A stretch of DNA of 64,000 nt from assembly GCF_004006665.1 (NCBI RefSeq), contig NZ_QOCL01000003.1, positions 1-64,000 of the forward strand, in the 5' to 3' direction. Numbering within the stretch: the first letter of the stretch is position 1; each line of letters starts with the position of its first letter. The notes under the pieces are model-generated. The model ran no database searches and was not told where the DNA came from. It was given only the letters and a program-made list of their open reading frames with translations. Source of the DNA: Halobacteriovorax sp. HLS (GTDB taxonomy: Bacteria; Bdellovibrionota; Bacteriovoracia; Bacteriovoracales; Bacteriovoracaceae). Below are positions 1 to 64,000 of the stretch, piece after piece. A program made the translations under genes and the position numbers.

Positions 1-777
1 TATAATATTTTGCTTGAGGATGTCGTCCTTCCTGGTTATCTCGGAGATGGAGATGTATACACCGTTGGTGAATACTCGAATGGTATAAAATTTAACGCTA
101 TAAGGTGTCCATTCTTAGGATATAGACAGGAAGCCGGTTTGAAACTAATGACAGCACTAGTCTTAGAGGATTACGATGAAAAAACTAAACTGGCTAAAAT
201 ACGTCTTGGAGATGGAGTTGCCTATTTTTCAGCTAAAAAATTGAGTATTCATTATTTACATAGGCCGACGTTGCAGACAATGGACCATTATGGCATTGAT
301 CCAATAGAGCTTGCTAAACATATTGAGTCTAAGTTTACTAGATATATCAAAGCTATTAAAAGTTACTTGAAGTACAAAAAATCAGATAAAACTTTTGAAC
401 AAGAAGAAGCTCTTGAAAAAGACTTTTCTTTAACTTGTCTTGATTGGATGGATAGATATGGTGCTAAGGAATATAAAGAGAGCTTAATTAAGAAATATGG
501 AAAATTACAGATTATAAAGCATTTTGATTTTGAGAATATGTTTGTGACGACGTCGAGATACAAAAATAGTATTAAAGGGAAGAAGGATATAGTCGAAATT
601 TATTTTATTAGTAAAAATATGGATAGTTATAGGCTATTTAAAAACTTTAGTAATAATCGTATAAGGTACTCTGATTTCGAAATTGGGTTCTCAGAAAAGA
701 ATAGTCAATTTAGGAGAGTTTCTGGATTAATTATTCCGACGCAGGAGTATGAAGGATATCCAATGGATGATTTTTAG
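1..777 (+). CDS. Hypothetical protein, 5' end probably outside the window
   Basis: I do not recognise this protein. The frame is open to the left window edge; the first possible start is a TTG at position 10 with no ribosome binding site visible, so the true start probably lies upstream. The 250-residue product is soluble, mixed alpha/beta by eye and rich in Lys and aromatic residues. It has no signal peptide, membrane segment or catalytic motif in the part seen. It ends at TAG 775-777 and is followed by a long gene-free stretch without a clear terminator. Confidence 0.6.
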   Translation, partial: YNILLEDVVLPGYLGDGDVYTVGEYSNGIKFNAIRCPFLGYRQEAGLKLMTALVLEDYDEKTKLAKIRLGDGVAYFSAKKLSIHYLHRPTLQTMDHYGIDPIELAKHIESKFTRYIKAIKSYLKYKKSDKTFEQEEALEKDFSLTCLDWMDRYGAKEYKESLIKKYGKLQIIKHFDFENMFVTTSRYKNSIKGKKDIVEIYFISKNMDSYRLFKNFSNNRIRYSDFEIGFSEKNSQFRRVSGLIIPTQEYEGYPMDDF

Positions 778-1127
778 TATTCTAGTGAAGCGTTTTTTAG
801 AGTGCATAACTTTCTTCTAATAATATAGTTTGCACTTTTGGTTTCGCTATAGCTAAAAAACTTCCATTCATTCATACTTGTTCATATGTAATTTGAAGAC
901 ATCTATATCACCTGATTTCCTTAATTAGCCATTGGAAGACTAGGAGACATTATCAAAGCTTCTCATTGCTCTTTCTGCCTTTATTTTATGCCATTTTCTA
1001 TATTCTATTAAACTTATCGGATACCAGTCCGTAGGTGCTAACTTGTTGTAATTATATTACATCAGTGTTTCTGATTATTATACTTGAGTAACTCTTTTCC
1101 TTTAGACGTAAAATAGAACTGTAAACT
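778..1127. other. Gene-poor spacer with a possible gene remnant
   Basis: No convincing intact gene. On the minus strand, 1056-940 is an open stretch of 38 codons with protein-like composition (contains APTDWYP and EYRKWHKIKAE) but no ATG start near its upstream stop and no ribosome binding site. It could be a decayed fragment. The right part of the spacer runs into a sigma-28-like promoter for the lipoprotein gene at 1204. Confidence 0.35.
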
Positions 1128-1154
1128 TAAGGTTTAATACTCTTAGTTCGATAA
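1128..1154 (+). promoter_or_regulatory. Sigma-28 (FliA)-like promoter for the Cys-rich lipoprotein gene
   Basis: TAAGGTTT at 1128-1135, exactly 11 nt, then TTCGATAA at 1147-1154. The E. coli FliA consensus is TAAAGTTT-N11-GCCGATAA, so the -35 half matches 7 of 8 and the -10 half 6 of 8 with ideal spacing. Predicted start of transcription is near 1161, giving a leader of about 40 nt before the ATG at 1204. Match seen directly; use by FliA is inferred. Confidence 0.6.
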
Positions 1155-1203
1155 GTTATAGAGAATTCGAAGTTCTCATTAATTTATTACATGGATTGTT
1201 TTA

Positions 1204-3117
1204 ATGAATAGGTTCAACAAACTAAATTCAATTATCTTTTCAATACTACTTGTCTTGTCGTCCTGTGTTGGTGAGGGTGGAGTTAGTAAGAAGAGTAGAT
1301 TTTCAGTTAATAACTCAACTGACTCTGTAACTTCTGGTGGAAGTGGTAGCGGCTCTGATGGAGCTACAGCACTACCTGGTGGAGGATCGGGAATCGGTGA
1401 GGGAGAAAATTCAACGATTGGAACGCAAGTAGAGCTTATGCACCTTGTAGATCCTTTTGATGGAACTTATAAGAAGAAGCTAACACTTCCAAAAAACTTT
1501 ACAGGGCTTCTGTATCTTTCTGGACTAAATATCTCATCGCTTTCTGATAAAATTGTCTATGCTCGATTTGTATTTGGTAAAGACTATGAGCCAGTAACAA
1601 TTCAAGGAACAATTGGAAGGGCCCCTGGAATAACTCCTCAAACAGATGTAGAAGTTCTTATTTTAGATATGGCCTCTCATCCTTTTCAAAATATAAGATT
1701 ATCCTACGACCTCTTTGACTATAATGATTACTCTGGAGAAGGAAGAGTGGGAGGTCTAGACGAGATTGTTACTGATCCTCGTGATGCTGGACTTTACTGT
1801 AGAGGTTTAAACTTAATAGATGATAAAACTTTTGATAGTGGTCTATTAAACTCTTCGTGTGATGCCGCAAATGAAGTTTGTAAATATACTTATGCTAGAA
1901 TTGAAGATACTGGAATGTACTATGACACAGCAACTTCAACGCTACCTTTCTACCCAAGTGAGCCACAAGTTGCACTTGGTAGTAATGACTATCAAACAGA
2001 TCCTTTTTCCACACATATAAAGAGATGTCTACCTGATTCAATGACAGCTTCTATGGTTGAACAAACTTTGAATACTACTTTTACTTCTGGTCTTGCGGCC
2101 GGTTCTAAATTAGATACTAACGGTGGAATCTGTGGGGATGTTGCTGGAGAGTCTTGTTATACATTCTATGGACCTTATAGAAATATCGATAGCAGCTCGT
2201 GGCAAATAACTGGTTCTGCAATTTACTCTGATGTGAGTGCTACTGTTGCTCCAACAGGATTATTTAAAAAATCATTTCTTGGAACTGCAGGTTACGAGTC
2301 TCTAATGTTTCCACGATTTGGAAAATTAGATCTTAACGCTGGAATTGAGTACATCGGTTCAACAACGCCGTTTGATGGAACTTCCTTTTCGCCGGCCTTC
2401 TTATCAATTGCTGGTGAAACGGATTATGTTGAAGGTTGTAATATTCGAGCAACAAACTATGATAGCAACACGCAAGAAGGTATTAGCTCATGTAATGTTA
2501 CTGCCAGAGTAGAGTTATTTTATAAAGATGCTAGTAATAGTGAAGTAATTATTACGAAGTCTAATAATATTGTTCTTCAGCTTATTCGCCCAAGTCTAAC
2601 AGACTATAAAGGTGAAGAGGTTCTCTATACATCTCTTAAAAGTTGTTCATCAAGCCAGACTTGTGGTGGTAGTGAATGTTGCTTTAATGAAAGATGTTGG
2701 TCTAAAGAGCTCGTAAGTCAATGTCTAGAAGACGTTCCAATCGTTGGTAATAAAGGCGTTGGTGTAAGTTGTCAGACAGATTATGAGTGCTCTAGTCTAT
2801 GTTGTAACCAGACAACTGGAACTTGTGCTGTACATGTAAATACTGATCAAGATCAAGTCTTCTGTTCAAAGGCGCCAGGTCAAGCTTGTGTTGCAAAAGA
2901 ATGGTGTAGACAAGAGAATGTTCCTAATTGCTTTATCGTAAAGACAGGATCTTCAAGTACTGGTCAGCCAACTTGTGCACTTCGTTGTTATAATGTTCCA
3001 ACCTTTGGTGATTGTACGAATGGGGTTTGTACGCCTCCTCCTGCTCCACCAGTTCCGACATTTGATCCAGCGAATCCTGACTGTTCGACAGCGATTGATC
3101 CGCCAACATTCAATTAG
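1204..3117 (+). CDS. Large Cys-rich surface lipoprotein
   Basis: Predicted lipoprotein of 637 residues. An N-terminal signal peptide ends in lipobox LSSC with Cys21, followed by a Gly/Ser-rich flexible linker (about 25-75). A long beta-type body follows. The last 160 residues hold many cysteines in paired patterns (CSSSQTC, ECCFNERC, SSLCCNQ) like small disulfide-knotted modules, and then a proline-rich tail. It is probably anchored in the outer membrane with an exposed disulfide-rich end. No enzyme motif was found and I cannot name the family. A sigma-28-like promoter precedes it, which would link it to motility or attack-phase expression. A strong terminator follows. Confidence 0.85.
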   Translation: MNRFNKLNSIIFSILLVLSSCVGEGGVSKKSRFSVNNSTDSVTSGGSGSGSDGATALPGGGSGIGEGENSTIGTQVELMHLVDPFDGTYKKKLTLPKNFTGLLYLSGLNISSLSDKIVYARFVFGKDYEPVTIQGTIGRAPGITPQTDVEVLILDMASHPFQNIRLSYDLFDYNDYSGEGRVGGLDEIVTDPRDAGLYCRGLNLIDDKTFDSGLLNSSCDAANEVCKYTYARIEDTGMYYDTATSTLPFYPSEPQVALGSNDYQTDPFSTHIKRCLPDSMTASMVEQTLNTTFTSGLAAGSKLDTNGGICGDVAGESCYTFYGPYRNIDSSSWQITGSAIYSDVSATVAPTGLFKKSFLGTAGYESLMFPRFGKLDLNAGIEYIGSTTPFDGTSFSPAFLSIAGETDYVEGCNIRATNYDSNTQEGISSCNVTARVELFYKDASNSEVIITKSNNIVLQLIRPSLTDYKGEEVLYTSLKSCSSSQTCGGSECCFNERCWSKELVSQCLEDVPIVGNKGVGVSCQTDYECSSLCCNQTTGTCAVHVNTDQDQVFCSKAPGQACVAKEWCRQENVPNCFIVKTGSSSTGQPTCALRCYNVPTFGDCTNGVCTPPPAPPVPTFDPANPDCSTAIDPPTFN

Positions 3118-3143
3118 AATTTCTCTAATTTTTTAGATAGAAT

Positions 3144-3178
3144 GCCACAATGAAGTTATTTATTGTGGCCTTTTTTTT
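3144..3178 (+). terminator. Intrinsic terminator after the lipoprotein gene, overlapping the next start codon
   Basis: Stem GCCACAAT (3144-3151) pairs with ATTGTGGC (3162-3169) around a 10-nt loop, followed by C and eight T residues at 3171-3178. The ATG of the next gene (3150) lies in the left arm of the stem and its signal-peptide codons run through the T tract. Confidence 0.85.
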
Positions 3179-3482
3179 GAATTTTGCTGTAGTCGCTAGT
3201 GGTGACACGAAGGCCTTGTTTTCTGAGAAAGACTTAAAGCTTATTGAGTATTATAAGAGCTCCGAGTTTTTAAAGAGTCAAAGAACTAAAGAAATTAAAA
3301 GTGAAAATAGAAGAAGGATCGAATTAATTTTAAACGCTATGTCTAAACTTGATAAAGAAAGTTTTGAGCAAAAGTTTAAGAATAACTTTTGGGAGAAATT
3401 CGATATTCAAACCGATAATGCTTTAAATAGAAAGATCATGTTAGATTTAATTATGAAAGATTTATATAAGGAAAAAGAGTAA
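3150..3482 (+). CDS. Small exported protein, unknown function
   Basis: A 110-residue protein with a plausible N-terminal signal peptide (hydrophobic residues 3-16, then a small-residue stretch) and a charged, helical, Lys/Glu-rich mature part. No family recognised. The start is unusual. ATG 3150 sits inside the terminator hairpin of the upstream gene and has no Shine-Dalgarno sequence. The stop codon overlaps the epimerase start (TAATG), implying translational coupling with the next gene. Another start further in would remove the signal peptide. Coding status is likely from the uninterrupted frame and the coupling, but a processed or silent ORF cannot be excluded. Confidence 0.6.
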   Translation: MKLFIVAFFLNFAVVASGDTKALFSEKDLKLIEYYKSSEFLKSQRTKEIKSENRRRIELILNAMSKLDKESFEQKFKNNFWEKFDIQTDNALNRKIMLDLIMKDLYKEKE

Positions 3483-3901
3483 TGAAATTTAGTAAAGACT
3501 GTATTTTAGATCACGTGGCCATTGCCGTAAATAGTTTAGATAAATCTCAAAAGATTTGGGAAGATATGGGATTAACATTTTCAAGCGAAAGAGAAATTGT
3601 GGAGTCTCAAGGCGTTCAAACGGCCTTTGCCAGTATGGATGAAAATGCTCATTTAGAACTTTTATGCCCTTATGGTGAAACAGGTCCTATACATAAATTT
3701 TTGGAAAAGAAAGGGGAGGGAATTCATCACCTCTGTTTTAAAGTTCCTGATATTGAGGCAAAATGTAAGGAGCTAAAAGATAATGGATATATCCTACTAA
3801 ATGAATCTCCTGTTGAAGGCGCAAATAATTGCTTGGTTAACTTTATACATCCCAAGTCCACAGGTGGAGTACTAGTAGAAATCTCACAGAAGAGGAAATA
3901 G
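3482..3901 (+). CDS. mce: Methylmalonyl-CoA epimerase
   Basis: A 139-residue vicinal-oxygen-chelate (glyoxalase-fold) protein, normal length for methylmalonyl-CoA epimerase, which interconverts the (R) and (S) forms of methylmalonyl-CoA in propionate metabolism. Two beta-alpha-beta-beta-beta modules are visible. Likely metal ligands are His11 in LDHVAIAV, the Glu in HLELL, the His pair in GIHHLCFKV and the Glu in VLVEIS near the C-terminus. A good ribosome binding site (AAGGA) lies in the end of the preceding ORF. The rhomboid-like gene starts 2 nt after the stop. No mutase gene is in the window. Confidence 0.92.
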   Translation: MKFSKDCILDHVAIAVNSLDKSQKIWEDMGLTFSSEREIVESQGVQTAFASMDENAHLELLCPYGETGPIHKFLEKKGEGIHHLCFKVPDIEAKCKELKDNGYILLNESPVEGANNCLVNFIHPKSTGGVLVEISQKRK

Positions 3902-3902
3902 A

Positions 3903-4628
3903 ATGCAGCACTCGCAAATCCAACTACCAACTTTAACCAAAACAAATAAGGTTATCCTTATCTCGATGGGGGTTTTATTTCTTCTGTCGAATATTTTGAA
4001 GGCCAGTGGAGGAGTTAACCTTACTGCTTATCTTGGTCTTTCTCCGGCCATGTTCTTCTCTGGACATATTTACGAAATCTTAACTTATCCACTTATGGCC
4101 GGAGGGATTTTTGATATTCTCTTCAATGGCCTATTACTTTGGTTTCTAGGAAGTGAGCTTGAAAATCAGTGGGGAATGAGAAGATATATCTACTTTCTAC
4201 TAAGCTCTACTGTTGGAGCTGGGATCGTTTACTTGCTCGTTTCAAGCTTGTTCTTATCAGGTAATGGACTATTCAATTATCCATTATATGGAATGCATGG
4301 AGCAGGTTCAGCGCTTTGTTTGGCCTACGCTGTTTTAAACCCAGATCGTATTTTTACTTTTATGCTCATTTTTCCAATGCGAGCAAAGTACTTCTGTATG
4401 ATTCTTGTTGGAATGCTATTATTTAATGGTTTCTTCACACCTGCAAAAGTTCTTGCTTGGGGACATCTAGGGGCCATGGGCTTTGGATACTTGTGGATGG
4501 TGCTAATTTCTTCTAATAGGTTGAAACTAGGTTCTAATAAGACTATCAGCAAGAAAAGGCCTAAGAGTAAGGCAAATCTTAGAATTGTAGAAGATGATGA
4601 TGAAAAGCCACCTAAATATTGGCAATAG
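3903..4628 (+). CDS. Rhomboid-fold membrane protein lacking the catalytic serine (pseudoprotease)
   Basis: A 241-residue protein with about six membrane helices and a charged cytoplasmic tail. The order of rhomboid landmarks is kept: an Asn-containing helix (LFNGLLLWFLGSELE, about 72-86), a GxxGA loop (GMHGAGSA, 130-137) and a final helix with His188 (WGHLGAMGFGY). In active rhomboids the loop reads GxSGA and Ser forms the dyad with the last His. Here the Ser position is His132, so intramembrane proteolysis by the usual mechanism is unlikely. It may act in folding or trafficking of membrane proteins, as known pseudo-rhomboids do. The start is supported by AGAGGAAA upstream; it is coupled to mce. 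Confidence 0.8.
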   Translation: MQHSQIQLPTLTKTNKVILISMGVLFLLSNILKASGGVNLTAYLGLSPAMFFSGHIYEILTYPLMAGGIFDILFNGLLLWFLGSELENQWGMRRYIYFLLSSTVGAGIVYLLVSSLFLSGNGLFNYPLYGMHGAGSALCLAYAVLNPDRIFTFMLIFPMRAKYFCMILVGMLLFNGFFTPAKVLAWGHLGAMGFGYLWMVLISSNRLKLGSNKTISKKRPKSKANLRIVEDDDEKPPKYWQ

Positions 4629-4691
4629 GCTTTACTAACTGTAGCGAAAAGTGTTAAATTTGCTTCAAAATAACTAATTTAGAGGTAGATA

Positions 4692-4886
4692 ATGAGATTA
4701 AGTAAGGCCTTACAAGATAAAATGCTTGATACAAGACTAAGAGACAAACTTGTTGCTGAAGGTAAAGTAACTGCTGCTGAGGTAGAGAACTTCTTAAATT
4801 CTCTTCCTGATGATGCTGCAAATAAGACGACTACTGATGAAGTAGAAGCTAAGAGAATGAATGCTCATTCTGTTACTGTAGAATAA
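4692..4886 (+). CDS. Small acidic protein, unknown
   Basis: A 64-residue soluble protein beginning MRLSKALQDKMLDTRLRDK, predicted to be helical in its first half with an acidic Thr-rich second half. AGAGGT lies 6 nt upstream of the ATG, and a strong terminator follows, so it forms its own transcription unit. No family recognised. The composition and good expression signals support a real gene. Confidence 0.75.
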   Translation: MRLSKALQDKMLDTRLRDKLVAEGKVTAAEVENFLNSLPDDAANKTTTDEVEAKRMNAHSVTVE

Positions 4887-4914
4887 ATTTTCTTTAAAAT
4901 TTATGAATAAGATA

Positions 4915-4939
4915 GACCTTCGTATGAAGGTCTTTTTTT
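4915..4939. terminator. Intrinsic terminator
   Basis: GACCTTC (4915-4921), loop GTAT, GAAGGTC (4926-4932), then seven T residues on the plus strand. It ends the small acidic gene; the convergent FliL-like gene stops right next to it, so it may serve both directions. Confidence 0.9.
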
Positions 4940-5408
4940 ATTGGACCACGAACTTAGTAAAGAGTAGCCCTTTAACTATCTGTTTGTTAACGATCTGATT
5001 AATTGCTTTCTTTACACGATCTTCTAAGAGTATCTTCCCTGAAATTGAATTTAACTCATCTGGCTCCATTCTTCCGGCCACATCAATAATTGCATCATTT
5101 ATCATGGCCCTCTTCGATTCAAAGAGATCTGTTGCATTTGGTTTGAGAGGAACTATATAAACTTGAAGATTAAGAAATCTAAGTCGAGTTTTTCTACTTT
5201 TTACATTTATGATAAGCGGATCAAGCTTAAACGGAGCAGGGAAGACGCTTTGCTTACTATCTTGCATCATATTGGCAAGTTCCGTATCGTTTTGTGGTAA
5301 CGGTTTTTGATAAATCATTTCGGTGTATACGAATACTCCAAGACAACCCATAGTTCCTAGAAGGGCCAAAAAGAGAATAGCATTATCTATCGTTTTATTA
5401 CCTGTCAT
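4938..5408 (-). CDS. fliL: FliL-like flagellar basal-body protein
   Basis: A 156-residue bitopic membrane protein of FliL type, a stator-associated component that supports flagellar motor torque. One membrane helix (about 11-30) is followed by a linker and the periplasmic FliL domain. Typical sequence features are LDPLIINV, a paired strand FLNLQVYIVPL, and a C-terminal LNSISGKILLEDRVKKAIN helix ending in a short strand (FTKFVVQ). Length matches the family. AGGAG is placed 10 nt before the ATG. It is a lone flagellar gene here, without fliM/fliN neighbours, so a FliL paralogue is possible. Confidence 0.82.
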   Translation of the reverse strand: MTGNKTIDNAILFLALLGTMGCLGVFVYTEMIYQKPLPQNDTELANMMQDSKQSVFPAPFKLDPLIINVKSRKTRLRFLNLQVYIVPLKPNATDLFESKRAMINDAIIDVAGRMEPDELNSISGKILLEDRVKKAINQIVNKQIVKGLLFTKFVVQ

Positions 5409-5599
5409 ATCGTTAATACTCCTATCACTATTTTAGCAGTTCTTTTAACAGTGATAAAGCCTTGAAAACTCTTCCTGTTGACGCACAAAGTCTTAGAACC
5501 AGTTGATTTTATTGAATAAAGTAAGAAATTGTTAGGAATGCTCCTTTGAACCTTCGTGTTAAGTGCGCTACATCATAATCATTCAAATCAGGAGAACAG

Positions 5600-6511
5600 A
5601 TGAAGTTGTTATTAGTTAGTGTGATGTTCTTAACTTTTTCAGTAAAAGCAGAGCTAAAAGTTGTTTATGGTACAGATGGTAGATCAGAAGTGAGCGCTTC
5701 TGAGTTTAAGTGGCAAAAGGCCGCTAAATCGACGGCAGCTCTAGTACCAGTTGAAAACTTAGAATTCGATGCTCAAAAAAATGTTTATAGATTATCTGAT
5801 AAAGGTTCAAGAAGCCTAGGTGAAGGAATGAACCTTTGTCGTGGTGAAAAATTCTATGATCAGCCAAATGCTGCAATTTGTTCTGGCTTCTTAATCGGAA
5901 AGAAGACTTTAATTACTGCCGGTCACTGTGCAAAGGAACAAATGGCCAATGTATGTTCTTCTAAAAAGTTTGTATGGGTATTTGATTATAATATTCAAGA
6001 CAGATTTAACCCAACAAATATGGAAATTCCGGCCAAGAATGTAACTGGATGTGATCGAGTAATTAAGGCCGAACTTGATAATGTAACTGACTATGCTGCT
6101 ATTAAGCTAACAAAAGATGTCGATAGAGCACCTTTGAAGTTTAGAAAGAGCGGTAAAATCAATAATAGAGAAAAGTTAGTTGTGATCGGTGTTCCTTGGG
6201 GACTTCCTACGAAAGTAACAACTGGTGGAAAAGTTTTATACAATGATAACTCTGTATTTTTCAGTGCAAGCGTTGATACATTTCAAGGAAACTCTGGCTC
6301 TGCTGTTTTTAACGAAAGAACAGGGGAGGTAGAGGGGATCTTAGTTAGAGGAAAGAGTGACGGCTACTCTGATGAGAGACTTTACTGTACTAGAGTTAAT
6401 GTATGTAATGACAACGGAAAGAGTTGTAACGATCCAAATAACTTTCTTCAAAAGGCAGAAGATATTACAAGAATGCCTTTTGTTTACAAAAGACTATCTA
6501 ATTCCCTTTAA
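5600..6511 (+). CDS. Secreted trypsin-like (V8-type) serine protease
   Basis: A 303-residue exported protein with signal peptide (1-17) and a chymotrypsin-fold domain. The triad is visible: His109 in TAGHCA, Asp164 in DYAAIKL and Ser232 in GNSGSA. A Cys-containing GFLIGKKTLITAGHC strand and Cys pairs suggest disulfides, so it probably acts in the periplasm or outside. Residues 18-80 may be a propeptide. AGGAGA upstream fixes the start. It is monocistronic and overlaps the convergent lipoprotein gene by four bases. A predator would use such enzymes for prey degradation, but that role is inferred. Confidence 0.9.
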   Translation: MKLLLVSVMFLTFSVKAELKVVYGTDGRSEVSASEFKWQKAAKSTAALVPVENLEFDAQKNVYRLSDKGSRSLGEGMNLCRGEKFYDQPNAAICSGFLIGKKTLITAGHCAKEQMANVCSSKKFVWVFDYNIQDRFNPTNMEIPAKNVTGCDRVIKAELDNVTDYAAIKLTKDVDRAPLKFRKSGKINNREKLVVIGVPWGLPTKVTTGGKVLYNDNSVFFSASVDTFQGNSGSAVFNERTGEVEGILVRGKSDGYSDERLYCTRVNVCNDNGKSCNDPNNFLQKAEDITRMPFVYKRLSNSL

Positions 6512-7545
6512 TCGATAGCGTTCTCTTTTAGAATCTCTTCGATGACTTTCTTCTTGCTTAGGCAACGTAACTGTTGCCAGCAAGATTCATGAGTCTGAAT
6601 AATTTTATTATTTTTTTTGATATCAATAGTGAAAGGATGATTAAGTTTTGTCGTGTAGAGATAATTGGCAATACTTTCGACAAAGTCTTTCGAACTACTA
6701 GAGAATGAATAAAGATTAGGATAATTTGTTTTTTCTAAGTTTTCATAGAAATCTAACATATCTTTTATATCGAAGAGTTGATCCTTTTTAGAATAATAAC
6801 GAAGATAGTTCAAATCATCACTTATGTCTGAAAACTTTGTCACAACAATATCATTTTCTAGCTTCCAGGACTCATTAAGTAGCTTGTAGCTAGGGAATTT
6901 ACTTAAAAGATCACTACTTTTAGTTGGATAATACAATGGATTCCAATTTAGTAGAATTCCATAGAGTTGGAAAAGAGAATAGTGAATAGTATCTATCACT
7001 GAATTCTCATGGGAGAGATAGGGCGAAAGTTCGTATTCTGGATTGTTTTTAAATGCCGTCATTTCTCTCCATTTAAACCAGTCATTTATCTTTTGATTGA
7101 GTACATCAATATCCATGAAGACGATAAATTGTGCTGTATTTTCCAGTTCGAAATCTTTAAGTTGTATCGCAAGTGAGGATACTCCAAGATCTCTGACTAG
7201 ATAAATTGCTTTTAGGTGCTTATTGATGCGAATTTTATACTCTCTAGGCATAGTTAGGACTGCATACCTAAACACATGTTCAAAGTTCTCTGGAGCAATC
7301 TTTGTTTTGAAATAATTATCTTTAGATTCAAGAGAGTATATACTCTTCCATAGTTTTAGATACTCGTTCGTTTCATCGTTTGGTCTTGTCGAAATTTTTG
7401 TTTCAAGGTTATATTCTTTAACCCAATTCCAGTACTGAAGAGTTCCAACTGGATGGTTATCTAGTTTTAATTGATTTTTTTGAAGGTTCTTATGAGCGCA
7501 AGAACTGAAGAAGAATATTGTAACTATCGTTAATAGAACTTTCAT
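6508..7545 (-). CDS. Lipoprotein of unknown function
   Basis: A 345-residue predicted lipoprotein: signal peptide with lipobox FSSC (Cys16). The mature part is rich in aromatic and charged residues and mostly helical by eye, without recognisable motifs. Its start codon overlaps the stop of the phospholipase D gene upstream (TAATG), so the two are translationally coupled and may act together at the envelope. I do not recognise the family. Confidence 0.75.
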   Translation of the reverse strand: MKVLLTIVTIFFFSSCAHKNLQKNQLKLDNHPVGTLQYWNWVKEYNLETKISTRPNDETNEYLKLWKSIYSLESKDNYFKTKIAPENFEHVFRYAVLTMPREYKIRINKHLKAIYLVRDLGVSSLAIQLKDFELENTAQFIVFMDIDVLNQKINDWFKWREMTAFKNNPEYELSPYLSHENSVIDTIHYSLFQLYGILLNWNPLYYPTKSSDLLSKFPSYKLLNESWKLENDIVVTKFSDISDDLNYLRYYSKKDQLFDIKDMLDFYENLEKTNYPNLYSFSSSSKDFVESIANYLYTTKLNHPFTIDIKKNNKIIQTHESCWQQLRCLSKKKVIEEILKENAID

Positions 7546-9347
7546 TAAATATTTCTTTCCAGGTTAAATAGGTTAACAATGATATGTATTAACCTCGATG
7601 CTAATCTCTTCCACTTCAAGGCGTCCGAATTATTAATCCTCTGCCATTCTCTAGAGTTGTGCTGATGAGATCTTCCAATGAGATCTTCTGTCTTTTCAGT
7701 CAACTCCTTAGAAATAATATTAGAGCTCTTAGCTGACTGGTCAATTGAGACTCCAATCTCCGAGTTTAGTGATCGTGATCTTGGGTCCAGATTAGAAGTC
7801 ATAACGATACTTCTTTCATTATCAAATACAGCATACTTAGCATGTAATTTTCCGTAATTAATGTCTCCACCAAGAGTAGTGTCATTCTCTTTTCCATAGT
7901 AATGAATTTCTAATTGTGCTTTAGAAATATTAGGATCATCAGTTAACTTTGGAATTAGATTATAGTCTATCAGTGATTGGGATGCGATAGTATCATTAGT
8001 TGCAAGTGAACTCGTCACTAGTCTAAATCTTCTGTTAGGATTTTCCTTTAACCACAATTTTATAAAATTAACTTCTTTGTCCGTAAAATGCGCGTATGGA
8101 GTAACAATATCTATAGTATGTTGAGATTTTTGCATATTACTCCAAATTTCATTAGTGATGGAATTTGGATTTAAGTCAGCGATCTTCTCATACTTGATTC
8201 TTCCCCAGGGAGAGTGAATATTTTGTAATTCATTAACGATTCTAACTAGACCACTATCAAAGCCCTCTTCAAAGAAGTCTCCTTCGATCATATTATTTAA
8301 CTTTGCATTGAATTGAGGATTTCTCTTAAAGGTTTTACGACTGATTCTACTCATTTTACCAATCTCTTTTCGATAAGCACTACGAGTTAGACGAACTATA
8401 GCGTTGGCCATGTGACTATTTCCTATATGATAGAATAACTTGTCATAGTAGTCTTGAATTCGACCTGTTAAAGATGATCTCTCTGTTCTAATACTTATAT
8501 CTTTTGTATCTTTGATGAGAACATCCATATCTTCAAATTCAAAACTCTCTCCTCTAAAAGAGTCGAGGGTATGGTATTCATTTGCAATATTTCTTCCACC
8601 AATTATTGCAAGAGAGTTATTAGGGTCTTCTGCATCCATTAAAATGATCTTATCGTGAAGGCGTCTGTTAACGGTAGAATCATTTACTGGAATTTGGTTA
8701 TCAGCATCTCTAAAAAGGTTCTTGGCCATATCGACATATTTTCGAACAGTCTTTCTTGGACTAAATAACTCGTTGAATGCCACTACTTCGGCCTTGCCCA
8801 TACGTTTCGTTCCATCAATTCCTCTTGGCCCTCTAAATTTTAGAAGAGATTTAAATTGATTTGAAAATAAACTAGCATTTAGAATTGAAGTCGAGTCGAT
8901 GAGGACTCGAACATGAACACCTCTTGCAACAGCTTTTCTTATTTCATTTAAAATAATATTTCCAACTTCATCATCAGAGAAAATATAATATGAAATATCT
9001 AGTGTAGACTTCGCTTTTCTTATAAGAGCTATCTTTGCTGCGAGAGAAGTTTCACCGTCTTTTAACAGTTTTACTTTAGACCTTAGGGCCTGAGTTTTAA
9101 CTTTTTCAAAATCATCAATAGAGCTTTTAAAGTTCTTGTAATAATCTTGAAGATCGATTCTCTCTCTCATCAGTGTATTAAAACTCTTGTTGTACCAGGA
9201 TTTATTTAAAATAATGGCATTTGCATGATCTAGACAGCTCATACCGAATATAGATGAAACAGTACGAGAGTTATTCTCGTAGGAAGGCGTCATTCTATAA
9301 AATAGAATTGAAACAAGAATGTAGAATGATATCGAGATAGATCTCAT
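7545..9347 (-). CDS. Exported phospholipase D-family protein
   Basis: A 600-residue protein with an N-terminal hydrophobic segment (about 5-20) and two HKD phosphodiesterase motifs, the signature of the PLD/cardiolipin synthase superfamily. The first is HDKIILMD followed by IIGGRNIANEYH; the second is HAKYAVFD followed by MTSNLDPRSRSLNSEIG. Two HKDs in one chain should form a complete active site acting on phosphodiesters, probably phospholipids. Length exceeds typical cardiolipin synthase (about 480), with extra helical sequence between the halves. A sigma-28-like promoter ends 7 nt before the ATG and no Shine-Dalgarno is present, suggesting a leaderless mRNA. It is cotranscribed with the downstream lipoprotein gene. 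Confidence 0.88.
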   Translation of the reverse strand: MRSISISFYILVSILFYRMTPSYENNSRTVSSIFGMSCLDHANAIILNKSWYNKSFNTLMRERIDLQDYYKNFKSSIDDFEKVKTQALRSKVKLLKDGETSLAAKIALIRKAKSTLDISYYIFSDDEVGNIILNEIRKAVARGVHVRVLIDSTSILNASLFSNQFKSLLKFRGPRGIDGTKRMGKAEVVAFNELFSPRKTVRKYVDMAKNLFRDADNQIPVNDSTVNRRLHDKIILMDAEDPNNSLAIIGGRNIANEYHTLDSFRGESFEFEDMDVLIKDTKDISIRTERSSLTGRIQDYYDKLFYHIGNSHMANAIVRLTRSAYRKEIGKMSRISRKTFKRNPQFNAKLNNMIEGDFFEEGFDSGLVRIVNELQNIHSPWGRIKYEKIADLNPNSITNEIWSNMQKSQHTIDIVTPYAHFTDKEVNFIKLWLKENPNRRFRLVTSSLATNDTIASQSLIDYNLIPKLTDDPNISKAQLEIHYYGKENDTTLGGDINYGKLHAKYAVFDNERSIVMTSNLDPRSRSLNSEIGVSIDQSAKSSNIISKELTEKTEDLIGRSHQHNSREWQRINNSDALKWKRLASRLIHIIVNLFNLERNI

Positions 9348-9354
9348 ATAAAGC

Positions 9355-9381
9355 TTATCGGATAATAATGAATGTTATTTA
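9355..9381 (-). promoter_or_regulatory. Sigma-28-like promoter abutting the PLD gene start
   Basis: On the minus strand TAAATAAC (9381-9374), 11 nt, TCCGATAA (9362-9355), then 7 nt to the ATG at 9347. This matches the FliA layout TAAAGTTT-N11-GCCGATAA (first four bases of the -35; seven of eight of the -10). The distance puts the expected transcription start at or next to the A of the start codon. Confidence 0.55.
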
Positions 9382-9446
9382 GCTAATTATCAAATATTTA
9401 TAAGAAAACCATTAACTTCATGGCCTTAAATTCCGATAGGAAACTA

Positions 9447-12008
9447 ATGAATTATTTACGTTTTTTATCCCTTATTTTATTTAGTTTCAGTAGTTTGGCC
9501 ATCAGTAACTTCTTTAGTGTTAAAGAGGGTCAAAAAGTACGAGTTATCCAAGACGGCAAAGAGCATTTCTTGTCTAAAGGAGACCTTGTTCAAATTGGAA
9601 ATAATAATGGCTGGAAAAGAGAAGTCACTATTGTAACCACTCGAAATAAGTCTCTTAAAGTTGGTCCTGCACATCTTGGTGAAAAAACTTACAAAGAACA
9701 TATGAAATTATCTAGATTAGATGAAGTTAAAACCAATAAGAAAGTAGTGACTAAGAAAATGAAAGTTATTCTCGAGGATGGAAGGGAGCTGACTCTCTTT
9801 CCAGGGGATGAAATTCTTATAAAGAATAAAGATTCTTGGAAAAGAAAAATTGAAATTGTAAAAGGTCAAAGCGGGAAAGTAGGTAATGCTTATTTAGGTG
9901 AAGAGACCTATCAAAAATATATTCAAGATGAGATTCTAAGCTCTAGAGAAGAGACAAACCCAACTCAGTCCGAATATTTTCCAAAGTTTGTTACCCTCGA
10001 TGATTTAATTGATAGGCTTCGAACAGAGCAAGATATTCAAATAGATGAAGAAGACCTAAGTTCTGGTGTAGAGCTAAAGGAAGAGGCCATTTCTTGTCCA
10101 AAAGAAAAGCAGAGCTATAAACTAGATCGCTCAATTCGTTTTGTTGCAAAAGAAGGCAAGTTAGGTAGCATTCCAAGAGAGTCGATCATTCGTGTAACTT
10201 CTAGCGGAGCGACTTGTGAGATTGAGCTACTAAAATTACCTGAAAAGAGTGTCATGAAACTAAGTGACTATCCAAAGAAAATGAAAACCTATCCAACAAA
10301 CCTTGAAGCCGACTTTCTTGAGCAAGTTGAGGACCCGGCCGAAACAGTTGATCTATCTAAAGGAGTTGAGTTTAGAGTTAAAGAGAATATCTCCTTAAAT
10401 GCAATTGGAAGAAAGACTGGTAAGAGTTACAAATTTGACTCGACAGATACGATTCAAATTCAAGGTGTTCACCGTAATGGTGATTATATTGTAAAAAGAA
10501 ATAATGAGCCTTGGGAATATAGAGTCTCTTCAGACGATTTAAATGAAATGAATGATAGGGGACTCTTGAATGTTGATCTAGAGTCAACAGCAAATACTAT
10601 TATTGCAGATGAGCTAATTCAAGAAACTGTAGATGAACTCGAAACTAAAGTTAACTGTGACAATTACGTTGAGACATCACCAGATGGGGAAAGTATCTCT
10701 TGGCAAGACTGTCGCTCTAAGAGTGTCAAAACAAAGAATGGTAAATTACTAAAGGCCAATAACTATTTAGAAAAGCAAATTCCTATGTCTAATATGAATG
10801 CTGATGTTATTTTGCAAGATAGACAAAAGAGAAATTTCTCTAGATGTATTTCCAATAGCCTTCGTCATGGAACAAATAGAAATACATCACCAAGTTGTGA
10901 AAAGAATTCAAAAGGTGAAATTCTACCTCAAAGAATTAGACAGGCACAGTATAAGACTAAGAACGGAAAGAAGAAGTTTGCTCGTTGGGATCTACTTAAC
11001 CGTGTTCCTAGGGCCTGTGCCTCTAAAAAATTATCTACCTACCTTTCTGATCGTTTCGTAGACATGTCAAGGTGTTTAGGTATTGATCCAAAGGAGTTAT
11101 TTCCAATTATTAATCATGAATCTCATTTTCAACCTAATACAGTAAGTCCTTCGTTCGCTATTGGAGTAGGCCAAATTGTATCGGCCAATTATGTCGACTT
11201 TTACGATAAATTAAATAAAGCAAAATCTATGATAAATAGAAATTCAAATGTTCTAAAATACACACGCAATCTATCTTCAGAAGAAGGTTATAAGAAATAC
11301 GAAGATAGTCCGGCCAAGTCTAAACCTGTAGATCGGTTAACCGCGTATTTCTTGTCTGATTTAAAAGGACCTCTCACTAGCAATAAAAGAGAGTGTAGTG
11401 GACTTCGCAATATTTATAATAACCCTATGGAGATGCCAAAATGGGCCAAGAAGTCTCAACGTGATATGTTTTCTTACTTGAGACAACGAGAAAATCAAAG
11501 AGTTTGTATGCCAAAGAACCCTGACGAAGGGCTTTATATGTCGGCAGTTTATTATATGTATAATAAGAAGTACTTCAATTACCTTATAAATAAAGAAAGT
11601 GACAAGATGAGACCACGACTAAGTGACTCTCAAAGAAAAGAGTTCTCTATTATCCTCACAAGGTGGTCTTATAATGGAGGCGTGGCAGGAATTTCTGGAC
11701 CATTTGAGAGATTATTGCAAAAAATTAGTGAGGGGAAGATTGAAAAATTAGATAAACGTGGAAATCCGATAAAAAATAAAGACGGCAGTCTTGTAAAAAG
11801 AAGTATTAACAGTCTCGCAGATTTATCGACCCAAGAATTTAAAAACTATATGAGTTATGTCATTAAGTATCGATATAAATCGAAGAGTGAAAATAGACGT
11901 AATGAAGTTGCTAACTATGTCGTTGGAGACAATGGTGTTGGTGGCATTGATGGTGACTTAAAACAAATTGAAAAAGGAGATGCAGGATCATGTGGAAATT
12001 CTCTGTAG
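9447..12008 (+). CDS. Large exported lytic transglycosylase (SLT-type)
   Basis: The ATG at 9447 is preferred over the in-frame 9420 because AGGAAA lies just upstream and the signal peptide (MNYLRFLSLILFSFSSLA) begins there, giving 853 residues. After the signal come two related beta repeats of about 60 residues, each ending in G.AHLGEKTY / G.AYLGEETY, probably SH3-like wall-binding modules. A third such segment may lie near 320-370. The C-terminal half carries a lysozyme-like domain with INHESHF (catalytic Glu near residue 558), SPSFAIGVGQI and RWSYNGGVAG, as in SLT enzymes that cleave peptidoglycan to 1,6-anhydro products. The small downstream gene overlaps its 3' end. Confidence 0.85.
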   Translation: MNYLRFLSLILFSFSSLAISNFFSVKEGQKVRVIQDGKEHFLSKGDLVQIGNNNGWKREVTIVTTRNKSLKVGPAHLGEKTYKEHMKLSRLDEVKTNKKVVTKKMKVILEDGRELTLFPGDEILIKNKDSWKRKIEIVKGQSGKVGNAYLGEETYQKYIQDEILSSREETNPTQSEYFPKFVTLDDLIDRLRTEQDIQIDEEDLSSGVELKEEAISCPKEKQSYKLDRSIRFVAKEGKLGSIPRESIIRVTSSGATCEIELLKLPEKSVMKLSDYPKKMKTYPTNLEADFLEQVEDPAETVDLSKGVEFRVKENISLNAIGRKTGKSYKFDSTDTIQIQGVHRNGDYIVKRNNEPWEYRVSSDDLNEMNDRGLLNVDLESTANTIIADELIQETVDELETKVNCDNYVETSPDGESISWQDCRSKSVKTKNGKLLKANNYLEKQIPMSNMNADVILQDRQKRNFSRCISNSLRHGTNRNTSPSCEKNSKGEILPQRIRQAQYKTKNGKKKFARWDLLNRVPRACASKKLSTYLSDRFVDMSRCLGIDPKELFPIINHESHFQPNTVSPSFAIGVGQIVSANYVDFYDKLNKAKSMINRNSNVLKYTRNLSSEEGYKKYEDSPAKSKPVDRLTAYFLSDLKGPLTSNKRECSGLRNIYNNPMEMPKWAKKSQRDMFSYLRQRENQRVCMPKNPDEGLYMSAVYYMYNKKYFNYLINKESDKMRPRLSDSQRKEFSIILTRWSYNGGVAGISGPFERLLQKISEGKIEKLDKRGNPIKNKDGSLVKRSINSLADLSTQEFKNYMSYVIKYRYKSKSENRRNEVANYVVGDNGVGGIDGDLKQIEKGDAGSCGNSL

Positions 12009-12367
12009 TATTTTTATTCTCATTTCTATGCTTTAGTGCTCCGAGCTCTACGGTTACTAATGAAGTTTCAAAATTGCTTAATTCTAAAATTAAGACGAGT
12101 GATTTTATAAAGCTTGGAAGTGTTTTAAAAAAAGAGCTGACTAGGCCCATGAGTGATGATGATTATTATCTAGTATATGATTTACTTAAAACTGTTGAAG
12201 TTGGAATTTCAGTATCGAATTTCTCTGCTCAAAACTGCACTCAAGCTAAGAACCAGATTTTTTCTTTGTATGGAATAAAGTCAATAGAGTTAGCTCGAAC
12301 TGATTTGCCTAAAGGGGCAGAGCTGGGACTTAGTTTGATTAATAAGGCCTGTTTAGACACAAAATAA
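11990..12367 (+). CDS. Small exported protein, unknown
   Basis: A 125-residue protein with a clear signal peptide (about 1-17) and a helical mature part containing two cysteines (in QNCTQAK and KACLDTK), perhaps a disulfide. It overlaps the end of the transglycosylase gene by 19 nt with AAAAGGAG upstream, so the two are coupled. It may be a periplasmic partner or regulator of the transglycosylase; this is inference from position only. Family not recognised. Confidence 0.75.
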   Translation: MWKFSVVFLFSFLCFSAPSSTVTNEVSKLLNSKIKTSDFIKLGSVLKKELTRPMSDDDYYLVYDLLKTVEVGISVSNFSAQNCTQAKNQIFSLYGIKSIELARTDLPKGAELGLSLINKACLDTK

Positions 12368-12368
12368 A

Positions 12369-12388
12369 AGGCCCAATTTCTTGGGCCT
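12369..12388. terminator. Terminator hairpin between convergent genes
   Basis: AGGCCCAA (12369-12376), loop TTTC, TTGGGCCT (12381-12388). On the minus strand it is followed by TTTTATTTT, so it is a good intrinsic terminator for the alanine dehydrogenase gene; the plus side is less T-rich. Confidence 0.8.
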
Positions 12389-12393
12389 ATTCA

Positions 12394-13500
12394 TTATAAA
12401 CTTAATTCTGTATATGGAAGATCTAAGTCTTCAGCAACTTGCTTATAAACTAGATTACCGTGGTGTACGTTGATACCTTTTTTGAAAGCAGGGTCTCTTC
12501 TTGCTGCTTCATCAACACCCATAGAAGCAATCATTCTTGCATACTTTAAAGTAACATTTGTAAGTGCATAAGTAGAAGTTCTTGCTACAGCACCAGGCAT
12601 ATTGGCAACACAGTAGTGAACAACACCATCTATTTCAAATGTTGGGTCTTGGTGAGTTGTAGGCTTACATGTTTCAATACATCCACCTTGATCAACTGCG
12701 ATATCTACAACAACAGAACCTTTTTCCATTTTAGAGATCATTTCACGAGTAACAAGCTTAGGTGCCTTAGCTCCAGGAACTAGAACCGCTCCAATTACTA
12801 AGTCAGAAGCGATAACTGTCTTTTCAATATTATCCATATTTGAGAATAGAGTTGTTATTCTATTATCAAATAAATCATCAAGCTCAGCTAGACGTCTTGT
12901 TGAAAGATCAATTGCTGTTACGTCTGCACCCATTCCCATGGCCATCTTTATTGAATTTGTTCCTGCGATACCACAACCGATAACAGTAACTCTCGCTCTT
13001 CTTGTTCCCGGTACACCACCTAGTAGAATACCTTTTCCACCGTGATCAATTTGTAAATAAGCAGCACCAATTTGAGTTGCCATTCTTCCTGCAACTTCAG
13101 ACATTGGCGTCAGTAGTGGAAGTGAACCATCAGCTGGTTGAATAGTTTCATATGCTATACAAGTTGAACCTGATTTCATCAGACCAATTGTTTGCTCAGG
13201 ATCAGCTGCAAGATGTAGATATGTATAAAGAATATGATGAGGCTTAAGACAAGCAATTTCTCTTGGTTGTGGTTCTTTAACCTTAATGATCATTGTCGAC
13301 TTTTCGAAAACTTCTTCAAGACTAGGAAGAATAGTAGCACCAGCATCGATATATTCTTGATCACTGATTCCAATTCCATAACCAGCATTTGTTTCTACAA
13401 ATACCTCGTTACCATCATGTACAAGTTGACGTACTCCACCTGGTACTAAACCAACACGATTTTCATTATTCTTTATTTCCTTAGGAACACCGATTTTCAT
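12394..13500 (-). CDS. ald: Alanine dehydrogenase
   Basis: A 368-residue protein of the alanine dehydrogenase/PNT family, which catalyses NAD-dependent oxidative deamination of L-alanine to pyruvate and ammonia. It starts MKIGVPKEIKNNENRVGL, a family hallmark. Lys75 (KVKEPQ) and His96 (YLHLAA) match the known substrate and catalytic residues. The NAD-binding Rossmann segment is VTVIGCGIAGTNS, and VVDIAVDQGGC holds the conserved Asp. Length is normal. A strong ribosome binding site (AGGAGAT) precedes the ATG. It is monocistronic with its own terminator and would let the cell use alanine released from digested protein. Confidence 0.97.
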   Translation of the reverse strand: MKIGVPKEIKNNENRVGLVPGGVRQLVHDGNEVFVETNAGYGIGISDQEYIDAGATILPSLEEVFEKSTMIIKVKEPQPREIACLKPHHILYTYLHLAADPEQTIGLMKSGSTCIAYETIQPADGSLPLLTPMSEVAGRMATQIGAAYLQIDHGGKGILLGGVPGTRRARVTVIGCGIAGTNSIKMAMGMGADVTAIDLSTRRLAELDDLFDNRITTLFSNMDNIEKTVIASDLVIGAVLVPGAKAPKLVTREMISKMEKGSVVVDIAVDQGGCIETCKPTTHQDPTFEIDGVVHYCVANMPGAVARTSTYALTNVTLKYARMIASMGVDEAARRDPAFKKGINVHHGNLVYKQVAEDLDLPYTELSL

Positions 13501-13588
13501 CCTAATCTCCTGATTTTTTTGCGTATTTAAAAAATTTTAAGAAATATAAACATTTAGATACATTTATGGAACTAAAAAAAATAAATTC

Positions 13589-14407
13589 TTAGTATTTTAT
13601 TTGCATTGAGTCATATGTGACGAAAACATCTATATTTTTTATATTCTTTGCTTCTTGGGCGAGTTTATTATGTTCCAAAAAATGGCCCATATGTATTAAT
13701 CCGGCCCTCTTAGGTGAGATTTGCTCAATATATTCAAAGGCCTTTGTCTTTGAAAGGTGAGTTTTGTGCTCTAAGCTAGTTACGCAATCAATAATAAGCA
13801 GTTCTAAACTCAAGGAGTTCAGATATTGCACTTGCTCTTGAGTCAGTTCGTGACAATCAATTATGTAAGCAAAACCAGAGTGAATAATACCCAGTGTTTT
13901 CGAGTTGCCATGATTAAGAAGTAGAAAATCAAATTTGTCTTCACCAATAGTGAGGGGCTTATTCTCATCTATCTCTTCTAGATTGAGTGAGGGGATTCCG
14001 CCACCAAGAATAGGGTTTTTAGATGTAAATACTTTATCTCTTTGGAAAATATAGGGAAACCTCTTTTCCAGATCTATCTTGCAAGCACTGTGGGTGTATA
14101 TAGGAATCTCTCTTGCGGGAGGACCGAAGCAAAATGGACGTAGATCATCAATTCCATGCACATGATCAGCGTGATCATGAGTTATAAATGCAAAATCAAC
14201 TTTCTCTATCTTATTATTTAATAGTTGAGTTCTAAGGTCGGGACCAGTGTCTACGATAAAGCTTAGACCTTTGGCCGTCTCAATATAAATACTTGTTCTG
14301 AGACGCTTATTCATTGGATCGTCAGACTGGCAAATCTCACACTTGCAACCAAGCATTGGAATACCTGTACTTGTACCTGAGCCGAGAATTGTGATGATAT
14401 TATTCAT
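13589..14407 (-). CDS. PhnP-like metallo-beta-lactamase-fold phosphodiesterase
   Basis: A 272-residue MBL-fold hydrolase. It has LGSGTSTGIP at the N-terminus, a CKCEIC motif typical of the PhnP subgroup zinc site, the metal motif THDHADHVHG, a DCHEL segment and the last ligand His in HMGHFLEHN. PhnP enzymes hydrolyse cyclic or linear phosphodiesters of nucleotide/ribose type. There are no phosphonate genes nearby, so the substrate is unknown. It is divergent from the M16 operon and no Shine-Dalgarno is evident before the ATG. Confidence 0.85.
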   Translation of the reverse strand: MNNIITILGSGTSTGIPMLGCKCEICQSDDPMNKRLRTSIYIETAKGLSFIVDTGPDLRTQLLNNKIEKVDFAFITHDHADHVHGIDDLRPFCFGPPAREIPIYTHSACKIDLEKRFPYIFQRDKVFTSKNPILGGGIPSLNLEEIDENKPLTIGEDKFDFLLLNHGNSKTLGIIHSGFAYIIDCHELTQEQVQYLNSLSLELLIIDCVTSLEHKTHLSKTKAFEYIEQISPKRAGLIHMGHFLEHNKLAQEAKNIKNIDVFVTYDSMQIKY

Positions 14408-14509
14408 AAGTTAGATTTTCTATGGTTGTCATTGCAGTTTCAAGTGTTTAAGCTATTATCTTATACTATATCAAATAATATTGAAGATAAAATAGGGGAG
14501 CCCTCATTC

Positions 14510-15904
14510 ATGAGAAAAATTAACTTAACCTTACTCATTTTGGTTACAGGCCTGCTTGTGTCCTGTTCTATTTCTAAGACATCGTCGTCTAATTCAATGG
14601 CGGTTTCAGGAAGTGAGCTTAACTTAGATGTGAAGAAGTACACCCTTGATAATGGACTTCGCTTACTTGTCGTAGAGAATAAGCAATTACCAATTTACTC
14701 GTACTTTACTTTCTATGATGTGGGGGGAAGGTATGAGACTGCTGGTACTACGGGCGCAACACACTTTCTAGAACATATGATGTTTAAAGGTGCTAAGAAA
14801 TTTGGTCCTGGGAAATTTGATACATTTATCGAAAGTAATGGTGGCTCAACTAATGCTTATACTACTTTTGATTCAACTGTTTATCACCAAGATATGCCTT
14901 CTCACACTCTTTCTAAAATGATTGAGATGGAGGCAGACAGATTATCAGCAGTTCTTCTTGAAGAAAAGGCCTTTGAAAAAGAAAGAGCAGTGGTACTAGA
15001 AGAGAGAAAGTATCGTTACGAAAATAGCCCTAGAGGACTTCTATTCCAAGAGATGATGCAAAATGTATTTGAAGGAACTCCTTATGGAGGATCTGTTATT
15101 GGTAGCGAGAGTGATGTTAAGAATTTAAAAATCCCAGAAATGAGAAAGTTCTTTGACCAATTCTATACTCCTGATAATGCTATCGTAGTTATTGTTGGAG
15201 ATGTAGATGCAGATGAAGTTTATTCGATGGTTAAAGACCACTATGGTGATCTTAAAAAGTCTGAAGGTCTAGAAGAGTTCAAAAAGAAAATGGACTCTAA
15301 AGAAAGATATGCTCATCGTGGAAGATATAAAAGAGAAGTTAAACTAAAGGCACAAGCACCTAATCCCGTTTTCAGTATTGCTTATAAAGGTATGAAAATT
15401 GGTGAGACTGATGCTTTTGTTTTAGACATTCTAAGTTCTATTCTAGGGGATGGGGATAGCTCATACTTTAACGAGCTTTACGTAAGAAATAAGAAACCAC
15501 TACTTTCTAGTATTGGAGCTGCCAATTATACTTTAAAAAATAACGGTGTTTTCTTTTTCAGTGGAGAGCTACTTTCTAAAACTAATCTGAAAAAGTTCAA
15601 AAGAAGAATTGTTAGAGATATTGCAAGATCATGTGATCATGCAATCACTGAGAGAACAGTTCAAAAAACGAAGAACCAATACATGGTCCAATACTATAAC
15701 GGATTAACTTCTAATAATGGTGTTGCGAGTTTCATAGGTATGAGAGAGAGCTTCTTTAATGATTATCGTTTCTATCATAAAGAGTTAGAAATTTATAAGA
15801 ATATAACGACTGAACAAGTTAAGAAGGCCTGTAAGAAAGTTTTCGCAAATAATGAATATATATTCCTATCTGTATGGGACAAACACAGTAAGGGGAAAAA
15901 ATAA
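14510..15904 (+). CDS. M16 zinc peptidase, catalytic subunit, lipoprotein
   Basis: The start at 14510 is chosen over the in-frame 14426 because AGGGGAG precedes it and it opens a lipoprotein signal (lipobox LVSC). This gives 464 residues. The inverzincin motif HFLEHM with the downstream Glu in AFEKERAVVLEE defines an active M16 (pitrilysin/processing-peptidase) subunit. The protein would be anchored in the periplasm. The stop overlaps the start of the second subunit (TAATGA), so production is coupled one to one. Confidence 0.93.
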   Translation: MRKINLTLLILVTGLLVSCSISKTSSSNSMAVSGSELNLDVKKYTLDNGLRLLVVENKQLPIYSYFTFYDVGGRYETAGTTGATHFLEHMMFKGAKKFGPGKFDTFIESNGGSTNAYTTFDSTVYHQDMPSHTLSKMIEMEADRLSAVLLEEKAFEKERAVVLEERKYRYENSPRGLLFQEMMQNVFEGTPYGGSVIGSESDVKNLKIPEMRKFFDQFYTPDNAIVVIVGDVDADEVYSMVKDHYGDLKKSEGLEEFKKKMDSKERYAHRGRYKREVKLKAQAPNPVFSIAYKGMKIGETDAFVLDILSSILGDGDSSYFNELYVRNKKPLLSSIGAANYTLKNNGVFFFSGELLSKTNLKKFKRRIVRDIARSCDHAITERTVQKTKNQYMVQYYNGLTSNNGVASFIGMRESFFNDYRFYHKELEIYKNITTEQVKKACKKVFANNEYIFLSVWDKHSKGKK

Positions 15905-17280
15905 TGAAGAATATAATTAGAAATATTTCTCTTGTAGCTTTAGTTATTACAAGTGTTTCTGTTCACGGATTCGGTAAAGATAGAATCAAAAAGCTTAATT
16001 GGAATGGAATTGATGTCACTTGGTTAGAAGACAGTCGATTTCCTACTTACAAGGTAATGGTTCACTTTTCAGATGGAGCACTTTCTGATCACCCAAAGAG
16101 AAGAGGTGAGACGGATATGATGTTCAAAATGTTGGACAATGGAACTAGAAGATTTAGTCAAAAAGATATTTCTGATAATTTGGAATTTTATGGAACTAGC
16201 TGGGGAGCTGATGTCTCACATGAGTCAACGGTTTACCATGTTTCAGGTTTGATTAAAGATCTTTCTCCTTCAATGAAGAAGATTTGTCATCTCTTTAAAG
16301 ATGCGTACTATCCGAAAAATGAGATCACTAAGTATAAGAGACTTTTATCTAATAGTGCTAGAAGTGTGGTAAAGAATCATTCGGCCATAGCGTCAAAAGC
16401 TTTTAGAGAGCTATCTTTAAAAGGAAGTCCATATGATTATCCGGTAGATGGTAAGGTCTCTGATCGTGCTCGAATCTCTTCTGTTCATTTAAAAAGAAAG
16501 CTCAATTACTTTAATACAGAAGTTAAAAAGAAGATTTATATCAGTGGACCTAAAGAAATTTTAAACCTCGAAAGTATTATTATTAATGATTGTGGTTGGA
16601 GTGGAGAAAATAGTAAGTATGAAAGAGTTGTAAATTATACTCCTTTAAAACCACTATTATCACCAAAGATTTACTTAGTAACTGTCCCTAAGGCAAATCA
16701 AGCTCAAGTTAGAATGGGAAGGTTCTTAAATCAAGGAGAGTATGAAGAGAGTGAGCTTAATGCTCTTGCTTCGGAATTTCTTGGTGGAGGATTTACTTCT
16801 AAGCTTATGCGAGAAATTAGAGTCAAAAGAGGACTTTCTTATACTGTAAGTTCTTTTGCTGGTGGGCAAAGACAATATGGTAGAAGTGTTATTTCTACTT
16901 TTACTAAAACCTCAACTATTGATGAGCTTCTTCATGTTATCAAGAATGTTCTTTTAGAAGTTAAAGATAAGGGGATCGAGCCTTCTGAATTGGCCAGAGC
17001 TCAAGGGGCCCTAGCAGGAAGTTCGCCATTTAGGTTTGAGAGCTCTTCTGCTTACCTTAAGCAATTAATGTACTTTGATGATATTAATAAGAACTATGAT
17101 GAATTATACAAGTTCTCTGATATTGTTAGGTCTTATAAAGAGCCTGCTGTTCGTGAAAAACTAGTTTCTCTCTATAATTGGTCTAATCAAGTGATAGTCG
17201 TTGTTGGACCAAAGTCTTTGAAAAAGGATTTAGAGCAATTTGGTAAAGTTACTAAGGTACCTTATAAAGAGTTCTTCTAA
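15904..17280 (+). CDS. M16 peptidase family, non-catalytic partner subunit
   Basis: A 458-residue protein homologous in layout to the preceding gene, with a signal peptide (about 1-22). At the place of the zinc motif it reads ETDMMFK instead of HxxEH, so it cannot bind zinc. It keeps the second-half features AEFLGGGFTSKLMREIRVKRGLSYTV, which supply the substrate-positioning Arg/Tyr in heterodimeric M16 enzymes. It therefore forms a heterodimer with the upstream catalytic subunit, as in mitochondrial processing peptidase and bacterial two-gene M16 systems. It ends 8 bp from the convergent bactofilin gene. Confidence 0.9.
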   Translation: MKNIIRNISLVALVITSVSVHGFGKDRIKKLNWNGIDVTWLEDSRFPTYKVMVHFSDGALSDHPKRRGETDMMFKMLDNGTRRFSQKDISDNLEFYGTSWGADVSHESTVYHVSGLIKDLSPSMKKICHLFKDAYYPKNEITKYKRLLSNSARSVVKNHSAIASKAFRELSLKGSPYDYPVDGKVSDRARISSVHLKRKLNYFNTEVKKKIYISGPKEILNLESIIINDCGWSGENSKYERVVNYTPLKPLLSPKIYLVTVPKANQAQVRMGRFLNQGEYEESELNALASEFLGGGFTSKLMREIRVKRGLSYTVSSFAGGQRQYGRSVISTFTKTSTIDELLHVIKNVLLEVKDKGIEPSELARAQGALAGSSPFRFESSSAYLKQLMYFDDINKNYDELYKFSDIVRSYKEPAVREKLVSLYNWSNQVIVVVGPKSLKKDLEQFGKVTKVPYKEFF

Positions 17281-17288
17281 GAGCTCTT

Positions 17289-17639
17289 TTAGTTTCCTTT
17301 GGTGTGGCCGTCAAAATTGAGGACTGCACCAGGGTGAACAATAAGGTTCTTTGAATTTATAAGACCAGAAAGTTTCCCCGTAGGATAGACTTCAACAAGA
17401 CCTTTTGAATAAATCTCTCCTTCAACATTTCCATATATTTTTAAGTCAAAGCAGTGAACCTTTCCCTTAATAGAAGAGCTTGGTTCAAAAGTCAGTAGAG
17501 ATTCGTCGCTAACATGTATTTCTCCTTCTAGAGAGCCTGCTAGGTGAGTAGCGCCACTAAAAGTGAAATTACCATTCAATTTACAACTCTTACCAATGAG
17601 GGTGAAATTCTGTTCTTCTATTGAGATTATATTGTCCAT
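17289..17639 (-). CDS. Bactofilin
   Basis: A 116-residue polymer-forming cytoskeletal protein. The sequence is a run of short beta-rungs with regular Gly and hydrophobic spacing (GNFTFSGATHLAGSLEGEI, IKGKVHCFDLKIYGNVEGEI), the right-handed beta-helix of bactofilins. Length is typical. Bactofilins scaffold wall-modifying enzymes. Here the gene is last in an operon behind a bitopic membrane protein and an L,D-transpeptidase, fitting a cell-shape role. Confidence 0.93.
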   Translation of the reverse strand: MDNIISIEEQNFTLIGKSCKLNGNFTFSGATHLAGSLEGEIHVSDESLLTFEPSSSIKGKVHCFDLKIYGNVEGEIYSKGLVEVYPTGKLSGLINSKNLIVHPGAVLNFDGHTKGN

Positions 17640-17641
17640 AC

Positions 17642-18370
17642 TTACTTTATGTTTTGGGCGATAAGTTTCTTGAAAAGAACGTCGCCAGTTCTTGAGAAAA
17701 CGATAATTTTAATCAGTGCCTTAGAGTCTTTAAATCCAGTGAGATCAAAGTTTGCAGAGACATGTCTTAATCTAGAAAAGGCAAATGACTCACCTTGATT
17801 ATAAGAAAGTAGCATATCTTCCGAAGCAATTTCATTTTCAGGATAAAAAATCATTCTATTAGTCGTGGCCAGTTGAATGTGAATATAGCCTGATAACTTT
17901 CTTCCATCAGTGGTTTGATTTACGATATCAAATTTTAGATTTAGTTTATTTTCTGAAATATCAAACTTTGTATTATCTAGGCTTAGTAAAGGTTGGCTAC
18001 TTAAGTCTTCCTGCGACGGAACTGCTCTAAATAGTGAAAGGGTAGATAGCTTAATTCCTGAAGTATCAGTACTTGAGAGCTTCTTTTCAAATAGTTTATT
18101 AAGTTCGGCGATCTCTTCAAGTTGAGCACTAAGGGCCAAGTTCTTTCCTTTTAGCTCTTTGATAATTTCAGGCTCTTTACGTCTGGCCATCTCAGCAATC
18201 TGCTTAAAGTAAACGCTACCTGCGATTACAACAACAAGACAGATCATGGTAATAATTGGGAGTACGTAGAAAGTAAATTTAAGTAAGGCCTTATTTGTCG
18301 TTAGAAAAATAGGACCTTTCTTTTTATCATAAAGAAGAAACGATAGTTTATTTGTAGATTTAGTAGTCAT
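17642..18370 (-). CDS. Bitopic membrane protein of the bactofilin operon
   Basis: A 242-residue protein with a cytoplasmic Lys-rich N-terminus (1-25), one membrane helix (about 30-52), a coiled coil (about 55-95) and a beta-rich periplasmic domain (about 120-242). It lacks peptidase motifs. In many bacteria the bactofilin neighbour is a membrane-anchored M23 peptidase. Here the anchor and coiled coil resemble that arrangement but the catalytic domain is missing. It lies 2 nt upstream of bactofilin and 5 nt downstream of the transpeptidase gene, so it probably links the cytoskeleton to the wall enzyme. Confidence 0.75.
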   Translation of the reverse strand: MTTKSTNKLSFLLYDKKKGPIFLTTNKALLKFTFYVLPIITMICLVVVIAGSVYFKQIAEMARRKEPEIIKELKGKNLALSAQLEEIAELNKLFEKKLSSTDTSGIKLSTLSLFRAVPSQEDLSSQPLLSLDNTKFDISENKLNLKFDIVNQTTDGRKLSGYIHIQLATTNRMIFYPENEIASEDMLLSYNQGESFAFSRLRHVSANFDLTGFKDSKALIKIIVFSRTGDVLFKKLIAQNIK

Positions 18371-18375
18371 AGAGA

Positions 18376-19419
18376 TTAATTATTCTCTACTCTTTTCACA
18401 AAGTCTGCCCCTAAGATTGATTTTGGATCATTATCCTTAAAAAATCTCATTGATGGTTGAAAAGCAACCTTCGCTTCTTCCTCGTTCTTGATCCCAGACT
18501 TAGTCCAAGTCTCATTTACAATTTTCCACTCATAGTACTTATCTTGTTTTAGATAAAGAGTTTTTCTACCAATATCATTAATTGTATTAGAAGTATAAAT
18601 TTGTTGAAAACTAATCACTGCATAATCTTTAACTCTAAAGATTGATACATCTTCAATTTCTACTTTAGGAGTTCCCGCGTTGTTGAAAACGGCTCTCTTG
18701 TATTGCTTAAATTGCTCGTAGTTTCCACGGAATTTATCAAAGAATTGTTCTTTGTGGTAGCTGTTGAAGTAGAGCTCAGTATTTTCGTTTTGCCAACCTG
18801 TTAGCCACTGCTCAAGAGTGTCGTTGAGTTTTGATCTTTCTTTGAGCCAAGCTGTTTTTGTTAGGTATTGCATATTGTGAACAACAATAATTGGTGTTCT
18901 ATTTAGCTCAAGAAACTTTGAGATCTCAATTAGGTTTGAGTTCGTCGCTACTACACAGCCACGAGAGTCAAGCCCTTTATCAATTCTTGTTTCATCATTT
19001 GTAGAGTGAAGCCAAATTCCGCCACCAGTTTTTCCAGCACGTTGATCTATAGGGTTAGGGTAGTTCATAACAAATGCACCTACACCATAAATTTGTCCCT
19101 GCTTTCCATGTCTATCAAGTAGGTCCTGATGAGTAAGAAAGTCAGTAAAGAAGTAAATACCCTCTGGTGTTCTGTGATCACCTTGAAAAATTTTATCTCC
19201 GGCCTTCTTTCCTGTTGCCATTGGATATTCTTTTACAAGAGCAGGTAGTCCATTCTCGTTACTGTATAAGTAAAGTGAGTGAGTCGACTTTTCAGCTACA
19301 ATTACATGGTGAGAGAAATTTTTCTCTAGCATTAGTAACGAAGTTGGTAAGTATTGCTCTGCAAATGAGCTAAGACTTAAAAGAAGAGTTATCAAGATTA
19401 ATGGGCTAGTTTTGTACAT
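18376..19419 (-). CDS. L,D-transpeptidase with C-terminal NTF2-like domain
   Basis: A 347-residue exported protein: signal peptide (1-20), YkuD catalytic domain (about 35-180) and an NTF2/SnoaL-like domain (about 200-340). The active-site block shows His138 (WLHST) and SRGCVV with Cys155. These enzymes make or remodel 3-3 peptide cross-links or attach proteins to peptidoglycan. The two-domain layout matches the Cds6/Csd6-type shape enzymes of helical and curved bacteria. It is first in an operon with the membrane protein and bactofilin; a divergent promoter region lies upstream. Confidence 0.9.
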   Translation of the reverse strand: MYKTSPLILITLLLSLSSFAEQYLPTSLLMLEKNFSHHVIVAEKSTHSLYLYSNENGLPALVKEYPMATGKKAGDKIFQGDHRTPEGIYFFTDFLTHQDLLDRHGKQGQIYGVGAFVMNYPNPIDQRAGKTGGGIWLHSTNDETRIDKGLDSRGCVVATNSNLIEISKFLELNRTPIIVVHNMQYLTKTAWLKERSKLNDTLEQWLTGWQNENTELYFNSYHKEQFFDKFRGNYEQFKQYKRAVFNNAGTPKVEIEDVSIFRVKDYAVISFQQIYTSNTINDIGRKTLYLKQDKYYEWKIVNETWTKSGIKNEEEAKVAFQPSMRFFKDNDPKSILGADFVKRVENN

Positions 19420-19454
19420 ATATCACCTAGTAAAATGGTCCTGTATTTTTTATG

Positions 19455-19563
19455 AATTATAGTAACTTACAATATTCTAATCTATTTTAACCCTTTTTTA
19501 CAAGATATCTAGGAAGAAGAAGATACTTATTGGCGATTTTTTATTCAATAAGTTACTATAATT
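19455..19563. promoter_or_regulatory. Divergent regulatory region with a 15-bp inverted repeat
   Basis: TAAGTTACTATAATT occurs on the plus strand at 19549-19563 and on the minus strand at 19469-19455, facing the two divergent genes. Each copy is followed by an A/T run ending AAAAATA. TATAAT inside each copy could be the -10 box of twin promoters, or the repeat may bind a common regulator. Confidence 0.5.
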
Positions 19564-19575
19564 ATATAAAAATAT

Positions 19576-19583
19576 GCCGATGA
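19576..19583 (+). promoter_or_regulatory. Possible sigma-28 -10 box before the acidic pseudo-receiver gene
   Basis: GCCGATGA differs from the FliA -10 consensus GCCGATAA at one base. Eleven nt upstream is TATAATTA (19557-19564), 5 of 8 to the -35 consensus and part of the inverted repeat. The gene starts at 19601. Confidence 0.35.
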
Positions 19584-19600
19584 GTTAACTAACGCGACAC

Positions 19601-22177
19601 ATGAAAACAATATTTTATACGACTGACACAAATTTAGAATCCGTTTATTCGTCTTTTGAAGACGACAATGCGGTCCTCTGTTCAGATTTCAATGATCTCG
19701 GACGCTTGGTTAATGAGTCTGACGTATGCACTATTGTAATGGATTTTGACTGTGCTGAGCTAGATTGCCTTGAAACACATAAGTCATTAGTTGATTTAGA
19801 CAAAGTCTTTACGATACTTTTAACCGGCTCAATGGAGCTGCCCGAAATACTGAAGATTCAGAATTCATCTAACGCGTGCGATGCTTATTTAACTAAGCCT
19901 GTAACCAAAGAAATCATTTTAGATGTTATTGGAGACTTTCAACTCTCAGTTGATCAAAGTAATTCGTCCGACACTGTCGCTCCTCAAATGGAGCAGAGTT
20001 TAGTTTTTTCAGCAAGAGATCTTGAAAGTGAACTAGATCAATCAGTGGAAGATGACTTGCTGGCCAGTTCACAGATAGCGGAGACTGAAGAGACTGAAGA
20101 CGAAGATGATCAAGTAGACTTTAACGCTTCTGAATTTCGTATTTCTGATGAGGTTAGAGATGTTGTTGATCAACATAATCAAAGTGATTTAGATTTTGAT
20201 GATGAAGTAAATAAGGACATCCAAAGAAAGTTTGACTCTGTATTTGGGAAGAAGAAGGTTGTAGAGACCAGTAAGTCCGATATAGCAGAGATCATAACTC
20301 CTATTGAGCAGGAAAAAGAAGAAATTAGTTTTGAAAAAAATAATACACAAGAAAATATAGATTTTAATCCTGAAGAGGATAATATTGTTGTCGAAGAAAG
20401 CCCTTCGATTGAGGTAACTATGTCTGATGATAATGAAGAAGTTGGCGGTCTTGAATTTAGCCTTCCTGATGAAGAGGTTGAACTCGCAGGAGAGGAAGCT
20501 GTTGCTAAGATTGAAGAAAATGATTCTGAAGATGTAGGTGAACTTGATTTTTCAGTTAGTGATGACTCTCAAGAGGAGTCGGAACAAGAAGAGGGACTAA
20601 GCTTTGATGTATCAGGTGATGACCTCGATCTTTCTGGTGAAGATCAGGGTAGTGAAGGTGCTTCTGAAGACTCGTCAGATGATGGACTAGAATTTGACGT
20701 TAGTGAAGATTCTCTTAGCCTTAGTGATGAGACTGATACAGCACAGAGTGCAGCCCCTAGTGAAGCTGCTGATGATGAACAAGAGGGAGGACTTGAATTC
20801 GATATGGATTCTGATGACTCTCTTTCACTTAGCGCTGATGGAGACGAAGTTGAATCAGCACCTCTTGAAAGTGCTGTTGATGACGGTTTAGATTTTAATG
20901 ATGACAGTGATGAAGGCCTTAGCCTAAGTGCTGAGGGTGATGAAATAGATAATAGTGTCGCTGATGAAGGTGGTGCTGGAGATATCGATTTCTCGGCCAC
21001 TGAAGATGACGGTGAAGGTGTTGACCATGCATCGATAGAGTCAACAGACTCTTTTCAGCTCGGAGACTCTGACGATTTAGATGCAACGATTAATTCGATT
21101 GTTGCTCCTCCTGCTGAGGAAGATCAAGAGGTCTCGGCAAGTGCTGAAGCAGAAGACTCTACTGGCGAATTTGATATGGCCGCAATTCAAAATGCCGCAG
21201 TTGAAGAAGATGATAGTGAGCAAATGCAAGAGTTTGATTATAAAACTTCATCAGGATTTTCTCCTGATCTATTAGACAGTGTAGGTGACAATACTAATCC
21301 TACAATAATCGCTTCGACAGGTTCTTTGAAAGAGGGGGACCTCTTAAGTGACCTTGATGATTCTGGAACAGTGACAGAAGAAAATGTCGTAGGAGAGTTG
21401 TCTTTTTCTGAAACGATTGAAGATGACTTTTCATCGGGACTTGATGAGTTGATGAGTGCTAACTCAGAAGATAATAATTTAACTCAAACAGTTCAAACCA
21501 GCGAGAATTCTAATACTGAACCAGCTCCTAGAATGAGCTCTAAAGAAGAGTATGAAAACTTTAGAAGCTATGACGAAGATGAAATGCTTCGTCTGCAAGG
21601 TACGATTAGACAGCTGAGAGAAGAGCGAGAAGAGTTGATGAGTGAAATAACGCAACTTAAGGCAGAAAAACAAATTCTCGATCAAGATAACTTAGGTCTT
21701 AAGGCCGAACTAGACGAAGTAAAGATTGAGTTAGGAATTATAAAGAAGAGACATCACGAAGAGTTAAGTGAAAAAGAGTATCAAAATAAGCTCAATGAAG
21801 AAAAACGAGAACTCTATGAACTTAAGGCAAAGAACTTACAAAAAGAATTTGATCGTTTAAATCAAAAAGTTAGATTAGACTTCAATCAAGTTAAGCAAAG
21901 AGAAAAAGAGCTTGAAAGTAAGCTTGAGTTAACCGTAATGGACTCTGAATCTCTTGTGCAAACTCGAGATATGAAAATTCTAGACTTGAAAAGAAAAATC
22001 GATGCTCTAGAGTTTAATATGGAGAACTCTACGATTAGAGAACTTAAGCATAGAGAAGATAAATCTAAGCTGGAAGAAAGGCTTGGTAAGATCATGAAGA
22101 CCTTGAGAGGCTCAATACAACTGATTGAAGACGACTTAGATGAATTAGAAGAAGATAATACAAAAGAACTGGATTAA
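19601..22177 (+). CDS. Acidic repeat protein with N-terminal pseudo-receiver and C-terminal coiled coil
   Basis: An 858-residue cytoplasmic protein. Residues 1-115 resemble a receiver fold (ending in the TKP motif of the beta5 Lys-Pro), but the first acidic pocket is poor. About 120-640 is very acidic and disordered with recurring units of about 25-45 residues around the core GL[ED]F[DSN] followed by SLSLS-type strings. About 640-850 is a long coiled coil. The architecture recalls polarity and gliding scaffolds such as AglZ/FrzS (pseudo-receiver plus coiled coil) rather than a transcription regulator; this is an analogy. The diguanylate cyclase gene follows 4 nt later. Confidence 0.75.
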   Translation: MKTIFYTTDTNLESVYSSFEDDNAVLCSDFNDLGRLVNESDVCTIVMDFDCAELDCLETHKSLVDLDKVFTILLTGSMELPEILKIQNSSNACDAYLTKPVTKEIILDVIGDFQLSVDQSNSSDTVAPQMEQSLVFSARDLESELDQSVEDDLLASSQIAETEETEDEDDQVDFNASEFRISDEVRDVVDQHNQSDLDFDDEVNKDIQRKFDSVFGKKKVVETSKSDIAEIITPIEQEKEEISFEKNNTQENIDFNPEEDNIVVEESPSIEVTMSDDNEEVGGLEFSLPDEEVELAGEEAVAKIEENDSEDVGELDFSVSDDSQEESEQEEGLSFDVSGDDLDLSGEDQGSEGASEDSSDDGLEFDVSEDSLSLSDETDTAQSAAPSEAADDEQEGGLEFDMDSDDSLSLSADGDEVESAPLESAVDDGLDFNDDSDEGLSLSAEGDEIDNSVADEGGAGDIDFSATEDDGEGVDHASIESTDSFQLGDSDDLDATINSIVAPPAEEDQEVSASAEAEDSTGEFDMAAIQNAAVEEDDSEQMQEFDYKTSSGFSPDLLDSVGDNTNPTIIASTGSLKEGDLLSDLDDSGTVTEENVVGELSFSETIEDDFSSGLDELMSANSEDNNLTQTVQTSENSNTEPAPRMSSKEEYENFRSYDEDEMLRLQGTIRQLREEREELMSEITQLKAEKQILDQDNLGLKAELDEVKIELGIIKKRHHEELSEKEYQNKLNEEKRELYELKAKNLQKEFDRLNQKVRLDFNQVKQREKELESKLELTVMDSESLVQTRDMKILDLKRKIDALEFNMENSTIRELKHREDKSKLEERLGKIMKTLRGSIQLIEDDLDELEEDNTKELD

Positions 22178-22181
22178 TAAA

Positions 22182-23198
22182 TTGAATGATGAACTAAACG
22201 GACAACATTATAAGAAGTTGATTGAGTTTATTTTTGAATGTGATCAGCTTGAAGGCCTTAAAAAGGTGTACGAGTCACTAGACCAGTTTTGGATTAGTGA
22301 ATTCTTATCATCTTCAATAAACGTATTCAGCGTTCATAAAGACTCTGCTGAAAAACGTTACTGCCGTCAATTTTGGAGAGCAAAGAGTCAAGTTGAGAGC
22401 TTAACAACTCATGACTTAAATGAGATACGTGGTCTGATTAAAACGTCTCCACAACTCGAACAATCTTGGATCGAGGTTGTTAAATCAAAAGATGAATATC
22501 TCTATGTGTTCTCCTGTGGGGAATCTTATGATCAGTTTTACTATGCTGGCGTAAAAGTTTCTGAAAAAGTTCAGGATAAACTTTTAAATTATCTAGTTAC
22601 TTACTTGAATACAACTTCTCTTAAATTTAATAAATTTAGTGAGGCAGATAAGCTGAAATCTCTTGTCCATGTAGATGATGTAACTGGACTTTATAACCAA
22701 AGAAAATTCTTAAAAGATATAGATAATCAAATTAGTAAGTATGAAGAACAAGGGGAGCTTTTCTCTGTTATCTTCATTGATATAGATCACTTTAAAAGTG
22801 TTAATGATGGGCACGGTCATCTCGTAGGAACACAGCTTCTTTCAGATGTTGCAACTGTTCTAAAACGAGTCGTTAGAGAGACTGACTTATGTTACCGCTA
22901 TGGTGGTGATGAATTTGTCATTGTTGTTCCTTCATGTAATGGCGAAGACGCTAAAGATGTAGGTCTAAGGATCTTAAGAGGTATTACAAGAGAGAAGTTC
23001 TTTGTCTCAGAAGAGAAGGGAATGAATGGCTCTCATACCTTTAAACTTTCCGTTTCGGTAGGTGTCGCTACTTTTCCTAAAGATGCTAAGACGAGAGTTG
23101 AGATCATCTCTATTGCCGATAAAATGATGTATAAAGCTAAGCAATCTGGACGTGGTCAAGTTTGTTTTGCGGGTGAAATGTTCACTGAGGAAGGGTAG
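22182..23198 (+). CDS. Diguanylate cyclase (GGDEF)
   Basis: A 338-residue protein with an N-terminal region of about 160 residues of unknown fold and a C-terminal GGDEF domain that makes cyclic di-GMP from two GTP. The active site reads RYGGDEFVIVV and the metal-binding DIDHFKSVND segment is intact. RETD five residues before the motif is a product-inhibition I-site. The start is TTG 4 nt after the previous stop, with no better ATG in frame. Its stop overlaps the GTG of the next gene. The operon ties c-di-GMP synthesis to the acidic scaffold protein. Confidence 0.93.
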   Translation: MNDELNGQHYKKLIEFIFECDQLEGLKKVYESLDQFWISEFLSSSINVFSVHKDSAEKRYCRQFWRAKSQVESLTTHDLNEIRGLIKTSPQLEQSWIEVVKSKDEYLYVFSCGESYDQFYYAGVKVSEKVQDKLLNYLVTYLNTTSLKFNKFSEADKLKSLVHVDDVTGLYNQRKFLKDIDNQISKYEEQGELFSVIFIDIDHFKSVNDGHGHLVGTQLLSDVATVLKRVVRETDLCYRYGGDEFVIVVPSCNGEDAKDVGLRILRGITREKFFVSEEKGMNGSHTFKLSVSVGVATFPKDAKTRVEIISIADKMMYKAKQSGRGQVCFAGEMFTEEG

Positions 23199-24277
23199 TG
23201 TTACTTCTTTCAATTAGTGATCTGCATCTAGGTAAGGGGCGTTTTTTAAAAAATGGTCAGCTCAATATTCTAGAAGACTTTTTTGAAGATCAAAGATTTG
23301 CTGAGTTTTGTGAGTTTTACTCAACTGAGGAGTTCTACACTAAAGAAGTTCATCTTGTTCTCAATGGTGATATTTTAAATCTAATTCAAATTGATTTTGA
23401 AGGTGTCTTTACTCATATTGTGGACTCAGTTCACGCTATATCAAGTCTATTGTCTATTATTAAAGGTCATCCAATATTCTTTGATGCCATAAAGAACTTT
23501 CTAAATGCACCTAATAAGAAAGTTAGTTATGTTATTGGAAATCATGATGCGGCCATGGACTTTGAAAGTGCTCAAGAATTATTTAATCAAAGAGTCGATT
23601 CAAAAGTTAACTTCTGTCATGAGTTACAAACCTATGGTGTTCATGTTGAACATGGTCATCGTTTTGAGGCCATCAATTCTGTTCCAAAGAAGAAGTATTA
23701 CACATTGGGTCCAAATGGAAAAAAGATTTTAAATCTACCTTGGGGAAGTTTATTTTGTATCTCTGTTTTACCTAGACTTAAAAAGGAGAGGCCTTACTTA
23801 GATAAGGTTCGACCGATGGCCTCTTATATTAAATGGTGTCTAGTGCATGATATTGGATTCTTTTTTAAGATGTCCATTATTGTTATCAAATACTTGATTC
23901 AAACTAATTTTGATACCTACTTGAAAGATAATAGAAATTTTCAAACATCTTTAAAGATTCTAAAACAAATTACAATTTATCCACGCTACGAAAAAAAAGC
24001 TAAGGCCATTTTAAAAAAGGACCTTGGACTTCATACTATAATAATGGGACATACACATTTACAGGAATGGAGAAGATTCCCTGAAGGGAAGTATTACTTT
24101 AACACTGGTACGTGGAATCCGATTCCTTCTATTGATGCCGGTCTTCATCAGGATTCAACTCACTTAACTTATTGTATGCTTGATATTCATAAAGAGACCT
24201 CTAGCTTAAGAGAAGGCTCTTTAAATGTTTGGCAAGGAAAGTGGAGACCATTTAAATCCGAAATCTCTACTTCGTAA
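23198..24277 (+). CDS. Calcineurin-like metallophosphoesterase
   Basis: A 359-residue metallophosphoesterase. All metal motifs are visible: SDLHLG at the N-terminus, LNGDILN, VIGNHD, VEHGHRFEA and MGHTHLQEW. The layout is like UDP-2,3-diacylglucosamine pyrophosphatase (LpxH), but the chain is about 100 residues longer, with a hydrophobic helical insert (about 185-240) that could bind membrane. Substrate therefore uncertain. It begins with GTG overlapping the TAG of the cyclase gene, indicating coupling. It overlaps the convergent permease gene by 11 nt. Confidence 0.82.
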   Translation: MLLLSISDLHLGKGRFLKNGQLNILEDFFEDQRFAEFCEFYSTEEFYTKEVHLVLNGDILNLIQIDFEGVFTHIVDSVHAISSLLSIIKGHPIFFDAIKNFLNAPNKKVSYVIGNHDAAMDFESAQELFNQRVDSKVNFCHELQTYGVHVEHGHRFEAINSVPKKKYYTLGPNGKKILNLPWGSLFCISVLPRLKKERPYLDKVRPMASYIKWCLVHDIGFFFKMSIIVIKYLIQTNFDTYLKDNRNFQTSLKILKQITIYPRYEKKAKAILKKDLGLHTIIMGHTHLQEWRRFPEGKYYFNTGTWNPIPSIDAGLHQDSTHLTYCMLDIHKETSSLREGSLNVWQGKWRPFKSEISTS

Positions 24278-26483
24278 CTGAGTTTCTCTGGGCATTTTGA
24301 ACAGAAATAACAGAACAAGAAGCAGCCGCAATGAGTTTATCATCATCTGTTCCTAAGATATCTTTCCACCATGAGTGTTCAGATGCTCCAAATACAAGTA
24401 GATCGTATTCAGCTGAGTATTGGATAATTGATTCAACTTTATCGTCAGTTTGTAATGTTTGATACTTAGAGCGAGACCTAGTATTTGCGCACAGCTTTTC
24501 AAGATCTTCGTGCTCTTTAGCTATTTCATCATTTGTTACATTCAGTCCTACAATCTTTACTAAGCTAAGTTCAGCTTTATTTGCAACTGCGTAAAGGTCA
24601 GCAGATCCTAAAACAAGTTCGAAGTCACAATTTTCATCAATTACGACTAAGACCTTTCTTATATAACGAACCCCTGCATCTCTAAAAATTGCTAGATTTG
24701 ATTGAAGATGGTTTCTAAGCCATCCTACAGGGTTATGAATAGTGAAGGTTCCTCTTTTTTTACCACCCCATTCTTTGAATAGCCACTTACAGTGAAGTCT
24801 TTGACTTATTTCAAATACACTTCTAGCTAGGTCGTGACTAACAATTGGATCAAATGTGATTGGGAGGTTTTGCTCCACGGACATCGCAATAATTCTTCTA
24901 CGAAGAGATCTTAACTGACCAGGTTCTTCAATAAGATCCTTAAGGTCTGTTTGTTCAGGAACTTCTGTAAAGTGGGCAACTTCTAAGTTTTCACCTTCGG
25001 CCATAACCGCTGCCATCTCTATTAAAGTTTCAGGACTTTTTTCATTCCCAAATATGGCAACAACAGCTCTGGCGTCTTTACTAAATTGCAAGCTATCAAA
25101 GTTGTAGCTGGTCATACTTTCAACTTCTTCGACAACAATATCAGTTCGCTTTCCACGAATCCCTAAAACACCTCTTCTTGTCGTTCTATTTTTTGAGTAA
25201 AAAATAAACAGAAGAACACCTGGAATTGAAATACCTAGTACTGCCGATACAATGATGAAGCCCATTCCAAAGAGAAGTCCAAGTCCACTGATGATACCAA
25301 GTACTTGTAAGACAGGATACATTGGGCTTTTAAACTCCGGTTTATACCACTGTACTCTCGTTTCTCTTAGCACGATAACCGCAATATTCTCGAAAACATA
25401 AATGAGAATCATAAAGCCAGAAGCTAATTTAGCAATCTTCGTTACATCCATATAAAGGATGGTTAGAGCAACAACAAGGCTTGATAGTAGTATACTCCAA
25501 ACAGGAGTTAGGAATTTCTTATGAAGTTTACCAATTGCACTTGGAAGAAGTTTATCCCTACCCATTGCAAACGGAAATCTTGAAGAGGCGAGGATTCCTG
25601 CATTGGCCATGGAGATCATCGTTAAAATACCTACTACAGAGATAAAGATTGCAAAGGATTCTCCTCCAACATTTTGAGCAAATGTGTAGAGAGGTTTGTA
25701 ATTTCCTACGAAGTCTAATTTAGAAACATTTCCCACCATAGAAAAAGTAACAAAACAGTAAATAACAGTTACTAGAAAAAGAGAAATGAGTATTCCTCTT
25801 GGAAGATTCTTTTCAGGATTTTTTATTTCCTCGGCTATTGCGGCCACCTTTGTTACACCTGCAAATGACACAAAAACAAGTGCCGTAGCAGACATAAGCC
25901 CAGTGAATCCATGATCTAGAAATGGAGTCATATAGCTACTGTCTAGTTGTGTTAAACCTGCGCCACCTAGAACAAATAATGAACTTATAGCAATAGCAAC
26001 TATAACCATCAGAATGCTACTAACTTTTCCAACTCCAAAGATATTTAAAATAGTTATTATGACTAAAAATGTCAGAGCGGTAGGCTGTAGCGGTAGGTCG
26101 GCCAATACTGTCAAATACGCACCAAAGCCAACTAAGGCAAAGGCCGCTTTTAGTAATAGTGATAGCCAAAGTCCAAGCCCCGCAACAGTTCCAGCAAGGG
26201 GTCCAAATGTTCTTTCGAGATAAACATAGGTTCCGCCAGAAGTTGGCATGGCCGTAGCCAGTTCTGATTTAGACATTGAAGCAGGGAGAATACATATTGA
26301 CGCGAGCAGGTAAGCTAGCCAGACAGATGGTCCCGTCTGCGTAATAGCAAGACTTGGTAGCACAAAAATACCACTACCTAGCATGGCACTAATACTAATT
26401 GCTACTACTGAACTTAATCCTAGTCGTCTTTCTAGTGCTTTCACAGAACCTCTCATTAACACGTAAGAGGTCAATTCTGACAT
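24267..26483 (-). CDS. APC-family amino acid permease fused to stress-protein-like C-terminus
   Basis: A 738-residue protein. Residues 1-440 form an APC transporter with about 12 membrane helices. The substrate-site signature GSGIFVLPSL is in helix 1, and TSGGTYVYLERTFGP is also typical. Residues about 460-738 are soluble and resemble one or two universal-stress-protein domains (VVAIFGNEKSPETL; LVVIDENCDFELVLGSA; LLVFGASEHSWW near the end). Such fusions are known among bacterial amino acid transporters. The soluble part probably binds nucleotide and regulates uptake. It is monocistronic. Confidence 0.9.
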   Translation of the reverse strand: MSELTSYVLMRGSVKALERRLGLSSVVAISISAMLGSGIFVLPSLAITQTGPSVWLAYLLASICILPASMSKSELATAMPTSGGTYVYLERTFGPLAGTVAGLGLWLSLLLKAAFALVGFGAYLTVLADLPLQPTALTFLVIITILNIFGVGKVSSILMVIVAIAISSLFVLGGAGLTQLDSSYMTPFLDHGFTGLMSATALVFVSFAGVTKVAAIAEEIKNPEKNLPRGILISLFLVTVIYCFVTFSMVGNVSKLDFVGNYKPLYTFAQNVGGESFAIFISVVGILTMISMANAGILASSRFPFAMGRDKLLPSAIGKLHKKFLTPVWSILLSSLVVALTILYMDVTKIAKLASGFMILIYVFENIAVIVLRETRVQWYKPEFKSPMYPVLQVLGIISGLGLLFGMGFIIVSAVLGISIPGVLLFIFYSKNRTTRRGVLGIRGKRTDIVVEEVESMTSYNFDSLQFSKDARAVVAIFGNEKSPETLIEMAAVMAEGENLEVAHFTEVPEQTDLKDLIEEPGQLRSLRRRIIAMSVEQNLPITFDPIVSHDLARSVFEISQRLHCKWLFKEWGGKKRGTFTIHNPVGWLRNHLQSNLAIFRDAGVRYIRKVLVVIDENCDFELVLGSADLYAVANKAELSLVKIVGLNVTNDEIAKEHEDLEKLCANTRSRSKYQTLQTDDKVESIIQYSAEYDLLVFGASEHSWWKDILGTDDDKLIAAASCSVISVQNAQRNSVTK

Positions 26484-26510
26484 AAATAGTACAATAAGTC
26501 ATTATATTGA

Positions 26511-27365
26511 TTAGTTCCAGACACTCACTTGAACATAGAATTGGCCTTTATTGCTTTCGAAAGTACTGTAAAACTCAAGGATAGACTCTCGTGAACTTAG
26601 TAATTCTGTATGACCAACTCCAAAGACGCTATTTATTTCTTGCACTGGGTCACCGACATCGATAAGCATCTTTTTAGTCTTAGTAACTAAGGTTTGAATG
26701 AATGCTTCAAATATTTCTTCAACACTTTGAATAGTCGTATTATCAAGATACTCAATTATATATTCTTCAAATGTTTCTGCCGGAAATGCAATAGTTATGA
26801 TTCCATTAAACTTTTCAGAGTGAATGATTATACAACCATAATAGTCATAGTGCTGGCTGGTTTCACATTCAAGCTTTTGGGTCGTTGTCTTCGTTATATC
26901 CTTGAAGTTTCCAACATTAATTAGAATTTCTTTAAAGTGGCCAACAACGCTATTGATAAAATCAATATCGATACTTTCTCTAGGAGTTAGCTTCACCTTG
27001 TCTGATGTGCTAAGGGCAAGTTTTAATTTTGTTAATTGAATCGGTTTTTGAAGAAAGAAAATATTTGAATACTCTTTTTCATCTAGTTTTATATTTGAGG
27101 AACTCATGAGTATAATTGGTGTATCTTGATTATAATTACTTCTTCTGACTGTGTTGATGAAATCATCTCCAGTAACTTTAGGCATATGAAAATCAGTGAA
27201 GATATAGTCAAACTTCTGGTTGCGAGACTTAAGAATTCCTTCCATTCCGTCTTTGGCCTTGACTATATTATATTGGACAAGTTTTTGAAGTAGGCGACTA
27301 AATAGTACTGTGAAGTCAGCATCGTCATCTATAACTAAAACGTGCTTTTTCTTAGAGTAGTTCAT
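26511..27365 (-). CDS. Response regulator with CheX-like output domain
   Basis: A 284-residue protein: receiver (about 7-120) with the acidic pocket VIDDDAD, phospho-acceptor Asp58 (FTDFHMP) and Lys in LQKP. The second domain (about 135-284) is CheX-like: it begins FINSVVGHFKEIL and contains GIITIAFP. CheX proteins are CheY-P phosphatases, so this protein could drain phosphate from receivers. The usual catalytic Glu/Asn pair cannot be confirmed by eye. No Shine-Dalgarno is seen; CGATAA lies 7 nt before the ATG. It is divergent from the REC-ankyrin gene. Confidence 0.85.
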   Translation of the reverse strand: MNYSKKKHVLVIDDDADFTVLFSRLLQKLVQYNIVKAKDGMEGILKSRNQKFDYIFTDFHMPKVTGDDFINTVRRSNYNQDTPIILMSSSNIKLDEKEYSNIFFLQKPIQLTKLKLALSTSDKVKLTPRESIDIDFINSVVGHFKEILINVGNFKDITKTTTQKLECETSQHYDYYGCIIIHSEKFNGIITIAFPAETFEEYIIEYLDNTTIQSVEEIFEAFIQTLVTKTKKMLIDVGDPVQEINSVFGVGHTELLSSRESILEFYSTFESNKGQFYVQVSVWN

Positions 27366-27372
27366 AAGTAAC

Positions 27373-27399
27373 TTATCGTGAGTAAAGAAATTATCGACA
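27373..27399 (-). promoter_or_regulatory. Possible sigma-28-like promoter of the REC-CheX gene
   Basis: CACGATAA (27380-27373, minus strand) lies 7 nt before the ATG at 27365. The expected -35 position (27399-27392, TGTCGATA) matches FliA poorly, so only the -10 half is supported. Confidence 0.35.
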
Positions 27400-27441
27400 T
27401 ATAATTATTACTTAAGAAATGATTAAATTGTGTTCATAATC

Positions 27442-27468
27442 TTAATTGTGAAAAAGAAGTTACGATAA
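27442..27468 (+). promoter_or_regulatory. Sigma-28-like promoter abutting the REC-ankyrin start
   Basis: TTAATTGT (27442-27449), 11 nt, TACGATAA (27461-27468), then 6 nt to ATG 27475. The -10 shares CGATAA with several other genes here; the -35 matches the FliA consensus at 5 of 8 positions. No Shine-Dalgarno is present, so the mRNA may be leaderless. Confidence 0.45.
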
Positions 27469-27474
27469 GCAAGA

Positions 27475-28674
27475 ATGGGAAATATACTCGTTGTCGATGA
27501 CGACTTAGATATTCACGCTCTATTTAAAGTAGAGTTTAAAAAATCACCTCATAAGCTATTCTTTGCCAAAAATGCAATGGAAGCTGTGGAGGCGTTGAAG
27601 AGTGAATATATAGGTGTTGTATTTCTGGATATTATTCTTGGTTCAAACGAAACAAGTCAGTCTGTTGTTTCGAAAGTAAAAAATGTACCTGTCCTTTTGA
27701 TGAGCTCTTACATAACAGATGACTATAAAGAAAATATTTTACAAAAAAATACTAGTATTGTTGATTGTTTAAAGAAACCATTTAAAAAAGGTATTATGCT
27801 AGAAAAAGCGACGCAATACTTGGCCTCTCAAGGTGAAGATAATACTGAACAAGAAAATAGCACAACGATTAAAAGTACTACCCAAAATATGACCGATGAA
27901 GCGACTCTTGTTGCAGGAAGTGGGCAGGACGCTGAGGACTCTCAGTTAGTTAAAGGTCATAGTGAAGATGAAGACAATACTGTTACAAAAATTGAAGGAG
28001 TAACAGACTCTATAAAAGAAGAGTCAACTTTAGTTAAAGGTGATGGACAAAACGAGCTAAAAGATGAGCTGACGATAGTTAGTGGTGAAAGTGAAGAAGA
28101 TGACAACTTTCATCAGATTCTTCAGCTCGAGAATACTCAGACCTGTTCTCCTCAAGAATTAAAGTACAAGAATGATATTATTTACTTAACCAAAAAGGGA
28201 CCAAAGTCTAGAACTTTAGATGGGTACACTAGGCTAATGATATCAGTCTTGTTGGAGAAGAAAATCGAAGTTGAACTTGCCTTAGATGAAGGTGAGGACT
28301 TAGAAGATAAGTGTAAGGGTGGTTATACGTCTCTACATTTAGCTGTTTTAAGAGAGAACTTAGAAGTCGTAGAGTTTCTAATTGATAAAGGGGCCAAGGT
28401 AAATGCTCGTGATAATGATGGAAGAGAGCCTCTTTTTTTTGCGATCCAAAAGAATAATGTAAAAATGGTTGAATTACTTATTGAAAAAGGAGCTCCCATA
28501 AATAGAAGAGTTAAAGGGAGAACATACCTTATTTTAGCAGCAATAAAAAAGAATTTAGAAATGTTTAAAATATTTGAAAGTAAAGGCATCTCAAAAGAGA
28601 TTCGAGACGATAATGGCTTCAATGTACGACATTATTTGAAAAAATATAAGATAGAGAACTTCTTAGAAAAATAG
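27475..28674 (+). CDS. Receiver domain joined to ankyrin repeats
   Basis: A 399-residue protein. The receiver (1-115) has DDD at 8-10, Asp52 (FLDIILG) and Lys in KKPF. A disordered acidic linker (about 118-215) repeats a TLV-x-G-x-GQ/E unit about three times. After a short globular segment come at least three ankyrin repeats (about 265-395), with TSLHLAVLRENLEVVEFLIDKG and REPLFFAIQKNNVKMVELLI typical of the fold. Phosphorylation would thus control a protein-binding surface rather than DNA binding. The single-receiver gene follows after 8 nt in the same operon. Confidence 0.9.
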   Translation: MGNILVVDDDLDIHALFKVEFKKSPHKLFFAKNAMEAVEALKSEYIGVVFLDIILGSNETSQSVVSKVKNVPVLLMSSYITDDYKENILQKNTSIVDCLKKPFKKGIMLEKATQYLASQGEDNTEQENSTTIKSTTQNMTDEATLVAGSGQDAEDSQLVKGHSEDEDNTVTKIEGVTDSIKEESTLVKGDGQNELKDELTIVSGESEEDDNFHQILQLENTQTCSPQELKYKNDIIYLTKKGPKSRTLDGYTRLMISVLLEKKIEVELALDEGEDLEDKCKGGYTSLHLAVLRENLEVVEFLIDKGAKVNARDNDGREPLFFAIQKNNVKMVELLIEKGAPINRRVKGRTYLILAAIKKNLEMFKIFESKGISKEIRDDNGFNVRHYLKKYKIENFLEK

Positions 28675-28682
28675 AGGATGAT

Positions 28683-29075
28683 ATGGATTTAGATTTTTTA
28701 GTAATAGATGATTCAATGGAAATGGTTAAACTACTTAATAGCTTTATTGTGTCTGGAAATTTAGGTCATGGTCATTCTTTTGAAAATGAACTTAAAGCAA
28801 TGGAATTCGTCGGAGAAAATTGTCCAGACATTCTAATTATAGATGTTAATTTAAACTATATTAATGGTTTTAAGCTTGGAGAACTCATTCGATCTATGCT
28901 TAAACTAGAGATTCCAATTATCTATATATCTTCCAATGACCTCTATCTTAAAGATTTTTATGATGCTGATCAGAGAAATACATACTTTATGAATAAGCCT
29001 TTTGATAAAGAGACATTTAAAAATGTCATTGAAAAGATGGCAGGAGACCCGTCTAAGTTAAATGATGTTGAGTAG
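28683..29075 (+). CDS. Single-domain response regulator
   Basis: A 130-residue stand-alone receiver of CheY/Spo0F type, with DD at 9-10, Asp54 (IIDVNLN) and Lys in MNKPF. The usual Gly/Pro after the acceptor is replaced by NLNYING. GAGGATG gives a good ribosome binding site. It is the second gene of the REC-ankyrin operon and overlaps the convergent receiver gene by 18 nt. With no output domain, it likely passes phosphate on or acts by protein binding. Confidence 0.88.
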   Translation: MDLDFLVIDDSMEMVKLLNSFIVSGNLGHGHSFENELKAMEFVGENCPDILIIDVNLNYINGFKLGELIRSMLKLEIPIIYISSNDLYLKDFYDADQRNTYFMNKPFDKETFKNVIEKMAGDPSKLNDVE

Positions 29076-29750
29076 TATTTTTCTAACTGTCTTTATGAGA
29101 ACTTCGTCTTCATGATTGAAGGTTAGTTTTATATTATAACCATCGAGTTCAACATTCTTTTGAATCTCGCTAATTGTTAAAGATAAATCTTTGTCTGGTG
29201 AAATCTTTTTAGCAAGCTTTCCATATGCCTTTACCAAATTCCCTTTCGCAATGAATTGGCTAGAGTGAATTAATATAAATTGCTCATGTAGTGACATGAC
29301 TTTAAAAGGGAGCCTGACAAAAGAGTCTCTACTAGATGCAGCGACAGCGTAGAAAGGAAGAGCTGAACTCTCTTTGAACATATCACCAAAGGCCGAATTG
29401 ACTTTAGACTTTAAAAGTACATCATCTAAGGGTTTAGTTATATAATCATTCGCACCGTTTGTTAGGGCATGTTGAATATCTTCTTCAGAAAATCTTCTAG
29501 AAATAATAATAACTTTTACTTCGTCTCCATATTTATTTCTAATGGCCTTTAAAATATTAAACCCAGCTCCATTTACATCACCAAGATTGAGATCTACTAG
29601 ACAAATATCGGGCCTATTCTTTTTAAAACATTCAAAGAAGTCATTGAAATTGGTGGTCGTCTCAACGAGATATTCTTCTTTGACTAAGATCTTCTTTACA
29701 TATGTGTTGATATCTGGATCGTCATCTAGAACGAGGAGTCTTCTGCTCAT
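29058..29750 (-). CDS. Receiver with unknown C-terminal domain (paralogue 2)
   Basis: A 230-residue protein. The receiver (1-120) has DDD at 9-11, Asp53 (LVDLNLGDVNGAGF) and Lys in TKPLDD. The C-terminal part (about 130-230) is beta-rich, starts near VRLPFKVMSLHEQFILIHS, and resembles the corresponding part of the upstream paralogue. It is not one of the common DNA-binding outputs; a PilZ-like barrel is one possibility but unproven. AAGAAGG supports the start. It is last in the operon REC-HD / HPt / REC-X / REC-X. Confidence 0.82.
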   Translation of the reverse strand: MSRRLLVLDDDPDINTYVKKILVKEEYLVETTTNFNDFFECFKKNRPDICLVDLNLGDVNGAGFNILKAIRNKYGDEVKVIIISRRFSEEDIQHALTNGANDYITKPLDDVLLKSKVNSAFGDMFKESSALPFYAVAASSRDSFVRLPFKVMSLHEQFILIHSSQFIAKGNLVKAYGKLAKKISPDKDLSLTISEIQKNVELDGYNIKLTFNHEDEVLIKTVRKILLNII

Positions 29751-29752
29751 AT

Positions 29753-30433
29753 TTAAACCTTCTTATTCTGGACTTTTCTAATATTTTGTAAGGTCTTCTC
29801 TGGTAGGCCAAGAAGTTGTATCACTGTGTCGTACAGGCCTGGCATAATATCTCTAGATTGTTGATAAATTGTAAAATGCCCGGGCATTATGGATAAAGAT
29901 TTTAGAAAAGTACTTTCTATTTCTACTTTACTTTTTTGCGTAAATTTAACTTTAGATCTAAATGTAAATGAAACCTCATTTAATTTGATAATCTCTCCCG
30001 GAATATCTAATTCAATATCTTCTTGTTCATTACTGAAATCAATAGGAGTAAAGGAGTGATCTTTAACACTTGCTTTTGCTGTATTGATCAAAGTCTGATT
30101 ATTTAGTGGCTTCAAAAGGTAACCATTAACACCATATTCTTTAGAAAGTGTGATTGATTGCTTATTTGTTTGAGATGAAATCATATAGACATTAATCTTT
30201 CCAATAAGATTAACTTGTTTCATTTTTTCAAGTAAGCTAAAACCATAATCATCTTCAAGGTTAATATCTAACAATATTAAATGAGGGCAATGATCTAGCA
30301 CCATAGCAAAAGCATCCTCAGTATTATTTGATAGTAAAATCTCATAACCTAAGTTACTCAGTATCTTCTTAATGTATGTTTGCATATCCTGATCATCATC
30401 TACGACCAAGATACTCTTTGATATATTAAGCAA
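29753..30433 (-). CDS. Receiver with unknown C-terminal domain (paralogue 1)
   Basis: A 226-residue protein with a receiver (about 6-122; VVDDDQD, Asp56 in LLDINLEDDYGF, Lys in LLKPLN) and a beta-rich C-terminal domain (about 135-226) with LDIPGEIIKLNEVSFTF. The pattern of strands and the acceptor-site sequence resemble the next gene, so the pair arose by duplication. The start is TTG, 3 nt after the HPt stop, with AGGA too close for normal use, so translation is probably coupled to the HPt gene. Confidence 0.8.
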   Translation of the reverse strand: MLNISKSILVVDDDQDMQTYIKKILSNLGYEILLSNNTEDAFAMVLDHCPHLILLDINLEDDYGFSLLEKMKQVNLIGKINVYMISSQTNKQSITLSKEYGVNGYLLKPLNNQTLINTAKASVKDHSFTPIDFSNEQEDIELDIPGEIIKLNEVSFTFRSKVKFTQKSKVEIESTFLKSLSIMPGHFTIYQQSRDIMPGLYDTVIQLLGLPEKTLQNIRKVQNKKV

Positions 30434-30436
30434 ATC

Positions 30437-30745
30437 CTAATCCATATCTACATAATTAATCTTTACGTTGTTTACGTAGTCTTCAAATTTTTCTATTAAT
30501 TCATTTATTCCTGTTTCAGTATTGGCCATGGCCAACTTTTCAATTTCTTTTGCAATTTGACCAAGATCATGAAAACCATATCCACCTGAACTACCGCTTA
30601 CTTTGTGTCCTATCTTTTCGATCTCAGAAAGATTCTTTTCATTAGAGAATTGTTTTAGAAGTTCAATGTCTTTTTTTCTATTCTCTAAGAAGCCCGGGAC
30701 AATATCTTCCAGGTCTTGATCAATTTCAACAGTAAACTCTGCCAT
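30437..30745 (-). CDS. HPt phosphotransfer protein
   Basis: A 102-residue single-domain histidine phosphotransfer protein, the shuttle of multistep phosphorelays. His47 lies in IGHKVSGSSGGYGFHDLG, matching the HxxKGxxxxxG family pattern with Val/Ser changes next to it. The rest is a four-helix bundle. GAGGAG precedes the ATG. It lies inside an operon of receiver genes and is the only HPt in the window, so it is the natural link between the hybrid kinase at 32185 and the receivers around it. Confidence 0.9.
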   Translation of the reverse strand: MAEFTVEIDQDLEDIVPGFLENRKKDIELLKQFSNEKNLSEIEKIGHKVSGSSGGYGFHDLGQIAKEIEKLAMANTETGINELIEKFEDYVNNVKINYVDMD

Positions 30746-30754
30746 ATTTTCTCC

Positions 30755-32062
30755 TCAATTTAACTTGTGCTTGAATACATATTCTATCGTATGCCATATC
30801 TTATCGAAATTTTTGCTCGAAAACTTGTATTTAGAAAACGTTAAGATATCTGAGATCTTGTGTAAGTCATAATCATGTCTATAGATTTCACAAGCTACGA
30901 AGTGAGAGGCCAGGAAAATACATTGGTTTTGATTAAGTTGACTTAAGTCTTTCTTATGATTGCTAATACTATAGTCATCTATACCAGAGTGATGAAATTC
31001 GATAAGGTTTTGAATTTCGTTTGTTAGATCATCCATCTTTGAGAGGGTGTCGCTTAAACTTGTGTGCGAAAGAATGGCATCTCTGTCTTTGGCCTCTAGT
31101 TGCTCAATCTTTTTTGGTTCCAAATCATGGATTAGTGCCAGGCGATTTGTTGGTATAAGTACATCATGAATTAGAGCAGCAGTCGATATCTTCTTAAGAA
31201 CACTCTTATCCAAGCTCATTTGATCGCAGACATATGAACATATACAAACCATTAAATAGCTATGATCATAAGTAAAGTCCTTCGAATTAATGGCCTTTTG
31301 AAGTAGATCAAATAGAGTTGTCTTAGATTCAACGTCTTGAATGATCTTTTCTGCAGTACTTTGAGCTGTTTTAAGAGTCTGCTTTGTGAGGCCTAACATA
31401 GAGACTTGAGAATTAAGAAAGTGATGATTTTGCTTTAAGCTATCATAGGAATATTCTTCGGTTTCAAATATTGTGGAATAATCGTACTTATCAAAGAATT
31501 TATTTTCATCTTTTGTTTGTATATAGAGAAAACGTTGTCCTTTTTCAATGTAAGTATTAAGCCTGTCTAAATCGTACTCTTCTTCAGTGTTGAATACTTT
31601 GATGAACTTATCATTATTTATTTTGATGTAGATTGGGAATTTACTCTTTTTCCATCTTGCGAAATGATAAATTGCAATTGGAAAGTATGTGCTCTGATCT
31701 GTCTTTGTTACAGAGTTAATATAGTTTCGATACTTTTTAAGATTGGTTGGTTTTTGTAGGTAGAATTGATTGTCTTCTACTTTATAAAAAGCTAATTCCC
31801 TTAAAGTTCTACTGGTAAAGAACATGAACTTTTGGTTTTCTTTGCTATTTTCTTTCCAGTTGTAGAATACTTCTTCTCCCGTTCCTGTGGGAGGCATGTC
31901 AAAATCACAAATAATTAAATCAAAGTCTATTTTTTCTATAAGTTCTATGGCCTCTTTAGGGGAATAGGCCACATGAAATCCGTTTTTTACACATAACGGC
32001 TCTACAACTACAGAGTAGAGATCTATAATACTACTATCATCGTCAACCATTAATATTTGCAT
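30755..32062 (-). CDS. Receiver with HD-type domain (degenerate HD-GYP)
   Basis: A 435-residue protein: receiver (1-120; VDDD, Asp53 in ICDFDMPPTG, Lys in LQKP), a beta-rich middle segment (about 128-195; FPIYIKINNDKFIKVFN), a helical linker and an HD domain (about 255-435). The HD pair is in ALIHDV, and later His residues occur in LSHTSL and EFHHSG. The HHExxDGxGYP motif of c-di-GMP phosphodiesterases is replaced by HHSGIDDYS, so c-di-GMP hydrolysis is doubtful. It is first in the operon with HPt and two receivers, divergent from the hybrid kinase. Confidence 0.83.
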   Translation of the reverse strand: MQILMVDDDSSIIDLYSVVVEPLCVKNGFHVAYSPKEAIELIEKIDFDLIICDFDMPPTGTGEEVFYNWKENSKENQKFMFFTSRTLRELAFYKVEDNQFYLQKPTNLKKYRNYINSVTKTDQSTYFPIAIYHFARWKKSKFPIYIKINNDKFIKVFNTEEEYDLDRLNTYIEKGQRFLYIQTKDENKFFDKYDYSTIFETEEYSYDSLKQNHHFLNSQVSMLGLTKQTLKTAQSTAEKIIQDVESKTTLFDLLQKAINSKDFTYDHSYLMVCICSYVCDQMSLDKSVLKKISTAALIHDVLIPTNRLALIHDLEPKKIEQLEAKDRDAILSHTSLSDTLSKMDDLTNEIQNLIEFHHSGIDDYSISNHKKDLSQLNQNQCIFLASHFVACEIYRHDYDLHKISDILTFSKYKFSSKNFDKIWHTIEYVFKHKLN

Positions 32063-32164
32063 AATTCACCTGAATCTATTTTGCCATCTCTTATTCGTTG
32101 TTGTTTAAATTTTTCCTTAAGATTTAATTTATGGAAAACTTTAATTAGTTTTCATGGATAGAAT

Positions 32165-32172
32165 GACGATAA
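32165..32172 (+). promoter_or_regulatory. Possible sigma-28 -10 box before the hybrid kinase
   Basis: GACGATAA contains the same CGATAA core; the ATG at 32185 follows 12 nt later with AGGAT very close to it. The -35 position (TAGTTTTC) matches only 4 of 8, so this is weak. Confidence 0.25.
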
Positions 32173-32184
32173 AATAATTAGGAT

Positions 32185-33657
32185 ATGAAACTAATAATAG
32201 TAGATAAAAATACATTACTAAGAAAGACGATTAAAGAAGAGCTTTCCTATGTCGGTTATGATGTCGTTGATAAGAATGACTTCGATGAAGTGTTTTCTAT
32301 TATCAAGTCTGATGTTATCGATCTTGTTATTGTTGAAGCATCTAATGAAGGCTTTAAGCTTTCTCAAAGAATTCGCTCTTATGAAAAAGATAATAATTTA
32401 GATAATATTCTGCCGATTGTTTTTACCGCAGAATTAGATGAAATTGAACTTAGACTTGAGAGCTTTAGATGTGGTGGAAATGAGTTCATTGTTACTGATA
32501 ATAAGGGTGGTATCTCATATAAGATCAATTCTATTTTAAAGCCTGATCTCATATGGAACGGCTCAAGTATTGCCATAGTAGAAGATGATAATACTACTGC
32601 TAAGTTTCTGACTTATTTGCTTAAAAGCAAGGGCGCCTCTGTGAATTGGTTCAACTCCGCCGTTGATTGTTATGAATTTTTAAAGAAAGAAAGTGTTGAT
32701 TTAATCGTTACAGATTTTGTAATGCCTTTAATGACAGGTACTGAGCTCGTTAAGAAGATTCGAATTGAGCTAGGGTTAAAAGATCTGCCTATTGTTTTTA
32801 CCTCTTCGACAAAGGAGAAGTCTGAAATTCTAGGTTTCTATAAGTGTGGAGGTAATGATTTCATTTCAAAGCCATTCTTAAAAGAAGAAGTTTTTACGAA
32901 GATAAAAATTCTCCTAGATAATACCAATAAAACAAAAATGATGAATCAATATATTCGAGAATTAAGTAATCTAAATGATGTTAAAGATCAATTTCTCGCC
33001 GTATGTTCTCACGATCTTAGAGCACCTCTTAATAGCATTATAGGCTACTCAGATGTTCTTATCGAAGATAATGATCTCGATTCTGATGTTACTGATATGA
33101 TTAGAGTTATGAATAAGTCTGCCCATAGTTTACTTGGAATGGTTGATGACTTACTGACTTTAAGTGAAGTTCAACTTAAGAATGAGTTAGATTTAAAAGA
33201 GATAGATTTGGCGAAAATAGTTGAAGAGAGTTTTGAACAACTTAAGGGTGCAGTTAAGAAGAAGATTTCATTTAATATTGAAGACAAATCTGAGCATGCC
33301 ATTATTTATGGTAATGATTCGATGTTAAGAAGAATATTTTCAAACTTACTTTCTAATGCCTACAAGTTTACAGAAGATGGAGGTGAGATTTCTTCCCGCA
33401 TTTGGTGCGAAGAGGGAATTGTATATTGCACTATTCAAGACTCTGGTATTGGGATACCTCAGAAGTATCTAAATAATGTATTTGTTAGAATGTCGGGAGC
33501 AGGTCGTTATGGTCTTGAAGGGCAAAAGAGCACAGGCATTGGACTAAGTATTGTTAAAGAGATTGTTGATAAGCATAAGGCAACGATTGAAATTGATAGT
33601 GAAGAAGGAAAGGGTACTGTTTTTACTCTTGGTTTTGAATTAAAGAAAGGTGCTTAA
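32185..33657 (+). CDS. Soluble hybrid histidine kinase: degenerate REC, REC, HisKA, HATPase
   Basis: A 490-residue cytoplasmic kinase without membrane segments. REC1 (about 1-118) is degenerate: VDKN replaces the acidic pair and the acceptor place is Glu51 (IVEASNEG). REC2 (about 128-245) is intact, with EDD, Asp177 (VTDFVMP) and Lys in SKPF. HisKA follows with His276 (CSHDLRAPLNS). The HATPase has the N box (NLLSNAYKF), DSGIGIP and GIGLSIV. Receivers placed before the kinase imply control by an upstream phosphodonor. A fixed Glu can mimic the phosphorylated state. The stop overlaps the next receiver gene (TAATGA). Confidence 0.93.
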   Translation: MKLIIVDKNTLLRKTIKEELSYVGYDVVDKNDFDEVFSIIKSDVIDLVIVEASNEGFKLSQRIRSYEKDNNLDNILPIVFTAELDEIELRLESFRCGGNEFIVTDNKGGISYKINSILKPDLIWNGSSIAIVEDDNTTAKFLTYLLKSKGASVNWFNSAVDCYEFLKKESVDLIVTDFVMPLMTGTELVKKIRIELGLKDLPIVFTSSTKEKSEILGFYKCGGNDFISKPFLKEEVFTKIKILLDNTNKTKMMNQYIRELSNLNDVKDQFLAVCSHDLRAPLNSIIGYSDVLIEDNDLDSDVTDMIRVMNKSAHSLLGMVDDLLTLSEVQLKNELDLKEIDLAKIVEESFEQLKGAVKKKISFNIEDKSEHAIIYGNDSMLRRIFSNLLSNAYKFTEDGGEISSRIWCEEGIVYCTIQDSGIGIPQKYLNNVFVRMSGAGRYGLEGQKSTGIGLSIVKEIVDKHKATIEIDSEEGKGTVFTLGFELKKGA

Positions 33658-34016
33658 TGAAAATAGTTGTATTAGATGATGCTGTTGATAATCTTAACCT
33701 TTTAAAGCTATATGTGAAAAAATCAGAAGATGAGTTTGTCTTTTTTTCTAATTGTGATGAAGCTATTGCGTACTTTAAAGATTCAAGTGCAGATATTTTC
33801 TTTTTAGATATTCAAATGCCTGAAATGGACGGTTTTGAAGTATTAGAAGTCATTAGAGAACTTCCTCAGCGTGATGATCTATTTGTATGTGCCTTGTCTG
33901 CATTTTCGCTGGATATGGAAGCTGATAAAATTAAGAACTCAAGTTTCAATGATTACATCCAAAAGCCAATTCTTAGGCAAAATTTCTTAGACTATATTGA
34001 GAGTAAGAGAAAGTAG
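33657..34016 (+). CDS. Single-domain response regulator coupled to the kinase
   Basis: A 119-residue receiver with DD at 7-8, Asp51 (FLDIQMPEMDGF) and Lys in IQKP. Start and kinase stop overlap by one base, so it is made together with the kinase and is its most likely direct target. No output domain. Confidence 0.92.
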   Translation: MKIVVLDDAVDNLNLLKLYVKKSEDEFVFFSNCDEAIAYFKDSSADIFFLDIQMPEMDGFEVLEVIRELPQRDDLFVCALSAFSLDMEADKIKNSSFNDYIQKPILRQNFLDYIESKRK

Positions 34017-34022
34017 TTAGAA

Positions 34023-34394
34023 TCAGCTAAAGAATATGATTAAATCTTCTTTTAAAGTAGGGAAGTTTACAGGCTTTGTTATATATTTCTGTGCTCCCAG
34101 TTCTTTGGCCAAGACCTGTCTTTCTTCATCAGAGTAAGCAGAGGCCATGAATACAGGAATACCGACGTGTTTTTCTTTTACATTCTTAAGCAGTTCAAAA
34201 CCATCCATGACTGGCATATTAATATCACTTATAATGAGATCTACACAACCTTCATCATCCAGTATCTCTAAGGCCTCTTGACCATTTTCGGCGTAAATCA
34301 GTTTATAGGTTGATGCAGCTACTTCTTTTTTGAACATTCTTGAAAAGAGAAATTGAATAGAGCTTTCGTCGTCGACAACAAGTATAGTTTTCAT
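34023..34394 (-). CDS. Single-domain response regulator (CheY-like)
   Basis: A 123-residue receiver close to the CheY consensus: VVDDESS at the N-terminus, Asp57 (ISDINMPVMDGFELL), Ser/Ala switch and Lys in ITKPV. It is convergent with the previous receiver gene. It has no Shine-Dalgarno; a well-matched sigma-28-like promoter ends 6 nt before the ATG. That would place this CheY-like protein under flagellar-type control and make its mRNA leaderless. Confidence 0.93.
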   Translation of the reverse strand: MKTILVVDDESSIQFLFSRMFKKEVAASTYKLIYAENGQEALEILDDEGCVDLIISDINMPVMDGFELLKNVKEKHVGIPVFMASAYSDEERQVLAKELGAQKYITKPVNFPTLKEDLIIFFS

Positions 34395-34400
34395 ATCTTA

Positions 34401-34427
34401 TTATCGGTACTTAAGGGAGAGTCTTTA
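34401..34427 (-). promoter_or_regulatory. Sigma-28-like promoter abutting a CheY-like gene
   Basis: On the minus strand TAAAGACT (34427-34420), exactly 11 nt, ACCGATAA (34408-34401), then 6 nt to ATG 34394. The -35 matches FliA at 6 of 8 and the -10 at 7 of 8. The hairpin at 34427-34451 touches the -35. Confidence 0.6.
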
Positions 34428-34451
34428 GGGTGATTCATGACAAATCACCCT
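34427..34451. terminator. Hairpin after the histone-like gene, weak terminator
   Basis: AGGGTGATT (34427-34435), 7-nt loop, AATCACCCT (34443-34451). A strong 9-bp stem just after the histone-like gene stop. The minus-strand side lacks a T tract, so termination may be inefficient or rely on another factor. It could instead insulate the adjacent promoter. Confidence 0.5.
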
Positions 34452-34457
34452 AGAGTA

Positions 34458-34982
34458 TTATTTTTTCTTAGCTGGTGCTTTCTTTGCTTGTGTTTTTTTC
34501 ATCACAGGCTTTTTCTTTGGAGCAACTTTCTTAGTTGCTTTTTTAGAAGTGGCCTTCTTAACTGGAGCTTTTTTAGCAGTTTTCTTCTTTGTGTTCTTCG
34601 TTGTTTTCTTAGTCGTCTTTTTTGTAGTTTTCTTCGTAGTCTTTTTTGAAGTTTTTGAAGACTTCTTTACAAATTTCTCTACTTCTGACTGAAATTTATT
34701 AAGCTCTTTCATTTGATCGTCAACAAACTTTTTGGCCTTTTTCATTTCTAGTTGGACTGTTTTATCAACCATTTTCTCTATAGATTTAACTTCTTTCTCT
34801 AACTTCTTTACGAACTTAGGAACATCTTTATCAACAAGTTTCTTGAAATCTTTTTCAGCACCTTTCACAAAGCTCTTTACTTGCTTTTGAACATTTTTAA
34901 GTTCGTCATTTTTAACGATATCTTCAATGTCTTTTCCTAGCTCTTTTAATTGTTTAAGAAATGTTTGTACTTTAAAATCCAT
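34458..34982 (-). CDS. Histone H1-like Lys-rich protein with helical N-terminus
   Basis: A 174-residue basic protein. Residues 1-110 are long amphipathic helices with regular Lys, Val and Phe (KKLEKEVKSIEKMVDK), somewhat phasin-like. Residues 110-174 are a low-complexity tail of KKTTKK and KKAPAKK units like eukaryotic H1 tails and bacterial Hc1/AlgP-type proteins. It probably binds DNA or another polyanion and self-associates through the helical part. AGGAG precedes the ATG. The repeated codons make the DNA itself repetitive, so tail length may vary between strains. Confidence 0.82.
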   Translation of the reverse strand: MDFKVQTFLKQLKELGKDIEDIVKNDELKNVQKQVKSFVKGAEKDFKKLVDKDVPKFVKKLEKEVKSIEKMVDKTVQLEMKKAKKFVDDQMKELNKFQSEVEKFVKKSSKTSKKTTKKTTKKTTKKTTKNTKKKTAKKAPVKKATSKKATKKVAPKKKPVMKKTQAKKAPAKKK

Positions 34983-34995
34983 TGTATACTCCTAG

Positions 34996-36744
34996 TTATT
35001 TAACGCTTTTACAAATTGGGATTCTATAACCGATACCAAAGCTTTTAGCTTTTATTTTAAGTATTGGACAGAACTGTCTTCGTTTATACTCACTTCGTGT
35101 ATAAAGTCTGTAAACTTTACTTACTACATCCTCTGCAAATCCCATAGAGTAGAGCTCTTTAGGAGAAAGTTGATAGGATAGCAGACCATCAAGAATTGGA
35201 TCGAGTACGTCATAAGGAGGTAGCGAGTGATCATCTTGCTGATCTTCTCTAAGTTCAGCTGAAGGGGGTCTTGTGATAATACCTTCTGGGATAATTCCAT
35301 TATATTTTCGGTTGATATAATTAGCTAAAGCGAAGACCTCGCTCTTGTAAAGGTCTCCCAAGACGCTAATAGCACCAACGCTATCACCATATAAAGTAGA
35401 GTAGCCCACAGCAATTTCTGATTTATTAGATGTATTCAAAACCATAGAATTTCTTTGATTAGACCTTGCGTAGAGTAAGGCCCCTCTTAGTCGGCTTTGA
35501 ATATTCTCATCGGCCAGTCCATCCATAGGAACATTGAAGACGTCTTGAAATTGATTTCGTATAGAGCTGTGAGTGAACTTAATAGGGTAGGTATACATTT
35601 TTACACCAATCTTTTGGCACATTTCAAAAGAAAGATCATAACTTATTGAGGCCGAAAAGAATCCAGGCATAAAAATTGCTTCGAGGTTCTGCTGTGGGGC
35701 TAATGATAGCTTCATTATTGCAAGTACCAGCGCCGAATCGATTCCACCGGAAAGGGCCACATCAAAATTAGAAAATCCTGACTTACTTGCATATTCCTGA
35801 ATTCCAAACCTAAGCGATTGTAGGATCTCTTCACAGTTTTCATCAGTCAAGGCCGGTAGAATAGGTGTTCCAATATCATCCTTTATAATCGAATGTTTAA
35901 ATAGTGACTCCCAGGAATTCTTCATATCACTGAAGGCCGTCTCGGTATCTATTTGTCCGTCAAAGTCTTCAAGTTCGTACTCGATGAGATCACTTTCATA
36001 AAACTTTGCCCTTTGAGAAACTCTTGAACCATTTACAACGAAGCTCGATCCGTCAAAAAGTATCTCATCTTCAGCTCCAACTCTATTTACATACACAAAT
36101 GGACATCCAAATAACTTAGAGATTTCGCTGGATCTTATCAATCTTGTTTTATCTTTATCTAAATAAAATGGAGAAGCTGATAAGTTCAAAATTGCATCTA
36201 ATTCAATGTCATTTTGTTGGGCGTGCTCATAAAGTTCTTTTACAGGATCAACCTTGTGCATACTACTCATCCACATATCTTCACAGATGAGAATACCAAA
36301 TCTCTTGTCACCATAATTGTAAATGAAGCTTTCTTCGCCTGCAGTGAAGTACTTTTGTTCATCAAATATATCGTAGTTTGGCAGTAGTTTCTTAGTGTAG
36401 ATCGCTCTCATTTCGTGGCCAGAAACGAGCTCATAAGTAACATTCTTGATGCTTAGAGGAAGACCTTTATTATCAAATTTGTAGTCTAGACCTCCAAAGA
36501 GCAAAGTCATTTGGTTTTCTGATTTTAGGCTCAGAGCGTTGATTTTGGATATTAACTCTAAATAATTGTTTATAAAGGCCCTTTGCAAACAAAGGTCTTG
36601 TAGCGGATATCCAGTTAGAAATAGCTCTGGGAAAATATGTAGCTTGTCACAATTGTTTTTGTTGCTAAATAACTCGCTTAGGTATGTAAAAATGGCATCA
36701 AAATCGCCAATTGTATGATGTGTTTGGTGGATGTTTATTTGCAT
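34996..36744 (-). CDS. nadE: Glutamine-dependent NAD+ synthetase
   Basis: A 582-residue two-domain enzyme for the last step of NAD synthesis (amidation of deamido-NAD). The N-terminal nitrilase-type glutaminase (1-260) shows Glu40 (FPELFLTGYPLQDL), a Lys in KKLLPNYDIFDE and the nucleophile Cys in LICEDMW. The C-terminal synthetase has the ATP P-loop SGGIDSALVLAI, NTSNKSE and GDLYKSEV. Length is normal. AGGA is placed 7 nt before the ATG. It lies 13 nt upstream of the histone-like gene on the same strand. Confidence 0.97.
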   Translation of the reverse strand: MQINIHQTHHTIGDFDAIFTYLSELFSNKNNCDKLHIFPELFLTGYPLQDLCLQRAFINNYLELISKINALSLKSENQMTLLFGGLDYKFDNKGLPLSIKNVTYELVSGHEMRAIYTKKLLPNYDIFDEQKYFTAGEESFIYNYGDKRFGILICEDMWMSSMHKVDPVKELYEHAQQNDIELDAILNLSASPFYLDKDKTRLIRSSEISKLFGCPFVYVNRVGAEDEILFDGSSFVVNGSRVSQRAKFYESDLIEYELEDFDGQIDTETAFSDMKNSWESLFKHSIIKDDIGTPILPALTDENCEEILQSLRFGIQEYASKSGFSNFDVALSGGIDSALVLAIMKLSLAPQQNLEAIFMPGFFSASISYDLSFEMCQKIGVKMYTYPIKFTHSSIRNQFQDVFNVPMDGLADENIQSRLRGALLYARSNQRNSMVLNTSNKSEIAVGYSTLYGDSVGAISVLGDLYKSEVFALANYINRKYNGIIPEGIITRPPSAELREDQQDDHSLPPYDVLDPILDGLLSYQLSPKELYSMGFAEDVVSKVYRLYTRSEYKRRQFCPILKIKAKSFGIGYRIPICKSVK

Positions 36745-36817
36745 GTACGTATCCTAAAAGGTAAATTCTTCGCTTATATTTACCATAGTTTAAACTAAAA
36801 AATAAGAAGAGTTAATA

Positions 36818-38188
36818 ATGAATTTAGAGACTAAAAAAGTCCTAGTGATTGGTGCTGGTCTGGCCGGCAGTGATGCTGCAATGTTTTTGGCCCAAAACGG
36901 TGTAAAGGTAGTTCTTGCAGAGTGTAAGACAATAGCACTAAATCCTGCTCAAAAAATTAAAACATTTGGTGAGTTAGTTTGTACAAATTCTTTAAAAAGT
37001 ATGTCTCCTGATTCAGGGCATGGCCTTCTTAAATATGAAATGAAAGGTCTTGGTTCTCTCATTCTTGAAAAGGGTTACGAGCACGCAGTTCCTGCTGGGG
37101 ATGCTTTAGCGGTAGATAGAGAAGTTTTCTCACAGGCGCTAACGGATACTCTGAAGTCTCACCCCCTAATCGAGGTCATTGAACTAGAAGCAGATAATCC
37201 AGTTGAATTACAACAAAAATTTGAGTGTGATTACACTATTGTTGCATCAGGACCACTTACGACTGAAAAGCTTGAGAAGTGGATAACTGAGGATTTATCT
37301 AAAGAAGACTTCTATTTCTATGATGCGATTGCCCCAGTAGTTGATGCAGACTCTCTTGATTATAGTAAATTGTATTACAAAGATCGTCACAAGAATGTGT
37401 CTGAGGAAGAAGGTGTTGAAGCTGACTACCTAAATGCTCCTATGAATAAAGAAGAATATGAGGAATTTATTGCTGAGTTAGTTGACGCTATAAAGGTCCC
37501 AGCTCAGAACTTTGAAGATTATAAATTTTTTGAAAGTTGTCTGCCTGTTGATATAATGGCCGAAAGAGGTGTAGAGACAGCACGCTTTTCTTGCATGAAG
37601 CCAATTGGTTTAGAAATGAAAGACGGAACTCTTCCATATGCTTGTGTACAACTTAGAAAAGAGAACTTACTGGGAAGTGCTTTTAACTTAGTTGGTTTTC
37701 AAACACGATTGACTTACAAGGAACAGGTTAGAGTTTTTAGAAAGATTCCTGGTTTTCAAGATGCAAGCTTTATTCATCTTGGTTCAGTACATAGAAATAG
37801 TTTCTTAAACTCTAGAAATTTATTAAATTTTGACTTTAGTTCAAAACAGTTTCCAACAATTCACTTTGCTGGGCAAATTACTGGAGTTGAAGGATATACC
37901 GAAAGTGCTTCAATGGGACTTTACGTTGCATGGCAAATCCTGAGAAAGCTAAAAGGTATGGATGCTGTTCAGTGGCCTTTAGAAACAGGAATTGGTGCCC
38001 TCGTTAACTATGTTATGACGATTTCTAAGCCAAGCCCATCAAATATAAATTTTGGTCTTCTACCTAGCGTTGAGTTAACTAAAGAAGAGAGACGTTTTAG
38101 AAAGGGCAGAAAGAAACTTAAAAAGGCCAAGGCATCACAAAGAGCAAGAGAAGTTTTTGATAAATTTATTGAAGACAATAGAGGTTAA
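36818..38188 (+). CDS. trmFO: Folate-dependent tRNA (uracil-54) methyltransferase
   Basis: A 456-residue FAD protein that makes ribothymidine at tRNA position 54 using methylenetetrahydrofolate. It has the dinucleotide-binding motif VIGAGLAGSDAA at the N-terminus, FGELVCTNSLKS, and the C-terminal GQITGVEGYTESASMGLYVAW motif of TrmFO. Length is right. It starts a plus-strand run with a transporter and sugar genes, though it is unlikely to share their function. Confidence 0.97.
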   Translation: MNLETKKVLVIGAGLAGSDAAMFLAQNGVKVVLAECKTIALNPAQKIKTFGELVCTNSLKSMSPDSGHGLLKYEMKGLGSLILEKGYEHAVPAGDALAVDREVFSQALTDTLKSHPLIEVIELEADNPVELQQKFECDYTIVASGPLTTEKLEKWITEDLSKEDFYFYDAIAPVVDADSLDYSKLYYKDRHKNVSEEEGVEADYLNAPMNKEEYEEFIAELVDAIKVPAQNFEDYKFFESCLPVDIMAERGVETARFSCMKPIGLEMKDGTLPYACVQLRKENLLGSAFNLVGFQTRLTYKEQVRVFRKIPGFQDASFIHLGSVHRNSFLNSRNLLNFDFSSKQFPTIHFAGQITGVEGYTESASMGLYVAWQILRKLKGMDAVQWPLETGIGALVNYVMTISKPSPSNINFGLLPSVELTKEERRFRKGRKKLKKAKASQRAREVFDKFIEDNRG

Positions 38189-38192
38189 TTAG

Positions 38193-39092
38193 ATGAGTGG
38201 AGTGTTCTATATTCTTCTGGCCTGTATTCTTTGGGCCCTAGATACACTAGTCAGGTACCCTTTACTTGGACAGGGAATTAGTGCAGAAAGAATAGTATTC
38301 ACTGAACACCTCATTTTAACTGTCATTTTTCTACCTATACTCTTTAAAAATGTTAGAAAGTTTTGGCAGGCTAAAGTTGCACACGTTTTTTACTTTCTTA
38401 TTATTGGTGGACTTGGCTCGGCCATAGGAACACTTGCCTTTACACGTGCTTTTGGTTTGATTAACCCTAGTCTCGTAATTTTATTACAAAAATTTCAGCC
38501 AATCGTGGCCATTATACTGGCCCGATTTATTTTACACGAGCGCTTGAATTCTAGCTTCTTCAAATGGGGGTTCCTATGTTTAATAGGTGCGGGTCTTATT
38601 TCTTTTGAAGATATTTCTATGGGGCTAGATAAGATAGATATGGGTAGTGATTTATTTTCTCAAGATAGTTTAGTTGGTTATCTCTTGGCCCTCGTTGCCG
38701 TGGTTAGTTGGGGAAGTTCTACTGTTTTTGGAAAGAAATTATCACTTTCTGGGCTTGAAGAAAAAGAGATTATGGCCGGAAGATTTACGATGGGTCTGGT
38801 GTGTTTGCTACCAATCCTTTTTACTGGTCAGATGAATTTAGACCTAGATGGGGCAGTGTGGGGAAAAGTTCTCTTAATGGTCTTTCTATCTGGTATTTTA
38901 GGAATGTTCTTCTACTATAAGGGGCTAAAAATCATTTCAGCTCGACTATGTGCAATTTGCGAAATGTTCTTTCCATTGTGCGCTGTTCTAGTGAACTGGA
39001 TTTTTCTGTCTCAATCCTTATCGGTCTATCAAATTTTCGGTGGTTTACTATTACTTATTGGTTCAACTGTGATACAGTTGCGTCATTACTAG
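38193..39092 (+). CDS. EamA/DMT-family transporter
   Basis: A 299-residue membrane protein with ten predicted helices in two EamA halves (each about 140 residues; LNPSLVILLQKFQPIVAIILAR ends the first). Such carriers export amino acids, nucleotide sugars or other metabolites. It starts 4 nt after trmFO and 19 nt before the UDP-sugar gene. A role in sugar-nucleotide movement is possible but not shown. Confidence 0.88.
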   Translation: MSGVFYILLACILWALDTLVRYPLLGQGISAERIVFTEHLILTVIFLPILFKNVRKFWQAKVAHVFYFLIIGGLGSAIGTLAFTRAFGLINPSLVILLQKFQPIVAIILARFILHERLNSSFFKWGFLCLIGAGLISFEDISMGLDKIDMGSDLFSQDSLVGYLLALVAVVSWGSSTVFGKKLSLSGLEEKEIMAGRFTMGLVCLLPILFTGQMNLDLDGAVWGKVLLMVFLSGILGMFFYYKGLKIISARLCAICEMFFPLCAVLVNWIFLSQSLSVYQIFGGLLLLIGSTVIQLRHY

Positions 39093-39111
39093 GTTATTTT
39101 TTGGAGTTTAA

Positions 39112-40083
39112 ATGAGTAAAAAAATTCAGTTACCTGAAACTTTAGAAGGAAAAACAATCTTAGTTGCTGGAGCAGCTGGTTTTGTTCCATCTACTTTATG
39201 CGAGTTTTACCTAAACCTTGGTGCAACTGTTATTGGATTAGATAACTTCATAACTGGAAGTAAATCCAATGTTGAAATATTGAATAAGTATGAAAAGTTC
39301 TCTTTTCATGAATGTAATATATATGAGTCTCTTCCTGACTTTTCTGGAGTGAGTATCGATTATGTTTTCTCTCTTGCCTCTCCTGCTTCTCCAATTGATT
39401 TTGGATTGATTCCAATGGAGATTATGAGGGTAAATAGTGAGGGGACGCTTAAGCTTTTAGAGCTTTCTCTTGAAAAAGGAGCCCGTTTTCTTGAGGCTTC
39501 TACTAGTGAGGTTTATGGAGACCCTGAAGTACATCCGCAGACGGAAGACTATGTAGGTCATGTGAATACATTAGGACCAAGAGCTTGTTATGATGAATCG
39601 AAGAGATTTGCTGAAGCAATGACTATGAGTTTTCATAAGAAGTTTGGACTTGATACAAGAATTATTCGTATCTTTAATACTTATGGTCCAAGAATGAGAC
39701 CTAATGATGGAAGAGTTATTCCTAACTTTATAAATCAGGCCATGAAAAATGAAGATATTACTGTTTATGGAGATGGAAGTCAGACAAGGTCTTTTTGCTA
39801 TGTGACCGACCTTGTAGATGCTATTCATAATGTAATGTTCTCTGATGATCCGACTCCTTTCAATTGTGGAAATCCGGATGAGTACACTATTTTAGAAGCT
39901 GCTCAATTTATAATTAAAGCACTAGGAAGTAGCTCTAAGATCATTCACTTAGACCTTCCTAAGGATGACCCTAAAAGAAGAAGACCTGATTTAACTAAAC
40001 TTCAGAGCGTTTCTGACTATAGTCCAAAGGTTTCTTTTGAAGAAGGTATTAGAAGAACAACTGAGTACTTTAAAACACTCTAG
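39112..40083 (+). CDS. UDP-glucuronate decarboxylase-like (UXS) epimerase-family protein
   Basis: A 323-residue extended short-chain dehydrogenase very like UDP-xylose synthase. It has ASTSEVYGDPEVHPQ, the catalytic CYDESKRFAE (Tyr-x-x-x-Lys), RIFNTYGPRMRPNDGRV and FCYVTDLVD. UXS converts UDP-glucuronate to UDP-xylose, a surface-sugar donor. The NAD-binding turn is unusual: GAAGFVP at 20-26 has Pro26 in place of the last Gly of GxxGxxG. TTGGAG precedes the ATG. The glycosyltransferase gene starts 7 nt downstream, fitting a surface glycan pathway. Confidence 0.87.
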   Translation: MSKKIQLPETLEGKTILVAGAAGFVPSTLCEFYLNLGATVIGLDNFITGSKSNVEILNKYEKFSFHECNIYESLPDFSGVSIDYVFSLASPASPIDFGLIPMEIMRVNSEGTLKLLELSLEKGARFLEASTSEVYGDPEVHPQTEDYVGHVNTLGPRACYDESKRFAEAMTMSFHKKFGLDTRIIRIFNTYGPRMRPNDGRVIPNFINQAMKNEDITVYGDGSQTRSFCYVTDLVDAIHNVMFSDDPTPFNCGNPDEYTILEAAQFIIKALGSSSKIIHLDLPKDDPKRRRPDLTKLQSVSDYSPKVSFEEGIRRTTEYFKTL

Positions 40084-40090
40084 GTAGTAA

Positions 40091-41173
40091 ATGAAAATTG
40101 CGATTAGCTGTGACGATTTATTGATTCGAGATCATTATACTGAAATAGTTGAAACTGTTGCTATGGCCTATGAGGACGCTGAGATTTACACTCTTGTTCA
40201 CAAAGAGAAGGCCATGCTTGGAACAATTGAACTACGAAAAGTTCATTCAAGTTACTTGTCTCACAAAATAAAAGATAGAGAATCTCTTTGTAAAAATTCT
40301 TTTCTCATTCCTAATGCAGCTACAAACTTATTTATTCCTTGCTCGGTTGATATTATCATTAATATCTCTAATGGTATGGGGCAAGGAATTAGAAAGTGTA
40401 AGGATACTAAGCTAATAACTTACTTATATGATTTTCATTATCTCAATAGAGAAAAGAAATCTCTACGAGAAAAGCTATTTGGCAGCTATTTGAAGAAATG
40501 GACTCTAAACTCTCTTTGTCAAAGTGATGAAATTTGGGTCACAAATGAAGAGATGGAAAAGAATGTTAAAAGTTTCTTTAGTGGCACTGTGCGAGTTATT
40601 GAGCCTCCTTTTAGAAGTGAAGATTATCCACTGCTACCGATCAAAGGTGAAAAACTAGATTACTATGCCATAAACGCTCAAGATCTACAGGTTGAAACGG
40701 CCATAGGAATCTCTCTTTTCTTAGATGAGTATAATTTAAGTTATAAATTCTTCGGCGATGATACACACTTAGCTAGTATGAAGCTTAACGAAGAAGATCC
40801 TCGTTTCTTTGGAGATAGATGTTCTGGTGAGCTCGCTCCATTTTTGGCCCACTCTAAGGCCGTTATTGATCTTTCTAAACGAGCATTCCCAGAACATGCT
40901 TTAAAAGGGCTATCTTGTGGTAGACCTCTAATTTGTTTGAATACTCCTAATTATCAGAGTTACTTAGGAACAGATGGCATTATGTGGGTAGAGGGCAGTT
41001 CAGATAGTGTGATAGAGGCCATAAAAGAGATGAATAATAAGTATCATACTTTTGATCGTAAGAAATTGCATGGCAAAACTGTAAAATTTCATGAGTTGAA
41101 ATTTAAGGCCGAAATTAAAAGGCGAGTTCATTCTTTTGAAGAAAACCATTCACACAAAGAAGATTGCTGTTAG
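40091..41173 (+). CDS. Glycosyltransferase, GT4-like
   Basis: A 360-residue GT-B fold protein. The N-terminal half has the KLITYLYDFHYLNREKKSLREK region typical of mannosyltransferase-like GT4 proteins. The C-terminal half has the nucleotide-sugar-binding pattern FPEHALKGLSCGRPLICLNTPNYQ (the Glu-containing EX7E-like segment). It likely transfers a sugar to a lipid-linked or surface glycan, perhaps using the UDP-sugar from the gene before it. It stops 4 bp from the convergent histidine kinase. Confidence 0.8.
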   Translation: MKIAISCDDLLIRDHYTEIVETVAMAYEDAEIYTLVHKEKAMLGTIELRKVHSSYLSHKIKDRESLCKNSFLIPNAATNLFIPCSVDIIINISNGMGQGIRKCKDTKLITYLYDFHYLNREKKSLREKLFGSYLKKWTLNSLCQSDEIWVTNEEMEKNVKSFFSGTVRVIEPPFRSEDYPLLPIKGEKLDYYAINAQDLQVETAIGISLFLDEYNLSYKFFGDDTHLASMKLNEEDPRFFGDRCSGELAPFLAHSKAVIDLSKRAFPEHALKGLSCGRPLICLNTPNYQSYLGTDGIMWVEGSSDSVIEAIKEMNNKYHTFDRKKLHGKTVKFHELKFKAEIKRRVHSFEENHSHKEDCC

Positions 41174-41177
41174 TTAA

Positions 41178-42440
41178 TTATGCACAATTGAGAATAATGT
41201 GAAAATTAGTTCCATGTATGTCATTAGAGTCACTCTTTTCTAAACTTTCAACATGAATTTCACCTCTATAGAGCTCGATATACTTTTTAACAAGTGGTAG
41301 TCCAAATCCAGTTCCTGCTTCACCTTGTGTTCCAGCTCTATGGGTTACAATATCAAATCTAAATAGGTTAGGTATAAGCTTTAGAGGAATTCCTACTCCT
41401 GTGTCTTGAATATTTATATGAACTTTTCTACTTTTTTTGTAACAATGAATTACAATTTCTCCGTATTCAGGAGTAAATTTAATGGCATTTGAAACAAGGT
41501 TATTTAGTACCTGATGAGAGAAGCTAACTGGTTCGGCTAAAATTTTCACTTGAGAGTCGACTTCATTTTTTACAATTATTGAGACTCCTTTTTGCTTCGC
41601 TTTTTCTTTAAATACAAAAAGGACCTCTTCAATTGCTATTGAAAGATCGATAGGACTTAGGCTGAGTATTTTCTTTCCTGATTCAAGTGCCTGCATCTCT
41701 TTTACATGATCTATTATTTGTTGAATTTGACTAGATGCCCTGAGGACGGCATCTGGCAGTTCTGGGTCCTTACTTTCTTCTTTTATTAGCTGTGTAAAAC
41801 CTATGATTAGGTTTAGAGGATTAATGATATCGTGAGAAAGTATTTGTATTAATGACCCAATTTTGGTTTTCCCAAAGTGAAGCTCATCCAACCTTTTATA
41901 GGTTCTTCTTGAATTAAAAAGTAAACTACATGTTGCGAACGTAAACAAGTTTATAAAAGATAGCTTGTAGGAATCAATAATACTTTCCTGATTTGTTATT
42001 GAAATGATATTTTTCCCCAATAGGTCTTGGTAGATAAAGTAGATAAATGTTGTAATAACAATCAATGCCCATATTCCTACTGCTCGGGCCTTAAAGAATA
42101 GTGAGCTATAAAGTACAGGTGCAATATACCAGAAAATGTATGGAGAGTTGATTCCGTTGGTTTTCGATACTAGATAGGTTACATGTAGAATAAAGAAGAG
42201 AATAATTAAGTTTAAGCTTACTTTGCTATTTCTAATAAACTTGTGAGCAAATGGTGCAAGAGTGCAGATGACTATTGTCTTTAAATGAAAGCTTACAAGA
42301 ACTTGATCATTGCAAAATAGTAAATTGATTATTGCTAGAAAGATTAATAAGATACTTTCTTGAACAAGAGCTGTTGTAGTCTCTTCTTCGTTCTGTGTTG
42401 AACCATTATTGAATGTAAAAAAAGTAATTATTTTTTTAAT
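41178..42440 (-). CDS. Membrane histidine kinase with probable ATT start codon
   Basis: The frame is open and clearly coding back to a TGA at 42452-42450, but contains no ATG, GTG or TTG before the TTG at 42065. That TTG would cut through the membrane domain. An ATT at 42440-42438 has GAGGA 6 nt upstream and gives a typical start (KKIITFF). I therefore call 420 residues: about six membrane helices (30-175), HisKA with His203 (LSHDIINPLN), and an HATPase with NLVSNAIKF, DTGVGIP and GTGFGLPLV. AUU starts are known for infC and pcnB in E. coli and lower initiation. No receiver gene is adjacent. Confidence 0.75.
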   Translation of the reverse strand: MKKIITFFTFNNGSTQNEEETTTALVQESILLIFLAIINLLFCNDQVLVSFHLKTIVICTLAPFAHKFIRNSKVSLNLIILFFILHVTYLVSKTNGINSPYIFWYIAPVLYSSLFFKARAVGIWALIVITTFIYFIYQDLLGKNIISITNQESIIDSYKLSFINLFTFATCSLLFNSRRTYKRLDELHFGKTKIGSLIQILSHDIINPLNLIIGFTQLIKEESKDPELPDAVLRASSQIQQIIDHVKEMQALESGKKILSLSPIDLSIAIEEVLFVFKEKAKQKGVSIIVKNEVDSQVKILAEPVSFSHQVLNNLVSNAIKFTPEYGEIVIHCYKKSRKVHINIQDTGVGIPLKLIPNLFRFDIVTHRAGTQGEAGTGFGLPLVKKYIELYRGEIHVESLEKSDSNDIHGTNFHIILNCA

Positions 42441-42551
42441 TTTCTTTCCTCAGCTTTATTATTAATACTTCGGAAAATAGAACTATTGGTTTTATTTAAT
42501 TCTAACTAAAACTTTGCTACACTATACAAATTGATCATTTCTGGAGTTTTT

Positions 42552-43553
42552 ATGAAGCAAATATTTGGCCTTATCTTATTCTTTTACTCGCTTATTTCTC
42601 AAGCAGGAAATTTAGCAGAAATTAGGGAGCGTGGATTTCTCTTGTGCGGTGTAAGTGAAGGAATTATTGGATTTTCATCTCCTGATTCAACTGGAAATTG
42701 GAGTGGAATAGATGTAGATGTCTGTAAGTCTGTTGCAATTAGTATCTTTTCAGACTCTAAGAAGGTTAAATACATTCCTTTAAATACTTCGGATAGATTC
42801 AAGGCCCTTCGTTCTGGTCGTATAGATATACTAAGTCGAAATACAACTCTAAATCTCTCACGATCAATTACGGAGAAAATCTTATTTGCTCCTGTGGTCT
42901 TCTTTGATGGTCAAGGCTTTTTGGTAAAGAAGAGTTCTGGTGTAAAGACTGTTGCGAATCTTCGAAATGCAAAAATTTGTGTTCAAAAAAATACTACTAG
43001 TGAATTGAATCTTATCGATTACAAGAGAAAAACTGGCATCGGTTTCAAGTTGATTACCTTTACAAGCCGGGATGAGGTTGTAAATGGATTTATGAAAAAT
43101 AGATGTAGAGCAATGAGTGCTGACATCTCCGCACTCATTGCACAAAGAGCAAGCCTTGGAGGGAGTAAAGAGTATATAGTCTTAAAAGAGAATATTTCCA
43201 AAGAGCCTCTTGCACCAGCGGTAATGGAGAAGAATGTTGAACTATATCATCTGTTGACTTGGGTGATTCATGGGCTAATTTATGCAGAAGAAATGGGAAT
43301 AAACTCTACTAATGTTAGCTCAATGTTGAAATCTTCGAACCCTGGGGTTAGGAGATTTTTAGGAGCTGAAATAGGAAATGGAGCCGCTTTAAAAGTAGGG
43401 GAAAGTTGGGCCTATGACATAATTAATGAATTAGGTAATTACGGGGAAGTTTTTGAACGTAATCTAGGAAAGACAAGTCCTGTTAATTTGGTCCGTGGGC
43501 TTAATGAACTTTCAATTAATAAAGGCCTGCACTATTCATATCCATTAAGGTAG
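42552..43553 (+). CDS. Periplasmic amino acid-binding protein (family 3)
   Basis: A 333-residue solute-binding protein. The ATG at 42552 is used, as TGGAG lies 5 nt before it and the signal peptide (MKQIFGLILFFYSLISQA) starts there; an ATT-adjacent upstream start adds only seven residues. The mature protein shows the family-3 layout of AapJ/general amino acid binding proteins: RGFLLCGVSEG, WSGIDVDVCKSVA, FKALRSGRIDILSRNTTL. No permease or ATPase genes are adjacent, so it may work with a remote transporter or as a sensor. Confidence 0.88.
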   Translation: MKQIFGLILFFYSLISQAGNLAEIRERGFLLCGVSEGIIGFSSPDSTGNWSGIDVDVCKSVAISIFSDSKKVKYIPLNTSDRFKALRSGRIDILSRNTTLNLSRSITEKILFAPVVFFDGQGFLVKKSSGVKTVANLRNAKICVQKNTTSELNLIDYKRKTGIGFKLITFTSRDEVVNGFMKNRCRAMSADISALIAQRASLGGSKEYIVLKENISKEPLAPAVMEKNVELYHLLTWVIHGLIYAEEMGINSTNVSSMLKSSNPGVRRFLGAEIGNGAALKVGESWAYDIINELGNYGEVFERNLGKTSPVNLVRGLNELSINKGLHYSYPLR

Positions 43554-43555
43554 AA

Positions 43556-44119
43556 ATGCAGTTACTTGATCAAGAAGGCTCTCTTTTTTATTACGAGCAT
43601 TACTTTAAAGAATCATTTTTTGAAGAGCTTTTTAGTTCAATAAATTGGAAGCAAGAGCATATAAGAATATTTGGAAAAACTGTTCCAACTCCTCGGCTTC
43701 AAGCATGGTATGGTGACCCTGGTGTCTATTATCGCTATTCTGGAATTGATTTAGCACATAATGATTGGACCGATGTACTCATGAAAATAAAATCAAAAAT
43801 TGAAGATGATTTTAACGTGAAGTTTAATGGTGCTCTGATTAATCTCTATCGAAATGGATCCGACTACTCTGCATGGCATAGTGATAATGAAAAGAATCTA
43901 GGTGATGAGATCGATATTTTTTCAGTGAGCTTTGGTGCTACTCGTACTTTTCAAGTTAAGAATAATGAGAGTAAACAAAGAATAAAAATAGAGCTAAATG
44001 ATAGTAGTTTGCTGATGATGGGCTCCCCGCTGCAAAAGTTTTGGAAGCACGAACTCTCTAAGACGTCCAAAGATGTAGGAGCTAGAGTAAATATTACATT
44101 TCGAACTCTAATATTGTAA
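43556..44119 (+). CDS. alkB: AlkB-type 2-oxoglutarate/Fe(II) dioxygenase
   Basis: A 187-residue protein of the short AlkB/ALKBH2-3 type, which removes alkyl groups from DNA or RNA bases by oxidation. Iron ligands are His108 and Asp110 (WHSDNE) and His165 (WKHEL). Arg177 and Arg183 near the C-terminus match the 2-oxoglutarate site (GARVNITFR). The substrate-lid part contains PRLQAWYGD, typical of this group. It starts 2 nt after the binding-protein stop without an evident adaptive-response regulator. Confidence 0.92.
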   Translation: MQLLDQEGSLFYYEHYFKESFFEELFSSINWKQEHIRIFGKTVPTPRLQAWYGDPGVYYRYSGIDLAHNDWTDVLMKIKSKIEDDFNVKFNGALINLYRNGSDYSAWHSDNEKNLGDEIDIFSVSFGATRTFQVKNNESKQRIKIELNDSSLLMMGSPLQKFWKHELSKTSKDVGARVNITFRTLIL

Positions 44120-44199
44120 TGCGCTAGTTTGTTAAGAGTTTGTTATTTTTTCTTTAGCCTGCATGCCTATACCTTGTCTAAGTACTTGTATCTTAAGTT

Positions 44200-44241
44200 T
44201 TTATTCATTTTTTGTATATTGTTTGTATATACTTTGCTTCT
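44200..44241 (+). promoter_or_regulatory. Direct repeats with 11-bp period before the CarH/LitR-like gene
   Basis: TTTGTATAT occurs at 44211-44219 and again at 44222-44230. Weaker copies lie in register at 44200 (TTTATTCAT) and 44233 (TTTGCTTCT). CarH-type regulators bind tandem 11-bp repeats with a TACA core; the reverse complement ATATACAAA contains it. A likely operator for autoregulation of the gene at 44300. Confidence 0.55.
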
Positions 44242-44299
44242 TTGCGTCTATTGTCTTTTTTCTTGAATTTAGTATTGTAGGGTTAACAAGGATTCAAAA

Positions 44300-45226
44300 A
44301 TGAGCAAGTACAATATTCAAATAGCATCTAACTTATCGGGAGTAGGTACTCACACTCTAAGAGCTTGGGAAAAGCGTTATCAGGCAATTGTTCCTAATAG
44401 AAGTGAGACCGGTAGAAGGTTATATAGTGATGAGGATATTGAAAAGCTTCAACTTTTATCTGAGCTTTGCACTCTTGGTAATTCAATTGGAGCAATTGCT
44501 AATAAGCCAAAAAGTGAACTTCAGGAACTTTTAAGAAAGTTAGGTCGCAAGAACTTTTCAAGCTCACAACCTCTTTCATTAGATCAAAGTCCACTTAAGG
44601 CCAAAGAGTCTTTAGAAAATCTCTTTATTGCTTTAGAGCACTTTAAGCTAGACATACTTTCACATGAAATAGGCAAGCTGAAGATTACTCTTTCAGCAAG
44701 AGACTTTTCTTTGAAAATTCTTTCACCATTGCTTGATAGACTTAATGAAGGATTCGAAAATAAAAGTATATCTCCGGCACAAAAAAGCTCTTTGCTTTCA
44801 ATTATTAAATTTCATATAGGTCATATTGTATTCAAAAGTTACGAGCAAAAGTCTAAGAACCCTATTACTATAGCAATTGCTTCTACTGGTGAAAATGATA
44901 GTCATCTAAGTTCTATGTTAAGTGCGCTATTGTGTTCACACTACAATATTAATTTCTTCTACCTCGGTGAAAGTCAATTAGACTCCTCATTACTTGAGGC
45001 CTCTAATACATTGGGAGCAGATTTAATCGTTGTTGGTCAAGGGGATCAAAAGAATTTTTCTTCTGTCGCTATGAATAGTAAAGTAGCGGAAATTTCATCT
45101 AAATTAAAACTTAATCAAAAGCTCTTTCTCTTAAACGAGAGAAGTGATTCTTTTACGACTCATGCGAATGTAAGTAGCATTAAAACAATTGAAGATTTAG
45201 ATAAGCATTTAAAAGATTTAATTTAG
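44300..45226 (+). CDS. MerR-type regulator with B12-binding-like domain (CarH/LitR-like)
   Basis: A 308-residue protein. The winged-helix MerR domain (1-70) has GVGTHTLRAWEKRYQAIVPNRSETGRRLYSDEDI, the usual CarA/CarH/LitR sequence. A helical middle (about 95-180) and a Rossmann-like domain (about 188-308) follow. In place of the cobalamin motif ExHxxG/DxHxxG it has DSHLSS, keeping the ligand His but not the Gly. The helical W-x9-EH motif that caps adenosylcobalamin in light sensors is not seen (the EH position reads QK). It may bind B12 weakly, or be a cofactor-free CarA-like repressor. AAGGA precedes the ATG; 11-bp repeats lie upstream. Confidence 0.87.
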   Translation: MSKYNIQIASNLSGVGTHTLRAWEKRYQAIVPNRSETGRRLYSDEDIEKLQLLSELCTLGNSIGAIANKPKSELQELLRKLGRKNFSSSQPLSLDQSPLKAKESLENLFIALEHFKLDILSHEIGKLKITLSARDFSLKILSPLLDRLNEGFENKSISPAQKSSLLSIIKFHIGHIVFKSYEQKSKNPITIAIASTGENDSHLSSMLSALLCSHYNINFFYLGESQLDSSLLEASNTLGADLIVVGQGDQKNFSSVAMNSKVAEISSKLKLNQKLFLLNERSDSFTTHANVSSIKTIEDLDKHLKDLI

Positions 45227-45925
45227 TAGTTGAGTCCACTCATTATTTTTCCAATCCATCTGCTCAACTGAAGCGTAGTTGATTTTATAACTCATGGCCG
45301 AGTTACCTTCGACGTAGTAGCCTAAGTGATAACTTTTTAAGCCAAGAGTTTGAGCAATTTCAATCTCAATGAGAATAGATAATTTACCTAGAGAATACTT
45401 AGAAAAACTGGGGTCAAAAGCAAAGTACACACTACTAATAGATTCGCTTGCAATATCAATTATTCCCCATGCGATAATGGTATTATCCATTTCATAAGTA
45501 ATGATTTCACTAGTTGAAGTATTAAAAAAGAAAGTTTCAATAAAACCATCTTCTGTTCCAATTTCTTCTTCAGTTTGTGAAAACCTCTCCTTTGAATGAT
45601 TTTTAAAAATAGAATAAAAAATTGGATCATAGTACAGAGAACTTCTCTTTATCTGAAAGAACTCCTTTTTTTTCATTAGCTTTCTTTGCTTCTTATTGAG
45701 AGTAAAGTTTGTAATATCAATTCTTGTGGGCGTACACTTTTTACAAGCTTCACAGGCAGGACGAAATAAGTATGCACCAAACTTTCTCCAGCCTGAATTT
45801 AATAACTCATTCATTTCATCAGCATCAATTTCAGAGGCGAAGAAATACTGCTGTTTTGAGTGTTCACTTTCTAGATATGGACACTGCGCCTGAGGGGATA
45901 GCTTGGGCATTGATAATATTTTCAT
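45218..45925 (-). CDS. bpt: Aspartate/glutamate leucyltransferase
   Basis: A 235-residue aminoacyl-tRNA protein transferase of the Bpt type, which adds Leu to proteins with N-terminal Asp or Glu to mark them for ClpS/ClpAP. Signatures are CPYL near the N-terminus, FRPACEACKKCTPTRI, and YYVEGNSAMSYKINY near the C-terminus. Length is normal. It overlaps the convergent regulator gene by 9 nt. Confidence 0.94.
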   Translation of the reverse strand: MKILSMPKLSPQAQCPYLESEHSKQQYFFASEIDADEMNELLNSGWRKFGAYLFRPACEACKKCTPTRIDITNFTLNKKQRKLMKKKEFFQIKRSSLYYDPIFYSIFKNHSKERFSQTEEEIGTEDGFIETFFFNTSTSEIITYEMDNTIIAWGIIDIASESISSVYFAFDPSFSKYSLGKLSILIEIEIAQTLGLKSYHLGYYVEGNSAMSYKINYASVEQMDWKNNEWTQLLN

Positions 45926-46067
45926 ATTAATATTCTATTATAAAGAATCAGTTTAGGCCTTGCTTTATTTGTTTGATGAGTCAAACTAAAAATGTAAAAA
46001 AGTGACTAAGCTCATATACTATAAAAGATTACTCTGGTATTATAGGCTCGATTTAAAAGGAGATATT

Positions 46068-46412
46068 ATGAATACTGATAGAAGAAATTTTTTCAAGAAA
46101 GCTTTAACAGCAGTGGCATTCGTTCCACTTATGGGTGAGGCCTTTGCAAAAGCATGTGTTGCAGGTGCAGCTCCAGCAGGAAAGAAAATTGCTGATATAG
46201 CAGATAAGGCAGCTAAGAGATTAGATTATATTCTTGTAGCAACTGAAAGTAAGAATAAGAAATATACAGCGGGTTCATTTTGTGGAAACTGTAAGTTCTA
46301 TAAAACAAGTAAAGAAGAGTCTGGTCACGCACCTTGTTCAATGATGGCAAATAAATATGTTGCTTCGTGTGGTTGGTGTAAGTCTTATAGATTAGACAAG
46401 AAAAAAGCATAA
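46068..46412 (+). CDS. High-potential iron-sulfur protein (HiPIP)
   Basis: The ATG at 46068 is chosen over 46002, because AAGGAGAT lies 5 nt before it and a Tat-like signal (NTDRRNFFKKALTAVAF) starts there; product 114 residues. The mature part has the four-Cys cluster pattern of HiPIPs (FCGNCKFYK...APCSMM...SCGWCKSY), binding one 4Fe-4S cluster for periplasmic electron transfer. Tat export fits a protein folded with its cofactor. Monocistronic with a strong terminator. Confidence 0.92.
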   Translation: MNTDRRNFFKKALTAVAFVPLMGEAFAKACVAGAAPAGKKIADIADKAAKRLDYILVATESKNKKYTAGSFCGNCKFYKTSKEESGHAPCSMMANKYVASCGWCKSYRLDKKKA

Positions 46413-46419
46413 GTATTGT

Positions 46420-46450
46420 GGCCCTGAATTTTATTTAGGGCCTTTTTTTT
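46420..46450 (+). terminator. Intrinsic terminator after HiPIP
   Basis: GGCCCT (46420-46425) pairs with AGGGCC (46437-46442), followed by eight T residues (46443-46450). Confidence 0.92.
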
Positions 46451-46570
46451 AAGTACCCAATATAGTTCCGAATTCATTTTTTTACAAAAATACTCCTAAG
46501 ATTCTTTAGCAAATTACCGTTTTAGTTATTATCCAAACTCTGGAATATAAAAATTAACTAATGAGTAATT

Positions 46571-46918
46571 ATGTCAAACTTATCAAAGAAATTTATTTTT
46601 CTTTTGTCTCCAATTTTTTTCGTAAGCTGTAACTCAAGTGATTCGAAAGGAAGGTTCTCTGCCGGACAATGCGTTGGTGAGCAAGCGACAAATTATGCTA
46701 GTTACGTAAAACAGAAGGGTCCAGTTTATAAAATTGAATCTATCGAAGAAGGAAAGTATAAAATTTCGATTTGGTATAACCATAAATGGCTTTATCAAGG
46801 AGCGAGATCTTTTAATTATTTTAATGATAGGAAAACTTTCGTGTACAAAGGAATGAATTGTCCTGACGGCAGATCAAAAGCTTCTATAACAGATAAAATA
46901 AAGGGAATAGAGCTCTAA
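46571..46918 (+). CDS. Small lipoprotein, unknown
   Basis: A 115-residue predicted lipoprotein with lipobox FVSC (Cys20). The mature domain is short and beta-rich (YKIESIEEGKYKISIWYNHKW) with one Cys pair (GQCVGE and GMNCPDG), perhaps a small barrel. Family not recognised. An upstream in-register start is not apparent. It overlaps the convergent tapT gene by 4 nt. Confidence 0.78.
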   Translation: MSNLSKKFIFLLSPIFFVSCNSSDSKGRFSAGQCVGEQATNYASYVKQKGPVYKIESIEEGKYKISIWYNHKWLYQGARSFNYFNDRKTFVYKGMNCPDGRSKASITDKIKGIEL

Positions 46919-47481
46919 TTTCTAAAGGACTTTAACTGCGCTAGAAAGCCTTCTAGGGCCTTATCAAAATCTTCCAAGGGGAAGTTGTTCTCTAATAAGT
47001 TGAGCACCTCAGCTGCCGCTTCAAAAGTGCTCAGTCCATTATCTTTTTGCTTTCTAATACTTTTATAGATGGACTCTTTTTCTACATTTAATGAAAGAGT
47101 CTCTAGATTATGTAGAAAATTATTACTCATAAAGATTTTGTAGGCCTTCTTCCATGTTCCGTCGATCAGAATAATGTGGATTTTCGAATTAGAGTGAGTG
47201 GTTATCTTATTTGTGAGAGCAGTAGAATTTTCGCTAGGATAAATAAGTATATTTCTATGCTCTGGCCTTAGAACCTCTTCAGGGAGAAATATTTCTGAAT
47301 CAATAATTTTGCAATTAGTTAACGAAAGCCTTAATAAATCAGCAGTTGCTTTTTCTTGCTTTCTTTCACTGGGATGCCTCAAGACTGTCACAGGTAGTGT
47401 ATTATTAAAGCTTGCTGCCAGTTTACAAATACAAGCGTTCATTACTCTATGGCAATCAGAACATAACTTTCTATTATTCAT
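46915..47481 (-). CDS. tapT: tRNA-uridine aminocarboxypropyltransferase (DTW domain)
   Basis: A 188-residue DTW-domain enzyme. TapT/YfiP proteins make acp3U in tRNA from S-adenosylmethionine. Visible features are the N-terminal zinc-like CSDCHRVMNACICKL, TVLRHPSERKQEKATADLLRLSL and the motif IDGTWKKAYKI. The ATG at 47481 (AGAAG 5 nt upstream) is preferred to the TTG at 47496. It overlaps the end of the SRPBCC gene, indicating coupling. Confidence 0.9.
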   Translation of the reverse strand: MNNRKLCSDCHRVMNACICKLAASFNNTLPVTVLRHPSERKQEKATADLLRLSLTNCKIIDSEIFLPEEVLRPEHRNILIYPSENSTALTNKITTHSNSKIHIILIDGTWKKAYKIFMSNNFLHNLETLSLNVEKESIYKSIRKQKDNGLSTFEAAAEVLNLLENNFPLEDFDKALEGFLAQLKSFRN

Positions 47482-47917
47482 ATAACTTCTTTTCAAAAAA
47501 CTTTTTGTAGAGTGGGACTCTGGCGTAGAACTGTGCGTACATGAATGGATAAATACAATTATTTAAAATAAAGTTTCCACAATCAAATGATATTTCATCA
47601 ATTATTGAGACTTGATATTGATTTACTTTCACAATTCTGTGTTTGTGGTGCCAGGACTTAATTGGTGGAGGAAGCTTCTTTCCAATATCAACAAAGTTAA
47701 ACTCATTTTCTAAATCATTCACTTCTAGAATTTCACTTATCCAAAGTTGATTGATCAGTTGAATGTGGATTTCGTCACCGACATTGTTTCCATCATATCT
47801 AATGATTTCATTTGGAATCAGCTTAGGAGAGAGAAACTTGAAAAGTTTTTCATTGAAGTTCTCTTTAACATCGCTAAAGTTTGCCTTGAATGTTGTCACG
47901 ATATTGATTTTTTTCAT
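47474..47917 (-). CDS. SRPBCC-fold protein
   Basis: A 147-residue protein resembling the START/SRPBCC superfamily (ligand-binding or cyclase-like; COG4276-type). Features are an N-terminal strand, a helix, then strands with LWISEILEVNDLENEFNFVDIGKKLPPPIKSWHHKHRI, and a C-terminal helix with YPFMYAQFYARVPLYKKFF. The ligand is unknown. Coupled to tapT. Confidence 0.78.
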   Translation of the reverse strand: MKKINIVTTFKANFSDVKENFNEKLFKFLSPKLIPNEIIRYDGNNVGDEIHIQLINQLWISEILEVNDLENEFNFVDIGKKLPPPIKSWHHKHRIVKVNQYQVSIIDEISFDCGNFILNNCIYPFMYAQFYARVPLYKKFFEKKLYE

Positions 47918-48151
47918 GTTATTTCTCTAACAAATACTTTCATTAAAAATGAGTTTAACAACAAATTGAAGTAAAATTAATACTTTGTTAAGTAAATCTC
48001 GTTAGACTAATAGTATAGATAAGTTCGACACGATTGACTTAAAAAGATTAACTAGTTAACCTATAAATTACTTTGATTGAGTTAAATCCGCAAGAGATTG
48101 AGAGCTCAACAAAGATAAGTAATTAGTCCGTGTCAATATCAAGGAGAGAAT

Positions 48152-48304
48152 ATGAGCTTAAAACAAAGAATGGAATTAGAAATTTTAGAAGGTGATACTC
48201 TGCTTTCTAAACCTAAGTGGTTCACTAAAGAAGTTTGCCCAAAAGATCAAGTCGAAGAGATAGAAACTGAACTTGAAATAGATGAAGCTAAGGCAGTAAA
48301 GTAG
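48152..48304 (+). CDS. Small acidic protein of 50 residues
   Basis: A short ORF not covered by usual length cut-offs: MSLKQRMELEILEGDTLLS at the start, Trp-Phe in the middle (KPKWFTKEVCP) and a Glu-rich end. AAGGAGAG lies 6 nt before the ATG, a near-perfect ribosome binding site. It is preceded by about 230 bp without a gene, room for a promoter. The signals favour a real gene; function unknown. Confidence 0.7.
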   Translation: MSLKQRMELEILEGDTLLSKPKWFTKEVCPKDQVEEIETELEIDEAKAVK

Positions 48305-48308
48305 ATTT

Positions 48309-48758
48309 CTACCTTAACTTCGATTTAACACATTTGAGAAGATTTCTATCTTCCCATGAAAATTTAATTTCACATTGTTGTAGAATTTTATTAGTGTGAG
48401 TACTACAGCTCCCACTATCTTTAAAGCGGTTATCTTTTCTATTTTCCATACAATAGAACTTTAGGTTTTGATCAACCTCAATCATTTGTTCTTTTGGATC
48501 AACCTTGATAATCGCTTTCTTCTTTGTTCTTTTTTGATGACTATATTTTTTAGGCTTAATAGTTTTTATCTTGGATTTCTTTTGCTTGTTCCAGTTTTCC
48601 CATCTTAGTTGCTTATAGCGATTTATTGCATTATCTCTTTCAATTTCCTCAAAGCTTTTATTAGTTTGATCAGAGTAGTGGCGTTGTTTCTTCTCAACAT
48701 TATGAGAACATGAGACCCCGATTAATAAGATTGATAGTAGTATAATTCTAAAAATCAT
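48309..48758 (-). CDS. Small lipoprotein with basic linker
   Basis: A 149-residue predicted lipoprotein with lipobox GVSC (Cys17). A Lys/Trp-rich basic linker (about 45-90, with repeated KIKTIKPKKYSHQKRTKKK character) leads to a C-terminal part with four Cys (YCMENR, GSCSTH, QQCEIK, LKCVKS), likely two disulfides. Family unknown. It overlaps the preceding endonuclease gene by 11 nt, so the two form an operon. The basic linker could hold nucleic acid near the nuclease (inference). Confidence 0.72.
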   Translation of the reverse strand: MIFRIILLSILLIGVSCSHNVEKKQRHYSDQTNKSFEEIERDNAINRYKQLRWENWNKQKKSKIKTIKPKKYSHQKRTKKKAIIKVDPKEQMIEVDQNLKFYCMENRKDNRFKDSGSCSTHTNKILQQCEIKFSWEDRNLLKCVKSKLR

Positions 48759-49590
48759 TTATATAAGTCACTAGTAGTGGTTCATCTATGAATGGATTTC
48801 TATTTTTTTGAAAGGCAAAGATTTTATCATTACGATCAATTTCTTCTTGATCAACAGGGTCTTCTTGATGCCATTGACGTAGATATCTCTCTTCCAAAGG
48901 ATCAATTTGAATTTTGAATCTGACTGAGAAGTAAAATAATGCTCTGGCGACATTTCCTTTGTGATTAGCAGGAGGTTCGAAAGCCGTTATGCTTGAACCA
49001 TATGCCATTCCTCTTTTGGAACTTTTGCAATTATCATTTACGGCATTACCATTAACTTCTGCAAATATATGATTACTTCTTGAGCTATTTGCTCTACTGC
49101 TTACTGGGTATAGGTGGTGTAGATCAGTTTTTTGTAATAATTTACTCATTTGCGGGTTGAATCTACTTTGTGGCCAAGTATGTTCACAATTCATGACTCT
49201 ACTATTAGGAATGCTTCCTGGTTTTACACCATTTTCTTTTCCATAATATTTCTCACAGTAAAGGTCCTTAACTCTATATCTTCCAAGTGGTGATCTTTCG
49301 ATATGTAAGTTTCCAAATAGCTCTATTCTAGCTTGCTTGTATGAGATACCTTTTTTTTGAATATAACAATTTGAAGAATCCGTACAATCAGATTTTATAA
49401 TATCGCGCTTACTTGTTTTTTGATGGTAAGAACTAAGAATAGTGTAGAGCTCTTCTTTGATTTCTGAGTGATCATTACTTCTGAGGGTGTCGATTATACT
49501 TTTAGGATAGTAAGTATAGTCTTCAAGGGCCGACCAGCTATTTAGAGATACTAAAGTGATCACTAGGGTAAACATAAATTTGTTCATCAT
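48748..49590 (-). CDS. endA: Exported endonuclease I (EndA/NucM family), copy 1
   Basis: The ATG at 49590 is preferred, since AAGGA lies just upstream and the signal peptide (MMNKFMFTLVITLVSLNSWSA) starts there; 280 residues. The nuclease core has NCEHTWPQSRF with the catalytic His, TDLHHLYPV, and RNPFID near the end, as in periplasmic/secreted endonuclease I, which cuts DNA without sequence specificity. Cysteines suggest disulfides. A paralogue lies at 62254. Both could degrade prey or environmental DNA. Confidence 0.9.
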   Translation of the reverse strand: MMNKFMFTLVITLVSLNSWSALEDYTYYPKSIIDTLRSNDHSEIKEELYTILSSYHQKTSKRDIIKSDCTDSSNCYIQKKGISYKQARIELFGNLHIERSPLGRYRVKDLYCEKYYGKENGVKPGSIPNSRVMNCEHTWPQSRFNPQMSKLLQKTDLHHLYPVSSRANSSRSNHIFAEVNGNAVNDNCKSSKRGMAYGSSITAFEPPANHKGNVARALFYFSVRFKIQIDPLEERYLRQWHQEDPVDQEEIDRNDKIFAFQKNRNPFIDEPLLVTYINDF

Positions 49591-49745
49591 TTTTTCCATC
49601 CTTGGAATTATTTTAAATATCATAACAAATCAATCTGTTTTGGCCAAGAAATTTACATAACTATTTTCTTACTTTACCTATATTGCGCATCCATTACATC
49701 CTGTTATCATATAAGGAACCGCAAATTTAAAGCAAAAGGAATTGT

Positions 49746-50759
49746 ATGAAAATACATAGTAGAATAAGTGGTGTAGGGTCATTTGTCCCTCCAAAAGTTT
49801 ATACGAATCACGATCTCGAAAAAATGATGGATACAACTGATGAGTGGATTGTTCAAAGAACTGGAATTGAGCAAAGACACTGGGTTGATGAGAATACTTC
49901 AACTTCGGACTTGGCACTTGAAGCTAGTAAACAAGCAATTGCTGATGCTGGATTAGCTAATGAAGATATTGACATGATTGTTTTTGCGACACTTAGTCCA
50001 GATCATGACTTTCCTGGAACTGGATGCTTCTTGCAAGAGAAACTAGGTGTTTCAGATATTTCAGTTTTTGATATCAGACAACAATGCACAGGCTTTCTAT
50101 ATGGACTAAGTTTAGCAGATAAATTTATTTCTTCTGGTTCACATAAGAATGTACTGGTTGTTGGCGCTGAGGTTCATTCAAAAGGTCTTGATAAGACTCC
50201 TAGGGGTCGTGCTGTGTCAGTTCTATTTGGAGATGGTGCCGGTGCTGTAGTGATGAGTGCTACGACTGTAGACGATAAGAGCAAAGATTCTCACATTATG
50301 ACTAGTAATCTTCATGCAGATGGTTCATTTGCTAAAGAGCTGTGGGTTGCTGCTCCTGGAAATGCTTTAGGTCCTGATAGAATGAATCAAGCTATGATTG
50401 ATGAAAACCTTCACTTTCCTCAAATGAATGGAAAGACAGTATTTGTACATGCTGTAAAGAGAATGGCCGAAACACTGATGAAATCTTGTGCCGAACAAGG
50501 TGTAAAGATAGAGGATGTGGATCTATTTCTATTTCACCAAGCTAATCTAAGAATAAACTCTAAAGTTGCCGAAGTTTTAAATATACCTGAAGAGAAGATT
50601 TTCAATACAATTCAAAAATATGGAAATACAACTGCTGCAACTATACCACTTGGTATGCATGATGCGATTAAAGCAGGTAAGCTTAAACCTGGAATGCTAG
50701 TGGCCAGTGCGGCTTTTGGTTCAGGTTTTACTTGGGCATCTGCTATTTGGAGACAATAA
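49746..50759 (+). CDS. fabH: 3-oxoacyl-ACP synthase III
   Basis: A 337-residue ketosynthase III that starts fatty acid synthesis by condensing acyl-CoA with malonyl-ACP. The triad is Cys114 (RQQCTGFLYGL), His264 (FHQANLRIN) and Asn294 (YGNTTAATIP). TDEWIVQRTGI at the N-terminus is typical. AAAGGA precedes the ATG. It stands alone, away from other fab genes, so it may be a second copy for a special acyl starter. Confidence 0.94.
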   Translation: MKIHSRISGVGSFVPPKVYTNHDLEKMMDTTDEWIVQRTGIEQRHWVDENTSTSDLALEASKQAIADAGLANEDIDMIVFATLSPDHDFPGTGCFLQEKLGVSDISVFDIRQQCTGFLYGLSLADKFISSGSHKNVLVVGAEVHSKGLDKTPRGRAVSVLFGDGAGAVVMSATTVDDKSKDSHIMTSNLHADGSFAKELWVAAPGNALGPDRMNQAMIDENLHFPQMNGKTVFVHAVKRMAETLMKSCAEQGVKIEDVDLFLFHQANLRINSKVAEVLNIPEEKIFNTIQKYGNTTAATIPLGMHDAIKAGKLKPGMLVASAAFGSGFTWASAIWRQ

Positions 50760-50765
50760 AAAAAA

Positions 50766-50792
50766 GGCCTCATAAAGAGGCCATTTTTTTTA
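50766..50792. terminator. Bidirectional terminator after fabH
   Basis: GGCCTC (50766-50771), loop ATAAA, GAGGCC (50777-50782), flanked by a run of A before and A plus eight T after, so it can work for both convergent genes. Confidence 0.9.
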
Positions 50793-51407
50793 TAAGTTCT
50801 TTTCTTCTGCGTAATCGAAAATATATTGTCTAAATTCAAGAATACTCTTATGTCCTAAAAGGTCCATTGAGTTAGGTTCAGATGGAATTACGTCATAGAT
50901 TAAATGTTCCATAGAAAATTGAATCGTCTGCATACCAATATAGAGATTAGTAAAAAAGTCGATATCACCTTTTTGCCAAAATTGGATCAACTCAGCAACA
51001 TCCTGATGATTGTCGCAGCATGGGCAACCTGGACATAGGCCTTTGTTTTCGATAAAGCTTAAGTGATATTGAGTTTGCTCTGCGATCATTCTTTCTCTTT
51101 CATCAGAATCATCAGCAAATCTATTGATTAAAGCTATTGCAACCGTTGGGTTCTTCTTCACCGCTACCAGCAACTCTTCATAGAAAGTTGCGTAAAGAGA
51201 AGTAAAAATACAATCTTCCATTAGAAAGTAAAATAACTCTTCTTCGCTAGTTGCTGTTTCTTTAAGTTTGTCATAGCTCGATAAGGCAAGTGCATAGGGA
51301 AAGTCTGCTTCTCCTTCAAGATCATGAAAATACTTAGCGAGTGGTACTCGGGTTTGTGTTTCTTCAACTTGTGAAGGTGCCTTAAAGAATTTTTCTACAA
51401 TTGACAT
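50790..51407 (-). CDS. Soluble protein with CPGCPCC motif, unknown
   Basis: A 205-residue helical protein not recognised. A cluster of four cysteines (CPGCPCC, about residues 124-130, near two His in QYHLS and DNHQD) may bind a metal. No signal peptide or membrane helix. AAGGAA precedes the ATG; monocistronic between fabH and an aldo/keto reductase. The helical, acid-rich make-up recalls metal-binding chaperone-like proteins, but no function should be assigned. Confidence 0.72.
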   Translation of the reverse strand: MSIVEKFFKAPSQVEETQTRVPLAKYFHDLEGEADFPYALALSSYDKLKETATSEEELFYFLMEDCIFTSLYATFYEELLVAVKKNPTVAIALINRFADDSDERERMIAEQTQYHLSFIENKGLCPGCPCCDNHQDVAELIQFWQKGDIDFFTNLYIGMQTIQFSMEHLIYDVIPSEPNSMDLLGHKSILEFRQYIFDYAEEKNL

Positions 51408-51532
51408 GTGTACGTTCCTTGTTACGCATTCAATAAACTTATTTTAGCATCTATTGAATTATTCTAATATAACTTTCGGAAGCTTTATATAAAATAAAAC
51501 CTGAACGTTTTAGTTGGGAAAAAAAAGCCCTT

Positions 51533-52570
51533 TTATGGTGCAGGATTAGGGCTTTGTGAATGTATTTGATTGATTTTCTCAAGTACTTCGTTACTTAACT
51601 CTATTGTTGCACTCGTAAGATTTTCTTCTAATTGCTTAATTGAAGTGGCGCCGATTATATTTGCGGTTAGAAATGGCCGAGTATTCACAAAGGCCAATGC
51701 TAGCTGAGTAGGACTAAGTCCGTTTTCTTTAGCAAGTTCCATATATTTAAGAGTTGCAGATTGGGCAAGTTCATTTGAGTACCTTGAGTAGTGTTTCCAA
51801 ATATTCAGTCGTGAATTTTGCGTTGAGCTTCCATCTAAGTACTTGCCACTTAAAACACCAAATCCTAGTGGTGAATAGGCAAGTAGTCCGACATCCTCTC
51901 TGTGGGAGATTTCTGAAAGGTTAATCTCAAAAGTTCTATTAAGTAGGTTATATGGATTTTGAATTGATTGGATTAAAGGCAAATTCAATTCTTTGGCAAT
52001 CTGTAAATACTTCATTACACCCCAAGAGGTTTCATTTGAAACTCCTATCTCTCTGATCTTTCCTTGGTCTTTCAACTCTTTTAAAGCACCAAGAATTTCT
52101 TCAATTGGAGTCATCGTCTCTCTAGTGTTGTGAGTGTATTCTCTTTGGCCAAAGAAGTTCGTACTTCTATCTGGCCAGTGTATTTGATAGAGGTCTATGT
52201 AGTCAGTGCCTAGTCGTTTTAAGGAACCTTCAACGGCTTGAAAAATATGTTCCTTATTAAGCTTAGGACCACCTCTAATATGTTTAACGAACTCACCTGG
52301 GCCAACAACTTTTGTTGCCATGATTATCTTATCTCTTTGAGTTTTAAATTTATCCCAATTTCCAATATATTGTTCAGTTCGATGAACTGTCTTTGGGTTT
52401 GGTGGGATAGGGTACATTTCCGCTGTGTCAAAGAAGTTTACTTCATTATCAAGAGCATAATCTAAAATCTCATGAGATTCTGCCTCAGTATTCTGTTGGC
52501 CAAAAGTCATAGTTCCTAAGCAAATTTCACTAACTGAGATTTCAGTTTTCCCTAAATTATTATACTTCAT
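51533..52570 (-). CDS. Aldo/keto reductase (Tas-like)
   Basis: A 345-residue NADPH-dependent aldo/keto reductase. The catalytic set is visible: Asp and Tyr in FDTAEMYPIPP, Lys in IIMATKV and His in LYQIHWPDR. The insert TVHRTEQYIGNW and the overall length match the Tas subfamily. Natural substrate unknown. TAGGAA precedes the ATG; it lies 5 nt after the VC0807-type gene in the same direction, so they form an operon. Confidence 0.93.
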   Translation of the reverse strand: MKYNNLGKTEISVSEICLGTMTFGQQNTEAESHEILDYALDNEVNFFDTAEMYPIPPNPKTVHRTEQYIGNWDKFKTQRDKIIMATKVVGPGEFVKHIRGGPKLNKEHIFQAVEGSLKRLGTDYIDLYQIHWPDRSTNFFGQREYTHNTRETMTPIEEILGALKELKDQGKIREIGVSNETSWGVMKYLQIAKELNLPLIQSIQNPYNLLNRTFEINLSEISHREDVGLLAYSPLGFGVLSGKYLDGSSTQNSRLNIWKHYSRYSNELAQSATLKYMELAKENGLSPTQLALAFVNTRPFLTANIIGATSIKQLEENLTSATIELSNEVLEKINQIHSQSPNPAP

Positions 52571-52575
52571 ATTTC

Positions 52576-53277
52576 CTACTGTTTAATTATAGATTCAATT
52601 TCTAGGTCAGTATTCTTTTTGATCGTCATTACTAGGTAAGCAATGATGACTCCAACCATTATGACCATCGGAACAGATATTACAGGAAAACTCAAAGCGG
52701 TCATTTTACCTAAGCTCTGATTAAACTCCTCACTACCAGGTTCTCCTACAAGTACTTTTACTGCGAGAACATAATTGAGGATCGCTGAAATAAAGAAAGT
52801 ACACGCCAGTAGAAAAGAAGCAATTCTAAGGTTCTTTTCAAATAGGCCGTCATGTCCCTTTTCTTTAAATGTTTTATCAATTAATTCAATATCGATCATC
52901 TGACCTAGAAATAGTTTCACTAGAGGATATTGTGTAAATTGACTATAAAGAACGGCCAATCCCATTATTAGTGGTATTCCAGTTTCTTTTGCAACCATCC
53001 AGCTTTTATCGAGTTGAAATAATCCGATACCACCAGTCATTAATACTGAGAAAAGTCCTAAACCAGAGAAGAAGTTGAATTTCTTCATTTTTATATAGTC
53101 GTATAGCCCATATCCGATAGGAAAACTTAGCGCTAGAATTAAGCTATAGACTTGACCTAAGTGCTGATCGCCACTGAGTTTTGTTAGTATCACCGATGGT
53201 AGGATTACGTTTAAACCTATATTTAAAAATGCGTTCTCTTTTGGTTCTTTTGTATTTTCAACGTTATTTTCTGACAT
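52576..53277 (-). CDS. VC0807-family integral membrane protein
   Basis: A 233-residue protein with about six membrane helices after a short acidic cytoplasmic start. The pattern ILPSVILTKLSGDQHLG and LSFPIGYGLYDYIKMKK match the VC0807 (septation-protein-A-like) family of unknown function. TGAGGAAA precedes the ATG. First gene of an operon with the aldo/keto reductase. Confidence 0.78.
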   Translation of the reverse strand: MSENNVENTKEPKENAFLNIGLNVILPSVILTKLSGDQHLGQVYSLILALSFPIGYGLYDYIKMKKFNFFSGLGLFSVLMTGGIGLFQLDKSWMVAKETGIPLIMGLAVLYSQFTQYPLVKLFLGQMIDIELIDKTFKEKGHDGLFEKNLRIASFLLACTFFISAILNYVLAVKVLVGEPGSEEFNQSLGKMTALSFPVISVPMVIMVGVIIAYLVMTIKKNTDLEIESIIKQ

Positions 53278-53398
53278 TTTGTTTCCTCAAATTAAATATA
53301 CAAAATCTTACATTCATTTTTTTAACTTGTCAGATGAATTTGAATTTGGAACAGTTAAATGTCTAAATTTTATTAAACTAACAATCAAGGATGATGTT

Positions 53399-54673
53399 AT
53401 GAAAAAAATTATACTATCATGTGCTTTGGCGTTTACAGCTAGCGCAGCCGCAACAGACTTCAATGGATACATTGTAAAATTTAAAAAAGGGACAAAGTCC
53501 TTTGATAATAAGGCATTTAATGCTTTAGGTGAATTTAAGAGAATGAACTTTTCTTTTGGTGAGTTTGCAACATTAAAAGGCGCAAATATTTCTAACAAGA
53601 GTGTTAAGTCTCTTGAAAACCACCCAGATGTTGAGTATATCGAACCAAACTGGATTATCACTGTTGATCCAGCGCAAAAGTCTGAAACTATTTCTGATCC
53701 AAGCTATTCACAACAATGGGGATTAAAAAATACAGGAACAAATTCTGGTGGTTGGTTTTCTTCTGGTAAGGCCGGTGAAGACGTTAATGCTGAGAATGCT
53801 TGGAATATCACAAAGGGTAGTAAAGATATAATCGTTGCTGTTATTGATACAGGAATTGATTATAGACATGCAGACTTAAAAGATAATCTTTGGGTTAATG
53901 ATGCTGAACTAAATGGTGAAGCAGGTGTTGATGACGACGGAAATGGTTATATTGACGATGTTTATGGTTATGATTTCGCAAATAACGACGCAGATCCTTT
54001 AGATGGTCACGGTCATGGGACACACTGTTCAGGTGTAATTGGAGCTTCTCACAATAATAAAGGTGTGAGAGGAGTTATGGCAGACGTTAAGCTAATGGGT
54101 ATTAAGTTTTTAACAGACAAAGGTTCTGGTGAAACTATTGGTGCAATTAAAGCGATTGAATATGCTGTAAAAAATGGTGCACATATAACTTCAAATTCTT
54201 GGGGTGGTGGAGAAAGATCGGAAGCGCTTAAGGAAGCAATCAAAGCTGCTTATGATGCTGGGACTATGTTTGTTGCAGCTGCTGGTAACGAGAGAAATGA
54301 TAACGATGCAAGACCAACTTATCCTGCTGCTTACAAAGTAGACGGAATTATCACAGTTGGAGCAATGGACGGTAAGGGTAATAGATCAAGCTTCTCTAAT
54401 TACGGAAAAACTTCTGTACATGTATTTGCACCAGGTTCAAATATTTTATCGACAGTTACGAATGGTAGATACCAGAAGATGTCTGGAACATCTATGGCGA
54501 CTCCTTTTGTATCAGGTGTACTAGGTCTTTTACTTGCTAACGAGCCAGGGTTAACTATTGATGAGGCAAAATCTCAATTAATGGACTCGACAGTGAGAAA
54601 TCGTTCACTTGGTCAGTACTCAGTTGCTGGTAGAGTTGATGCATTTAGAATGCTAAGAAACGAAAGAAACTAA
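53399..54673 (+). CDS. Secreted subtilisin-family (S8) protease
   Basis: The ATG at 53399 is chosen over 53279 because AAGGATGA precedes it and the signal peptide (MKKIILSCALAFTASAAA) begins there; 424 residues. An I9-type propeptide (about 22-90, ending near HPDVEYIEPNW) precedes the S8 catalytic domain. The triad is Asp in VIDTGIDYRHADL, His in GHGTHCSGVIG and Ser in GTSMATPFVSG, with Asn in SNSWGGG/AAGNE as oxyanion site. No C-terminal extra domain, so it is a compact exported enzyme. Such subtilisins are abundant in predatory bacteria. Confidence 0.96.
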   Translation: MKKIILSCALAFTASAAATDFNGYIVKFKKGTKSFDNKAFNALGEFKRMNFSFGEFATLKGANISNKSVKSLENHPDVEYIEPNWIITVDPAQKSETISDPSYSQQWGLKNTGTNSGGWFSSGKAGEDVNAENAWNITKGSKDIIVAVIDTGIDYRHADLKDNLWVNDAELNGEAGVDDDGNGYIDDVYGYDFANNDADPLDGHGHGTHCSGVIGASHNNKGVRGVMADVKLMGIKFLTDKGSGETIGAIKAIEYAVKNGAHITSNSWGGGERSEALKEAIKAAYDAGTMFVAAAGNERNDNDARPTYPAAYKVDGIITVGAMDGKGNRSSFSNYGKTSVHVFAPGSNILSTVTNGRYQKMSGTSMATPFVSGVLGLLLANEPGLTIDEAKSQLMDSTVRNRSLGQYSVAGRVDAFRMLRNERN

Positions 54674-54684
54674 CAAAAACAATA

Positions 54685-54713
54685 GTTTACGACCTTGTTC
54701 TGAGGTCGTAAAC
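54685..54713 (+). terminator. Strong hairpin after the subtilisin gene
   Basis: GTTTACGACCT (54685-54695), 7-nt loop, AGGTCGTAAAC (54703-54713): an 11-bp perfect stem 12 nt after the stop. The following sequence is only moderately T-rich, so it may terminate weakly or protect the mRNA 3' end. Confidence 0.65.
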
Positions 54714-54838
54714 ATCTTCAATAATTTACATAAACTTAACATTTACATGAATTCCACCTCACTGAAAAATTTAGTTTTCCTATTATAGTAAAGCTAAGAG
54801 ATCTTCTAGATCGAAGTTCTCACAAAAAGGGAGAGTTT

Positions 54839-55333
54839 ATGAAATTTATTCAATTGGCCTTACTACTTTCTGTAGCCGCATTTGGTTTTAATACTTTTTC
54901 AAATGAAACAGAGTCTGATGTCGTTTATGAAGGTGATATGAAGATTCAGTCTTCAAGAACTTATTCTCCAGACTCATTTAATAATTTCCAGGCCCTCGTG
55001 GAATATGGAAGATTTTATGAGATACCTGAAGAGATTGACGTTGTGTCTGGAGACGCTGGCCAGGGATGGTATTCATTAGTACTAGGTGAGAGAAAGTTTT
55101 GTTATCGCGGAAACTCTGTTGATGATGCAAGCAGTGTTGGTAATCAGTTTATTCTATCTGGAGAACTTTTAAATTTATATGATGATTGTGTTTCAGAAAA
55201 CTTTGATGACGAGATTGATGAGTTTATTTACCTAGAAGAAGGAGACGTTGTATTTGGTGTTATTGATGGTGGAGCTTGTTTTAAATGTGGTCCAATTGAA
55301 GTAGAAGCTGATCTTCTACAAGCAAATGACTAG
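54839..55333 (+). CDS. Exported acidic protein, unknown
   Basis: A 164-residue protein with a signal peptide (about 1-20) and an acidic mature domain with four Cys (KFCYRG, DDCVSE, ACFKCG). The CFKCG pair near the end could be redox active or bind metal. Not recognised. AAAGGGAGAG gives a strong ribosome binding site. It overlaps the convergent hydrolase gene by 4 nt. Confidence 0.75.
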   Translation: MKFIQLALLLSVAAFGFNTFSNETESDVVYEGDMKIQSSRTYSPDSFNNFQALVEYGRFYEIPEEIDVVSGDAGQGWYSLVLGERKFCYRGNSVDDASSVGNQFILSGELLNLYDDCVSENFDDEIDEFIYLEEGDVVFGVIDGGACFKCGPIEVEADLLQAND

Positions 55334-56433
55334 TTAAAATAATGAATAGACTTCTCTACAATCCATTTAAACTTTGCTTCTTTAGTATAGGAAGCGTGGC
55401 CAAAGAGAGTTAGAAGAGCATTCGGAAGTTTGGAGTCATCTTTGAAGTCGACTAGAAGATGATGTCCATTATCATGAAGACGCTTTCTAAATTTAATATT
55501 TCTTCTTAGGGTTTCAATACTAGGTCCCATATCAAGTATCAAGTCTAACTCACTATTGATCTTTCTCTCTTTACTCACAGGACTTAATATATCACTTCCT
55601 TCAACCGCCCACTGCTGAATATAGTCACCATTTTTCGTTGTCATTGAACTAGATACAGTTCCTCCCTGTGCAATAGGACCCCTATGGTTAATCACATGTA
55701 GTAAATTCATATTTTTAGATAGTTTCCAAGGATATCTGATGGGAGTACCTAGTGTTACAAAATCAAACTTCAAATGCTTTGCTAAAGAGATAGCTTCAAA
55801 TAAAACTCTTCTTTGATCTTGCTCTAGTTCCATTGCCGTAATGATTTGTTTACGAATTAATTCATCATTAAGAATAAGCGTTATGAGTGAAAAAAGCTGC
55901 CCCGCATGGGAATGACCATAGAGCAAAACTTTACTGTCTTTGTCACAATTTCTAAGAATATCTAATAATAATTCAAGGGCCCCTTTTACACGAGCATAAT
56001 GATGGTTACTTGAAGACCATGTATAATTAATAAATTTAGTGGACTCGTTAAAGTGTCCTTTTACTTTTTCTATTGTTTGCTTGTGAAAATTTCCAAAATC
56101 TCTTATTAAGAAGTCTTGGCCACTTTTAGTTTGCTGCCTAATTTTTGGAATAATAGTTGAACTTAGATTTGGAAAAGCATTTTCTAGTAAAGAGATAAGG
56201 TCGATTGGGTCACTTCCTACAAATGTACCATGTACGAAATAGACAGTTTTAGCATTATGTTTGACGTTACTTAAAACTTCATCTTGGTCGAAGCTTAGGA
56301 ATTCATGGGTTGAGTTTTCAGGTAGCAATTTTTCATAACTCTGCTTCTGTACTCTTTGTAAATTTGCTTTTCTTCTCTTTAAAAATAGGAAGAGAAAAAA
56401 TGAGATAATTGTGATGATTATTAAAAATTGCAT
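55330..56433 (-). CDS. Membrane-anchored alpha/beta-hydrolase, lipase-like
   Basis: A 367-residue protein with an N-terminal membrane helix (1-19) and basic stop-transfer residues (KRRKAN). The alpha/beta-hydrolase features are the oxyanion loop VYFVHGTFVG and the nucleophile elbow YGHSHAGQ, where the last Gly of GxSxG is Ala, as in some lipases. A C-terminal His (DNGHHLLVD) may complete the triad. It probably acts on lipids or esters at the membrane. TATAAT lies 5 nt before the ATG without Shine-Dalgarno. Confidence 0.78.
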   Translation of the reverse strand: MQFLIIITIISFFLFLFLKRRKANLQRVQKQSYEKLLPENSTHEFLSFDQDEVLSNVKHNAKTVYFVHGTFVGSDPIDLISLLENAFPNLSSTIIPKIRQQTKSGQDFLIRDFGNFHKQTIEKVKGHFNESTKFINYTWSSSNHHYARVKGALELLLDILRNCDKDSKVLLYGHSHAGQLFSLITLILNDELIRKQIITAMELEQDQRRVLFEAISLAKHLKFDFVTLGTPIRYPWKLSKNMNLLHVINHRGPIAQGGTVSSSMTTKNGDYIQQWAVEGSDILSPVSKERKINSELDLILDMGPSIETLRRNIKFRKRLHDNGHHLLVDFKDDSKLPNALLTLFGHASYTKEAKFKWIVEKSIHYFN

Positions 56434-56477
56434 AACAAATTATAGCGAAATAAATACCCTTATGGTAGTTATGATCT

Positions 56478-56915
56478 ATGTTAACAAAAGTTAAAGCGAT
56501 ATTATCTAAAATTCTCCCTAAGAAGTTGAGTCCTGAAGACATTACACCGTACTTGTTAATCGGAGAGGAAAAGGGTCTAAAAAAGCTGGTTGACCAATTT
56601 TATTTTTATATGGACGAGTTAGAAGAAGCGGCCGAGTGCAGAGCTCTTCATGGGCAAAGTTTAGATTCAGCAAATAAAAAATTATTTATGTTTCTTTCTG
56701 GTTGGCTTGGTGGTCCTTCTCTTTATATTGAAAAATATGGTCATCCAAAAATGAGACGCAGACACTTTCCATTTAAAATAACACCTCTAGAGCGTGATCA
56801 ATGGTTATTATGTATGAGAAAGGCCATGGATGATATGAGTTATCAAGCAGAATTAGATGATTATCTTTATAAGAGTTTTTCCCAATTTGCTGAACATATG
56901 CGTAATTCAGATTAA
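56478..56915 (+). CDS. Group II truncated haemoglobin
   Basis: A 145-residue globin of the trHbO type. The core shows the proximal His96 (RRRHFPFKI), the SGWLGGPSLYIEKYGHP block with the group II Trp nearby, and the C-terminal WLLCMRKAMDD helix. These haem proteins bind oxygen or handle peroxide and nitric oxide. It has no clear Shine-Dalgarno; divergent from the hydrolase gene, with a very short spacer. Confidence 0.94.
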   Translation: MLTKVKAILSKILPKKLSPEDITPYLLIGEEKGLKKLVDQFYFYMDELEEAAECRALHGQSLDSANKKLFMFLSGWLGGPSLYIEKYGHPKMRRRHFPFKITPLERDQWLLCMRKAMDDMSYQAELDDYLYKSFSQFAEHMRNSD

Positions 56916-57373
56916 GAGATTGTTTCTAATTTGATCACTTCTTTAGTTGCGTTCTGTCTTTTCTTTATTAAGTCTAAAATCTTAACTTTACTAAAGTTTT
57001 TAATTGGAGATTCATCAAGTTGATTAACTAGCTCTATAGCTCTTTCAAAGTGGCCCCTAGCGCTTTCATCATCAGCAGATATTTCTTCTTTTAATGCAGC
57101 AGCGCAAATCTTAATTAGGGCCTTGCAGAAAATTGCTTCAGGGCCCACTCTTTTATGAAAGTTCCAAATGGCCTCAAGGTAGACATGTGCTTCCCAGTAG
57201 TAATCATGATTAAATAAATCGATGGCATAGAGAAAGTCAGGATTTTCAATAGAGAGTGCACTTGAGTGGACTTCGGAATTTCCAAAGGAGTGACCACCCT
57301 CCTTATTTGGATGGGTGTGTTGCCCAGGTCGAAAAGCGTAAGCTGGAAGTTCTCTGACTGGGCAGTATCGCAT
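56912..57373 (-). CDS. DUF309-family protein
   Basis: A 153-residue protein with the DUF309 pattern: FLYAIDLFNHDYYWEAHVYLEAIW (conserved His/Glu pair) followed by a second helix pair with ARGHFERA. The family is all-helical and of unknown function. It starts 1 nt after the exonuclease stop, so the two are made together. Confidence 0.85.
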   Translation of the reverse strand: MRYCPVRELPAYAFRPGQHTHPNKEGGHSFGNSEVHSSALSIENPDFLYAIDLFNHDYYWEAHVYLEAIWNFHKRVGPEAIFCKALIKICAAALKEEISADDESARGHFERAIELVNQLDESPIKNFSKVKILDLIKKRQNATKEVIKLETIS

Positions 57374-57374
57374 T

Positions 57375-58145
57375 CTAGTCTAAGTGCCAGTCGAAATCAT
57401 AATTGAGCTTGCCTTCTTCAATTAGAATTCTATGTACAATCTTTGTCCAAGTCTTGTTGCCAGGGTTCCATGAAAACTTTGCTCTTGAAACTTTACTTTT
57501 CACTTTATTAAAGTCGTCAACATCTCTTTGATTCTTCCAGTTTGGAGCAGTCAGCTCTGCTATGATTTTAACCTTCGGTGAAGAGGCCAGTGCCGCAATT
57601 CTATCAAAGTCATAGTTAGCTGCAACTTTAAACATCGCTAGAACATCAGTAACGGCCCTGTGAGGAAAAGGATTAATAAATCCATGTGCATGTTCAAGAG
57701 CTGAAAGTGAGTTTGCAATTATTCTTTTTGGGAATTCAATATCTGTTTTAGAATCTATCCAAGTCATTTCAGGAAATGGTACTCGATATCTCTCAAACAT
57801 AGCTCTTAGCATTGGGATATCGTAATTAGGTCCATTGTGGGCCATGATGAAGTCGGCCTTTTTCATGAAAATTGAAAGCCTTTCTAAGGCCATTCTTATT
57901 TCGTCACCTGTTAGTCCATAATTATTTAAGATCTCATCATTAAGGCCAGTCAACTCTTCGATCTCTTCTGAGATTGATAGCCGATCTGATTCATTGATTA
58001 GTTCAGAATAAATTTTTATTGGTTGATTATACTTTGTATCCCATAGGACAGCTCCAATTTCAGTAACGCGATCTACTGCTAAATTAACTCCGTTTTCAAC
58101 GAGGTTTTCATTCATTCCTTCTAAATCGATACCTAAAATTAGCAT
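57375..58145 (-). CDS. DEDDh 3'-5' exonuclease (DnaQ-like)
   Basis: A 256-residue protein. Exonuclease motifs: ExoI GIDLEG (Asp, Glu), ExoII HNGPNYDIPML (Asp) and ExoIII HRAVTDVLAM (His, Asp). These remove nucleotides from DNA or RNA 3' ends using two metal ions. The C-terminal part (about 195-256) is an extra small domain with NPGNKTWTKIVHR, not part of DnaQ epsilon. AAAAGGA supports the start. First gene of an operon with the DUF309 gene. Confidence 0.9.
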   Translation of the reverse strand: MLILGIDLEGMNENLVENGVNLAVDRVTEIGAVLWDTKYNQPIKIYSELINESDRLSISEEIEELTGLNDEILNNYGLTGDEIRMALERLSIFMKKADFIMAHNGPNYDIPMLRAMFERYRVPFPEMTWIDSKTDIEFPKRIIANSLSALEHAHGFINPFPHRAVTDVLAMFKVAANYDFDRIAALASSPKVKIIAELTAPNWKNQRDVDDFNKVKSKVSRAKFSWNPGNKTWTKIVHRILIEEGKLNYDFDWHLD

Positions 58146-58298
58146 AGAGTTCCTTTTAATTGTAATTACAGTGAGTTAAACTTATATAGGCTTTATTGTT
58201 TCTTTTCAATTATCTTTTAAAAAAGATGATGAATTTTAGGTAAAAAATGATAGAGTTATGACTTAAGTTCATGAAATCACGAAAGGTGCTAAGAATAC

Positions 58299-59900
58299 AT
58301 GAAACTGTATTTAATACTTATTTTTACAGCTATTTCTATGGCATTTGCTACAGGCTACGTTTCTTTACTTTTGAAAGGAACTTATACTTCTACGGCAGAT
58401 GATATTTTAGACATAACGAAACTTAAACTTAGCTTTCAAAAGTCAGTTGCGCCTAAAACAATAGTTAACTTTAATTCTCTGTACTATTCTCCAGAGCAGT
58501 TTCAACTTATTGATCCTATATACACTTTACCTGAACCTGGATCAGATAAGAGTGTTCAGTACTATTCAAGTGATGATTGTTTTAAAGGTTTAAATACTCT
58601 TATCAACAGAGTTAATTTTGAGAAGGTTTGGATTTGGGAAGAGTATAGATGTGGAAAGTTAGATTCGCTTCCAGCTCAGTTTTTTAAAAATGCACCTTAT
58701 GTTCATCCTAGTGGAAAGAGTTATGCCTATTTAGCATTTCTTTTAAACAAGAACTATAATAAAACGAGAGGCTGGGCCCTTGAGCATTTACAATTCTTTC
58801 ACATAACAGAGCTCTCTTCTGTTGATGAATCAATTGGTGATTTAGGATCTAAGTTTTCTTTTTTAGGGCAACTGGATTCGGATACACTTCGTCGTATCTC
58901 AACGGGTCAAGGAACTATCTTAACAGAAGACTATTTGCTTGCGCGTATTAAGTATCCATCTTTCTTTTCAATCCTAGAGTATCGATTCTATGCAAGAGAA
59001 GATTTAGAAGGCTTCCTTAAAGATTCTCCTTATTTCTTACATAACTATAGATTTGGAAGAAATTGTTTCTATAAAGATGGTCAGCTTTGCTGGGAATATA
59101 GAGTCGGTCATATTTTAACAATTGCAAATAAAGGGACTGTTATCTTTTTATTTGGTCTTGTATTCATCTGTATCATCGTCGTTAGATTACTGATAATTAG
59201 AATTAAGAATCAAAAGCATGAAGATGAAAAGAGAAGATTAGCTCTCAGAATTCTTGGACACGAATTTAGAACACCTATTACTAGTATGCTTCTGTTAGTT
59301 GAAAAACTAAATAAGAGATTTGATAAGATGGACCCTGAGGTTCAGGACACTTTTTTACGTATTTCTGGAGAAGTTTATAGGTTGCAGCGCTTAACTGAAA
59401 CTTCTCGACATTATCTAAAGGCAAATAAAGGGAAGAAACTCATTCATATGAACCCTGAAAAGATTAGTTCTATGAACGATTTCTTATATGATATTGCGCT
59501 ACCTTTTATCGACTTACATGGTGACGATATAGTTTTAGAACTTCCTGAAGAGGATTTTGAATTTGTGCTAGATTCATACTGGGTTTCAATTCTTTTAAAG
59601 AATTTATTAAATAATGCTTTCTTTCACGGAAAGCCTCCAGTTGTTTTTAAGGTCGTGCAGATTAAAGACAGCATTGAATTTTCAATTATTGATCAAGGGG
59701 AAGTTCAATTTGATTCTTGGGGTGTCATGTCTGAAGAGTTTGCGAAAGGAAATAAGAGCTCAGGAACAGGGCTTGGGCTTAATATTGTAAAACAGGTTGT
59801 CAAAGAAATGGGCAGTGAAATTCAATTTTCTAAAAACCCTACGACCTTCAAATTTATTTTAAAGAAAATTAAAGTAACTCGAGGAGATAGTGAATTATGA
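58299..59900 (+). CDS. Sensor histidine kinase
   Basis: A 533-residue membrane kinase: helix at 4-24, a large periplasmic domain (about 25-275, with Cys pairs DDCFKG/YRCGK and NCFYKDGQLC), a second helix (about 278-300), HisKA with His321 (LGHEFRTPITS) and an HATPase (NLLNNAFFHG, IDQGEVQFD, GTGLGLNIV). The G1 box is altered (DQGEV instead of DxGxG), yet the rest is intact. AAAGGTG precedes the ATG. The response regulator overlaps its 3' end by 4 nt, forming a classical pair. Confidence 0.93.
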   Translation: MKLYLILIFTAISMAFATGYVSLLLKGTYTSTADDILDITKLKLSFQKSVAPKTIVNFNSLYYSPEQFQLIDPIYTLPEPGSDKSVQYYSSDDCFKGLNTLINRVNFEKVWIWEEYRCGKLDSLPAQFFKNAPYVHPSGKSYAYLAFLLNKNYNKTRGWALEHLQFFHITELSSVDESIGDLGSKFSFLGQLDSDTLRRISTGQGTILTEDYLLARIKYPSFFSILEYRFYAREDLEGFLKDSPYFLHNYRFGRNCFYKDGQLCWEYRVGHILTIANKGTVIFLFGLVFICIIVVRLLIIRIKNQKHEDEKRRLALRILGHEFRTPITSMLLLVEKLNKRFDKMDPEVQDTFLRISGEVYRLQRLTETSRHYLKANKGKKLIHMNPEKISSMNDFLYDIALPFIDLHGDDIVLELPEEDFEFVLDSYWVSILLKNLLNNAFFHGKPPVVFKVVQIKDSIEFSIIDQGEVQFDSWGVMSEEFAKGNKSSGTGLGLNIVKQVVKEMGSEIQFSKNPTTFKFILKKIKVTRGDSEL

Positions 59901-60571
59901 GCAAAATATTATTAGTAGAGGATGATGACAGTTTAGGATCTTCACTAAATAGTTACCTTGTAGATGAAGGCCATGAAGTAAAATGGGCCCAATCTCTTGA
60001 AGAGGCGAGAAGTAAAACAGGTGAAGAAGAGATCGTTATTCTAGATTGGATGCTTCCTGATGGACAAGGGGTAGACTTCTTAAAAGAATTACGAAATGAC
60101 GGAATTTCAATACCAGTTATCATGTTGACTGCTAGAACTGATTTGATTGATAAAGTTATCGGACTAGAGGCCGGTGCAAATGATTATATGACTAAACCTT
60201 TTGAACCTAGAGAGCTTGTTGCAAGAATTAGAGTTCAATTAAGAGATTATTCTCCTAGTGAAGTCGTTGAATTAAATGAAGTTATTGTTAGAGGGGATCT
60301 CTCTATCGATAAAGGGCAAAGAGTTATCAAGTGGCATGGTAAAGAAGTAGAGTTCACAAAAATGGAATTTGACTTTCTTACTTTACTTGCTGAGAGTCCA
60401 AATCGTGCATTCCCAAGAGAAGAGATTCTTAATAAGGTTTGGGGGTATGAAAATTATCCATCAACTAGAACTGTTGATACTCATGTTCTTCAAATTAGAC
60501 AAAAGTTAAGTGATGAGTTAATTGAGACAGTTAGAGGGATTGGTTATAGGTTTAAGCACTCTCAAAGTTGA
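59897..60571 (+). CDS. OmpR/PhoB-family response regulator
   Basis: A 224-residue regulator with receiver (1-115; EDDD, Asp50 in ILDWMLPDGQG, Lys in TKPF) and a winged-helix DNA-binding domain (about 130-222; TKMEFDFLTLLAESPNRAFPREEIL and TRTVDTHVLQIRQKL). It is cotranscribed with the upstream kinase (ATGA overlap) and is its cognate partner. Confidence 0.96.
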   Translation: MSKILLVEDDDSLGSSLNSYLVDEGHEVKWAQSLEEARSKTGEEEIVILDWMLPDGQGVDFLKELRNDGISIPVIMLTARTDLIDKVIGLEAGANDYMTKPFEPRELVARIRVQLRDYSPSEVVELNEVIVRGDLSIDKGQRVIKWHGKEVEFTKMEFDFLTLLAESPNRAFPREEILNKVWGYENYPSTRTVDTHVLQIRQKLSDELIETVRGIGYRFKHSQS

Positions 60572-60610
60572 CACAAAACTGACATTAAGACGACCAGAAA
60601 TTTTCACTCT

Positions 60611-60640
60611 CGTGCTTTAATAGAAACCTAGCACGGGAGA
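60611..60640 (+). promoter_or_regulatory. Leader hairpin covering the ribosome binding site of the DsbA-like gene
   Basis: CGTGCT (60611-60616) can pair with AGCACG (60630-60635), and the right arm runs directly into the GGGAGA ribosome binding site (60635-60640). It could modulate translation or be incidental. Confidence 0.3.
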
Positions 60641-60644
60641 TTAT

Positions 60645-61439
60645 ATGAAATCAAAACACTTACTTTTGGCCCTGACAGGGGCATTACTGGCCTCATGTAG
60701 TTCTAATCAATCTTTTGAAGATAATTTAGTTAGAACGTTAAATGATAAACCTGAAATTATCACTAAATTAATTGAACAGAATCCTGAGAAGTTTATTACG
60801 GCCTTTCAAAATGCTGCCAAGAAAGGGCAGGCCGAACTTGCACAAAGAAGAAACTTAGAAGAGCAAAAGCAACTGGAAGCTGCCTTTAATAACCCTTTAA
60901 AACCGGTAATAAGAAAAGATGAACTTATTCGAGGAAAGAAAGGCGCGCCTATTACTATAGTTGAATATAGTGATTTTGAATGTCCATTTTGTACAAGAGG
61001 TTTTAATACGGTAACTCAAGTTCTAAAGAAGTATGAAGGTAAGGTACAATTCGTATACAAGCATTTACCTCTTAGTTTTCACCCTAATGCCATGATTGCT
61101 TCTAAATACTACGAGGCCTTAAGAATTCAAGATGAGAAGTTGGCCGTAAAACTTCATGATGAAATATTCAAGAATCAAAGGCAGCTAAAAAATGGAGATA
61201 AGTTTCTTAAGTCTTTAAGTAAGAAACTTGGAGCAAATATGTCTAAGCTAGCTAAAGACCTCAAATCTTCTGAGTTGGAAAAGAGAATTAAGGACGATAT
61301 GGAAGAGGCCGCAAAATTTGGAATGCAAGGGACTCCAGGGTTCATTATTAATGGAGTTCCGATAAGAGGAGCATATCCACTGGAGAAATTTGATCAAGTA
61401 ATCCAAGAGCTTCAGCAAAGAGGAAAGTTAAAGATTTAA
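60645..61439 (+). CDS. DsbA-like thioredoxin-fold lipoprotein
   Basis: A 264-residue lipoprotein (lipobox LASC, Cys18). A helical N-terminal region (about 22-85) precedes a DsbA/DsbG-type domain with the redox pair Cys113-x-x-Cys116 (DFECPFCTRGF) and cis-Pro (GTPGFIING). It is the layout of membrane-tethered thiol oxidoreductases of the BdbD/DsbA-like group, able to form or shuffle disulfides in exported proteins, many of which are Cys-rich here. GGGAGA precedes the ATG. Confidence 0.93.
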   Translation: MKSKHLLLALTGALLASCSSNQSFEDNLVRTLNDKPEIITKLIEQNPEKFITAFQNAAKKGQAELAQRRNLEEQKQLEAAFNNPLKPVIRKDELIRGKKGAPITIVEYSDFECPFCTRGFNTVTQVLKKYEGKVQFVYKHLPLSFHPNAMIASKYYEALRIQDEKLAVKLHDEIFKNQRQLKNGDKFLKSLSKKLGANMSKLAKDLKSSELEKRIKDDMEEAAKFGMQGTPGFIINGVPIRGAYPLEKFDQVIQELQQRGKLKI

Positions 61440-61474
61440 TATCCTTAAGCTATTCAATAATAGTTTAAAATATT

Positions 61475-61502
61475 TTGAAATTGTCTTAAAAAGAGATAAT
61501 AT
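61475..61502 (+). promoter_or_regulatory. Sigma-70-like promoter directly before the start codon
   Basis: TTGAAA (61475-61480), 16 nt, TAATAT (61497-61502), then 6 nt to ATG 61509. There is no Shine-Dalgarno, so transcription would start at or within a base or two of the ATG. Confidence 0.5.
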
Positions 61503-61508
61503 TAAGAT

Positions 61509-62225
61509 ATGAATAATTTAATTAAAGCCATTTTATTATTTTTCTTTCTTGGTCTTAGCTCCTATGGGGCCGAGACCTTGAAAGTTCCTTTCTATGCTGA
61601 GTCGCTTGCCCCATTAGTTATTATTGAAAAAGGTGAATATCAAGGTGGCCTGTATCATAAGTTTTTTTCTAAGATTCTTTCTAGAGCAAATATAAAGTTT
61701 AAATTATATCCATTACCAAAGTCTCGATTAAGGCAAAAATTTTGGGAGGGAGGATCTCTTTTAACTTGTTGTGATAATCCTGCTTGGAGAACATTTCCCA
61801 AAGAGATTGAAGTTCAAAAATTCTCGCGGCCTTTTATGGAGCTTAGAGATGTCATTGTCACTAGAAAGGATAAACATATTGAACTAAGTAATCTTTCAAA
61901 TATTCACTTCGCACTAAAGAGAGGATTTTCTTATAAGGGAGACTCTAAATTTAAAAAGATTTCCTATCTAAATGATATGAATAGTATTCTTCAGTTTGTT
62001 GAACTCAATAGAGCTGATGCAGCTATCGTTAATGAGTATGTATTTAAAGAATATAGTTTGAGAAATAAAAGTAACCTTATCGTAGCCAAAGAGTTTTCGA
62101 AAGACTCTATTCATATTCGAGTACATTCTAAAAGAGAAGATCTATTAAAAAAAATAAATAAAGCGATTAGTGATCTTAAGCACGAGGGCTATTTTCAGGA
62201 TAGTATCGACGATTACTTAAAATAA
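61509..62225 (+). CDS. Periplasmic solute-binding protein, family 3-like
   Basis: A 238-residue exported protein (signal peptide about 1-20) with the bilobed family-3 binding-protein pattern: an early strand LKVPFYAESLAPLVI, GLYHKFFSKILSRANI, and later HFALKRGFSYKGDS, ADAAIVNEYVFKEY. It belongs to the orphan SBP_bac_3 proteins common in gamma/delta-type bacteria without transporter genes nearby. Ligand unknown. Probably translated from a leaderless mRNA. Confidence 0.82.
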   Translation: MNNLIKAILLFFFLGLSSYGAETLKVPFYAESLAPLVIIEKGEYQGGLYHKFFSKILSRANIKFKLYPLPKSRLRQKFWEGGSLLTCCDNPAWRTFPKEIEVQKFSRPFMELRDVIVTRKDKHIELSNLSNIHFALKRGFSYKGDSKFKKISYLNDMNSILQFVELNRADAAIVNEYVFKEYSLRNKSNLIVAKEFSKDSIHIRVHSKREDLLKKINKAISDLKHEGYFQDSIDDYLK

Positions 62226-62228
62226 AAA

Positions 62229-62246
62229 GGCCTTCTTAAGAAGGCC
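62229..62246. terminator. Terminator hairpin between convergent genes
   Basis: GGCCTTC (62229-62235), loop TTAA, GAAGGCC (62240-62246). On the minus strand it is followed by TTTTTATTTT, so it chiefly serves the endonuclease gene. Confidence 0.85.
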
Positions 62247-62253
62247 AGTTTGA

Positions 62254-63291
62254 CTAAAAATCTGAGACAATATCAACTAGCTCTGGGTAATCAACAAATG
62301 GATTTCTATTATGTTGAACTTCGAAAACTTTGTTATTTCTTAGCTTTTCTTCTTCTGATACTGGGTCTAGTTTGTGCCATCTTCTAAGTGCCGCTTCTTG
62401 AACACTATCAATATTCATAGCTTCAGGTTTTTTGTAGTAATAGTGTCTTGCCGCCATATAGAACATTGCTCTAGCTATATCACCCTTTACTTCGTCAGGG
62501 GCCTCAAAGTAATTTACACCATCTTTAGTAAAGGCCTTAGCTGTTGAAGTTGAGCAGTATTGTGAAAAGTCATTCGTAAGTGTATCCACACCAGCTTCGA
62601 AGTCATTGAAAGCATAATTCCATCTTTCTTGATTCGTTTTTACAAAAGAAGGATAAAGATTGTGTAGATCAGAAAGTTTGAAATTATAGTAATCACTCTC
62701 TTTACTACTTTCATCAAATTTACTTCTTGGCCAAACATGTTCAGCATTTATAGTGTTGTAGTCTGGTCTTTTCATCGGAGCGATAGGGTAGCTCGGATTC
62801 GACAAATCAGCAGTTGTAAAAGATTGCTGACAATAGATAGTATCTAGATAGTAGTCGAGGTTAGCATTTCTTTTTAAATCAATCATTCCATATAGGTACG
62901 TTCTTGCTATTTGGTAGTCTCTATAAGTATCTAGCGAGTGAGCAAAGCATGTTTCAGATTGATCTGCACCTTTTGCACACCTTTTTAACTCATCTTTTTT
63001 TCCGGCGACTCTAGTATGATCTTTACGAAGTAGCTCGTTTAGCTTTGATTTGAGATCGCTCCTTTCCTGGTCACTGAAAGTTTCTTGGTTTGCAATCTTA
63101 GTTAAATAACTATCGTGAAAAGATTGTGGATAATAATCTTCAGCATTTTCATGAGCGGAGATTAAGATAATTTTCTTTGTATTAAGTTGAGAAGTAAAAC
63201 CGTCTCCACTTTTCGGTTGAGGAGTATCGAAAGTGTGTTTACCACAAGATGTTAGTGTCAATATTGCTAGTGCGAGAATCGAATACTTCAT
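62254..63291 (-). CDS. Endonuclease I lipoprotein, copy 2
   Basis: A 345-residue protein with a lipoprotein signal (lipobox LTSC, Cys16), unlike copy 1 at 48748, which has a plain signal peptide. The nuclease core shows NAEHVWPRSKF, LSDLHNLYPS and HNRNPFVDYPELV. An N-terminal extension of about 110 residues with a Cys pair is specific to this copy. It should be tethered to the envelope, degrading DNA there. AAAGGAC precedes the ATG. Confidence 0.9.
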   Translation of the reverse strand: MKYSILALAILTLTSCGKHTFDTPQPKSGDGFTSQLNTKKIILISAHENAEDYYPQSFHDSYLTKIANQETFSDQERSDLKSKLNELLRKDHTRVAGKKDELKRCAKGADQSETCFAHSLDTYRDYQIARTYLYGMIDLKRNANLDYYLDTIYCQQSFTTADLSNPSYPIAPMKRPDYNTINAEHVWPRSKFDESSKESDYYNFKLSDLHNLYPSFVKTNQERWNYAFNDFEAGVDTLTNDFSQYCSTSTAKAFTKDGVNYFEAPDEVKGDIARAMFYMAARHYYYKKPEAMNIDSVQEAALRRWHKLDPVSEEEKLRNNKVFEVQHNRNPFVDYPELVDIVSDF

Positions 63292-63370
63292 AAGAGGTCC
63301 TTTTATCTAGATTTAAGTTGAACTTATACTAGATAAAAGGAATTCGTCCATAAGGTATGTAAGGGTTATA

Positions 63371-64000
63371 CTATGCAATTTTTCGCTTAACTGATTGATA
63401 TTTCAAGACAAAGACAAAACTGAGCCCCACTGACATTATGGTCAGTCCAGTTGCGAGACCGGCCCAAAGACCTGCGGCCTCCATATTCTTTTCTGTGGCC
63501 AGCCAGTAGCCAAAAGGAAGTCCAATGCACCAATTTAAGATAAGTGATAAAATCATCGGATATTTAGTTTCCTCTAGTCCTCTAAGAACTCCCCAAAGGG
63601 TAACTTGAATACCGTCAGGGATTTGAAATAGACCTACAAAAAGAAGTAGTGAAGCACTGTACTTTATGAGCTCAATATCATCAGTTGCAAAACGTACAAG
63701 AAATTGTGGAAACTGAAGATACATTAAACAAGTGAAACACATGATAATTGCAGACATTAATACAGAACAAGCAGAGTATCTTAAAATAGACTCCTTGCTC
63801 TTAGCGCCAAAGGCCATGCCGACCTTTACTGAAGCTGCGCTGGATATTGCAAGAGGAATCATAAAAGTTAAGCTTGCTAAATTAAGGGCAATATTATGTG
63901 AAGCAGATGCTACGATAGTCATTTTCCCAACTAGAACTGTTACGATGGAAAATAAAAGAACTTCACTAAGAGTACCAAAGCCTATTGGAAGTCCAAGCTT
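63371..64000 (-). CDS. MATE-family efflux transporter, C-terminal part
   Basis: The frame stays open to the right edge of the window. The ATG at 63922 is internal, since the 26 codons upstream continue the family pattern (GLPIGFGTLSEVLLFSIVTVLVG). MATE proteins have about 450 residues and 12 helices; the 209 residues here hold about six helices, with MIPLAISSAASVKVGMAFGAK typical of the NorM type. Cation-driven drug or metabolite export. The N-terminal half lies outside the window. Confidence 0.93.
   Translation of the reverse strand, partial: KLGLPIGFGTLSEVLLFSIVTVLVGKMTIVASASHNIALNLASLTFMIPLAISSAASVKVGMAFGAKSKESILRYSACSVLMSAIIMCFTCLMYLQFPQFLVRFATDDIELIKYSASLLLFVGLFQIPDGIQVTLWGVLRGLEETKYPMILSLILNWCIGLPFGYWLATEKNMEAAGLWAGLATGLTIMSVGLSFVFVLKYQSVKRKIA

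Follow-up and report, generated by a model that had tools for sequence, protein, structure and literature searches.

The stretch of DNA analysed (the window, 64,000 nt) belongs to contig NZ_QOCL01000003.1 of Halobacteriovorax sp. HLS, a Bdellovibrio-like predator; no Rfam RNA or tRNA was found in it. Positions 26511–34394 (7.9 kb) carry ten receiver (REC) domains in nine proteins, together with one HPt protein and one kinase. These counts, given in a preliminary description of the locus, were reproduced with Pfam, which matched Response_reg in nine proteins (twice in the kinase), a single HPt and a single kinase catalytic gene; as also described there, no DNA-binding domain was matched by Pfam in the island. 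The receivers are clustered beyond chance: within its 7,884 bp the island holds 10 of the 89 receiver matches of the genome, against 4 in the next densest stretch of equal size and a maximum of 5 in 5,000 random placements.

Genes and promoters of the island

The kinase gene (32185–33657, forward strand) encodes two N-terminal receivers followed by HisKA and HATPase_c domains (Pfam), the latter two being matched nowhere else in the island. His276 is kept in 12/12 orthologs. The first receiver (REC1) is degenerate, scoring 25.9 bits against a Pfam cut-off of 30.2 and being without a phosphorylation site in all 12 orthologs, so that the ten receivers originally counted comprise nine intact domains. 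These nine retain the acidic pair, the Asp and the Lys in all orthologs examined (active-site table); for REC2 of the kinase and for rrS2 the Asp and Lys are retained in all orthologs. The start of rrS2 (33657–34016, forward strand), a single-domain receiver present in 12/12 islands, overlaps the kinase stop. In NCBIfam it is matched best, and far above other families, by the C-terminal receiver of hybrid kinase BarA (3.5e-20).

The stand-alone HPt gene, hpt (30437–30745, reverse strand), gave the only Hpt match in the island (Pfam, E = 1.9e-7, above cut-off), and its phospho-acceptor His47 is invariant in an alignment of 20 sequences. On the same strand lie pilB (30433–29753, with a TTG start in the list of open reading frames) and pilA (29750–29058; not a pilin gene), two paralogs, B and A, each combining a receiver (Pfam) with a PilZ-like domain.

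Five further genes encode receivers. The gene at 26511–27365 (reverse strand; Response_reg E = 6.5e-15) has a C-terminal domain of no matched family. The CheX domain previously assigned to it was not recovered with Pfam, NCBIfam or a PDB profile search: the C-terminal half alone gave no Pfam CheX match and no family, and no CheX structure was among the PDB profile matches listed. The ank gene (27475–28674, forward strand) encodes a receiver, a low-complexity linker and ankyrin repeats (Pfam), and rrS1 (28683–29075, forward strand) and rrS3 (34023–34394, reverse strand) are single-domain receivers with intact active sites (Pfam, active-site table). The HD gene (30755–32062, reverse strand) encodes a receiver, a central region and an HD domain (PF01966, 24.7 bits, cut-off 22, matched in the sequence following the receiver). 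None of the seven orthologs aligned has the GYP motif; HHSGIDDYS stands at the position where HD-GYP proteins have HHE..DG.GYP.

The intergenic region at 32063–32184 separates the divergent HD-hpt-pilB-pilA and kinase-rrS2 operons, a layout retained in 12/12 islands, and contains ACGATAA at 32166. The element [CTA]CGATA[AG] was found upstream of 12/40 island first genes versus 2/77 others (Fisher 3.8e-5; the orthologs are not independent). Just upstream of rrS3 lies a sigma-28-like site, TAAAGACT-N11-ACCGATAA (34401–34427, reverse strand), with 3/16 mismatches, a score equalled by about 0.25% of random 120-bp stretches. The attack-phase regulon of sigma-28 (FliA) in Bdellovibrio bacteriovorus is characterized by TTAAG-N16-CCGATA (PMC3627812). 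Several island promoters, including that of rrS3, likewise combine a TAAAG-like with a CCGATA-like box at normal spacing; they differ from that regulon in that the matches are imperfect and are missing at some promoters. Compared with promoters of the TAAAG-N15-CCGATA type, the −35 boxes are often poor, and in this genome the sigma-28-type pattern is only about 1.5-fold more frequent than a reversed-pattern control. Since the flagellin promoters used as a sigma-28 control have a clear box at only some genes, the resemblance of some island promoters to sigma-28 sites is taken as suggestive.

Core and accessory genes in relatives

The island was compared with about 370 relatives (369 genomes of the phylum; 129 genomes in the order). 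Lack of a conserved gene order in relatives, which the preliminary description had named as a refuting result, was not what we found: three genera keep the order at one chromosomal place, between constant permease, nadE and trmFO genes; in one genome (G044) all ten genes occur in the same order at this place. Orthologs of the kinase are present in exactly 12 of the 129 genomes of the order, each time adjoining hpt-pilB-pilA, and all 12 retain the kinase, hpt, pilA, pilB and rrS2. In G047 (L100) the kinase, hpt and pilA are jointly absent. In a different family (L125), a close relative of the kinase (401 bits) has as its neighbours hpt and a pilB-like regulator with a REC domain.

The HPt family itself is far more widespread, and pilA is kept beside hpt across the phylum: for 43 of 61 A-domain loci this HPt lies less than 7 kb away on the same contig, mostly at 1.3–1.5 kb. 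In other genera the hpt-pilB-pilA trio is constant and lies away from nadE. HK-REC-HPt fusion proteins adjoin the A/B pair in L129, L236, L237 and L239, and L129 also encodes a B-A fusion protein of 490 aa. An hpt neighbour in other genera resembling gene w59897 of the window was considered as the same output and rejected, the window gene encoding an OmpR-type DNA-binding regulator. The w59897 gene is preceded by its own kinase gene, at 58299.

The remaining genes were gained or lost among relatives that keep the core. The 26511 gene was found, among the compared genomes, only here and in G044 (ortholog in L031, 65%). Each of the five genomes in the genus has the ank gene, with orthologs in L031 and L081–L083, and rrS1 occurs in two of the three genera with the island; the HD gene is absent from 5/12 islands and rrS3 from three genomes of the genus. 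This distribution indicates a durable core of hpt and the two REC–PilZ-like genes A and B, to which most other receivers would be lineage-specific additions. The HD, ank and 26511 genes and the other CheY-like receivers resemble accessory branches, and their membership in a relay is putative.

Two other readings of the wiring bear on this core. The HPt may be a hub for many distant hybrid kinases, with the island kinase as one input whose N-terminal receivers form the entry for other circuits. The following findings weigh against the relay proposed below. Most genera of the order have the trio without an orthologous kinase beside it, and the HPt there must therefore be charged by another kinase. 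Four genomes (G055, G075, G061 and G121) keep the HPt without a nearby A/B pair and in Bdellovibrio (G132) it adjoins a different hybrid kinase, so the HPt can serve other partners. The accessory receivers, too, vary among close relatives. In favour of a hub, the HPt family is found in 230/369 genomes of the phylum versus 12/129 in the order for the kinase, the trio or HPt adjoins different hybrid kinases elsewhere, and the genome encodes many other kinases. Against a hub stands the finding that kinase and trio are never apart in the three island genera and are jointly absent in G047; we consider the hub less likely than not.

The preliminary description had inferred a single branched relay that joins all ten receivers by way of the one HPt. 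The full gene set in order in G044, active-site residues that make every receiver but REC1 of the kinase phosphorylatable and the CGATA element enriched upstream of the first genes of the islands agree with this. We nevertheless find it doubtful, as the 26511, ank, HD, rrS1 and rrS3 genes are missing in many islands that retain the core, six REC-HD matches reveal paralogs elsewhere in the genome, and 49 HisKA and 11 HPt matches genome-wide could serve the accessory receivers. What stands of the single circuit is the part from kinase through HPt to A and B, which is supported by the HK-HPt fusions that adjoin the A/B pair as well as by the B-A fusion; for the full set of ten the argument is proximity.

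Output domains of pilA and pilB

The domain shared by pilA and pilB had been described as duplicated and unknown. It is duplicated, pilB being homologous to pilA, and can now be assigned a PilZ-like fold from which the c-di-GMP motif is absent. No Pfam PilZ hit was obtained for either protein at E = 1. Since neither the A nor the B domain found a sequence relative in profile searches of the PDB, fold comparison was used. For the pilB domain folded alone (model m2037f1e75a83) the top VIA-align rows were all PilZ structures (3kyf, Z = 8.3 over 85 residues, rmsd 2.5; 2gjg, Z = 8.2); Foldseek matched it to 2gjg with a probability of 0.96 but an E-value of 0.3. With full-length pilA (model mdd01b4c253e1) the best Foldseek rows were all receiver structures. 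Relatives matched Pfam PilZ at E = 0.0023–0.016 (16–18.7 bits), under the cut-off of 22.5. A scan of named organisms with pilA returned mostly generic receivers, the true relatives being confined to L141 and L142.

The two proteins could be c-di-GMP effectors in which the receivers merely tune binding, as in PixA of Myxococcus, which combines REC with PilZ and binds c-di-GMP (PMC8316039). The PilZ fold and a nearby GGDEF gene (22182–23198) would fit such a role, but the RxxxR and [D/N]xSxxG motifs are missing from both the A and the B alignments and the Pfam PilZ matches of the relatives begin only at about profile position 20, and we consider it improbable. The PilZ-like domains would act on protein partners, not DNA.

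Proposed phosphorelay and comparison with known systems

The genes probably encode a multi-step His-Asp phosphorelay with the HPt and the two paralogous REC–PilZ-like regulators as its conserved core, driven in this lineage by the island kinase. The domain content, the intact phosphorylation sites, the linkage, the fusions and the shared phyletic pattern are the observations from which we infer each step of phosphotransfer and its direction, as well as the output and the role of rrS2. The kinase, with its N-terminal receivers as input, would autophosphorylate at His276 and pass the phosphoryl group to Asp51 of the adjacent rrS2, a receiver of a kind that usually forms part of a hybrid kinase; we propose rrS2 as a detached intermediate receiver, a position that REC2 of the kinase could occupy instead. 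From rrS2 the phosphoryl group would move to His47 of the HPt and on to Asp56 of pilB and Asp53 of pilA. The HD, ank, 26511, rrS1 and rrS3 products may be lineage-specific branches or phosphate sinks on the same HPt, or parts of other circuits. A passive build-up of signalling genes at a permissive site amid housekeeping genes, with no shared circuit, is very improbable: the turnover of accessory genes between constant permease, nadE and trmFO flanks would suit it, but it leaves unexplained the constancy of the trio in other genera, where it is remote from nadE, as well as the fusions and the joint absence.

Predatory Bdellovibrio-like bacteria alternate between an attack stage, in which they swim, and growth in prey; little is known of the way in which they integrate signals. 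The locus points to a relay present in many predator genomes, with a core of four or five proteins that is small and testable. Its output class, a REC–PilZ-like pair without the c-di-GMP motif, was not found described in the literature searched, and the naturally occurring HK-HPt and B-A fusions open the predicted wiring to direct tests in vitro. More speculatively, one HPt might drive a dedicated A/B PilZ-like complex throughout Bdellovibrionota, expressed in the attack phase through sigma-28 promoters, with many exchangeable kinases steering the motility or prey-entry machinery without DNA contact.

Neither this island nor a PilZ-like pair linked to an HPt was found in a literature search covering few subscription papers, and a relay with an HPt and a pair of PilZ-like regulators is apparently undescribed. 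Like PixA of Myxococcus xanthus (PMC8316039), pilA and pilB join a receiver to a PilZ-type domain. In PixA the PilZ domain comes first, the c-di-GMP motif is kept and there is no neighbouring partner gene, whereas pilA and pilB are REC-first, lack the motif and form two HPt-linked paralogs. Among multi-step phosphorelays, those in which the HPt step is stand-alone or fused include Spo0F-Spo0B-Spo0A, CckA-ChpT-CtrA/CpdR, EvgS and BarA (in part PMC9981736). As in these systems, the proposed relay would lead from a kinase and an intermediate receiver through a His phosphotransfer step to terminal receivers, and it could branch. It differs from them in that the kinase has its receivers at the N-terminus, the intermediate receiver would be a separate gene overlapping that of the kinase, the extra receivers differ by lineage and the conserved outputs are a PilZ-like pair and no transcription factor.

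The receiver island and its promoters

The island (26511-34394) comprises ten genes encoding nine receiver-containing proteins, with ten receivers in all, and one stand-alone HPt protein (hpt, 30437-30745, minus strand). Receiver domains were matched 89 times in the 3.84 Mb genome and ten of these fall inside the island; the runner-up among stretches of 7.9 kb has four, and 5,000 random placements captured at most five. The sole kinase catalytic domain of the island lies at 32185-33657 (plus strand; REC1-REC2-HisKA-HATPase), and no DNA-binding domain was matched among the ten genes in the domain search. The preliminary description, which had reported this content, is sound except on two points: the CheX identity of 26511-27365 was not reproduced by domain and profile searches, and the tenth receiver, kinase REC1, is degenerate (in 12 of 12 orthologs). 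The remaining nine receivers retain their catalytic residues in all orthologs examined. Elsewhere in the window, two endonuclease-I-like proteins (48748-49623 and 62254-63291) were recognized by eye only from the motifs CEHTWPQSRF and AEHVWPRSKF.

The 26511 gene, the REC-ankyrin gene (27475-28674, plus strand), the kinase gene and the single-receiver gene rrS3 (34023-34394, minus strand) each have a CGATA-type element a few bases upstream, and in relatives such elements reappear ahead of the kinase or REC-HD gene. They precede 12 of 40 first genes of the island, counted here and in relatives, versus 2 of 77 other genes, counts in which orthologous promoters are not independent. The rrS3 site, TAAAGACT-N11-ACCGATAA, is similar to promoters of the sigma-28 type, the predominant kind in the Bdellovibrio attack-phase regulon (PMC3627812). 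Because of this non-independence, and because several -35 boxes are poor, sigma-28 control of the island is regarded as suggestive.

Gene order and the core of the island

The search for conservation covered the order, represented by 129 genomes from one family. The gene-order check raised in the preliminary description was borne out: the island occupies the identical place in three genera, flanked by a permease gene (24267-26483) and nadE-trmFO. All ten genes are retained in order in G044, of the same genus. The REC-HD gene (30755-32062, minus strand), hpt, the REC-PilZ-like paralogs pilB (29753-30433, minus strand) and pilA (29058-29750, minus strand), the kinase gene, the single-receiver gene rrS2 (33657-34016, plus strand) and rrS3 are retained in G048, G049, G050, G002 and G003. 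G043, G045, G046, G051 and G052 lack REC-HD and some others and keep hpt, pilB, pilA, kinase and rrS2. In G047, hpt, pilA and kinase are missing and a weak hpt-like ORF alone is left between the flanking genes. Kinase orthologs occur in exactly 12 of the 129 genomes, each time in the island; in other genera of the order the hpt-pilB-pilA trio is located elsewhere, away from nadE. The trio is therefore the core, which the kinase and rrS2 joined in one group of genera, the other receivers being accessory.

Several neighbouring features were also observed. A protein with a lysine/alanine-rich histone-like tail (34458-34982) adjoins nadE in all island genomes examined. An 858-aa protein (19601-22177), a conserved neighbour of the island both in this genus and in genus g3, has by eye a FrzS-like layout (receiver-like N-terminus, long acidic low-complexity middle, coiled-coil end) and no match in Pfam or NCBIfam. 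An extra multi-receiver protein lies between rrS2 and rrS3 in relatives of genus g16 and G002 (L032, 5954-7126; L034, 12328-13503; L036, 13067-14158); that of L034 consists of two receivers preceded by a weak HPt-like domain. The REC-HD type (30755-32062; L045) forms a large lineage-specific family with six matches in this genome and up to 12 in others, including six tandem copies in G055.

Proposed wiring of the relay

HisKA kinases generally hand phosphate to a receiver and not directly to HPt. The intermediate is most likely rrS2, since its start coincides with the final base of the kinase gene, and it is found in 12 of 12 islands and best matches the C-terminal receiver of the hybrid kinase BarA (3.5e-20; next family more than six orders of magnitude worse); kinase REC2 is the alternative to rrS2 in this role.

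Across the phylum, 230 of the 369 genomes matched the HPt profile, among them G132, which we take to be Bdellovibrio bacteriovorus HD100, where HPt adjoins a 1,132-aa hybrid kinase. The A-domain (pilA C-terminal) profile matched 110 of the 369, many weakly. Among the 61 A loci with the strongest matches, 43 have HPt no more than 7 kb away, usually at 1.3 to 1.5 kb; by chance, with the 11 Hpt matches of this 3.84 Mb genome, such proximity in one direction or the other would be expected for about 4% of loci. Hybrid kinases with a terminal receiver and HPt adjoin the A/B pair in G328 (L129), G353 (L236), G037 (L237) and G115 (L239); the fused HPt of L237 is under the Pfam cut-off, yet reaches 55 bits against the family model. 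In addition, a 490-aa protein of G328 fuses a B-like to an A-like unit. These fusions support a putative HK-REC-HPt-(A,B) wiring and A/B partnership, with which L125, from another family, agrees: there a relative of the island kinase adjoins hpt and a pilB-like regulator.

In other genera (L090-L092, L097, L099, L128, L140), hpt is adjoined by a regulator resembling over its full length the OmpR-type DNA-binding regulator at 59897-60571, so the relay there may have a transcription output.

Output domain and comparison with known systems

pilA and pilB have C-terminal domains that are mutually homologous and matched no Pfam family. Distant relatives reach Pfam PilZ (E 0.0023 to 0.016, starting near profile position 20), among them one member of a paralog pair in this genome (L221). 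When the B domain was modelled in isolation (mean pLDDT 77), almost every top-ranking structure match was to PilZ, the 3kyf match having Z 8.3, where values near 8 are at the edge of those given by unrelated folds; Foldseek E-values were not significant. Given the consistent match list and the Pfam hits in relatives, PilZ-like is the best call. c-di-GMP motifs are absent from the aligned A and B domains. L221 itself (contig C3, about 603922-605243) is a second REC-PilZ-like A/B pair, predicted not to be phosphorylatable in the usual way because its receivers have lost the acidic pocket.

Of the single branched phosphorelay proposed in the preliminary description, a core relay circuit is supported by synteny, linkage and fusions, but membership of the accessory receivers, which vary among relatives, is unproven. 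The combination of HPt and a PilZ-like regulator pair, spread through the phylum, was not found in the published literature searched; the kind of system, a phosphorelay, is already known.
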